The notes beneath the pieces were generated by a model. The model searched no databases, was not told the DNA's origin, and saw only the letters and a program-made list of their open reading frames with translations. A DNA stretch of 33,008 nucleotides from Oscillospiraceae bacterium (GTDB taxonomy: Bacteria; Bacillota; Clostridia; Oscillospirales; Ruminococcaceae). The stretch spans positions 1 to 33,008 of the forward strand of contig WRKZ01000017.1 in NCBI GenBank assembly GCA_009777835.1, read 5' to 3'. Shown in pieces: positions 1-33,008 of the stretch (its first letter is position 1; each line of letters begins with the position of its first letter). A program made the position numbers and the translations under genes.

Positions 1-1
1 C

Positions 2-208
2 GGACTCGAACCCCTCACCCACACCCCCAACCAAACCGATTTCAAAATCTCCGAAGAAAAGCAAGCGCAAACACTCCTCACGAAAATCGTCGAAGCAGGA
101 GTCACCCTCGTAAAGTTTGAGCTGCGCGAACCCTCTCTCCACGAAATCTTCGTAGAAAAAGTCGGCGGAGAAATCGGCGAATTCACAGAAGGAGGGATTA
201 CAGAATGA
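2..208 (+). CDS. ABC transporter ATP-binding protein, C-terminal fragment
   Basis: This is the last 68 codons of a gene cut by the window edge. The frame opens at base 2 and ends at TGA 206-208. No Walker or signature motif remains, so the assignment rests on two points. The tail resembles the C-terminal extension of ABC-2 exporter ATPases, with a segment reading LREPSLHEIFVEKVGG; that family commonly ends in a PSLEEIFL-like helix. It also lies directly upstream of an ABC-2 permease, with 31 bases between them. By family knowledge it would be the cytoplasmic ATPase that energises the permease. The substrate is unknown. NatA-like sodium exporters and drug or peptide exporters share this architecture. 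Confidence 0.75.
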   Translation, partial: GLEPLTHTPNQTDFKISEEKQAQTLLTKIVEAGVTLVKFELREPSLHEIFVEKVGGEIGEFTEGGITE

Positions 209-239
209 GTGTTATAACAAATAAAGGAGGAGTTTCGAT

Positions 240-1616
240 ATGCGTATAAAAGGCTGGAAGAATGTACTGAAATTCACCTACATCCAAACCATTAAAGCGA
301 AATCATTCATCGTGAGTATGTCGATTACGGTAGCTATATTCACGCTGATGATTGCCTTGGCGAATTTCCTGCCGGGGATTCTTGCGTCCGGTTCCGACGA
401 AGACAAAAAAGACAGCGAGTTCGCTGAGTTTGCTATTGAAAAAATCTACATCTACGACCATACATCACTGAACATCGACTTCTCCGTTTTACCGCAAATC
501 GGAATCGAATTCGAGCATATTGAAGACGAACAAACCGAAGCTTTAGTTTATCAAATCACCCCCGGCGATAAAGCGGAGGTGTTAGTAATGATTCTGCCGG
601 GTTCAGTCGAGGTTCATGGCGAAGGCGTTGGTTATGAACTCAAAATATTCCGCCCGGAAGACCCGTCGATAATGAGCAATTCCGACTGTCAAGCGGTACT
701 CGCCATCTTTGAATCGCAGATTCACAAAGCGAACCTTATTTCACTGGGGGTTCGGGAAGAAAACGTTTACCGGGCGAATACCTATGTACAAACCGGCATC
801 TTCGTGGGGTTAGAAAAGCAGCAAAGCGAAATCGCGCAGGTAATTACCGGGATTATGAATATGCTGATTTCGGTCATTCTGTTCGTGTTAATCGTGATGT
901 TCGGTCAATTGACCGCACAAGCCATTGCCACCGAAAAAGCCTCCCGCGTTATGGAGCTACTGCTGACTTCGGTCAAACCGCTTGCGGTGGTGGTGGGCAA
1001 GGTGTTAGGGACAATGCTCGTCGCTTTAACAACGGTGGTAATCCTCGGCGGAATCTCAACCATTGCGTTCTTCGCCGTCGCACCGTACGGAATATTGGGC
1101 GAACTCACCGGAATAGTCGAAGTGAGCGAGCCGATTATCACCGAAATATCATCGGAATTTTCTACGGTGTTCGCGGGATTCACCCCGATAAGTATTCTGC
1201 TGATTCTGCTGATTTTCATACTGGGATTCCTGTTCTACGCATTGATTTCGGCATTAATCGGAGCGAGCGTGAGCAAAATCGAAGACCTGCAGACCGCACT
1301 TCAGCCGCTCATGCTTACCGGCGCATTAGGATTTTACCTGGCGTACATCATACCCGCACTTGAAATGGATTCAAGCATTGATGTAAGCCTTTTCACGAAG
1401 CTGTCCTGGTATCTCCCGATTTCATCGCCGTTTGCACTGCCCGGCGCGATTCTGTCGGGGCGGGTTCAAGGCACCGAAATGCTGGTGGCTATAGGGGTGC
1501 TGGTTATATTCGTGGTGTTGTTCGCGCTGTTCGTCTCAAAGGTGTACGAACACATCATTCTCCACAACGGCAACAGGGTGAAAGTCAAAGATATGTTCAA
1601 AATGCTGAAAACATGA
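240..1616 (+). CDS. ABC-2 type transporter permease (NatB-like)
   Basis: A 458-residue integral membrane protein, the transmembrane partner of the ABC ATPase that ends just upstream. One hydrophobic helix (about residues 22-48) is followed by a large hydrophilic domain of about 150 residues, presumably extracytoplasmic. About five more membrane segments follow between residues 205 and 445. This one-plus-five layout with a large loop is typical of the NatB/YhaP branch of ABC-2 permeases. The conserved stretch ATEKASRVMELLLTSVKP just after the second membrane helix is a family hallmark. The start at 240 follows AAAGGAGG (224-231) with good spacing. Its stop is 7 bases from the convergent stop of the next gene. 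The exported substrate cannot be read from the sequence. Confidence 0.88.
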   Translation: MRIKGWKNVLKFTYIQTIKAKSFIVSMSITVAIFTLMIALANFLPGILASGSDEDKKDSEFAEFAIEKIYIYDHTSLNIDFSVLPQIGIEFEHIEDEQTEALVYQITPGDKAEVLVMILPGSVEVHGEGVGYELKIFRPEDPSIMSNSDCQAVLAIFESQIHKANLISLGVREENVYRANTYVQTGIFVGLEKQQSEIAQVITGIMNMLISVILFVLIVMFGQLTAQAIATEKASRVMELLLTSVKPLAVVVGKVLGTMLVALTTVVILGGISTIAFFAVAPYGILGELTGIVEVSEPIITEISSEFSTVFAGFTPISILLILLIFILGFLFYALISALIGASVSKIEDLQTALQPLMLTGALGFYLAYIIPALEMDSSIDVSLFTKLSWYLPISSPFALPGAILSGRVQGTEMLVAIGVLVIFVVLFALFVSKVYEHIILHNGNRVKVKDMFKMLKT

Positions 1617-1623
1617 CACCGAT

Positions 1624-2691
1624 TCACAACAGCTCACCGATGAGCCTGTTCGCAACAAGAAAACCTTTCGTAGTAAGCGAGAGGTTTTCTTGATTTATAA
1701 CAACATACTCCCCCGAAAACGGTTCGGCACGCTGCAGTAACGTCTCCCACTCCCGACTCGTACAATCATCGATACACACGCCGGAATTCAGCCGGAGTTT
1801 CAACATCATTCTCTCTTCGAACCCGCCGGGATTCTCTTCGGTGACGTAGGTTTCCTGTAAAGGCGAATTTATGAACGATTCAACATCTTCTCGCACAGCG
1901 AAGCGTTTTCCCGCATAATAAGAATGTGCAGCCGGCCCGATTCCCACATACTCCTCACAATTCCAGTACTTGAGGTTGTGAAGACACTCACACCCGGGAA
2001 TGGCAAAGTTGCTTATTTCATATTGACTTAATCCATGAACGTTTAACTCTTCGACCGTCTGTTCATACAGTTTAGCGGTCTCTTCTTCCGGCAGACTCCG
2101 CTCACTTTCGAACATATATGCCGAAATATGCTCGGTCGGCAACTCATGAACCGCATCCAAACCCTTCTGTCCCGGAATACCGAGCATTATGTCCAGTGAA
2201 ACACGGAATCCCGCTTTATGCGCCGATTCTACCGCCGAAATCGCCCTGCGTGAGTCATGCCGCCGACCCAAATACCGCAAAACCGAATCGTCGAGCGACT
2301 GTACCCCCAACGAAAGCCGATTCACCCCCGCTTCACGAAGCACCGCCAACATTCGCTCGTCCACATCGTCGGGATTAGCCTCCGCCGTGATTTCACAGTC
2401 AGCGGTCAACGAACCCCTTTCCCGCAGAAACGCAACCACCTCGGCAACTTCACGGTACAAAAGCGAAGGAGTCCCCCCTCCAAAAAAAACAGTACCGAAT
2501 TTCAAGTGAGAATCTACATACGGAAGAAGATTCCGAACCACCGCAGACATATACGATTTGTATAATTCTGTCGAAATATTACCGATTGTGTCGATTTCAC
2601 GGGAATAAAATCCGCAGTAACCGCACTTGGATTTACAAAACGGAACATGAACATACAACCCGGCTTCCGTCATTTTCGAGCCAACCCTCAT
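1624..2691 (-). CDS. hemW: HemW-like radical SAM protein (coproporphyrinogen III oxidase family)
   Basis: A 355-residue radical SAM protein. The N-terminus carries LYVHVPFCKSKCGYCGF, giving the CxxxCxxC cluster-binding motif at C19, C23 and C26. The residue pair after the last Cys is G-F, not the G-C/x-C of true HemN oxidases, which favours HemW, a haem chaperone. A FFGGGTPSLL segment (SAM-binding glycine motif), EANPDD, RLSLGVQS and the HemW-type C-terminal domain follow in order. HemW usually has 370-390 residues, so this is slightly short but complete. The start overlaps the upstream stop (ATGA), implying translational coupling; an internal Met at residue 7 is an alternative start. Its place after the transglutaminase genes seems incidental. 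Confidence 0.85.
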   Translation of the reverse strand: MRVGSKMTEAGLYVHVPFCKSKCGYCGFYSREIDTIGNISTELYKSYMSAVVRNLLPYVDSHLKFGTVFFGGGTPSLLYREVAEVVAFLRERGSLTADCEITAEANPDDVDERMLAVLREAGVNRLSLGVQSLDDSVLRYLGRRHDSRRAISAVESAHKAGFRVSLDIMLGIPGQKGLDAVHELPTEHISAYMFESERSLPEEETAKLYEQTVEELNVHGLSQYEISNFAIPGCECLHNLKYWNCEEYVGIGPAAHSYYAGKRFAVREDVESFINSPLQETYVTEENPGGFEERMMLKLRLNSGVCIDDCTSREWETLLQRAEPFSGEYVVINQENLSLTTKGFLVANRLIGELL

Positions 2692-3866
2692 TGAAGTACA
2701 AGCATCAACAGCTTGTAAACTCCGTAATCGCTGATTAGATACCCAATTTCGTCGAGTGAAGCATACGCATCAAGAAAAGTCAGGTCGGTTTCCTCCACGT
2801 TAAATTCGCACAGGATTTCATACCCTGTTTGGGATTTGCTGTACCGCTCCCCGAACAAGCTTTTCAGCGCGGACGGCGAATCGGCAGTCCAACCGGTATA
2901 GCTGAAGTAATTGTACTCCATTTCGTTTGACGAAACCACATCGGGATACAATGCCGCCCTCCACAAATGCGTTCCGTGCAGGTGCGAATCGCTCACGTTG
3001 AAGTATCTGTGTGAACGAATTCCCTCTTGGTCGTTCCAGGTGACATCGACGTGATACCATTTCGGGTCGGATTCGTCGCCGTAATTAACAAGATTCCATG
3101 CGTGATTCTCGGCTTCCCCTGCAGTCCCCGCAGTCCCCGTGATAATCACACTTTCGATTCCCGCCATCGAAAGCAACATCTTATACGCATGAACATATCC
3201 CTGGCAGACTGCTTTTCCCTCCGCCAGTGCGCCATAGACGTTGAACGCATTTGAATTGTCCGCGTAATCATCATCATACTCGATTAAATCCACCAGTATT
3301 GCATGAATTGCATAGGATTTCTCGAAAACGCTCGTATTTTCGGGATTTTCGAAACCTTCGGTAATTTCCGCCAAAATCGACTTGGCTTTTTCATAGGTTT
3401 CAACTTCTTTTTCACTTAACCGTGAAGAATCCCCGTTTTTATCGGCGGCGAGAATGTTCATATACATCTCATATTGAAGGGTGATTTCGGCTTGCGACTT
3501 CTCGTCATCGGTAAGAATCTCAGCCGCGATTCCCTTAATCCCGTACAGCGACAACAATTCCGAATGAGAATCGTAATAATCATTCAAATCGTCCCACACC
3601 GTGACATCTTTAAGGACTGCCTTGCCGCTTACAGCGAAATCCTCGCTCATTTCCGCAATAAAGCGGTCGAGCTGATAGTGATTCTCGTAAACCGTCTCAA
3701 CAACCGGTTCGATAGTCACTTCCGAGGAGTCCGAAGCGGAATCCCTTCCCCCGGCATCGCGAAACAGGTCGTTGAACGCATCACACCCGACTAATGCGAG
3801 AATCATCGCCAAAATCACTATCGGCGCGATTATTTTTCTCTCGAAACTTTTAAAATTACTTTTCAA
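2688..3866 (-). CDS. transglutaminase-like lipoprotein
   Basis: A 392-residue predicted lipoprotein. The signal peptide ends in a lipobox with Cys28 (ALVGC), so the mature protein should be tethered to the outer face of the membrane. A transglutaminase/papain-like core carries Cys221 (AVCQGYVHAYK), His255 (ENHAWN) and Asp274 (WYHVDVTWND), a complete catalytic triad. The start is TTG at 3866, chosen because AGGAGG (3873-3878) lies six bases upstream and no ATG is placed better. The upstream stop codon overlaps the spacer. Such proteins may crosslink or cleave peptides in the wall; the substrate is unknown. Its position right after a membrane transglutaminase suggests a paired function. An acidic middle segment (residues 90-175) has no recognised domain. 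Confidence 0.8.
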   Translation of the reverse strand: MKSNFKSFERKIIAPIVILAMILALVGCDAFNDLFRDAGGRDSASDSSEVTIEPVVETVYENHYQLDRFIAEMSEDFAVSGKAVLKDVTVWDDLNDYYDSHSELLSLYGIKGIAAEILTDDEKSQAEITLQYEMYMNILAADKNGDSSRLSEKEVETYEKAKSILAEITEGFENPENTSVFEKSYAIHAILVDLIEYDDDYADNSNAFNVYGALAEGKAVCQGYVHAYKMLLSMAGIESVIITGTAGTAGEAENHAWNLVNYGDESDPKWYHVDVTWNDQEGIRSHRYFNVSDSHLHGTHLWRAALYPDVVSSNEMEYNYFSYTGWTADSPSALKSLFGERYSKSQTGYEILCEFNVEETDLTFLDAYASLDEIGYLISDYGVYKLLMLVLQ

Positions 3867-3869
3867 ACT

Positions 3870-6809
3870 TTACCTCCTGTATTTATGCCTGAGAACAAGT
3901 CTCTCGGCGGTTTTCTTCTCGGTGACTGTCTTTTCGTACAATGCCGCGACATATTCGTATAACGAAGCATATTCGGCATGCGTGAGTATTATTTCGGGAG
4001 AATTTACATCGGCGAACTCCATTTTCTCGAACACCGGCATAATTCGCTCCAACGAAACGCTTTCCAACTGCGGAAGTTGTGAATCGACTTTTTTTGCGAA
4101 ATCCAACGGGGGTTCACCCGCCGTAACATGAATCCCCTCAGCCTCCAACAGCTTAAACATGAATCTGTACATCTCTTCGGCGGTTTTGTTGTAGGAAACC
4201 ACTCCGCCTTTACCGCTTCCGCCACTCTTGAACCGCGCGAACTTACGCTCCTCGGATTTACGCAGTCTGCGAAGATATGCCGACACCGCCGCAATCCCGC
4301 CGCCGACAATGAACACGACAACCGCAATCCCGCCGATTAAACGCAGATTGAGCTTGCTGCCGGAATTCCCCGCCGTTTCATCGGTGGTTTCGGAAGGCTC
4401 AACCGCTGTAACATCGGAAACGCTCTCCGGCGGCGAAGTCATTTCATCGGGGGTGGTTATAATCAGAGGGGTTGTCTCCTCGGGAGTCGTTACCGGCACT
4501 TCCGAATTTGCACCCGGCACTTCGCTTGAAGAGAATTGTTCCTGCCCGTGCGCCCCGCCGGTCGGGTCGAAAGGAACCCAGCCGATTCCTTCTATATAGA
4601 CCTCCACCCAGGCATGGAAATCACGTTCGGCAATAGTATGCTCATATCCGTAAGGACTAGGCGTTCCGTCATTTGCAACCGTGACAATTCCCGTGACATA
4701 ACGGGCGGGAAAACCCATATACCGCATCGCCATCACCATCGAGGAAGCGTACATAGCACAATGACCCTCCCGCGTGTCGTGAAGAAAAGTCCCGATTGCG
4801 GTATTATCCCCATCGTAATTGTTGACCGTCAGCGAATAGCTGTAATTCTCCCGCAAATACAGATTGATATACTGCGCAAACGCAAGTGCGTTGGTAGTGA
4901 CTCTATCTGAATTTCCATAGTGAATCATCACCGCCGAAGAACTAAAATAGTCAAACGCACCCGATTCAAACAAGAATTTCTCTATATTTTCGTATTCTCC
5001 ATCCGGGACTCTCGTGTAAATCTGATTAATTAAATACTGATATTCACGAAGCTTTTCCTCGTCTATAACGGAAATTAGGTCAACGAGGGTGTTTCTTTCG
5101 TACCACTCCTGAAGCCCCCGAGTGAGAAGCATAGTGCTGTAAACATCGTTGAACAAACCGAAATCGCCGAGTTTCAGGTAATACGTATCAAAGGTCGTAC
5201 TGCTCATTCGGCGGGTGGGCTTGATATAGGTGTCACCGTAAACGGTATAGTCCGAATTCGTCTTGAAATCATCATCGTAAGGCATAGTCGGCAAGAGCAG
5301 AAACCCCGTCCGTGACAAATACTCGATTCTCACTTCCTGTCTGCCGATTAAGTCGGAAGGTCTATGCGATAAACCAAAATTACCCGACAACAAATCCAGA
5401 ACATTGCTGTAAACGTGATACTCCTTTTCCGGGGTGAAGTCTTCCAGTAACTGAAGCAATAATTCATATCGGTGAGAATCCTGCACGACCGTCCATTTGT
5501 CACCCTCTAAATCGATTCCTATTCCCCCCCGCAGGTAAATCTTCTCGGAATTATCTTCGACATGAACCTTTATAATGGGAATATTCCCGTTGGGCGGGCG
5601 ATTCATACTGATTCCGGTCGAAATGTCACTGCTTATATTGGGGAAATATCCGTTATCGTTAATCGAGCCGAAGTTGTGCTTGAAAAACTGCCGAATCGGT
5701 GCGGGAACAAGCGACTGAATATCGTACGCTAAATCCACGAACTTGCGGTAATCGAACTTAACCGCATGAGGGACCAGCGTTTCGGCAATGAAGAACGCCG
5801 TCAACACCAACGCCACCGCCGCAAGTGAATTCCGTCCGTACTTATAAAAGTGCGGCCGCTTCCCCGGCGTGACCTTGTGAATTGGTTCGGGACTTCTCGC
5901 AGGATTGGATGACTTTTCCGCGTTGTTTTGCTCGGATTGCTCGGATTGCTCGGATGGATTTTTCGGAATAAAATCATCATAATTAATCTGATGAAGCCCG
6001 CCTATATTCTCCCAGGCGTGTGCCGCCCACATAGCGTACAATCCCAGCAATCCCGCACCGAGAATGTTCATGCCTTCGACATAACCGGCGATTTCCGCCC
6101 CGAAAGCGGGGGTGATGATAAACACCGTGAACCCCAAGATTACGCCGATGTATCGGCTTCGTGCCGCCAACGTAAACATGAACGAGAACAAAACACAAAT
6201 CACCAAAAACGTTTGCGCAATCGCACGGGCATTATGCCAATACAACAACTCCCCCGGTGTGAAATAAGCGTACCGCGCCGTCGAAAGCAACCGACCGTCA
6301 AGGGTGAGCAGCAGATGATTCCAAAACAGGAAAATCGCACTTGAAATCCCCTCACGATTGGCGAACAGCAGAATAAGAATCGCCGGGATAAAAAAGATTC
6401 GCTTTTTGAAATACAGTAAAATAATGTTAAAACCGATAACCGCCGAAAAACACACCGTCATGACTTCTGCCGCAGACACCGGGATTTTGTAGATATTTGC
6501 AAGGGTGATACCAAGTCCCGCCGCCGACAGACAAATCATCAGGAACTTCACCGCAAGCCGCAGCATAAGAAGGAATTGCGGTTCGGGTCTGTTTATGTTT
6601 ATGAAAACAGGCGAATATTCGAACTGTTTTTTCTGTTTTTTCTTCACTTTAAGACCGACCCTCAACGGGTCTTTCTTTAACTTCACTTTCGGCGAAGCCG
6701 TTGCCCGCGGCTCTTGTTTTTTCTTTACTTTCGTCAAGCCGCCTGCCAACGGCGAAGCCGTTGCCCGCGGCTCTTGTTTTTTCTTTTGCTTTCTCTTCAT
6801 TTTATTCAT
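3870..6809 (-). CDS. membrane transglutaminase-like protein with repeat-derived N-terminus
   Basis: A 979-residue membrane protein. A very basic N-terminus (residues 1-65) is followed by about six membrane helices (75-270), a hydrophilic linker, another helix near 328-348 and an extracytoplasmic region. The transglutaminase core has Cys684 (REGHCAMYASSM), His732 (DFHAWVEV) and Asp748 (WVPFDPTGG). A Thr/Pro-rich linker, a further helix (820-845) and a DUF4129-like cytoplasmic tail complete it. This is the TgpA/YebA-type architecture seen next to MoxR and DUF58 genes. The start overlaps the DUF58 stop (ATGA). Residues 8-20 and 28-40 are near-identical copies (KKKQEPRATASP) encoded by a genomic palindromic repeat inserted in frame. 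The substrate is unknown; a role in envelope protein processing is inferred. Confidence 0.85.
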   Translation of the reverse strand: MNKMKRKQKKKQEPRATASPLAGGLTKVKKKQEPRATASPKVKLKKDPLRVGLKVKKKQKKQFEYSPVFININRPEPQFLLMLRLAVKFLMICLSAAGLGITLANIYKIPVSAAEVMTVCFSAVIGFNIILLYFKKRIFFIPAILILLFANREGISSAIFLFWNHLLLTLDGRLLSTARYAYFTPGELLYWHNARAIAQTFLVICVLFSFMFTLAARSRYIGVILGFTVFIITPAFGAEIAGYVEGMNILGAGLLGLYAMWAAHAWENIGGLHQINYDDFIPKNPSEQSEQSEQNNAEKSSNPARSPEPIHKVTPGKRPHFYKYGRNSLAAVALVLTAFFIAETLVPHAVKFDYRKFVDLAYDIQSLVPAPIRQFFKHNFGSINDNGYFPNISSDISTGISMNRPPNGNIPIIKVHVEDNSEKIYLRGGIGIDLEGDKWTVVQDSHRYELLLQLLEDFTPEKEYHVYSNVLDLLSGNFGLSHRPSDLIGRQEVRIEYLSRTGFLLLPTMPYDDDFKTNSDYTVYGDTYIKPTRRMSSTTFDTYYLKLGDFGLFNDVYSTMLLTRGLQEWYERNTLVDLISVIDEEKLREYQYLINQIYTRVPDGEYENIEKFLFESGAFDYFSSSAVMIHYGNSDRVTTNALAFAQYINLYLRENYSYSLTVNNYDGDNTAIGTFLHDTREGHCAMYASSMVMAMRYMGFPARYVTGIVTVANDGTPSPYGYEHTIAERDFHAWVEVYIEGIGWVPFDPTGGAHGQEQFSSSEVPGANSEVPVTTPEETTPLIITTPDEMTSPPESVSDVTAVEPSETTDETAGNSGSKLNLRLIGGIAVVVFIVGGGIAAVSAYLRRLRKSEERKFARFKSGGSGKGGVVSYNKTAEEMYRFMFKLLEAEGIHVTAGEPPLDFAKKVDSQLPQLESVSLERIMPVFEKMEFADVNSPEIILTHAEYASLYEYVAALYEKTVTEKKTAERLVLRHKYRR
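6690..6786 (-). repeat. GCAAAACAAGAGC-family palindromic repeat inside a coding sequence
   Basis: Two identical 37-base blocks lie 60 bases apart, at 6690-6726 and 6750-6786, within codons 8-40 of the transglutaminase gene. In the gene's sense they begin AAAAAACAAGAGCCGCGGG. The stretch between them reads GGCTTCGCCGTTGGCAGG and then CGGCTTGACGA, almost the same as the intergenic repeat at 14344-14400. The upstream copy is full length and the second lacks the distal half. Both keep the frame open. Confidence 0.85.
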
Positions 6810-8149
6810 AACAGCGTGACCCCGCCAAACGATTCGATTTCTTTATCGGTGTCGCCTTTTATGCGAACAACCTTGATTTTCGTCCCGCTCTCCAGATATG
6901 AGAGGAGGTTATCTTGTTCGGAAATGATTTTTTTCAGCTTTGATTTTTCCGGTTTTTCCGGGTTATTTAAGCCTTCTTTTAATTCTCTCGGTTTTTCTTC
7001 GGGTTGAAACGGCGCAATCGCCGCTAAAACGACATTATTACGGAACAGCAATCCCATTGAACGAAGTTTCTCGATTAAATCCTCACTCACCGAAGGCGTA
7101 ACTATATAGACCGCCGATTCGTTGCGCAGTTGGTGATAAAACTCATCGAACAAATCGGTAAAACTCCCCGTGCCGTTCAGATTAAACGGTTCTACCGGGA
7201 GAAATGCCAACTTTCTGCTCAACTCAAAACAATCGGACAGGTTTTCCGGATGTCTGATTTGCGAACCCGTATCTTGATTGCCTTCTTCTGCCGTCGCGTT
7301 CTCTTGATTTGCTTGATACAGGTAAAACGCCGAATTCCCCGACAAAATAATCCGTCGAATAATTGCGAGGGAGGTTTCAATCACCAAATCCGAACCGTGT
7401 AAGACATATTCGGTGGGGAAATCAAGCATTTCACTACAGAAATCGCAGAAAATCAACGATGATTGGTCGTAATTGGACTCCATCTGTTTCACAATCAGCT
7501 CGTCGAGTTTTACCGACAGATTCCAGTGAATATGACGCAACGATTCACCCTCGCGGTATTCCCGAAGGTGAGAAAAAACATCCTTGTTAAATCCGTGGGG
7601 CTTCGGCTGCGAAATCTCGGTATCTTCCTGATTATCACCGCTCAAATATCCAAGCGTGAGTTCCCTGGGGTAAGACATAAGTTTTCGGGGCTCTTTCAAA
7701 TATACCTTAAATTTGAAGATTTTCAAAAGGTCGAAGAATTCCACCCGCTCAACCCCGATAATGTATTCCCCGCGGAAACTCACGACGTTTCGCAGGTTAA
7801 GATTGATTTGTCTGAACGGGTCAAGTGAGATAATCAGCATCTTATTTTGCGGTTTATAAGTCCCTTTTTCGCAGACCTTGACGTAAATTCGAACCGGGGT
7901 CAACGGCATAATAAAGTTGTTTTTGATTTGCAGGTTCAAATTAAAGGCGGATTTCCGCTCGACTACTTCCGGCGGAACGTCCACTTCGGTTTCCATACAG
8001 GATTTCGTAATCAAGCTCAACACAAATGAAATCCCGCATATAAGCAGCACCGTCACCAGAAGCAACGGCATAAGCTGCGAATGATAGGCGTAACACAGTA
8101 TAAACAGAATCACAATCACCGAGATGAAAAACGTCCTGAACTCCCTCAT
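6806..8149 (-). CDS. DUF58 domain protein
   Basis: A 447-residue protein with two adjacent hydrophobic helices at the N-terminus (about residues 8-48), an extended beta-rich region, and the DUF58 signature near residues 195-220 (REYREGESLRHIHWNLSVK). DUF58 proteins have a von Willebrand A-like fold and are nearly always encoded with MoxR AAA+ ATPases and membrane transglutaminases, as here. MoxR lies directly upstream and both junctions are 4-base ATGA overlaps. The biochemical role is not established; MoxR partners are thought to help assemble or mature envelope or secreted complexes. The C-terminal 60 residues are charged and predicted helical. No defect was seen. Confidence 0.88.
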   Translation of the reverse strand: MREFRTFFISVIVILFILCYAYHSQLMPLLLVTVLLICGISFVLSLITKSCMETEVDVPPEVVERKSAFNLNLQIKNNFIMPLTPVRIYVKVCEKGTYKPQNKMLIISLDPFRQINLNLRNVVSFRGEYIIGVERVEFFDLLKIFKFKVYLKEPRKLMSYPRELTLGYLSGDNQEDTEISQPKPHGFNKDVFSHLREYREGESLRHIHWNLSVKLDELIVKQMESNYDQSSLIFCDFCSEMLDFPTEYVLHGSDLVIETSLAIIRRIILSGNSAFYLYQANQENATAEEGNQDTGSQIRHPENLSDCFELSRKLAFLPVEPFNLNGTGSFTDLFDEFYHQLRNESAVYIVTPSVSEDLIEKLRSMGLLFRNNVVLAAIAPFQPEEKPRELKEGLNNPEKPEKSKLKKIISEQDNLLSYLESGTKIKVVRIKGDTDKEIESFGGVTLL

Positions 8150-9105
8150 TGGCTCGTCCTTGTGAACGGCGGCGTAATCCCCCCCGCAATTTCCTTCAGC
8201 ACGCTCAACTCGCTGACTTTACGGATTTTCGCCTCCTGCGTAAGAATCAAACGATGCGCCAACACATGAGGCAGCATATTCAGCACATCTTCCGGGATTA
8301 CGTATGCTCTCCCCGAAACAAATGCGCAACTTTGCGAGGCGCGCATCAGCATAAGGCTCGCCCTGGGACTCGCCCCGAGGGTGACACACCGATGTTCCCG
8401 CGTGGAAGCCACCAAACGGACAATATACTCGGCAATGCTGTTCTCCAAATTGACCTGCCGCACCGAATTGATGATTTCTATCAGTTCCTCTTTCGTGCAT
8501 ATGGGGCGAATCGCCGAAAGCGGATTGGAAAGTTTTCTCTCGCTTATAATGCTTACCTCCTGCTCCAACGTAGGATACCCCATCGAGATTTTCATGAGAA
8601 AACGGTCGAGTTGGGCTTCCGGCAGGGGATACGTCCCCACGAAGCCGAGTTCGTTCTGGGTCGCAATCACCATGAACGGTTTCGGCAAAACGTAGGATTG
8701 AGAATCCACCGTAACCGTCTGTTCCTCCATCGCTTCAAGCAGTGCAGACTGAGTTTTCGGCGAAGTCCGGTTGATTTCGTCTGCCAGAAATATATTACAC
8801 ATGACCAACCCCTGCCGATATTCGAAGACGTTTTTCTCCTTATTAAACATGGTGAACCCGGTAATGTCGGAAGCCATCACGTCCGGCGTGAACTGCGCGC
8901 GCTTGCAAATCAACCCCATTGACCTGCCGAGTGCGGTTGCAAGCGTGGTCTTCCCCACACCGGGGACATCTTCGATAAGTACATGCCCCCCCGAAAGCAG
9001 AGCAATCAAGAGGTATTTGACGACTTCCCGCTTACCCACCACCACCTTCTCGACTTCGTCGGCGATTGCCCGTATTTTCTTATACGATTCTTGTAAATTT
9101 GTCAT
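8146..9105 (-). CDS. MoxR family AAA+ ATPase
   Basis: A 319-residue AAA+ ATPase of typical MoxR length. Walker A is LIEDVPGVGKTTLA (about residues 40-53) and Walker B is NIFLADEINRTSPKTQSALLEAMEE (first part about 103-112). A sensor-1 segment (FMVIATQNE) and arginine-finger region (LPEAQLDRF) follow, then a C-terminal lid domain with TLGASPRASLML. MoxR proteins act as chaperone-like remodelers, usually for a DUF58/vWA partner, which is the next gene (4-base overlap). The start ATG at 9105 follows AAAGGA at a rather long spacing. The 37-base gap upstream separates it from the nucleotidyltransferase gene, so the two could share one transcript. Confidence 0.93.
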   Translation of the reverse strand: MTNLQESYKKIRAIADEVEKVVVGKREVVKYLLIALLSGGHVLIEDVPGVGKTTLATALGRSMGLICKRAQFTPDVMASDITGFTMFNKEKNVFEYRQGLVMCNIFLADEINRTSPKTQSALLEAMEEQTVTVDSQSYVLPKPFMVIATQNELGFVGTYPLPEAQLDRFLMKISMGYPTLEQEVSIISERKLSNPLSAIRPICTKEELIEIINSVRQVNLENSIAEYIVRLVASTREHRCVTLGASPRASLMLMRASQSCAFVSGRAYVIPEDVLNMLPHVLAHRLILTQEAKIRKVSELSVLKEIAGGITPPFTRTSQ

Positions 9106-9142
9106 TTGATTGTGTTATCCTTTCTGTTATGTTTTGGATTTT

Positions 9143-9793
9143 TTATTCGGATTCTGACGTTTCCCCTTTCATATCTTCAATTCCGGGGATTAATCTATTG
9201 CTTCCGGTAAGAATATAGCTGCTTATGAGCGAAAAAGTCTCATCACTTAAGACATAAGCCCCGGTTTCTTCTTTAAGTTGGCGCATCGAAAAGCCGAGTT
9301 TCCTCATAATCTCCTTAACGTCCCTGAAATCTCTTGCCCGCAGATAGTCTTTAGCCGTTGCCCCGATGAGTATCTGTGTATCAATGGCAACCACCTTCAT
9401 TCGTAACAATCCCTTTAAATCCAAGACGTTTACGGTAAACGTTTTCAACTCAAGGCTCTTCGAGAAGCGGAGTTTTCCTACCGCCGTTTCTACATCGGCT
9501 AAAGTTGAGTCAAACAGCATAACTTGATTATTAATCCATCGGGTGCCTAAACCGTATTCTATACCAACTTCGTCTATGATTCGCTTAACATCTTCAGAAA
9601 AATCTTCCCCGATGTAATCAAGGTCGGTAAACTCATTAGGATTCGCACGTATCTTTCTCATCAACAGGGCGAATCCGCCAACTACATTCAACTCGGCAGG
9701 CTGAATCTTCCCTTTGTACTTCGAATACAGACGTGAATCTAAATCCTCTAACGCTTTAATCAGTATAGAATTCCGGGCATTTACCTCTCCCAT
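9143..9793 (-). CDS. nucleotidyltransferase-like protein (AbiEii/DUF6036-like)
   Basis: A 216-residue soluble protein. The fold hint is VVGGFALLMR (residues 37-46), then TDLDY with Asp57 and Asp59, which fits the GG...DxD active site of minimal nucleotidyltransferases of the AbiEii/MNT type. Family assignment is from motif memory, not from a search. The start at 9793 overlaps the preceding small gene by 13 bases and has AGAGGGG upstream inside that gene, so the two are probably translated together. Comparable nucleotidyltransferases act as toxins, antitoxins or RNA-modifying enzymes in two-gene modules. No direct evidence fixes the role here. Codon use does not look foreign by eye. Confidence 0.6.
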   Translation of the reverse strand: MGEVNARNSILIKALEDLDSRLYSKYKGKIQPAELNVVGGFALLMRKIRANPNEFTDLDYIGEDFSEDVKRIIDEVGIEYGLGTRWINNQVMLFDSTLADVETAVGKLRFSKSLELKTFTVNVLDLKGLLRMKVVAIDTQILIGATAKDYLRARDFRDVKEIMRKLGFSMRQLKEETGAYVLSDETFSLISSYILTGSNRLIPGIEDMKGETSESE

Positions 9794-10020
9794 CGTATTC
9801 CCCTCTGCTCAAAATAATCTTTTGCAAACTTCACCTGTTTCGGCGAAAACTTTTCTTGATTAGCCTTAACATAAAAATACAAAGCGCGCCTGTCGATTGC
9901 AAAGAGTTTCTCGAAAAAACGCATGAATTGCGGGTTGCTGTCTGTATACAGATTGCGCGCTATATTATTGACATTCATAAACCGTGCAATCATCTCGCCT
10001 AAATCTGTTCCCTTATCCAT
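9781..10020 (-). CDS. small protein of unknown function, partner of the nucleotidyltransferase
   Basis: A 79-residue, probably all-helical protein, not recognised. It is rich in aromatic and basic residues in its C-terminal half (RRALYFYVKANQEKF, ending EQRGIRWER). It has no signal peptide or membrane segment. AAAGGGGA sits just upstream of the ATG, and its 3' end overlaps the nucleotidyltransferase start by 13 bases. That tight overlap suggests the two proteins work together, for instance as a regulator/enzyme or toxin-antitoxin pair; this is inference from arrangement only. It lies 23 bases after the smr-like gene and seems to be part of the same transcript. Confidence 0.65.
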   Translation of the reverse strand: MDKGTDLGEMIARFMNVNNIARNLYTDSNPQFMRFFEKLFAIDRRALYFYVKANQEKFSPKQVKFAKDYFEQRGIRWER

Positions 10021-10043
10021 GAATTTCCCCTTTCATATCTTCT

Positions 10044-10289
10044 TCATATCTTCTTCAAATAAATCATTGACTCTCCGTCGTTAGCGAAACAAGGCATAAC
10101 CTCACTGATTCGCGGTGAATCCAGTCGATTGCGGACTAAATCGCGTAACACCGTTCCCCTGCTGTACCCGTGAATCACGAGAATCTTTTCGGCATTTTGC
10201 GGAGCGCGCCGAATCTCAAACTCAATATGCCGTTTCGCCTGTTCCGGCGTAAACCCATGTATATCTATGACTTTATGCGGACGTTTCAT
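10044..10289 (-). CDS. stand-alone Smr-domain protein
   Basis: An 81-residue protein consisting almost only of an Smr (small MutS-related) domain. It begins VIDIHGFTPEQAKRHIE, matching the DLHG start of Smr, and contains VIHGYSRGTVLRDLV, matching the HGxGxGxLR core with Ser-Arg replacing the usual Gly-Lys/Thr. The terminal strand SMIYLKKI follows. Smr domains bind or nick nucleic acid, either as the tail of MutS2 or as small stand-alone proteins. The weaker core and absence of other domains leave catalysis uncertain. The start codon overlaps the stop of the GH3 gene by 4 bases (ATGA). Confidence 0.72.
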   Translation of the reverse strand: MKRPHKVIDIHGFTPEQAKRHIEFEIRRAPQNAEKILVIHGYSRGTVLRDLVRNRLDSPRISEVMPCFANDGESMIYLKKI

Positions 10290-13144
10290 ACCAACCGAAT
10301 CTCCAACAAATTCACGTACTGCGACAGCTTCAACGTCAACTTCCCGGACTTCAAGCTCACCTGCTCGAAATCACAGCATAGTTTCGCGAACGCAGTCGGG
10401 CAAGCACAAGCCGGAACTTCGATTTCGCCTGCCTGTACATCATCGATGAATACACCTATTTTTCCCACACTCACGTCCATCGATGCGGCGACTTCAATAC
10501 CCTTAACCCCGCTGAAATCCACACCGTAATAATCCACCGCACCATTCCACTGCGGCGCATGAACGTAATAACCTTCCCGATTTTTATCATAACGAATCAC
10601 AATCGAACGTTTCGCCTCATAATCGACCGCCGCCGTGATTTCACACAGATTTCGCAGAGGGACTTCCTCACCCTCCACCCGAATATCGGCGGTACAACGC
10701 ACATCACTGCTTGAAGCGGCGGCGCAGAATCGATACTCGCCCGATTCCACGGCGAACTTATGACGGCTCACGTCCCAAAACCGCAGCCGCTCAATCGAAA
10801 ACTCGAAAGTCACGTCTACAGTCTCACCCGGCTCGATTCCCTGCCGTATGAACTCACAGAGTTGTTTCATCGGACGTTTCACCCGCGGATTCAATGCCGT
10901 GAAATATATCTGCACGACTTCTTCGCCGTAAACCTCTGATACGTTCGTGACCTTCAAAGCGATTTCTATGTTCTCGCCGTTTTGCTTCACGGTGAAGCCG
11001 GAATACTCGAATTTCGAATAAGACAGCCCGTGTCCGAACGGATACAGCGGAATCCCCTTGAAATAGAGATAGGTAGAACCCGACTCCGCTATGTCGTAAT
11101 TCTTAATGTCGGGGAGGTCGCGGTCTCTCTTGTACCAGGTCTGCGGAAGCCGTCCCGCAGGATTATACCGCCCGAGAAGTACATCCGCCATAGCTCGCCC
11201 CGATTCCGGGCCGCCGTGTGCCGTGTGGATTATAGCGGGGAGATTATCCTCGAACAATATACTGTAAGGGTAACTCGAAGTAACCACCGTGACTATATTT
11301 TTATCGTTTTTCTTATAGCGCATATTGCTAATCAGGGTCTGCTGTAACTCCGAAAGAGCCAACCTCTTGCGGTCTGCGCACTCACGTGCCGATACCATAG
11401 GGTCGTTTCCGACACAGACGACTGCATAATCGGCATTCGCTGCCAACTCAGCGGCGGCTTCCATACCGTCCGATAAGATTTTCACTTTGAACCCCTTCGC
11501 CGAAGCAATACCGCCCGGCTCGAATTCGCACAACCGCCCGCCGGAATCAACGGCTATATCTTTACCTCTCCAACTCTTGAGGGTTTGCATCTTATACTCT
11601 AAACTATAGCGGAAAATCATACGCCCGAACCACTCATAAGTGCTTTCACCCGCGGCATTAACGTAGCCTGCCGGAGCGTCCGAGACGATTACACCGTCAT
11701 CTGCTTCCGAACAACGCAGAAGTTTTCCATTATGCTCAGATACGAACACAACGAAACAATTCGAGGAATCCGCATAAGAGTTTTCATGCCCCCATTCGAT
11801 TATCTTGAATCGACATTCCGGAGTAATCTCATCGGAATCCGCAACAATCGAACCATCGCCTTTGACCGACAAGTACCTACCATTAAAGACGGATTTTATA
11901 GCAACTATGTCACAAGCGTCATGATAAGTTACCCGCTCTGCGCCGAGAACTTCACGCAATCCCGACAGAATCGTGCTGCTGTAGTCGGACATTCCCGTAT
12001 ACCAGTCCTTAAAAACCGTATCTCCATGGAGTCCCACAACTGCTACCGTGCATTTGCCGTCGTCTTTTATAGGGAGCGTACCGCTCTCATTCTTTAACAG
12101 CGTAATACATTCCCGCGCGGCACGTGCATTGACCGCCTTGAACTCATCACAGTTGAGTTTTTCTTCGGGAATGTTCGCATAAGGATTCGATTCCGACGGC
12201 GAGAATTCACCCAACATGAATCGCCCTGTTAACACCTCCGAAATCGCCGAATCCAACATTTCCTCGCTTATCTCCCCGGATTCAATCGCGGCTTTCGCCG
12301 TTGCAATAGTGGTGGCATGAACCGCCGAAGACTCGGTTATGATATTAATTCCCGCTTTGAGGGCGAGGGCGAGGGTTTCGGTATGGGAATCGCTGAATTT
12401 ATGTGCGTTGACATTCCCGCAGAAGTCGCCGCCGTCGGTCACAGCGAACAACATTCCCCACTCTTCCTTGCAAACCCGCCGAACATCGGGATTAATAATC
12501 GCAGGAAGCCCCGACAACTCATTATACGCCGTCATGAGCGAATGTGCCGCCCCTGCACGAATCGCAGGCTCGAACGCGGCATAATAATACTCACGAAGCA
12601 GTCGTGCATCTACATTAGCAGAATCCCGCAGTCTGTCCTCTTCATGATTATTACAACAGAAGTGCTTCAACCCGCACAGAACCCGCAGATACTCCGGGTG
12701 TTCCCCTCTCATTCCCCGACAGTAAGCGGTGGACATTTCCCCCGTAAGAAACGGGTCTTCGCCGTAACTCTCTTCATTTCGACCCCATCGCGGGTCACGA
12801 CAGAGGTCAACCGTCGGCCCCCAGACCATCAAAGCCTCGTAGGGGCGTTTACTGTTATAGATTCTCGTTTCCGTCCCGCAGATTTCGCCGAGTTTATACA
12901 TTAAATCCGGGTCAAACGTCGCCGCAAGCCCGATTGGTTGCGGAAACACCGTCGAAATCTCGCCCGGGGTTCGTGAAACATATCCGCGCGCGACTTCGGT
13001 GCCGAAACGACATTCGGCGATTCCCAACCGCTCGATTGCTTGTTGGGCAGACGGTAACAACCCGATTTTCTCGTCAAGGCTAAGTTGCGAAACTAAATCG
13101 GCAATCGTTTCATTAATGATTTTCATGGTTTTCATAGTTTTCAT
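10286..13144 (-). CDS. glycoside hydrolase family 3 with inserted beta-trefoil-like segment
   Basis: A 952-residue cytoplasmic GH3 enzyme (no signal peptide). The TIM-barrel domain carries WGPTVDLCRDPRWGRNEESYGED (start about residue 108), GLKHFCCNN and the nucleophile region FAVTDGGD, with Asp237 the likely nucleophile. A segment at about 405-560 interrupts the usual alpha/beta sandwich. It resembles a fascin/ricin-type carbohydrate-binding trefoil (VFNGRYLSVKGDG, HNGKLLRCSEADD). The sandwich resumes (ADYAVVCVGNDP, AHGGPESGRAMADVLLG), followed by a fibronectin III-like domain and a C-terminal beta domain. The start at 13144 is preferred over the frame's first Met at 13207 because AAGGAAG (13151-13157) precedes it by six bases. 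Substrate is likely beta-glucosides or beta-xylosides. Confidence 0.88.
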   Translation of the reverse strand: MKTMKTMKIINETIADLVSQLSLDEKIGLLPSAQQAIERLGIAECRFGTEVARGYVSRTPGEISTVFPQPIGLAATFDPDLMYKLGEICGTETRIYNSKRPYEALMVWGPTVDLCRDPRWGRNEESYGEDPFLTGEMSTAYCRGMRGEHPEYLRVLCGLKHFCCNNHEEDRLRDSANVDARLLREYYYAAFEPAIRAGAAHSLMTAYNELSGLPAIINPDVRRVCKEEWGMLFAVTDGGDFCGNVNAHKFSDSHTETLALALKAGINIITESSAVHATTIATAKAAIESGEISEEMLDSAISEVLTGRFMLGEFSPSESNPYANIPEEKLNCDEFKAVNARAARECITLLKNESGTLPIKDDGKCTVAVVGLHGDTVFKDWYTGMSDYSSTILSGLREVLGAERVTYHDACDIVAIKSVFNGRYLSVKGDGSIVADSDEITPECRFKIIEWGHENSYADSSNCFVVFVSEHNGKLLRCSEADDGVIVSDAPAGYVNAAGESTYEWFGRMIFRYSLEYKMQTLKSWRGKDIAVDSGGRLCEFEPGGIASAKGFKVKILSDGMEAAAELAANADYAVVCVGNDPMVSARECADRKRLALSELQQTLISNMRYKKNDKNIVTVVTSSYPYSILFEDNLPAIIHTAHGGPESGRAMADVLLGRYNPAGRLPQTWYKRDRDLPDIKNYDIAESGSTYLYFKGIPLYPFGHGLSYSKFEYSGFTVKQNGENIEIALKVTNVSEVYGEEVVQIYFTALNPRVKRPMKQLCEFIRQGIEPGETVDVTFEFSIERLRFWDVSRHKFAVESGEYRFCAAASSSDVRCTADIRVEGEEVPLRNLCEITAAVDYEAKRSIVIRYDKNREGYYVHAPQWNGAVDYYGVDFSGVKGIEVAASMDVSVGKIGVFIDDVQAGEIEVPACACPTAFAKLCCDFEQVSLKSGKLTLKLSQYVNLLEIRLV

Positions 13145-13865
13145 AATATTCTTCCTTCTGATTTTGATTACGTTTTTTCTGTAACTTTCGTTCAGCTCTT
13201 TCGGCAAAGATTCTCAAAGTTAAAATTGAAATAATTCCCGCTATAACCGACAATACTATAGAGAACACAACAATGGTGGGGACGAATCCGTTGAAAGCAC
13301 CCGCGGCGTGTTCGCTTTCGCTGATTATAATTCGTTCGGCAAGCGGAGTAAAGGTAAATTCTTCTACTGAAATTTCTTCCGGATTTTCTTCCGGATTTTC
13401 TTCCGGTTCAAATATTTTGAAGATTTTGAAATCAGCCGCCAACAAATCAAATCCCGCTTTGGAATAACCCACCACTAAGGCTTCGTCTTCCGCCATCGCA
13501 TCGAACACCAACGAATCCGAAAGTTCTTCCTCCTCCCCGTGGAGTTGCGTGTTACTGAGTCTCACATAATTAATGTTGGTGTGTTCCCTGCCGTATGACT
13601 CAAGAAATTCCCGTCGGTCTTGCCGATTATCGTGGGCTGAAACACTCTCCGACAGAATCGTAAACCCGGTTTCGAGGGTTTGACGATAAAGTCCGATGTT
13701 ATTCGCGGCGGCTTCACGCGAGGAATCCAGCGCGACCTTCGCGTCCGATTCGATTACGGCGTTCAACCCGCGTTGTCCCATAATCGAAAACGCAACAATC
13801 GGCGAAACCGTAAACCATAACAAAATCAAGGTAAAAATCACAACGTTTGATTTATTTGCTTTCAC
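13113..13865 (-). CDS. unknown two-TM protein with extracytoplasmic domain
   Basis: A 250-residue membrane protein, not recognised. One N-terminal helix (about 8-29) is followed by about 155 residues predicted outside, a second helix (about 195-217), and a short, highly charged cytoplasmic tail. The layout recalls a sensor or transporter accessory, but no signalling domain follows the second helix. The outer region holds an acidic PEENPEENPEE repeat. The start is GTG at 13865, with AAGGAG (13874-13879) eight bases upstream. The last 32 bases overlap the GH3 start, where a 9-base repeat encodes NYENHENH here and MKTMKTMK in the GH3 frame. It is the first gene of the minus-strand block and has a candidate promoter. 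Confidence 0.7.
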   Translation of the reverse strand: MKANKSNVVIFTLILLWFTVSPIVAFSIMGQRGLNAVIESDAKVALDSSREAAANNIGLYRQTLETGFTILSESVSAHDNRQDRREFLESYGREHTNINYVRLSNTQLHGEEEELSDSLVFDAMAEDEALVVGYSKAGFDLLAADFKIFKIFEPEENPEENPEEISVEEFTFTPLAERIIISESEHAAGAFNGFVPTIVVFSIVLSVIAGIISILTLRIFAERAERKLQKKRNQNQKEEYYENYENHENH

Positions 13866-13912
13866 AAGAGATTCTCCTTACTTCCTTTCTATACGAACAT
13901 ACAATCTTCTAT

Positions 13913-13941
13913 AGTATATCACAGATTTTATTTAAAGTAAA
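13913..13941 (-). promoter_or_regulatory. candidate sigma-A promoter for the minus-strand block
   Basis: On the minus strand, TTTACT (13936-13941) and TATACT (13913-13918) are separated by 17 bases, and TGA directly precedes TATACT, giving an extended -10. The GTG start of the membrane protein is about 50 bases downstream. This would be the main promoter for the gene run extending toward 1624. Confidence 0.55.
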
Positions 13942-14112
13942 GGGTCACTCAATGATTTATCAAGAAAAATTTGTTGTTTCTAACGAAATTTACCTATGAT
14001 ATTCGCCGACGATTGCGTAATAATATTATTGCAAAAGCATTTTGGGCTTTTGTAATTTGAAACAGAGAAACGTTAAAAATTGCGTTCTCTCATTTATTGG
14101 AGGATTAATATA
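13942..14112 (+). other. AT-rich leader region of the spore protein gene
   Basis: This stretch has no gene. It contains one small hairpin, CAAAAGC (14032-14038) pairing with GCTTTTG (14046-14052) across a 7-base loop, and an AT-rich region expected to hold the forespore promoter. No -35/-10 pair good enough to call was found. Confidence 0.35.
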
Positions 14113-14286
14113 ATGGCTAAGAATAAAGATGCTTTAAACGGATTGAAAATGCAAGCTGCAACCGAAGTAAACGTTCCTTTGAAACAGAACGGTTATAACG
14201 GCGACCTCACCGCTAAACAGGTTGGTTCTGTAGGCGGACAGATGGTTCGTAAGATGATTGAAAATTACGAAAACGGCGTTAGATAG
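14113..14286 (+). CDS. alpha/beta-type small acid-soluble spore protein
   Basis: A 57-residue protein of the SASP alpha/beta family. In dormant spores these coat DNA, shift it toward an A-like form and protect it from UV, and are degraded at germination. The C-terminal half carries the family signature as VGSVGGQMVRKMIENYE (compare GGEMTKRLI in Bacillus proteins). The N-terminal half has NGLKMQAATEVNV, aligned with the usual KxEIAxEVG germination-protease region. An upstream in-frame Met at 14080 is ignored because GGAGG (14099-14103) serves the ATG at 14113. It is flanked by AT-rich DNA on the left and palindromic repeats on the right. Expression is probably in the forespore under sigma-G, but no convincing sigma-G box was found. 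Confidence 0.9.
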   Translation: MAKNKDALNGLKMQAATEVNVPLKQNGYNGDLTAKQVGSVGGQMVRKMIENYENGVR

Positions 14287-14460
14287 CAAAACAAGAGCTC
14301 ACAGGTCGGCGGCTCCGCCGTCGAGCAGGTGAGCTTGACGAAAGCAAAACAAGAGTTCACAGGTCGGCGGCTTCGCCGCTGGCAGGCTGCTTGACGAGGC
14401 AAAAAGCAAAACAAGAGCCGCCGGGTCGTGGCTCTGCCACGAGCAGGGTGGCTTGACGAA
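14286..14460 (+). repeat. three tandem copies of a GCAAAACAAGAGC palindromic repeat
   Basis: The copies start with GCAAAACAAGAG at 14286, 14344 and 14406 and end in a GCTTGACGA-like sequence. Each contains an inner perfect hairpin: CGGCGG/CCGCCG in copy 1, GCGGC/GCCGC in copy 2 and TCGTGGC/GCCACGA in copy 3. The hairpin sequence changes between copies while pairing is kept. Read on the minus strand, each ends in a stem followed by GCTCTTGTTTT, like a terminator, so the set lies suitably downstream of the minus-strand regulator gene. Confidence 0.85.
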
Positions 14461-14473
14461 ATAAAAGCAAACC

Positions 14474-14506
14474 AAGGCAGTGAAGATTCTTCTTCACTGC
14501 CTTTTT
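14474..14506 (+). terminator. Rho-independent terminator
   Basis: A perfect 13-base-pair stem, AAGGCAGTGAAGA (14474-14486) with TCTTCACTGCCTT (14491-14503), has a TTCT loop and T residues through 14506. It follows the spore gene and repeats, and sits three bases from the stop of the convergent regulator gene, so it may work in both directions. Confidence 0.85.
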
Positions 14507-14509
14507 GCG

Positions 14510-17038
14510 CTAAACATCCAACAATCCATGCTCACGAATTTTCACGATAGCATCCACCGAACAAGACACATCCAATTTCTTGAAAATCAAAGCCATATGC
14601 GATTTAATTGTAGAAGGCTTGATTCCCATTTTCTCCGCCATTTCTTTATGAGTGAGTCCGTCGTTCAAATGATGCAGAATTTTCCTCTGCTGTTCAGTGA
14701 ATTTCAAGTTCTGCGATGTCCTTCCCCCGGTCAGACCTTTTGAATTTTTCGCCTTGACGAGGGCGCGATAATACAACGACTTCACTTCCGAAGCGGTAAG
14801 TTCGCCGTTATAATCCTTCTGAATCACCCGCTTGAGCAGTTTGTGTAACATATTGGAAAGTTCCGCACCGTCATTCACAAACATCTGTATGAACCCGTTT
14901 TCTCTCGAGATGATAATCGCCGATTGGAGGGAATTTAACGCTTCTTCCCGATTTCCCCTGTTTTTCTTCCAGTAAGCGATTGCAAGGAGAATATTCACCT
15001 CAATCAAGTCAAGGGTTCGGCGGTATCGAGTACACATATTCTGCAATTTCTTGAGGAACAAAATCGCGAGATTCCATTCCCCCGACGTGATGTAAGCCCG
15101 CACCGTCGTGAAATGCCGATACAGCTTATAGAACGACAATTCCCCGTGAGAATCGGTGTTATTGCTGTTGGAGAGCCAATCGCGCGCAACAGAAACGTCC
15201 CCTTCATCCAGTTTAAGTCTGCACACGAACGCTTGGAAATTCGCATTGAGGTAGTACGCTTTATGCCGCCGAATCATCCCCCCGATATCTTCCAGGATTT
15301 TACGGCTTTCGCTTTCTTCACCCTGTGCAATCAAGACGGTAGCGAGCAACATATACGAACAAAACTGGGTTTCGGGTGCGAAACTGTCTTTCAAAAGCGC
15401 GTTCGCCTCCGAAGCCAATTCATATGCGGTATCGAGTTCGCCTTTTTCATAAGCGAGTCCGCCGCGAATAAGCCTCTCCATCAAATCGTACTCTTCCCCC
15501 ACCAAAACGCCGACTGTTTTTTTGAGCATCTTCCACTCGGCATCATCGGCATTACAATATTCGGAAAAATCCCGCGCACTACGGTGACAATACGGCATAT
15601 TCTGCGAAATCGACGGCGTGTTCGACTGTCCGAACAAAGACAGGGGGAGTTTCTTCAACCCTTTTGCGACTTCGCGTACACTGTTGCGATAATCCATACA
15701 ACGCAGAAGAACAGCCGTCTGGGCAGAAGCGGGATGCTGAAAAATAATCTTAGGCAGAACCGCAAAGTATCGGTCTAAGTAGGATTCCATATCAGCCCCC
15801 CGCCCTTCCACATAGGAAGACCATGCCTGCACTTCCAGCAAGAACGGATACTCATCCACAATGGATTCATCCACCGATAAGCTGATAATCGACAGGGTTT
15901 CTTCAATGGCGGCATAAGGCGAATTATAGTTGTACATCTTGCGTAAACCCTTTGTGATTCCGCTTTTGTTCTTGGACTTGATGTAATATTCCACCGCTTT
16001 GAAATAATCACCGTTCTTGTAGAACCAATCGCCGACTTTTTTGTAAATCTCACTTTTGCGCTTCTCGTCTTCCCGGTCGAGGGTGTTGCGGAGAAAATCC
16101 ACAAATAAATGATGAAGCCGATACACCCCGGCAGAATCCACACTGATGAAGGCGTTTTCGCGTACAAGCCCGTTAAGGACTTCTTCCCCGTCTTTTCGCC
16201 CGCTCATGTAATTACAGAAAGCGGGTTTAAGCTCATCCTCAACCGATACACACAACAAGAAACTGCGACGTTCGGGCGACCACTTATCCCAAATCTGCTC
16301 CCGAATAAACGTCTCCAAATAAGACGAAATCATTTTTCTGCCGGTTTTCTCCCTGCCGGACAACATCAGTGCGTTCAGCCCGATTGCCCAGCCCCCGGTC
16401 TCCTCACAGGTCTTCTGCGCTTGATATTCGCTCATTGTTCGTCCGCGTAAGGCGAAAAACTCCTTGATTTCACTCGGGGTAAACCTGAACTCTTCCCCGC
16501 CGATTACAGTAATCTGCTCCTTCACCACAAACTCCGAAAAACAGTCCGGCGGTTCGGCACGACTGAGAAAACACAGACTCACGAACTCCGACAATTCCTC
16601 GATGAACGTCGGCAACCGTTTCAAGACTTCGCAATCGGTGAGCAGGTGCAAATCGTCCAACACAAGAATAGCCTCGCCTCTTTCGTTTCCCTCGGTGTTT
16701 TCGCGACTGTACAAGCCGAACGAAATGAGCGCGCTTTCCAGGAACTCAAACGGTGCAGACGCAAACGTATTCTGCGAAACGAGCGATTTAAGCTCGACAT
16801 TGCCCGACTGAATCGTGAGAAGTGCCATTACAAGGCGTTTGCAGAATTTGCCGGGGTTCTTCCCCGCAGATTCGCTGATTGCGAGCCATGCACCGGGACC
16901 TTTTCGCCGTGAAAGCCACATTCTCACCGAAAATGTTTTGCCGTAACCGGCAGGCGCGTGAATGTACATAAATCGCCCCGCGGCGACCGAATCCAAACGT
17001 TCCATTACCCTCTTCCTCGGGATAGCAGAATGATTCAC
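14510..17038 (-). CDS. MalT/LuxR-type ATP-dependent transcriptional regulator
   Basis: An 842-residue STAND-type regulator. Walker A is HAPAGYGKT (27-35) and Walker B is AILVLDDLHLL (about 123-133). A winged-helix/ARC2-like region follows, then a long run of TPR-like helices (about 340-740). The C-terminal LuxR helix-turn-helix is LKFTEQQRKILHHLNDGLTH (from about residue 775), then TIKSHMALIFKKL. By analogy with MalT it would bind ATP and an inducer, oligomerise and activate transcription. The start is GTG at 17038, with AGGAGG (17049-17054) ten bases away. It is divergent from the cyclase operon across 267 bases, so that operon is the natural target candidate. The inducer is unknown. Confidence 0.88.
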   Translation of the reverse strand: MNHSAIPRKRVMERLDSVAAGRFMYIHAPAGYGKTFSVRMWLSRRKGPGAWLAISESAGKNPGKFCKRLVMALLTIQSGNVELKSLVSQNTFASAPFEFLESALISFGLYSRENTEGNERGEAILVLDDLHLLTDCEVLKRLPTFIEELSEFVSLCFLSRAEPPDCFSEFVVKEQITVIGGEEFRFTPSEIKEFFALRGRTMSEYQAQKTCEETGGWAIGLNALMLSGREKTGRKMISSYLETFIREQIWDKWSPERRSFLLCVSVEDELKPAFCNYMSGRKDGEEVLNGLVRENAFISVDSAGVYRLHHLFVDFLRNTLDREDEKRKSEIYKKVGDWFYKNGDYFKAVEYYIKSKNKSGITKGLRKMYNYNSPYAAIEETLSIISLSVDESIVDEYPFLLEVQAWSSYVEGRGADMESYLDRYFAVLPKIIFQHPASAQTAVLLRCMDYRNSVREVAKGLKKLPLSLFGQSNTPSISQNMPYCHRSARDFSEYCNADDAEWKMLKKTVGVLVGEEYDLMERLIRGGLAYEKGELDTAYELASEANALLKDSFAPETQFCSYMLLATVLIAQGEESESRKILEDIGGMIRRHKAYYLNANFQAFVCRLKLDEGDVSVARDWLSNSNNTDSHGELSFYKLYRHFTTVRAYITSGEWNLAILFLKKLQNMCTRYRRTLDLIEVNILLAIAYWKKNRGNREEALNSLQSAIIISRENGFIQMFVNDGAELSNMLHKLLKRVIQKDYNGELTASEVKSLYYRALVKAKNSKGLTGGRTSQNLKFTEQQRKILHHLNDGLTHKEMAEKMGIKPSTIKSHMALIFKKLDVSCSVDAIVKIREHGLLDV

Positions 17039-17227
17039 TTTAATCGAACCTCCTGTTTCTTTTCTTTTTCTGTTTTCTTTTTCCTTTACTTCCTAGCTTA
17101 TCATGTTTCACAACAAAATTCAACCCCTTTTTAATATTTTAAGCACCCCCCACGGTTGCTTTTTTTCGCGCGATTTTTATCATATAATAAATCAACGCTT
17201 GTCGAAATATTACGCAATTTTTCATGC

Positions 17228-17256
17228 TTGACAATCCGCATATGAAGTGTTATACT
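17228..17256 (+). promoter_or_regulatory. sigma-A promoter of the cyclase operon
   Basis: TTGACA (17228-17233) and TATACT (17251-17256) are spaced by exactly 17 bases. TGT directly precedes the -10, giving an extended -10 as well. The perfect -35 suggests strong basal expression. The first gene starts 50 bases downstream, after CGGAGGG (17287-17293). The rest of the 17039-17305 gap is AT-rich; no clear inverted-repeat operator was found. Confidence 0.85.
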
Positions 17257-17305
17257 GATATGGGAGTATGAGCGTCCTGCCTGATTCGGAGGGAATAGTA
17301 TACAT

Positions 17306-18910
17306 ATGCTGAAGAAAATCGCAGCTTCGAAATCGAAGTTAATTATAGTATCGGCTTTAATCTTCGCGGTTGTCACCGGGATTATCCTTGCCGTATGGAG
17401 ACCGTGGAGCGCACGCGCAAACACCGATTTCACCGTTTCCGGGGATGCCGTGGCGGTAATGACCACGAAAATCACCGTTTTAGACGGAATTTGGGATGCT
17501 AAAAGATACTCCGATGAGTTATATTTCCCGTTAGGATTAGCAGTCACAAACGGGAATGTTGTGGTTGCCGACTCCATGTGCGACCGAATCGTGATTCTCG
17601 ACGGGGAGAAAAACCGAAGAATCGGCAGGCCCGGTCAATACGGGCTGACCTACTTTGATTCCGGCGCACTGAAAGACGGATACCGCGAGAACGCTTTGTT
17701 CATGAAACCGTCCGACGTGGCGATTTCGTCGAACGGCGACGTAATAATCGCCGACACCGGGAACCACGTGATTCGCCGCATGGACGAGGAATTTGTCGTC
17801 ACCATTGCAGGTAACGGAACAGCGGGCTACACCAACGGAAAAGAAGGCAAGGCACAGTTCAACTCACCCCGCTCGGCGGCGATTGATTCCCAAGGGAACA
17901 TCTACGTTGCCGACACCTTTAACCACTGTATTCGCCTAATTGACCCGGAAGGGAACGTTTCCCTCTTTGCGGGGGTACCCGAACAAGCGGGATATTCCGA
18001 CGGCAGAAACGACCGCGCGATGTTCCGTGAACCGTCCGGGATTGCCGTTTCTGTCACGGGGGATATTTACGTGGCGGATTCCGGTAATCACACTATACGG
18101 AAAATCTCCGACGGAAACGTCTCCACCGTGGCGGGGAAACCCGGTGAAATCGACCGTGTGTCGGGATATCCCGAAGGCGGATATCGCGACGGAGACAGCA
18201 ACGAGGCGCAATTCCGCTTTCCGCGCTCAATCTCAATGCTGAACAGGAACACCGTTCTGGTCGCAGACAGTATGAATCATGTTGTGCGCCTGGTTGACCT
18301 CACGAAAGGTGAAACCCGCACACTAATCGGAAACGGAACAGCGGGATTGTATTATGAGTCTGCCGAAAACGCGAAACTGACCCGCCCCGAAGGAATCGGC
18401 ACCGACGGTGAAAAACTGTACGTATCGGATACCGTTAATAATCGGGTGATTTCGTTTCCGCTGAACGCACGAATCCTGGAAGGTCGCCCCTCACGAGAAG
18501 ATTTACTGGAATCCACCGGGATTGCCACCGCCTCAAAATATTCCTATAACGGCGATATACGCATTTTCGTGAAGGATGTTCGGGTGGATATGGAACGGCT
18601 TCACCCGTGGAACACCGAAGAATACATCTATGTCCCGATTCGTCCGCTGCTGGAAGCACTCGGTGCGGATATTACGGTTGACGAAAAGAGCGGACTGCTC
18701 ACCGTGACTATTCTGGAAGAAAGCACGGTTTTAGCGCGTGACCGTGACTATTTTATCCAAAAGGGTGCGGCAGTCACCACCCTGGACGAAATTACACGGC
18801 TTTTCCCCTACGTTCTGGAATGGTATCCCGAATACAGCCTTATAGCGGTTCATGTCCCGTCCGATTTAGAAGGTCTGCTCGAATTACAGGGAGGGAATGA
18901 AAATGAATAA
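17306..18910 (+). CDS. NHL-repeat protein with copper-amine-oxidase-like C-terminal domain
   Basis: A 534-residue membrane-anchored protein, probably facing outward. One N-terminal helix (12-30) acts as uncleaved anchor or signal. Six NHL repeats follow, near residues 74-98, 134-158, 187-212, 243-267, 305-330 and 360-384, each with a VADTxNHxIR-type core, enough for one six-bladed propeller. Residues 418-517 match the copper amine oxidase N-terminal-like domain common in Clostridia surface proteins (IYVPIRPLLEALGADITVDEKSGLLTV, start about 441); these bind no copper and serve as a structural or ligand-binding stalk. First gene after the promoter; it overlaps the cyclase start by 8 bases. It may sense or bind an extracellular polymer, which is inference. 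Confidence 0.85.
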   Translation: MLKKIAASKSKLIIVSALIFAVVTGIILAVWRPWSARANTDFTVSGDAVAVMTTKITVLDGIWDAKRYSDELYFPLGLAVTNGNVVVADSMCDRIVILDGEKNRRIGRPGQYGLTYFDSGALKDGYRENALFMKPSDVAISSNGDVIIADTGNHVIRRMDEEFVVTIAGNGTAGYTNGKEGKAQFNSPRSAAIDSQGNIYVADTFNHCIRLIDPEGNVSLFAGVPEQAGYSDGRNDRAMFREPSGIAVSVTGDIYVADSGNHTIRKISDGNVSTVAGKPGEIDRVSGYPEGGYRDGDSNEAQFRFPRSISMLNRNTVLVADSMNHVVRLVDLTKGETRTLIGNGTAGLYYESAENAKLTRPEGIGTDGEKLYVSDTVNNRVISFPLNARILEGRPSREDLLESTGIATASKYSYNGDIRIFVKDVRVDMERLHPWNTEEYIYVPIRPLLEALGADITVDEKSGLLTVTILEESTVLARDRDYFIQKGAAVTTLDEITRLFPYVLEWYPEYSLIAVHVPSDLEGLLELQGGNENE

Positions 18911-20666
18911 GGCATATAAAAAGTTGAGGGTGACGATTATACTTGCGTTACTGCTTATTTTCGGGTTAAGTCAATACTTCGGCGTTATCGTCGGGCCCGA
19001 CAACTTGATTTACGACAATCTGTTGAGTTCGCCGGGTGAACCGTCCGACAACATAATCATAATCGGAATGGACGAACGCAGTATAAACGAAATAGGCTCG
19101 TGGCCCTGGCCGCGATTTTACGTAGCCGATGCAATCGAAAAACTGGCGGAATACGATGTCGCCGCAATCAGCGCGAGTATACTGTACGATGCCTACAGCA
19201 ACGAAGACTATGACAATGCCCTCGTGAAAGCCGCCGCTTTGACCGAGCGTCTCGTTCTCGGCGGAATGGCATATATTTCAGATGAGGGGTATAACGTAGA
19301 AATCGGAATCGAAGACTACATCAGTCCGTTTGACGAACTCGACAGAGTAGTCACAACGGGATTCCTGAATGCCGAAAACGATGGTGACGGGGTCATGCGT
19401 CGTGCGTTGACTTCTTTGAGATACGGCGACACCCTCGTCCACTCATTAGCTTACGAAACCTATCTGAAAGCCTGCGAAGTAAAAGGAATCACCCCGAATG
19501 AAGTTCCGGTCGATAACGTGGGGACTTTCCCGATTAACTATACGTCACGGCCCGGCGGATACAAAGTGTATTCTTTCTGGGCGTTGATTAACGATGAACT
19601 GGAACCCGCAATATTCAAAGATGCGATTGTACTCATCGGCCCGTACGCCCAGGGAATCGGCGGAGGGAACTATCCCACCCCGCTCGAAAAAGCAACCCTT
19701 ACCTATGGTGTCGAAATCAATGCGAATATAATCCAAAATATGTTCGAAGGCGATTTCAAGGAATCCGCACCGCAATGGCTGAACTTCGGGATTATGGCGG
19801 CATCGGTTTTAATCATGCTCCTACTCCTGCACAGACTGAAACCGTTGTGGAGCGTCGCGCTCACCCTCGGACTGGCGGCAATCCTGATTATTACCGCATT
19901 AATCGCGTACTCACAATTTGGTATCATAATCAAATGCGGCGACACGATTATTCTGTTGTTATTCTGCTGGCTCACCAACATGATTTTCGGCATTTTGACC
20001 GCACAAAACGAGAAACAGCACATTCAGGGGCTGTTCGGACGATTCGTCGCACCGGAGGTTGTTAACGAAATCATTTCCGGCGGGGTGGACATTCAGCTCG
20101 GCGGAAGCGAGAAAGAAATCACGGTCTTATTCGTGGATATACGCGGATTTACCGCTTTTTCGGAAGCTAACCCCCCCGAAAAAGTAGTCAAAATGGTGAA
20201 TCGTTATCTTGACCTTACCAGTCGCTCGATTCAAAGCAACGGCGGGACGATTGACAAGTTCATCGGGGACGCTACGATGGCGATGTTCAACGCACCGAAT
20301 GAGCTTGCCGAACACGCACTCTGTGCCGTGAAGGCGGCATGGGCAATGAAGGTGGGTTCACAATCCCTGCGGGAAGAAATTCTGCAACAGTATGAGGTTG
20401 ATTTGCAGTTCGGTGTGGGAATCAACACCGGTAACGCGGTAGTGGGGAACATGGGTTCGGATTTTCGCATGGACTATACCGCAATCGGCGACACGGTGAA
20501 TACCGCGGCACGACTGGAATCCAATGCGCAAAAGGGACAGATTATCATTTCGGAGGCGACGTATAAACTCGTGAAAGACCACGTGGAAGTCACCGATTTG
20601 GGGATTCTCATGGTGAAGAACAAAAAAACGGGAATCCAAATATACAGCGTAGACGACGTATTATAA
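18903..20666 (+). CDS. CHASE2-domain class III adenylate cyclase
   Basis: A membrane-bound cyclase of 587 residues from the start at 18903. AGGGAGGG (18888-18895) ends seven bases before it; an in-frame ATG at 18897 sits too close. Positions below count from 18897. A helix at 11-32, an extracytoplasmic CHASE2 sensor (33-290), three helices (about 295-367) and the cyclase domain (about 400-589) follow in order. Metal ligands are Asp414 (LFVDIRGFT) and Asp458 (KFIGDATMAMF). The base-specifying pair is Lys454 and Thr528 (DYTAIGDTVN), the class IIIb pattern for ATP. Transition-state Asn535 and Arg539 are present, so the enzyme should be active and make cAMP. CHASE2 probably senses an external signal. 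Such cyclases are uncommon in Clostridia. Confidence 0.93.
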   Translation: MNKAYKKLRVTIILALLLIFGLSQYFGVIVGPDNLIYDNLLSSPGEPSDNIIIIGMDERSINEIGSWPWPRFYVADAIEKLAEYDVAAISASILYDAYSNEDYDNALVKAAALTERLVLGGMAYISDEGYNVEIGIEDYISPFDELDRVVTTGFLNAENDGDGVMRRALTSLRYGDTLVHSLAYETYLKACEVKGITPNEVPVDNVGTFPINYTSRPGGYKVYSFWALINDELEPAIFKDAIVLIGPYAQGIGGGNYPTPLEKATLTYGVEINANIIQNMFEGDFKESAPQWLNFGIMAASVLIMLLLLHRLKPLWSVALTLGLAAILIITALIAYSQFGIIIKCGDTIILLLFCWLTNMIFGILTAQNEKQHIQGLFGRFVAPEVVNEIISGGVDIQLGGSEKEITVLFVDIRGFTAFSEANPPEKVVKMVNRYLDLTSRSIQSNGGTIDKFIGDATMAMFNAPNELAEHALCAVKAAWAMKVGSQSLREEILQQYEVDLQFGVGINTGNAVVGNMGSDFRMDYTAIGDTVNTAARLESNAQKGQIIISEATYKLVKDHVEVTDLGILMVKNKKTGIQIYSVDDVL

Positions 20667-20694
20667 AATAATGAAGTAAGCAGGGGGTGGGAAA

Positions 20695-21558
20695 ATGATT
20701 TTTGAAACGGTATTCCTCGGAACGAACGGTTCGTGCGCATATAATAACGGCAACAGGTCGAAATACGGTACGAATACCTCCTGTGTCGCGGTAAGAATCA
20801 ATAACGACATCATCTTGTTAGACACCGGTACCGGGGTCATGAATCTGGCTCTGCCGCAAGCGAAATTAATCGACGGCAACACCCGCAAAGAGATTAACGT
20901 GATGTATTCGCACTATCACAACGACCATACCTGCGGACTGTTGTTCCTGAAATCCCTCTTCGACAGTGAAAGCAAGGTGTGCTTTTTCGGGGAACGCCAA
21001 CTCAATCCCTGGCAAAAAATACCCAGAGCGGTAAAAGCCATCATCGCCGGTACTATCTCACCGCCGTCCTGCCCAATCACGGTGTCGGACTTGAAAGCCG
21101 AACTTGAATACGTCACCGCCAAAACCGCGAAAGGCAAGTTCCGGGTTGGTGAACACTTCAGCATAATGGTGAAAACCCACCCTCTTTCCCACCCGGGCGG
21201 TGCGATGGGCTACCGACTCGAATATGCCGGAAGGTCACTCTGCTACTGTACCGACGTTGACCTGGCAGAACACCAAATCGACGGTGAATTTGATGAAGAA
21301 CTGATAAAATTTGTAAAAAATGCCAACCTGCTGATTTGCGACTCTTTCTTCCCGGAAGGAACGAAGCAACCGGGTTGGGGACACTCCACCCCGCAGGAAT
21401 GTGCAAGACTGGCAGAAAAAGCAAACGTCAAAAAACTCGCGCTTTTCCACTACAATCCCGAATTAACCGACGCTCAAATCGATAGTTTGGAACAAGAGGC
21501 GCAGGTGATTTTCCCAAACACCTTCGCGTCTCGTGATATGATGAGGTTTTCATTATGA
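20695..21558 (+). CDS. metallo-beta-lactamase-fold hydrolase
   Basis: A 287-residue soluble MBL-fold enzyme. The metal motif HxHxDH is at His73, His75, Asp77 and His78 (YSHYHNDHTCG), with further ligand candidates His166 (LSHPGG), Asp187 (CTDVD) and His252 (LFHYNPE); His230 (GWGHST) may be catalytic. The general form recalls PhnP/RNase Z-like phosphodiesterases. It lies 28 bases after the adenylate cyclase and overlaps the next gene by 4 bases, so hydrolysis of cAMP or another phosphodiester is a reasonable guess. Class II cyclic-nucleotide phosphodiesterases also have this fold, but their HxHLDH motif differs by one residue. Other substrates are possible. The start follows a GGGGGTGGG ribosome site. 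Confidence 0.85.
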   Translation: MIFETVFLGTNGSCAYNNGNRSKYGTNTSCVAVRINNDIILLDTGTGVMNLALPQAKLIDGNTRKEINVMYSHYHNDHTCGLLFLKSLFDSESKVCFFGERQLNPWQKIPRAVKAIIAGTISPPSCPITVSDLKAELEYVTAKTAKGKFRVGEHFSIMVKTHPLSHPGGAMGYRLEYAGRSLCYCTDVDLAEHQIDGEFDEELIKFVKNANLLICDSFFPEGTKQPGWGHSTPQECARLAEKANVKKLALFHYNPELTDAQIDSLEQEAQVIFPNTFASRDMMRFSL

Positions 21559-24500
21559 CTAAATTACATTCAATTAGAAAAATCACGGCGTTTTTACTGC
21601 TTATCTCGATGTTGGTTTCCGTGTTTCCGTTGTTTGAAACGGCGGAAGCCGCTCTCCAAGAAACCGAAGGGCCGCGGGTCACGCAGGTTCGCGGAGATAC
21701 GTGGCTTTATCGCGGGGGCGGATACGCACCTATAACCATTTACCGCGGAATGTTACTCCAGGCGGGTGACTTGATTGAAACCGGGGTCGAAAGCTCGGTC
21801 GCGTTAACCTACTACGGAAAAGACATCACGGTGGGGGAATTGACCCGCCTGTCGATTGACTCCCTCTGGAACAAACACAATCGTGACGACAGTTCCATCA
21901 GCTTGATTGAAGGCATGGTGAAGAACAAAGTCCATGTTGAACTTAACAAGAACTCCCGCAATGTGATTCGCGCGTCGAACACCATTGCAGGCGTTCGCGG
22001 AACCGAATACATTCTGATTTACAGCCGTATGGGCTTCCCCGATTACGGTGACGAAAACCCCTACGTGCGAATCAAAGTCATAGAGGGAACCGTACGTTTC
22101 GACCTGGAGGTTGAGGACGACGACGGCAAACTCTTTATGCAGACTTTTCTAATCAGTGCCGACGGAATCATCCCGATTGAAGAAACCCTCGACGGGGAAC
22201 AAGTCCCGGTCAGCAAAAACACGGGGCTGAAAACCTTCACGATTCCCGTGAAAGACCTTGACACCACCATTCTCGAAGGTCTCGTGAACAATGAAGATAT
22301 CATCGCGAATAATCCGGATTTTATTCAAAACATCATAGAAGAGCTGGAAATCAGGAGCGAACAAGGCGAAGAAAACAAGAAAACCGCACCCGAAAAACCA
22401 CCGGCAGAACTGATTTTCGATTCGGAATCCGATGAAATCCTGCCGAATCTCCCTGTACCGGAAATCCGGGGTGAACCCGACAATTCTAACAACAGCTCCG
22501 GCAACAATTCTAACAATAACAATCAAAATAACGGAAATCAAACCGAACCCGCGGCAACCACCACTCAACCCCCCATGACCCTGCCGCTCTCTCCGCCGGG
22601 CGCGAACACCACACGAATCGTTGCCGTCGCGAACACCACTGCTCCCGCAACCCCCGCGACTACCATAACCACAACGACTTCCGCAACTACGACTACTGCC
22701 GCGGCAACCACCGTGATTACCGCCGAAACCACTCCCCGCGCAACCACCGCAGAAGTCACTACCACCGCCGCGACCGCGGCTACCACCACCCGCGCAACCA
22801 CCGTGACCACCACCCGCGCAACTACGGCGATTTCCACGTCGGAGGCGACTACCCGCGAAACCACCCCGGAAACCTCCGCTACAACGATTGAAACTACGTC
22901 GGTTTCGGTGACACCCGCAACCACCGTGACTACCACGACCGAAACTTCCGCGACTACTACGACCGAAACTTCCGCGACGACTACGACCGAAACTTCCGCG
23001 ACGACTACGACCGAAACTTCCGCGACGACTACGACAGCGACTACTACGACAGCGACTTCCGCGACTACCACGACAGCGACTTCCGCGACAACCACGACAG
23101 CGACTTCCGTGACTACCACGACAGCGACTACTACGACAGCGACAGAGACTACCACGACCGAAACTTCCGTGACTACTACGACTGCGACTTCCAGAACCAC
23201 CTCAACTTCTGCGACGACTACCGACCCGGGTACGCCGGAAGTCACGAGTGAGGTTTCTTTCATCGAATATCCGGAAATCGTAGTGGAATACTATGAGGGG
23301 TTGAGACTCTTTGACATCGAACTCGACGAAGGATACGATTGGGATGAAGAAGACCACCGCAATCAAGGTGAGTTGTTTGCGAACGAAGGCAACTCGGCAG
23401 AACCGCGCTACGGTGCATGGCTTATCCACCCCGACAGCGACGAGCCGGTTCATGGGTATATCACGGTTCGTGTGATGAAGGCTACGTTGACTGTAGAAGA
23501 ATTGATAGACCTCTTTGAAAACAGAAAAGACGAATATGGAGACCCCAATCCTGATTTCGCTCTCAGATGGAACATCGAGGATTTAGTAAGTCCTCCTACT
23601 CCCCATACTGCCACTTACGGTACTACGTTATTCAACATTGCATTACCGAGCGGTGGTCAATTCTCATGGGAAGAAGACCAGTATGAGACCACTGTCGGAG
23701 ATGTAGGGATACAACAATTCACAGTACTCTTCACGATTCTCTTCTCGATTGACGGTGGTCCAATAATACCCAATCCGAATTACAATCCGATTGAACTCAA
23801 CGTTACGATAGAAGTCCTTCCGAAACAACTCATTATTGCGTCTGTCACCCATACAAAGCAATATGACGGAAGTAATATCGCTACGTCGGGCGCGGAATTC
23901 GAACTTAGCGGGATACTACCGGGCGATGAGGTCAATGTAACATCGTATGAGATACGGTACGCGGAGAGTTCGGAGTTTCCTCATGCCGCAAATGCCGGAA
24001 ATACGCTTATAAATATGCCGACTATAACCATTGATAACTCCAATTACAATTACACCGGATATCCGGAGTACCCCGTTTCAGGAATTACACCTGCCAATTC
24101 CACTTTAAACGACCACAATGAGGACATTCCCGACGGTTTCATTGCTGACTACGGCTCAACCCTCGGAGACTTAGACCTGTCTGACTTCCCCGGTTGGTCG
24201 TGGGAATCTCCGACCACCCCTGTCGGTGAGACGGGAACACGAACCCACTCGATGTCCTTCCTACCGTTTAACAATGTTTGCACAGATGATTGTGACCCCA
24301 TGGTTTGCGTGCCTTACGGAAACTATCTCCCTATCACGGGAATAGAGGTTGAAATCGAGGTGGGCGATGCACCGCCAGGCTCATCGGAGTCCAATCCATT
24401 CGAAATCCTCGGCGAAGCAGACCTCCGCAAAGTCGGAACAGGTGTTGACGGTTGGAATCTCAATTCCCACTATAAGTTGATGGGTGACATCACCCTCACC

Positions 24501-25100
24501 GGGACGAACAACTGGACACCGATAGGCTTGCCAACGATAGAAAACAGATTCATCGGGACGTTTAACGGAAACGGCTATCTAATCAGCGGATTAAACCATT
24601 CAACCGGTAGCGACCAATACATCGACCGAAGCGGTGCTGAAGGTCTGTTCGGGGCAATCGGTGCGGGCGGTGTAGTGAAAAATCTCGGAGTTGAGGTAAA
24701 CTACAGTTTTGGTCAATCGAATGTAGATTACATTGGCACGATTGCCGGACACAATTACGGTACAATTGAGTACTGCTACTCACTCGGCTCAATAACAGGA
24801 GGAGGACGCTACAAAGGCGCAATAGCGAGTTATAATTATGGGCCTTCCGGGACAATAAGAAACTGCGTAGCTTTAAACACAAGTGTAGGAAGTGAAGGAC
24901 ATAGAATAACGAACAGTAGCGGGACATTACGCGATAACTATTCTAACCGCGACATGACGAGTAATAGCGTCACTTCATTCGGTCTTAACCAAATATCCGG
25001 TGAAAGAATCCTCTCAGGCAACGTGCAGACCGTTCAAGATTTGCTCGACAGCGTGTTCAGAAATCCGCCCAATTTACGAACTTTGCTTAATTTACAATAA
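21555..25100 (+). CDS. large exported FecR / Thr-rich / YDG / GLUG protein
   Basis: A 1181-residue exported protein. A signal peptide (1-33, ending TAEAA) precedes a FecR domain (about 40-185) with GDTWLYRGGG, LLQAGDLIETG and RASNTIAGVRGTEYILIY. An acidic and Asn-rich linker (250-330) leads to a low-complexity Thr/Ala region (350-557). MBG/YDG-like beta domains include IASVTHTKQYDGSNIATSG (near 770-850). GLUG-type repeats close the protein (985-1090). No LPXTG, SLH or other anchor was found, so attachment is unknown. FecR domains act as extracytoplasmic signal or polymer-binding modules and often neighbour CHASE2 cyclases. The 4-base overlap with the hydrolase gene supports one operon. The Thr-rich part is probably a stretched, perhaps glycosylated stalk. 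Confidence 0.85.
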   Translation: MTKLHSIRKITAFLLLISMLVSVFPLFETAEAALQETEGPRVTQVRGDTWLYRGGGYAPITIYRGMLLQAGDLIETGVESSVALTYYGKDITVGELTRLSIDSLWNKHNRDDSSISLIEGMVKNKVHVELNKNSRNVIRASNTIAGVRGTEYILIYSRMGFPDYGDENPYVRIKVIEGTVRFDLEVEDDDGKLFMQTFLISADGIIPIEETLDGEQVPVSKNTGLKTFTIPVKDLDTTILEGLVNNEDIIANNPDFIQNIIEELEIRSEQGEENKKTAPEKPPAELIFDSESDEILPNLPVPEIRGEPDNSNNSSGNNSNNNNQNNGNQTEPAATTTQPPMTLPLSPPGANTTRIVAVANTTAPATPATTITTTTSATTTTAAATTVITAETTPRATTAEVTTTAATAATTTRATTVTTTRATTAISTSEATTRETTPETSATTIETTSVSVTPATTVTTTTETSATTTTETSATTTTETSATTTTETSATTTTATTTTATSATTTTATSATTTTATSVTTTTATTTTATETTTTETSVTTTTATSRTTSTSATTTDPGTPEVTSEVSFIEYPEIVVEYYEGLRLFDIELDEGYDWDEEDHRNQGELFANEGNSAEPRYGAWLIHPDSDEPVHGYITVRVMKATLTVEELIDLFENRKDEYGDPNPDFALRWNIEDLVSPPTPHTATYGTTLFNIALPSGGQFSWEEDQYETTVGDVGIQQFTVLFTILFSIDGGPIIPNPNYNPIELNVTIEVLPKQLIIASVTHTKQYDGSNIATSGAEFELSGILPGDEVNVTSYEIRYAESSEFPHAANAGNTLINMPTITIDNSNYNYTGYPEYPVSGITPANSTLNDHNEDIPDGFIADYGSTLGDLDLSDFPGWSWESPTTPVGETGTRTHSMSFLPFNNVCTDDCDPMVCVPYGNYLPITGIEVEIEVGDAPPGSSESNPFEILGEADLRKVGTGVDGWNLNSHYKLMGDITLTGTNNWTPIGLPTIENRFIGTFNGNGYLISGLNHSTGSDQYIDRSGAEGLFGAIGAGGVVKNLGVEVNYSFGQSNVDYIGTIAGHNYGTIEYCYSLGSITGGGRYKGAIASYNYGPSGTIRNCVALNTSVGSEGHRITNSSGTLRDNYSNRDMTSNSVTSFGLNQISGERILSGNVQTVQDLLDSVFRNPPNLRTLLNLQ
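22915..23220 (+). repeat. in-frame tandem repeat coding a Thr-rich stalk
   Basis: Tandem imperfect copies of a 24-base unit, best conserved at 22937, 22961, 22985 and 23009 (GACCGAAACTTCCGCGA core), code for TETSATTT. They continue as shorter ACGACAGCGACT units coding TATTT/TATSATT. All keep the reading frame. Length variation between strains is likely. Confidence 0.85.
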
Positions 25101-25127
25101 TTCACACCCAACCGAAAGGAGAAATAA

Positions 25128-26063
25128 ATGATAAATATTGAAAACATCAATCATAACGAAAGCGGGACAGAATTCTACAAAAAAGGTGAGGTAATCATCA
25201 GGGATAATGATTTTGAGTGCAGTAAAATGTACATCATAATCGAAGGCTCGGCGAAGGTCTACAAAAACTACGGCGAAATGGGGGAAGTATCCGTCGCACG
25301 GCTCTCAATGGGGGACTTTTTCGGTGAGATGTCGCTGTTCCTCGGGCGGGGGCGCACCGCAACGGTGGTCGCTGATGAGGACATAACCCTCATCGCGCTT
25401 GACAAAGACAACGCGCTGGACTTCTTCCGTGAACAGCCGGAAGCGACCTATTCGCTCATATCGACCTTGTGTTCCCGCTTGGTGAACACCAACGTCAACA
25501 TGGCGGACAACAGCGTACGGTTCGAGAAAATCGTTATAGGCCTGAACGACGAGAAAGAGAAGTTCAAGTCTGCCGCTAACACCGACGCGTTGACCGGTGT
25601 GTTCAATCGTCGCTGTTTCATGGACACCGCCGCGAAAATGCTCAAGGATTCTTTCGAGAACGGCAATCGCGCGTTCGTCACCATGATTGATATTGACTTC
25701 TTCAAGAAAGTCAACGACACCTACGGGCATCAGGCGGGAGACGAAACCCTCAAGCGCATGGCGGCGGTAGTGGCAAACACCCTGCGGGAGAGAGACCTGT
25801 TCGCGCGGTACGGCGGGGAGGAGTTCATTATGCTCTTCACCGGATTGACAAGTGACGCCGCTCAAAAAATGGTGGAACGTGTCCGCGAAAACATCAAGGC
25901 AATGGAAATCATTTTCGAGGATTTGCGAATCAGGGTCACGGCAAGCTTCGGTATTGCCGAAGTCGTTGCCGCGGAAGGGATTGAATCGGCAATCGCCAAA
26001 GCCGATGAAGCCTTGTACGAAGCCAAACAAGGCGGTCGTGACAGAAGCGTTTTCTATAATTAG
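25128..26063 (+). CDS. cyclic-nucleotide-binding GGDEF diguanylate cyclase
   Basis: A 311-residue soluble protein. Residues 15-115 form a cNMP-binding (Crp-type) domain with the phosphate-binding cassette MGDFFGEMSLFLGRGRTATV; Glu67 and Arg76 are the expected ribose and phosphate contacts, followed by Thr77. A helical linker (about 120-147) leads to a GGDEF domain (150-311). That domain has DALTGVFNRR, IDFFKKVNDTYGHQAGD and the active-site GGEEF (229-233). An RxxD product-inhibition site is at 220-223, five residues upstream as expected. It should convert two GTP into c-di-GMP, with activity set by cAMP. It follows the FecR gene by 27 bases with an AAAGGAG site and no visible promoter, so it belongs to the cyclase operon. 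Confidence 0.93.
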   Translation: MINIENINHNESGTEFYKKGEVIIRDNDFECSKMYIIIEGSAKVYKNYGEMGEVSVARLSMGDFFGEMSLFLGRGRTATVVADEDITLIALDKDNALDFFREQPEATYSLISTLCSRLVNTNVNMADNSVRFEKIVIGLNDEKEKFKSAANTDALTGVFNRRCFMDTAAKMLKDSFENGNRAFVTMIDIDFFKKVNDTYGHQAGDETLKRMAAVVANTLRERDLFARYGGEEFIMLFTGLTSDAAQKMVERVRENIKAMEIIFEDLRIRVTASFGIAEVVAAEGIESAIAKADEALYEAKQGGRDRSVFYN

Positions 26064-26067
26064 TATA

Positions 26068-26156
26068 GGTTCTGATTTACTCTGCAAGAGCTGCCTCGCC
26101 GCCAAGCGGGCAAGCTCTTGTTTTGTTTTATTAGTTCCGGTTCTGATTTACTCTGC
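26068..26156 (+). repeat. 18-base direct repeats flanking a terminator-like palindrome
   Basis: GGTTCTGATTTACTCTGC occurs at 26068-26085 and again at 26139-26156, on either side of an inverted copy of the GCAAAACAAGAGC palindromic repeat. The second copy abuts the stop codon of the convergent terminase gene. Confidence 0.85.
26085..26131 (+). terminator. Rho-independent terminator of the cyclase operon
   Basis: CAAGAGCT (26085-26092) pairs with AGCTCTTG (26113-26120), extended by GCC/GGC with one bulged A. The T-rich tract TTTTGTTTTA follows. The element is an inverted copy of the palindromic repeat found at 14286-14460. It closes the transcription unit 21 bases after the GGDEF stop. Confidence 0.8.
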
Positions 26157-27404
26157 CTAAAACCAGAATCTCATTCCGGCGATGACTTGATTCAAGCCGT
26201 AGCGCATCGCGTCCATGAGGTGATTGTATTTCCCCGACGGGATGTTGGTGCGGAAACCCAGCGGGTTTGTCGTGAATGAATAGTTTGAAACCTCCTTCAT
26301 AAAATTAACACATCGCGGATGAATCACGATTTTGTGTGCCTGAATAAACTGGATTCCGTGGTTGACGCTGTCCGCACCTTTTCGTGCCGCGTCAATCCGA
26401 CTGAGACCGCGCAGGCGCAGTTCGTCTATACTTTTCGGCTCGGCAGAATCGGCGTAAATCCTCTCTTTACCGTATCCCATAGCGGTAATTCTCTCGGCAA
26501 TTTCACGGTTAGACATTCCGAAGCCGTACATTTCATCGAAAACGTAAATAATCCGCCCGGTGATATCCACCAACATACAGCACAGCGCGCTCGGGTCGTT
26601 GGTGTAGCCGAAATCCAAGCCGAACGCCGAAACAAATCGCGGTGAACCCGAAATCCTTGCACGGACTTTTTCAAGGTCGAACTCCGCCGACTCCCAATTC
26701 TCGTAGACTAAACCGTCTGCCACCCCCCAATCCCCCAGTCCGACTACTTTGTATCGTTTCGGGTTATCGTTCTTCACCCGCTCAAACAGAAGCTTGTCCT
26801 CTTCGTCCAACCACTCATTCGTTTCGTGATTGGTGGTAAGGGCTAACACGTTTTCGCCGCCCTTATCGAAGAATCTGCGTTTTAGCCAGTGGGTTCCGCT
26901 CCACGGATTAAACGTCAAGGTCAGTTGCTTGAAGAGACCCGGAGGGAGTTTCCCCCTCACCGACTCATCCAGCATATTGAAATCATCCTCCCGGTCTATT
27001 TCAAATGCTTCTTCCACCCAGACCCAACACAATTTCCCTCTTTCGGTTGTAATACTTGCGAGGCGCATCGCATCATACAACCCCCGGAAGAAAATCTTTC
27101 CTCCTTTAGAATAACTCATTTCCAAAGGGGAGATTTTACACTTCCAATCATCGGCGACCCCCAGCCTGTCGATTGCCCACTTCAACTCGGTAAAGCAGGA
27201 ATCCTTGAGCGAATTGTATACCTTCCTCACCGCTAACAAATTCGCGCCGGGGTGTTTCATCATATTATAAATGTACCATAACGCCGCCGTCTTGGATTTT
27301 TTTGAAGCCCTCCCTCCTTTCACGACACGGTATCTCCCCTCGAAATCGCAGAACTCATCATACCCGCCGCCGATTATTTCTTTGAAATCCTTGTCTTCTA
27401 ACAT
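26157..27404 (-). CDS. phage terminase large subunit, orphan (PBSX/Terminase_3-like)
   Basis: A 415-residue full-length TerL, the motor that pumps DNA into phage heads and cuts it. Walker A is VVKGGRASKKSKT (27-39) and Walker B is LCWVWVEE (125-132). A coupling segment TLTFNPWSGTHW follows at about 162-173. The nuclease half has Asp264 (GLDFGYTNDP), Asp319 (IYADSAEP) and Asp398 (NHLMDAMRYG), all acidic metal-ligand positions present. The length is normal and there is no frameshift. No small terminase, portal, capsid or other phage gene is in the window. GAAAGGAG precedes the ATG at 27404 and a candidate promoter sits just upstream. It could be a prophage relic under selection or part of an unrecognised element. 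Confidence 0.9.
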   Translation of the reverse strand: MLEDKDFKEIIGGGYDEFCDFEGRYRVVKGGRASKKSKTAALWYIYNMMKHPGANLLAVRKVYNSLKDSCFTELKWAIDRLGVADDWKCKISPLEMSYSKGGKIFFRGLYDAMRLASITTERGKLCWVWVEEAFEIDREDDFNMLDESVRGKLPPGLFKQLTLTFNPWSGTHWLKRRFFDKGGENVLALTTNHETNEWLDEEDKLLFERVKNDNPKRYKVVGLGDWGVADGLVYENWESAEFDLEKVRARISGSPRFVSAFGLDFGYTNDPSALCCMLVDITGRIIYVFDEMYGFGMSNREIAERITAMGYGKERIYADSAEPKSIDELRLRGLSRIDAARKGADSVNHGIQFIQAHKIVIHPRCVNFMKEVSNYSFTTNPLGFRTNIPSGKYNHLMDAMRYGLNQVIAGMRFWF

Positions 27405-27428
27405 TCAGCAATCTCCTTTCGTAACAAC

Positions 27429-27434
27429 AGTATA
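27429..27434 (-). promoter_or_regulatory. candidate extended -10 promoter for the terminase gene
   Basis: On the minus strand TGATATACT gives an extended -10 (TATACT at 27429-27434). No good -35 is present 16-18 bases further upstream. The transcript start would be about 20 bases before the ATG, just room for the ribosome site. The same TGnTATACT form occurs at the two other promoters called here. Confidence 0.45.
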
Positions 27435-27485
27435 TCACATGAGTTCGGCGCACAGTACCAACTTTCGTTGCGTAGGCAACAAAAA

Positions 27486-27740
27486 TCATGAAGTGCCATT
27501 CGCGCATAATTCTACCCGAACTTTTGAACTGTCCTCCCCGCGAACCGACATAAGCGCGCCCCTGATTAAAAACGCTTTCGGGTCGCCGCAAGGACTTTTC
27601 AGGGCGCAGCAGACCCGCGTTCCCGCGATTAATCCGAGGGTTTGAAGCCGGCGGAGGTGTTCCGCACCGGAACCGTTGCAACAGAAACTCCTGACCACGG
27701 CAACCTGACCGACTTTCATTGAATCCATCGTAATTTCCAT
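27486..27740 (-). CDS. FeoA-like protein
   Basis: An 84-residue SH3-like protein of the FeoA family. The pattern runs MKVGQVAVVRSF, LRRLQTLGLIAGTRV, CGDPKAFLIRG and ALMSVRGEDSSKVRV, which follows the FeoA fold from start to end. FeoA proteins assist the ferrous-iron transporter FeoB or act as small stand-alone domains. No feoB lies in the window, so this copy may serve a distant feoB or another role. AGGAG is six bases upstream of the ATG at 27740. Five Cys residues is high for this family, two of them paired near residues 20-21. Nothing links it functionally to the terminase gene downstream. Confidence 0.82.
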   Translation of the reverse strand: MEITMDSMKVGQVAVVRSFCCNGSGAEHLRRLQTLGLIAGTRVCCALKSPCGDPKAFLIRGALMSVRGEDSSKVRVELCANGTS

Positions 27741-27804
27741 AAGTTACTCCTACTTTTATTTTAAAATAGTCTATGAAAATCCACCAAAATCGTGTATACT
27801 TATT

Positions 27805-28015
27805 TTAAATGGGGCTTCGCCCCAAACCCCCTCACCTGCGGCGGGAAACCCGCCTTGGTTCGCTAAAGAAATGGGGGCGAAGCCCCCATTCTTCAGGGAG
27901 CGTAGCAGGGTCTCCCTGCGAAGCGACAGGGGGTTTGGGGGTGTAACCCCCATTCTTCAGGGAGCGTAGCAGGGTCTCCCTGCGAAGCGACAGGGGGTTT
28001 GGGGGTGTAACCCCC
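27805..28015. repeat. compound palindromic repeat with a 64-base tandem duplication
   Basis: This gene-free region (the 27741-28042 gap) holds two things. At 27805-27889 is a palindromic element with hairpins GGGGC/GCCCC (27811-27823) and GGCGGG/CCCGCC (27840-27854); its reverse complement recurs at 32924-32993. At 27883-28010 are two perfect 64-base copies of a unit starting CCCCCATTCTTCAGGGAGCG, each with an inner AGGGAG/CTCCCT hairpin. Short open frames here only translate the repeat. Confidence 0.88.
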
Positions 28016-28042
28016 ATTTATAACAAAAGGAGACTCATAAAA

Positions 28043-28516
28043 ATGCGAATAGGAAACGGTTACGATGTTCATAGGTTGGTAAAAGGACGAAAACTGTACC
28101 TCGGCGGGGTGGAAATCGAACATCCTTACGGGTTGGACGGTCATTCCGATGCCGATGTGGCGGTTCACGCCTTGATGGATGCACTGCTCGGTGCGGCGGC
28201 GTTGGGAGATATAGGAAAACATTTTCCGCCGGGGGACAAACGTTTCAAAAACGCCGACAGTTGCAGATTGCTCGGCGAAGTCGTCGATTTACTCACCCGA
28301 CACGGTTACACAATCGGGAATATCGATATCGTGATTGTGGCGGAACAACCGAAACTCGCCGAACACATTCCGGCAATGCGCGAAAACATCGCGAAAAGCT
28401 GCCGTACAGATATCGGGAGGGTGAGCGTTAAAGCCACCACCGAAGAAGGTCTCGGTCTCGCAGGGGAAGGAATCGGGGCGCATTGCGTATGTATACTTGA
28501 AGAAAACCGCGGCTGA
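28043..28516 (+). CDS. ispF: 2-C-methyl-D-erythritol 2,4-cyclodiphosphate synthase
   Basis: A 157-residue enzyme of the non-mevalonate isoprenoid pathway. It cyclises CDP-methylerythritol 2-phosphate to the 2,4-cyclodiphosphate, releasing CMP. Metal ligands Asp8, His10 (GYDVH) and His42 ([12 protein letters not shown]) sit at the same numbers as in the E. coli enzyme. His34-Ser35 (DGHSDAD) and the C-terminal [19 protein letters not shown] region are conserved. Length is standard. AAAGGAGAC precedes the ATG at 28043. It stands between the repeat region and the flagellar genes and appears monocistronic. No ispD is adjacent, although the two are often linked or fused. Confidence 0.97.
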
Positions 28517-28546
28517 ATCACGATTATGAAAATTTTCATAAAAAGC

Positions 28547-28574
28547 TAAAGTTTTGTCGAACAGCGGACGATAT
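28547..28574 (+). promoter_or_regulatory. SigD (sigma-28) flagellar promoter
   Basis: TAAA (28547-28550), 16 bases, then GACGATAT (28567-28574). The Bacillus SigD consensus is TAAA-N14-16-GCCGATAT, so the -10 matches 7 of 8. It lies 117 bases upstream of flgM, the expected position for a class III flagellar operon. Confidence 0.8.
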
Positions 28575-28591
28575 AAAGATTGTAAAGCGTA

Positions 28592-28661
28592 TGAAAATTT
28601 CCGGAATCTTGCCAAAGGTCGGGCTTTGCCCGACCTGCGGAGGAAATTCGCAAGAATTTCC
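28592..28661 (+). promoter_or_regulatory. structured leader of the flgM transcript
   Basis: Two perfect hairpins lie between the SigD promoter and flgM. One is AGGTCGGGC (28616-28624) with GCCCGACCT (28628-28636), TTT loop. The other is GGAAATTC (28642-28649) with GAATTTCC (28654-28661), GCAA loop. An upstream AATTTCC within GAAAATTTCC (about 28593-28602) could pair with GGAAATT instead. No T-tract follows either stem and no c-di-GMP riboswitch pattern was recognised. Confidence 0.5.
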
Positions 28662-28690
28662 GGAGTTATAAACGAAAGGAGACGCAACAG

Positions 28691-29005
28691 ATGGAAATCA
28701 AAAAAATCAACAGCAACGCTTTAAATGCGTATAAGCTGAATAATAATGCCGCTCAAAAGGTCACTCAAAATGCCTCTGACCGCGTCAAGAACGTCCGGAA
28801 AAACGCCGATTCGGCGGGGGCGGGAAAGTTTGACTCGGTACAGTTTGATTTCGCCGCAACCCTCGACGTGGTGAAAGCGAACATCGTTTCTAAACTGAAC
28901 GGTGAGACCGATATGCGTGAACTCGACTCCCTGCGGGAAAAATACGCGGGCGGGACTGTTCCCGTGTCGGTAGAAGAAATCGTCGGGAATATTCTGGGTG
29001 ACTGA
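28691..29005 (+). CDS. flgM: FlgM-like anti-sigma-28 factor
   Basis: A 104-residue protein of FlgM size and layout. The N-terminus is Asn/Lys-rich and probably disordered. The C-terminal half is helical (DSVQFDFAATLDVVKANIVS, then ISKLNGETDMRELDSLREKY) and ends with GGTVPVSVEEIVGNILGD, matching FlgM's xGxYxVDxxxIAxxIL end. FlgM holds SigD inactive until the hook is complete and FlgM is released. The call also rests on position: a SigD-type promoter upstream and flgN, flgK, flgL downstream, the usual Firmicutes order. AAAGGAG lies before the ATG. Sequence similarity alone would be weak, as is normal for FlgM. Confidence 0.85.
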   Translation: MEIKKINSNALNAYKLNNNAAQKVTQNASDRVKNVRKNADSAGAGKFDSVQFDFAATLDVVKANIVSKLNGETDMRELDSLREKYAGGTVPVSVEEIVGNILGD

Positions 29006-29068
29006 GCAATCACAAGCAATCAAGAAAAACTCAAGAATTTAATAAGAATTTAAGGGAATGAAAGTTAG

Positions 29069-29566
29069 ATGGATATTCAGAACTCCGCTAAAATCGTGGA
29101 ATTCATGGGGACATATAACAAGCACTTTTCGGAAGTGGTAGACTTCTTGAATCGAAAACAACAGAAAGTACTCGCCGATGACCTGCTTTGGCTGCATGAG
29201 TCCTTGTCGGAAGAGCAGCGGTTGTCAATGGCGGGGCTTTCATTGGAAAATAAGCGGTTAGCACTCTTCGATTCGATGGGATACGGTGAAACTTCTTCGA
29301 AAGAACTGCTGGAACTCATGCCGGAAGAATACAAAGGCAGGTTCAAACTGGAATGTACGAACATGGAAGGGGCGATTGACAGGATTCGTTCGCTCAATGC
29401 CGATATACTCGAAACCATCGAGAAGAAAATCGCCGTGGCGGAGACTTTTCTCAAAGAAAAAGGGGTCAGCGCACCGGGATTCTATGACGGCAGCAGCGGA
29501 AAAGTCGGAAAAATCGGAAAGCTACGGCTCGGCAACCCCGACGACAACGTAATCGGGAGCATGTAA
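29069..29566 (+). CDS. flgN: FlgN-like flagellar export chaperone
   Basis: A 165-residue mostly helical protein. FlgN binds the C-termini of FlgK and FlgL and delivers them to the flagellar export gate. Long amphipathic helices occupy residues 5-75 and 95-135, including FLNRKQQKVLADDLLWLHES and AIDRIRSLNADILETIEKKI, followed by a flexible Gly/Ser-rich tail, which fits the family. The family is poorly conserved, so its place between flgM and flgK is the main support. It starts 63 bases after flgM. The stop is followed by a short duplicated sequence before flgK. Confidence 0.82.
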   Translation: MDIQNSAKIVEFMGTYNKHFSEVVDFLNRKQQKVLADDLLWLHESLSEEQRLSMAGLSLENKRLALFDSMGYGETSSKELLELMPEEYKGRFKLECTNMEGAIDRIRSLNADILETIEKKIAVAETFLKEKGVSAPGFYDGSSGKVGKIGKLRLGNPDDNVIGSM

Positions 29567-29598
29567 GCTTGACAAGGCAGAGTAAGCTTGACAAGGCA
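29566..29598 (+). repeat. short tandem duplication between flgN and flgK
   Basis: AGCTTGACAAGGCA occurs at 29566-29579 and 29585-29598. The unit resembles the GCTTGACGAGGCA end of the palindromic repeats at 14344-14400, so it may be the remnant of a decayed repeat copy. Confidence 0.6.
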
Positions 29599-29648
29599 AG
29601 GCATGTGAAATAAGCCTACTAAATCAAAATTAACAGGAGAATTATTCT

Positions 29649-31583
29649 ATGCGTTCATCATTCATGGGGTTTGAGGTTCAGAAGAGGTCGATTCAACTGG
29701 CACAGAAGAATCTCGATATAACGGGTCACAATCTCGGAAATATAGGAACGGTCGGATTCACCCGTCAACGGATTGATACGGCTTCGTTATCTATAAGTTC
29801 GTTCACTTATTGGCAAACGAAAATGTCGCGGTTGTCACTTGCCGGACAGGGAGTGACAGCCTTCGGCGTGTCTCAAATTCGTAACGATTATCTAGACAAG
29901 CGTTACCGCGACATGACTCCGTTTGCGAAGGAATACGATATAAAACTCAGCGTTGCCATGGAACTGGAAACCACCCTCGATAACATCGACAATTTCGGGC
30001 TGTTGGCGGCGTTCGACGACTTGAAATCAGCGTTGGAGCGAGTGTCGTTGTCTCAACCCGATGCGAAAGAGATGACCAGCCAGGTTCGCAACCAGGTTTC
30101 GAACATATGCGCCATGTTACGCACGTATCACAGCGAATTAAACCGAATCCTTGAAAATAATATCTTGGAATTGAGCAATTCGGTCACGGCGACCAACAAC
30201 CTGATTGACTCCGTCGTGGCGTACAACAAAGCCATTACCGCCGAATACATTTCCGATGCGGGAAGAATCATGCGGGGGCAAGGGGTATCGGAATACGGCC
30301 CGCTGGAACTGCTCGACGCGCGAAATCTCCTCCTGGACGAACTGGCGCAATACGGAAACATCGAAGTCTTCCAGAACAACAACGGTTCGGTTCGGGTGAC
30401 TATGGCGGGGGTCACGATTATTGACGACCAATTCAGCGAGAAAATCGTGCTGCAGAACTATCACGATTACGGTGCGGCGGTTCTGAATTTCTCCAACGGA
30501 ATAGCGTTTCAGCCGATTGCCGGCGAATTGAAGGCATACATGGACGTGGTGAACGGGTACGGCCCGTATTCCACCGGATTGTATCAAAATTCCGAATACG
30601 GAATACCATATTATCTACAGGCGTTAGATGCGTTTGCCGCAGGATTCGCCGAATTAATGAACGGTGTGAATCAAGGGGAATTGACCGATTCCGATGTATG
30701 GAGCAGAAGCCTTCTGTGGGCGGGATATGAGTTCAATGCAGACGGAACCCCCCGCACGACCGAGCTTCGGGATGCAAACGGCGATATCATATACGAACGC
30801 AATGCCGACGGCAGTTTCGTCCTTGATTTCGACGGGAATCGCGTGCCTGTGATGACTCAAGTCCGGGCGAGGGTGAGTGCGGCGAATATCCGCATTTCGG
30901 ATGAGTGGATGAAGGACTCACTGTTAATCGCGCACACTTTCGATGCCGCCGCACATAATGATGCTTTCACCAGGGCAGCGTATATGAGGGGACAGAATGG
31001 TACTTACAACGTCTGGGACGACTTTTTCGAAAATGGGGCATGGCATGGATTAGTCCCGGCAGGTACGAACGTTACCGATGTAAACTCCTTGATTTTAGCC
31101 TGGGGGGATAACGCCGCCTTGAGGAGCGCGCTGAACCAATTCATGCAGCGTGACGGCAGTACGGCGCGGGCGAACTTCCCGAGTGGGATTACGTTCCCGT
31201 CGCGTGCAGCCCTCGAACAAGAAGGATGGCGGGGAGCCGACCTCAACGGTACGAATTTGCTTCGGTTTGTTCGCGCGTTGGAATCTTCGATGAGTTGGGG
31301 GTCTGCGATGGACTTCCACGGCAGCGCGTTCGGTTACTTGATGTTCTTGAGCGACCGATTAGCCACCGGAATCAGCTTCATGGAAGAACAGTTCGACATG
31401 ACGATGGACACGGTAAACACTCTTCTCGATAATCGCGACGCTATTTCCGGCGTTTCCGAGACCGAAGAGGGAATCAATATGCTGACCTATCAGAAATGGT
31501 TTAACGCGTCGGCGCGGCTGATGACCACTTTAGACGAAGCGTTAGACACCCTCATAAACCGAATGGGAAGAGTCGGGCTGTAA
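29649..31583 (+). CDS. flgK: flagellar hook-associated protein 1
   Basis: A 644-residue FlgK, the first hook-filament junction protein, exported through the flagellar type III apparatus. The N-terminal rod-type signature is MGFEVQKRSIQLAQKNLDIT (6-25), then GHNLGNIGTVGFTRQR. The coiled domain (90-210) includes the FDDLKSALERVS and NDLI-type helices. A large variable surface domain (about 260-560) follows. The C-terminus (GINMLTYQKWFNASARLMTT, then LDTLINRMGRVGL) pairs with the N-terminus in the assembled tube. Length fits; FlgK ranges around 500-650. ACAGGAGAA precedes the ATG. It is followed after 33 bases by flgL. Confidence 0.95.
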   Translation: MRSSFMGFEVQKRSIQLAQKNLDITGHNLGNIGTVGFTRQRIDTASLSISSFTYWQTKMSRLSLAGQGVTAFGVSQIRNDYLDKRYRDMTPFAKEYDIKLSVAMELETTLDNIDNFGLLAAFDDLKSALERVSLSQPDAKEMTSQVRNQVSNICAMLRTYHSELNRILENNILELSNSVTATNNLIDSVVAYNKAITAEYISDAGRIMRGQGVSEYGPLELLDARNLLLDELAQYGNIEVFQNNNGSVRVTMAGVTIIDDQFSEKIVLQNYHDYGAAVLNFSNGIAFQPIAGELKAYMDVVNGYGPYSTGLYQNSEYGIPYYLQALDAFAAGFAELMNGVNQGELTDSDVWSRSLLWAGYEFNADGTPRTTELRDANGDIIYERNADGSFVLDFDGNRVPVMTQVRARVSAANIRISDEWMKDSLLIAHTFDAAAHNDAFTRAAYMRGQNGTYNVWDDFFENGAWHGLVPAGTNVTDVNSLILAWGDNAALRSALNQFMQRDGSTARANFPSGITFPSRAALEQEGWRGADLNGTNLLRFVRALESSMSWGSAMDFHGSAFGYLMFLSDRLATGISFMEEQFDMTMDTVNTLLDNRDAISGVSETEEGINMLTYQKWFNASARLMTTLDEALDTLINRMGRVGL

Positions 31584-31616
31584 TTGCAACATCATATAAT
31601 TAAGGAGTAATCTAGT

Positions 31617-32861
31617 ATGGCGAATTTAAGAATAGCGGGTCAAACCGCAACAAGACGGTATGTCAACAACCTGCACTCCAACTTTTTCCGGAAGAATGAG
31701 TCGGAGAACAAAATCATAACAAATCGTAAATACACCAGGGCGAGCCAGAGTCCGTTGGATGCGGCGAAAGCCTTGAAAGTCCGCAAAGCCATCTCTGAAG
31801 TTGAAACCTATCAGAGGAATCTTGAGACCGCCAAAGGAATTTATGAGTCTGCCGAAAGCGCGGTGAGACAGGTTTCAAGCATTATGCAGACCCTTCAGCA
31901 GGAATTAATCCGCGGTGCGCACGGAACCTATGCACTCCACCCGGATAAGCAGATTATCGGGGAAACAATCGAGACTTTGGGCGACCAGATGGTTCGTTTG
32001 ATGAACCTTGTCTCTGCGGACAGGCGTATTTTCGGCGGGGTGAACAATTCCGACCAACCGCCCTTCAAAATCGAAAATGATACGGTTTACTTCAACGGTG
32101 TGAACGTGAATCTGTACTCTGACCCGAATATGTTCCCGGATTCACGGGTATCGTATCTCGACGCGGGACTGGGTCTGGCATGGGAAAATGAATACACGAT
32201 TGACTCACAGACGGCGATTCCGGTCACGTTTAACGGTGCGGCGATTCTCGGCTCGGGAATGGACGAAAACGCGGTAACTCTGTACCGGTTCTCAATCCCC
32301 GATGACGGAACTGCCCCTTACACCCTCGATTTGACCTTTAACGGCACTTCGCATACGGTTGAATTCGACGGGACTTTTGCGAATCTTCAAGCGAATCTGC
32401 CTTCGGGAATCATCTTGACCGAACTGGGGAGCGGCGGATTCTCACTGCGTGCTTCCGATAATAAGAGCGGGTTGTTAGTGGAATCGTCGGATTTGACGGT
32501 GACTTCAACCACGATTGGGGGCTTCCCGCGGAACATCATTCAGTTGACGTTGGACGCTGCCGCATCGGTTCGGGCGGGAACCGACGATTTAACCGCACTC
32601 TATGCCGATTTGATTTTCGCAGCGGGGAGTACGCTTTCGTTGGCAATCGCCAACATCGGCTCGGAACAAGCGTTTATCGAGTTCAATCAGGAAAGGCTTA
32701 CCGGGAATATGTACAGCCTGCTCGAACAGCAGAACCTGCTCGAACACCCGGATTTAGGCTCGGAAATAACCAATCAAAAGGTTCTGGAGATGATTTACAA
32801 CGCAACCCTCCAGATGAGCGCGTCAACAATCCCCATGTCGATATTCAACTTTATGAGGTAA
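31617..32861 (+). CDS. flgL: flagellar hook-associated protein 3
   Basis: A 414-residue FlgL, second junction protein between hook and filament. The flagellin-like N-terminal helix region has NKIITNRKYTRASQSPLDAA and LKVRKAISEVETYQRNLETA; RASQSPLDAAKAL matches the family's xSDDPxxAxxAL. A C-terminal helical half (residues 355-414, EFNQERLTGNMYSLLEQQNL) closes the fold. The middle (about 135-340) is a variable surface domain. The AAGGAG ribosome site lies ten or so bases upstream. As last gene of the visible flagellar set, it is followed directly by palindromic repeats. In related Firmicutes, fliW and csrA usually follow, beyond this window. Confidence 0.93.
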   Translation: MANLRIAGQTATRRYVNNLHSNFFRKNESENKIITNRKYTRASQSPLDAAKALKVRKAISEVETYQRNLETAKGIYESAESAVRQVSSIMQTLQQELIRGAHGTYALHPDKQIIGETIETLGDQMVRLMNLVSADRRIFGGVNNSDQPPFKIENDTVYFNGVNVNLYSDPNMFPDSRVSYLDAGLGLAWENEYTIDSQTAIPVTFNGAAILGSGMDENAVTLYRFSIPDDGTAPYTLDLTFNGTSHTVEFDGTFANLQANLPSGIILTELGSGGFSLRASDNKSGLLVESSDLTVTSTTIGGFPRNIIQLTLDAAASVRAGTDDLTALYADLIFAAGSTLSLAIANIGSEQAFIEFNQERLTGNMYSLLEQQNLLEHPDLGSEITNQKVLEMIYNATLQMSASTIPMSIFNFMR

Positions 32862-33008
32862 GCAAAACAAGAGCTCGCAGGTAGCGGCTCTGCCGCCGCA
32901 GTTGAGGGGGTTTGGGGGAGAATCCCCCATTCTTTAGCGAACCAAGGCGGCTCTGCCGCCGCAGGTGAGGGGGGTTGGGGCGAAGCCCCATTTAAAACAA
33001 AACAAAAT
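32862..33008. repeat. compound palindromic repeats after flgL
   Basis: A GCAAAACAAGAGCTCGCAGG copy starts right after the flgL stop. It is followed by GGGGG/CCCCC hairpins and, at about 32924-32993, the reverse complement of the element at 27805-27889. Its inner stem is GGCGGC (32946-32951) with GCCGCC (32955-32960). The region probably contains the terminator of the flagellar transcript; the window ends inside it. Confidence 0.82.

Follow-up and report, generated by a model that had tools for sequence, protein, structure and literature searches.

Does a bacterial operon carry a signal from outside the membrane, through cAMP, to the synthesis of c-di-GMP? The question is raised by five co-directional genes on the + strand (bp 17306–26063 by ORF calls) in the DNA analyzed here from an Oscillospiraceae bacterium, a stretch of 33,008 bp that is called the window below. 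A preliminary description had read the five genes as such a relay, with one promoter and one terminator. On balance, we lean towards a similar view based on sequence: the operon may be a self-contained, envelope-coupled cyclic-nucleotide unit in which cAMP would gate c-di-GMP synthesis.

The layout described earlier is borne out by the ORF coordinates, with intergenic gaps of −8, 28, −4, and 27 nt when the cyclase start is placed at 18903. The cyclase ORF starts at either 18897 or 18903, and a GGAGGG lies just 5′ of the latter. Upstream is a σ70-like promoter on the + strand (bp 17228–17256, TTGACA-17-TATACT, with TG before the −10), which matches 11 of 12 consensus positions and ranks first among 17 sites in the scanned stretch, at a looser cut-off for which 9.3 sites are expected. 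The strong promoter thus stands. That it is the sole promoter does not, because weaker + strand matches occur inside the unit, at 20251 and 23311 (10 of 12) and at 20641, 22285, 25073, and 25213 (9 of 12). The terminator (bp 26084–26130, + strand) is also upheld, as a hairpin at 26084–26121 and a U-rich tail. It is absent from the pattern-scan list of terminators and was found by folding instead (−31.5 kcal/mol and z = −4.6 for bp 26064–26140). Divergent from the operon, on the − strand at bp 14510–17038, is the gene for an 842-residue MalT/LuxR-type regulator identified by Pfam. Since a 46% orthologue holds the equivalent position in the related genome G046, this protein is a candidate regulator of the operon.

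The second gene (bp 18903–20666) encodes a CHASE2 class III adenylate cyclase of 587 residues, or 589 from 18897, with matches to CHASE2 (PF05226, E = 1e-41) and Guanylate_cyc (PF00211, E = 9e-29). Hydrophobic segments are found at the N-terminus and at about residues 292–367; that is, CHASE2 is followed by membrane helices and then by the PF00211 domain. A Lys/Thr pair is the mark of class IIIb adenylate cyclases. Here the pair is K452/T526, and it is invariant in 11 aligned sequences, as are the metal residues D412 and D456 and residues N533 and R537, all of which we take to act as in class IIIb enzymes. Among PDB entries, CyaB matches best (E = 1.4e-38), and it has the same Lys and Thr. The cyclase, the only PF00211 match in this genome's 95%-complete assembly, has the sequence hallmarks of class IIIb with CHASE2, and cAMP is its likely product.

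Two of the remaining products are predicted envelope proteins. The first gene (bp 17306–18910) encodes a 534-residue protein with an NHL β-propeller and a Cu_amine_oxidN1 domain by Pfam, anchored in the membrane by a single N-terminal segment (residues 12–30); its orthologues in G046 and a second relative, G020, are 57% and 64% identical, respectively. The fourth gene (bp 21555–25100) was delimited by ORF call and encodes a protein of 1181 residues. A segment resembling a signal peptide is followed by a FecR domain (residues 41–183), a Thr-rich linker with 119 Thr in 245 residues, and a long C-terminal part. The Pfam scan reported no family for this protein. The FecR assignment comes from a profile of seven FecR-type proteins from other loci, which matches residues 41–183 at E = 2e-18 (Z set to 1000). 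PF04773 is matched by three scanned members of the profile set, and L162, a FecR-type protein outside the set, has no PF04773 match when scanned. FecIRA-type surface signalling was considered and set aside, as no FecI ECF sigma factor or TonB receptor is present among the 17 window proteins scanned.

The third gene (bp 20695–21558) encodes an MBL-fold hydrolase of 287 residues (Pfam Lactamase_B_2). Its metal ligands are H73xH75xD77H78, H166, D187, and H252; these columns are invariant in 20 sequences, all of which match PF12706. The NCBIfam cyclic-nucleotide phosphodiesterase model is matched by 20 of 20 relatives at E ≤ 1e-5. The operon's own protein matches NF041851, presumably the model standing for Rv1339, at E = 2e-11 with 43.8 bits, short of the cut-off of 400, and it matches the YhfI structure 6kns at 1e-4. 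RNase Z models score higher (103 and 98 bits vs. 44), mainly on the C-terminal part. The protein does not pass as RNase Z either: TIGR02651 gives 97.5 of the 292.95 bits needed, in a split match. A separate full-length RNase Z homologue lies on another contig of the genome (C5; 266.7 bits, also below the TIGR02651 cut-off). We propose, as a new assignment, that the MBL protein is probably a cyclic-nucleotide phosphodiesterase acting on cAMP, which would give the operon an off-switch.

The last gene (bp 25128–26063) encodes a protein of 311 residues that lacks a membrane segment and consists of a CAP-type cNMP-binding domain and a GGDEF domain by Pfam (PF00990, 1.8e-43). The cNMP pocket, G66-E67...R76, fits G-E-x-x-L...R-[ST]-A. 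In an alignment with E. coli CRP, E67 and R76 fall on E72 and R82 (conventional numbering), which we take to be the pocket Glu and Arg. The inhibitory RxxD site of diguanylate cyclases is optional and lies 5 residues before the GG[DE]EF motif. Both are intact here, as R220xxD223 (R220ERD) and G229GEEF. The genome encodes two PF00027 proteins, of which only this one has an intact pocket; the other lacks both the Glu and the Arg. Among the three readable GGDEF proteins, likewise, only this one has GG[DE]EF, the other two being degenerate (ERGKF and SDEVF); a fourth gene is truncated where its contig ends. No PilZ match was found in the genome, a point against the relay. Thus, one operon unites the genome's sole class III cyclase, the only CAP-type receptor whose pocket is intact, and the only readable intact diguanylate cyclase. 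The five products are as named in the preliminary description, four by Pfam and the FecR protein by the profile, and the completeness claimed for the cyclase's catalytic residues is confirmed; the pocket, GGEEF, and RxxD of the last protein are intact as well.

From the domains, the intact catalytic and pocket residues, the operon, and the recurring neighbours, we infer the following scheme. An outside signal would reach the NHL/CuAO_N and FecR proteins, both outside the membrane, which would act on the cyclase by modulating its CHASE2 sensor. The enzyme would make cAMP, and the MBL protein would hydrolyze it, resetting the signal. In the last protein, binding of cAMP to the CAP-type domain would re-pack the helix joining the cNMP and GGDEF domains, so that c-di-GMP synthesis would change and most likely rise.

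How far is this arrangement conserved? G046 holds NHL, cyclase, FecR, MBL, and cNMP-GGDEF genes on one strand. Its cNMP-GGDEF protein keeps the cNMP pocket and has a shorter linker, GGGMF, and no RxxD; thus, catalysis is not conserved in the sole full orthologue. G046 was the only one of 98 other genomes searched to have a full-length cNMP-GGDEF protein. A wider search of 398 genomes from the phylum lists no such protein among its matches at E ≤ 1e-30, a cut-off at which weaker relatives would be missed. G020 carries MBL-NHL-cyclase-FecR, where the FecR gene runs off the contig, and its 97%-complete assembly has no PF00027 match. Around 79 named CHASE2 cyclases, mostly from Bacillota, FecR ORFs number 42 within 4 kb vs. 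2 beyond (p = 7e-11), MBL ORFs 25 vs. 2 (p = 5e-6), and, weakly, NHL ORFs 10 vs. 2 (p = 0.04). At these loci, neither cNMP ORFs (2 vs. 2) nor GGDEF ORFs (10 vs. 6) are enriched near the cyclase. In a set of 22 cyclase loci, cNMP-domain genes lie within 6 kb at 8, with 0.09 expected; two of the 8 have PAS-type cyclases without CHASE2 (G066 and G090). Cyclase, FecR, and MBL, in some cases with NHL, are a widely recurring core, and only rarely is the output a cNMP-GGDEF protein. All five genes stay together in G046 and the core does so elsewhere, but the GGDEF motif of G046 is degenerate and G020 keeps four of the genes with no cNMP protein.

A parallel is found in the genus. A GAF-GGDEF protein occurs in 9 of 99 genomes of relatives, and all nine also carry the cyclase (Fisher 1e-7, uncorrected for kinship); in five of the nine, both genes share a contig and are no more than about 2.1 kb apart. 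The GAF domain matches GAFs of the cyclic-nucleotide-binding type, namely those of 1ykd, which we take to be adenylate cyclase CyaB2, and of PDE10A, PDE5, PDE6, and PDE2A; its best match is 4mcw, a phosphohydrolase. In four named loci, MBL, GAF, and GGDEF are fused as a single ORF directly 3′ of the cyclase. Perhaps, at slightly worse than even chances, this is a recurrent two-tier second-messenger cascade, in which the envelope module was joined more than once to a diguanylate cyclase of its own via either of two unrelated domains that bind cyclic nucleotides, the CAP type here and the GAF type in relatives, with cAMP directly setting c-di-GMP in Bacillota. The relay claimed earlier gains from this parallel, from the intact cyclase, pocket, and GGEEF in one operon, and from the G046 synteny. 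A relay conserved in exactly this form is not supported, given GGGMF in G046 and the lack of a PF00027 match in G020.

These variants bear on other readings. The conserved unit might be a cAMP module of CHASE2 cyclase, FecR, NHL, and MBL, with the GGDEF part serving as a binding or scaffold domain on a cAMP receptor, i.e., without a relay. The G046 orthologue, with its pocket kept and its active site and I-site lost, is what one would expect, and so are cassettes paired with a cNMP-DUF2225 protein (L068, L077, and L082) and seven Paenibacillus loci with cyclase-FecR-NHL/CuAO, none of which has a GGDEF ORF in the examined stretches. We consider this reading unlikely, though deserving of weight, as the operon's own GGEEF and RxxD are intact within a strong PF00990 match and GG[DE]EF is kept by the GAF-GGDEF partners of related cyclases.

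It is more doubtful that the genes share no more than an operon, with the cyclase's cAMP acting elsewhere and the cNMP domain answering another ligand or none. G020 has four of the genes without a PF00027 protein, and some genomes that encode PF00027 proteins have no PF00211 match (e.g., G010, G012, G023, and G027). The phosphate-binding-cassette residues, however, are kept here and lost in the genome's other PF00027 protein, cyclase and cNMP-domain genes adjoin far above expectation, and in one case, the PF00211-less G010, the cNMP-DUF2225 protein lacks the pocket Arg. The messenger might also be cGMP instead of cAMP. A Thr follows the pocket Arg, as in an aligned site of a cGMP-dependent kinase, and the equivalent of CRP T127, the adenine-contact residue, is unconserved, being Ile in the G046 protein; the cNMP domain may therefore bind either nucleotide. 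The cyclase speaks against cGMP, through its invariant Lys/Thr pair, with the class IIIb meaning we attach to it, and its best match to CyaB, and we regard a cGMP messenger as quite improbable.

To our knowledge, cAMP signalling in Bacillota is little studied. A compact operon with a source, a likely sink, a receptor, and an output would allow a clean test of the favoured cAMP-to-c-di-GMP relay. If true, the relay would reveal the role of cAMP in such anaerobes and would tie the CHASE2, FecR, and NHL proteins of Bacillota to one common task, sensing at the envelope. A function for the cyclase-linked MBL family, and one for cNMP-DUF2225 proteins, is a further prediction.

Several known systems resemble parts of the operon. 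The S. meliloti (Sinorhizobium) CHASE2 cyclases CyaD1, CyaD2, and CyaK answer an outside signal via NsrA, and the targets of Clr include SMc02177, a protein with a FecR domain (PMC13001267, PMC5498481). CHASE2 cyclases with an envelope partner and a FecR-domain protein linked to the pathway would be common to both, although the partner there is the outer-membrane NsrA rather than an NHL protein and the output is the transcription factor Clr rather than a GGDEF protein; PMC5498481 offers no support for a role of the Clr targets in perceiving the signal. Leptolyngbya Dgc2, a CHASE2-PAS-GGDEF protein (PMC10581220), likewise couples CHASE2 sensing to c-di-GMP synthesis, but in one protein and without a cAMP step, whereas the operon's CHASE2 would drive a nucleotide cyclase. 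Rv1339 and YhfI, atypical class-II phosphodiesterases (PMC9293780), share the MBL fold, PF12706, and metal residues with the operon's hydrolase, which differs in that it misses the NCBIfam cut-off by a wide margin (44 of 400 bits) and scores higher with RNase Z models.

Bdellovibrio Bd1971, a cNMP-EAL protein, is a cAMP-sensing c-di-GMP phosphodiesterase (PMC6717892). It too joins a CAP-type cNMP domain to a c-di-GMP enzyme, and its structure 6hq3 is matched by the operon's cNMP domain at E = 4e-6. The enzyme is an EAL hydrolase there and a GGDEF synthase here, EAL being absent by Pfam; the effect of cAMP on c-di-GMP would be the opposite if the operon's enzyme is activated. In Leptospira, the cAMP-sensing GAF-GGDEF protein Lcd1 is activated by cAMP, a named precedent for direct, non-transcriptional activation of c-di-GMP synthesis (PMC6717892). 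As in the operon's last protein, a cyclic-nucleotide-binding domain precedes GGDEF, but it is a GAF in Lcd1 and CAP-type here (Pfam finds cNMP_binding and no GAF), so that Lcd1 is more closely paralleled by the GAF-GGDEF proteins that partner the cyclase elsewhere in the genus. Thus, the operon combines known parts in a new variant, and a cAMP-gated diguanylate cyclase is already precedented by Lcd1.

Five genes that stay together in one relative, and CHASE2 cyclases paired with more than one kind of putative nucleotide receptor, bear on the proposal in the preliminary description that an envelope signal drives cAMP synthesis and that cAMP in turn gates c-di-GMP synthesis. The observation itself was confirmed; the interpretation is in part supported, and is extended here, and the signalling parts are themselves known.

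All five ORFs check out as first described, as do the gaps between them and their common strand. On the forward strand they encode an NHL/CuAO_N protein (17306–18910), a CHASE2 cyclase (18903–20666), an MBL protein (20695–21558), a FecR protein (21555–25100), and a cNMP-GGDEF protein (25128–26063). The proposal of one promoter holds insofar as the top-scoring sigma-70-like match in the scanned stretch lies at 17228–17256, although weaker promoter-like matches occur inside the unit. A hairpin with a U-rich tail at 26084–26130 (folding z −4.6) closes the unit as a terminator, and the five genes likely form a single transcript. Family scans recovered the domains of four products: NHL and Cu_amine_oxidN1; CHASE2 and Guanylate_cyc; Lactamase_B_2; and cNMP_binding and GGDEF. 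The Pfam scan gave no family for the fourth operon protein. Its FecR domain was detected with a profile derived from seven FecR-type proteins at other loci. Of these, three were put through the family scan, and all three match PF04773. A FecR-type protein outside the profile, at locus L162, has no PF04773 match.

By hydropathy, the NHL protein has a single N-terminal membrane segment, the cyclase an N-terminal hydrophobic segment and a later cluster, and the FecR protein a signal-peptide-like segment; none was found in the MBL and cNMP-GGDEF proteins. These segments would place the NHL propeller, CHASE2, and FecR outside the membrane and the cyclase domain, MBL, and cNMP-GGDEF in the cytosol.

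The surroundings of the operon are as follows. A MalT/LuxR-type regulator gene (14510–17038, reverse strand) is divergent from the operon and is a candidate for its regulator; a 46% orthologue is likewise divergent and upstream of the cassette in the relative G046. An exact 18-base direct repeat, GGTTCTGATTTACTCTGC, at 26068–26085 and 26139–26156, flanks the terminator hairpin and ends beside the stop codon of an isolated gene for a phage terminase large subunit, directly downstream of the operon (26157–27404, reverse strand); 0 such repeats are expected by chance. A PHROGs scan of five ORFs around the terminase gene gave no match, and the gene is probably a prophage remnant. Flagellar genes lie 3.6 kb downstream of the operon, with a FlgK-like gene at 29649 and a flagellin-type N-terminus at 31617; motility is a common target of c-di-GMP. 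Farther upstream, a tight run at 2688–9105 (reverse strand) encodes two transglutaminase-core proteins, a DUF58 protein, and a MoxR-type AAA ATPase.

The cyclase was described as catalytically complete, and residues D412, K452, D456, T526, N533, and R537 are indeed invariant in 11 aligned cyclases. Among solved structures it is most similar to CyaB (3r5g, E = 1.4e-38), and its 95%-complete assembly has no other PF00211 match. The cNMP domain of the putative receptor has E67 and R76 at the aligned positions of E. coli CRP E72 and R82 (conventional numbering), which serve in cyclic-nucleotide binding. The one other PF00027 protein of the genome, a Crp-type regulator on contig C10, lacks both. 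The GGDEF domain retains GGEEF and RxxD. Elsewhere in the genome, GGDEF matches are a response-regulator protein (ERGKF), a GGDEF-EAL protein (SDEVF), and a fragment that a contig start cuts short, leaving its active site off the contig. Thus, of the three readable GGDEF proteins, only cNMP-GGDEF looks active. The only EAL match sits in the degenerate GGDEF-EAL protein, no PilZ match was found in the genome, and a contig C10 protein is, by its motif, HD-GYP-like. By analogy with CRP, residues ~110–150, between pocket and GGDEF, would form a C-helix extended as a coiled coil, which cAMP would order, pairing two GGDEF domains.

Two activities have to be weighed for the MBL protein. Metal ligands and the PF12706 match are kept in 20 of 20 aligned relatives, and all 20 match both the NCBIfam model for cyclic-nucleotide-degrading phosphodiesterases (best E 1.5e-21) and RNase Z models; the window protein stays far short of the curated cut-offs of all these models. 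A separate full-length RNase Z homologue is encoded elsewhere in the genome. The window protein also matches the YhfI structure 6kns. The Anti-Pycsar Apyc1 model gives weak matches, under its cut-off, to the MBL neighbours of related cyclases (L074, 1.4e-7; L163, 4e-4; L140, 2e-4). The MBL-fold phosphodiesterase Rv1339 was modelled on YhfI, according to the available passages of PMC9293780. Given the model matches, this likeness, and the separate RNase Z homologue, the MBL protein is fairly probably the cAMP phosphodiesterase of the operon.

Conservation was followed in the 99 genomes most related to that of the window, its own included. The cyclase query matched in 25 (E ≤ 1e-20), of which 20 have a CHASE2-type cyclase or a close catalytic-domain relative; these include G003, truncated at a contig end, and G021, without the CHASE2 part. 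The latter (G021:C30, L067:3337–4191) is a 284-residue protein, ~70% identical in the catalytic domain. Linkage of the genes in relatives is borne out in part: G046 has all five, whereas G020 has MBL-NHL-cyclase-FecR, a run that reaches the contig end and in which ~500 bases separate NHL from the cyclase. G020 has no PF00027 match, which counts against the relay. In G046, cNMP-DUF2225, NHL, cyclase, a 3528-residue FecR protein, MBL, and cNMP-GGDEF lie on one strand with small gaps. In its cNMP-GGDEF copy the pocket is intact (GETSL...R-T-A), but the active site reads GGGMF and RxxD is absent, so this copy is probably not a diguanylate cyclase, a further point against the relay. The cut cyclase of G003 is accompanied by cNMP-DUF2225 and MBL.

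A cNMP-domain gene lies within 6 kb in 8 of the 22 cyclase loci read, the window included, against 0.09 expected from PF00027 density (65 matches in 135.5 Mb, 60 genomes), a test that overstates the case because the loci are related. Six are the window, G002, G003, G035, G046, and G050; the other two, G066 and G090, have a PAS-type cyclase and a small cNMP protein. The commonest cNMP partner is cNMP-DUF2225, for which we know of no activity. Such fusions (L065, L068, L077, L082, L166, L178, L224) are mostly near CHASE2 cyclases, often beside FecR; the one in G010 (L224) has lost the pocket Arg, in a genome without a PF00211 match.

More widely, 84,980 species genomes were scanned, and 79 of the best 80 loci have a focal CHASE2 cyclase, mostly in Bacillota going by record titles. 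In these 79, ORFs within 4 kb of the cyclase versus farther numbered 42 and 2 for FecR (p 7e-11), 25 and 2 for MBL (p 5e-6), and 10 and 2 for NHL (p 0.04), among 507 near and 485 far ORFs, with profiles iterated on the same ORFs and kin loci counted as independent. In this set neither cNMP nor GGDEF ORFs alone were enriched near the cyclase, which also tells against the relay. No recognised partner was seen at 19 loci, some with a short flank. Seven Paenibacillus loci carry cyclase-FecR-NHL/CuAO, and the tree places them with the window in a 15-row group (SH-aLRT 99). In Paenibacillus paridis (L134:7367–9985), a cNMP domain joined in one protein to a transporter of the sodium:sulfate symporter type lies directly upstream of the CHASE2 cyclase, and the transporter is possibly under cAMP control.

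Of the comparative evidence, a second receptor type argues most strongly for a link from cAMP to c-di-GMP. Four loci (L139, L140, L145, L159) have, directly after the cyclase, a gene for a single-chain MBL-GAF-GGDEF protein, possibly a fused cyclic-nucleotide phosphodiesterase and diguanylate cyclase. In L163, L176, L194, and L202, MBL and GAF-GGDEF are separate but adjoining genes; L163 and L202 have them on the opposite strand, and in L202 they lie ~6 kb away from the cyclase. All 8 loci have Pfam matches to GAF and GGDEF, whereas MBL falls just under the Pfam cut-off in L140 and L145. All nine relatives with a GAF-GGDEF orthologue (9/99) have the cyclase (20/99; Fisher p 1e-7, or 3e-6 inside the genus, genomes being counted as independent). 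The two genes are at most ~2.1 kb apart in 5 of the 9 and on different contigs in 4. In one of these relatives (L073), the GAF matches 4mcw (a metal-dependent phosphohydrolase) first, then 1ykd (adenylate cyclase), PDE10A, PDE6, PDE5, and PDE2A, for the most part GAFs that bind cyclic nucleotides. The active sites of the GAF-GGDEF partners read GG[DE]EF. The GAF-GGDEF label requires 8 changes on the tree, or no fewer than 7 when judged by well-supported branches, with gains and losses pooled. Thus, judged by their sequences, GGDEF proteins with two unrelated nucleotide-binding domains are paired with related cyclases.

In the open-access literature (titles, abstracts, and passages), no description of a CHASE2/FecR/NHL/MBL cassette with cNMP-GGDEF was found, and the available passages of PMC11139211 and PMC1183210 contain nothing on a cAMP-to-c-di-GMP relay of this kind. 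In excerpts, PMC10581220 describes a CHASE2-GGDEF protein. Both CHASE2 and FecR appear in PMC9239204. S. meliloti has CHASE2 cyclases, and one of its Clr targets is a FecR protein; the authors saw no role in perception for these targets (PMC13001267, PMC5498481, in the parts available). Two known cAMP/c-di-GMP proteins for comparison, Bd1971 of Bdellovibrio (cNMP-EAL) and Lcd1 of Leptospira (GAF-GGDEF), are treated in the accessible passages of PMC6717892.
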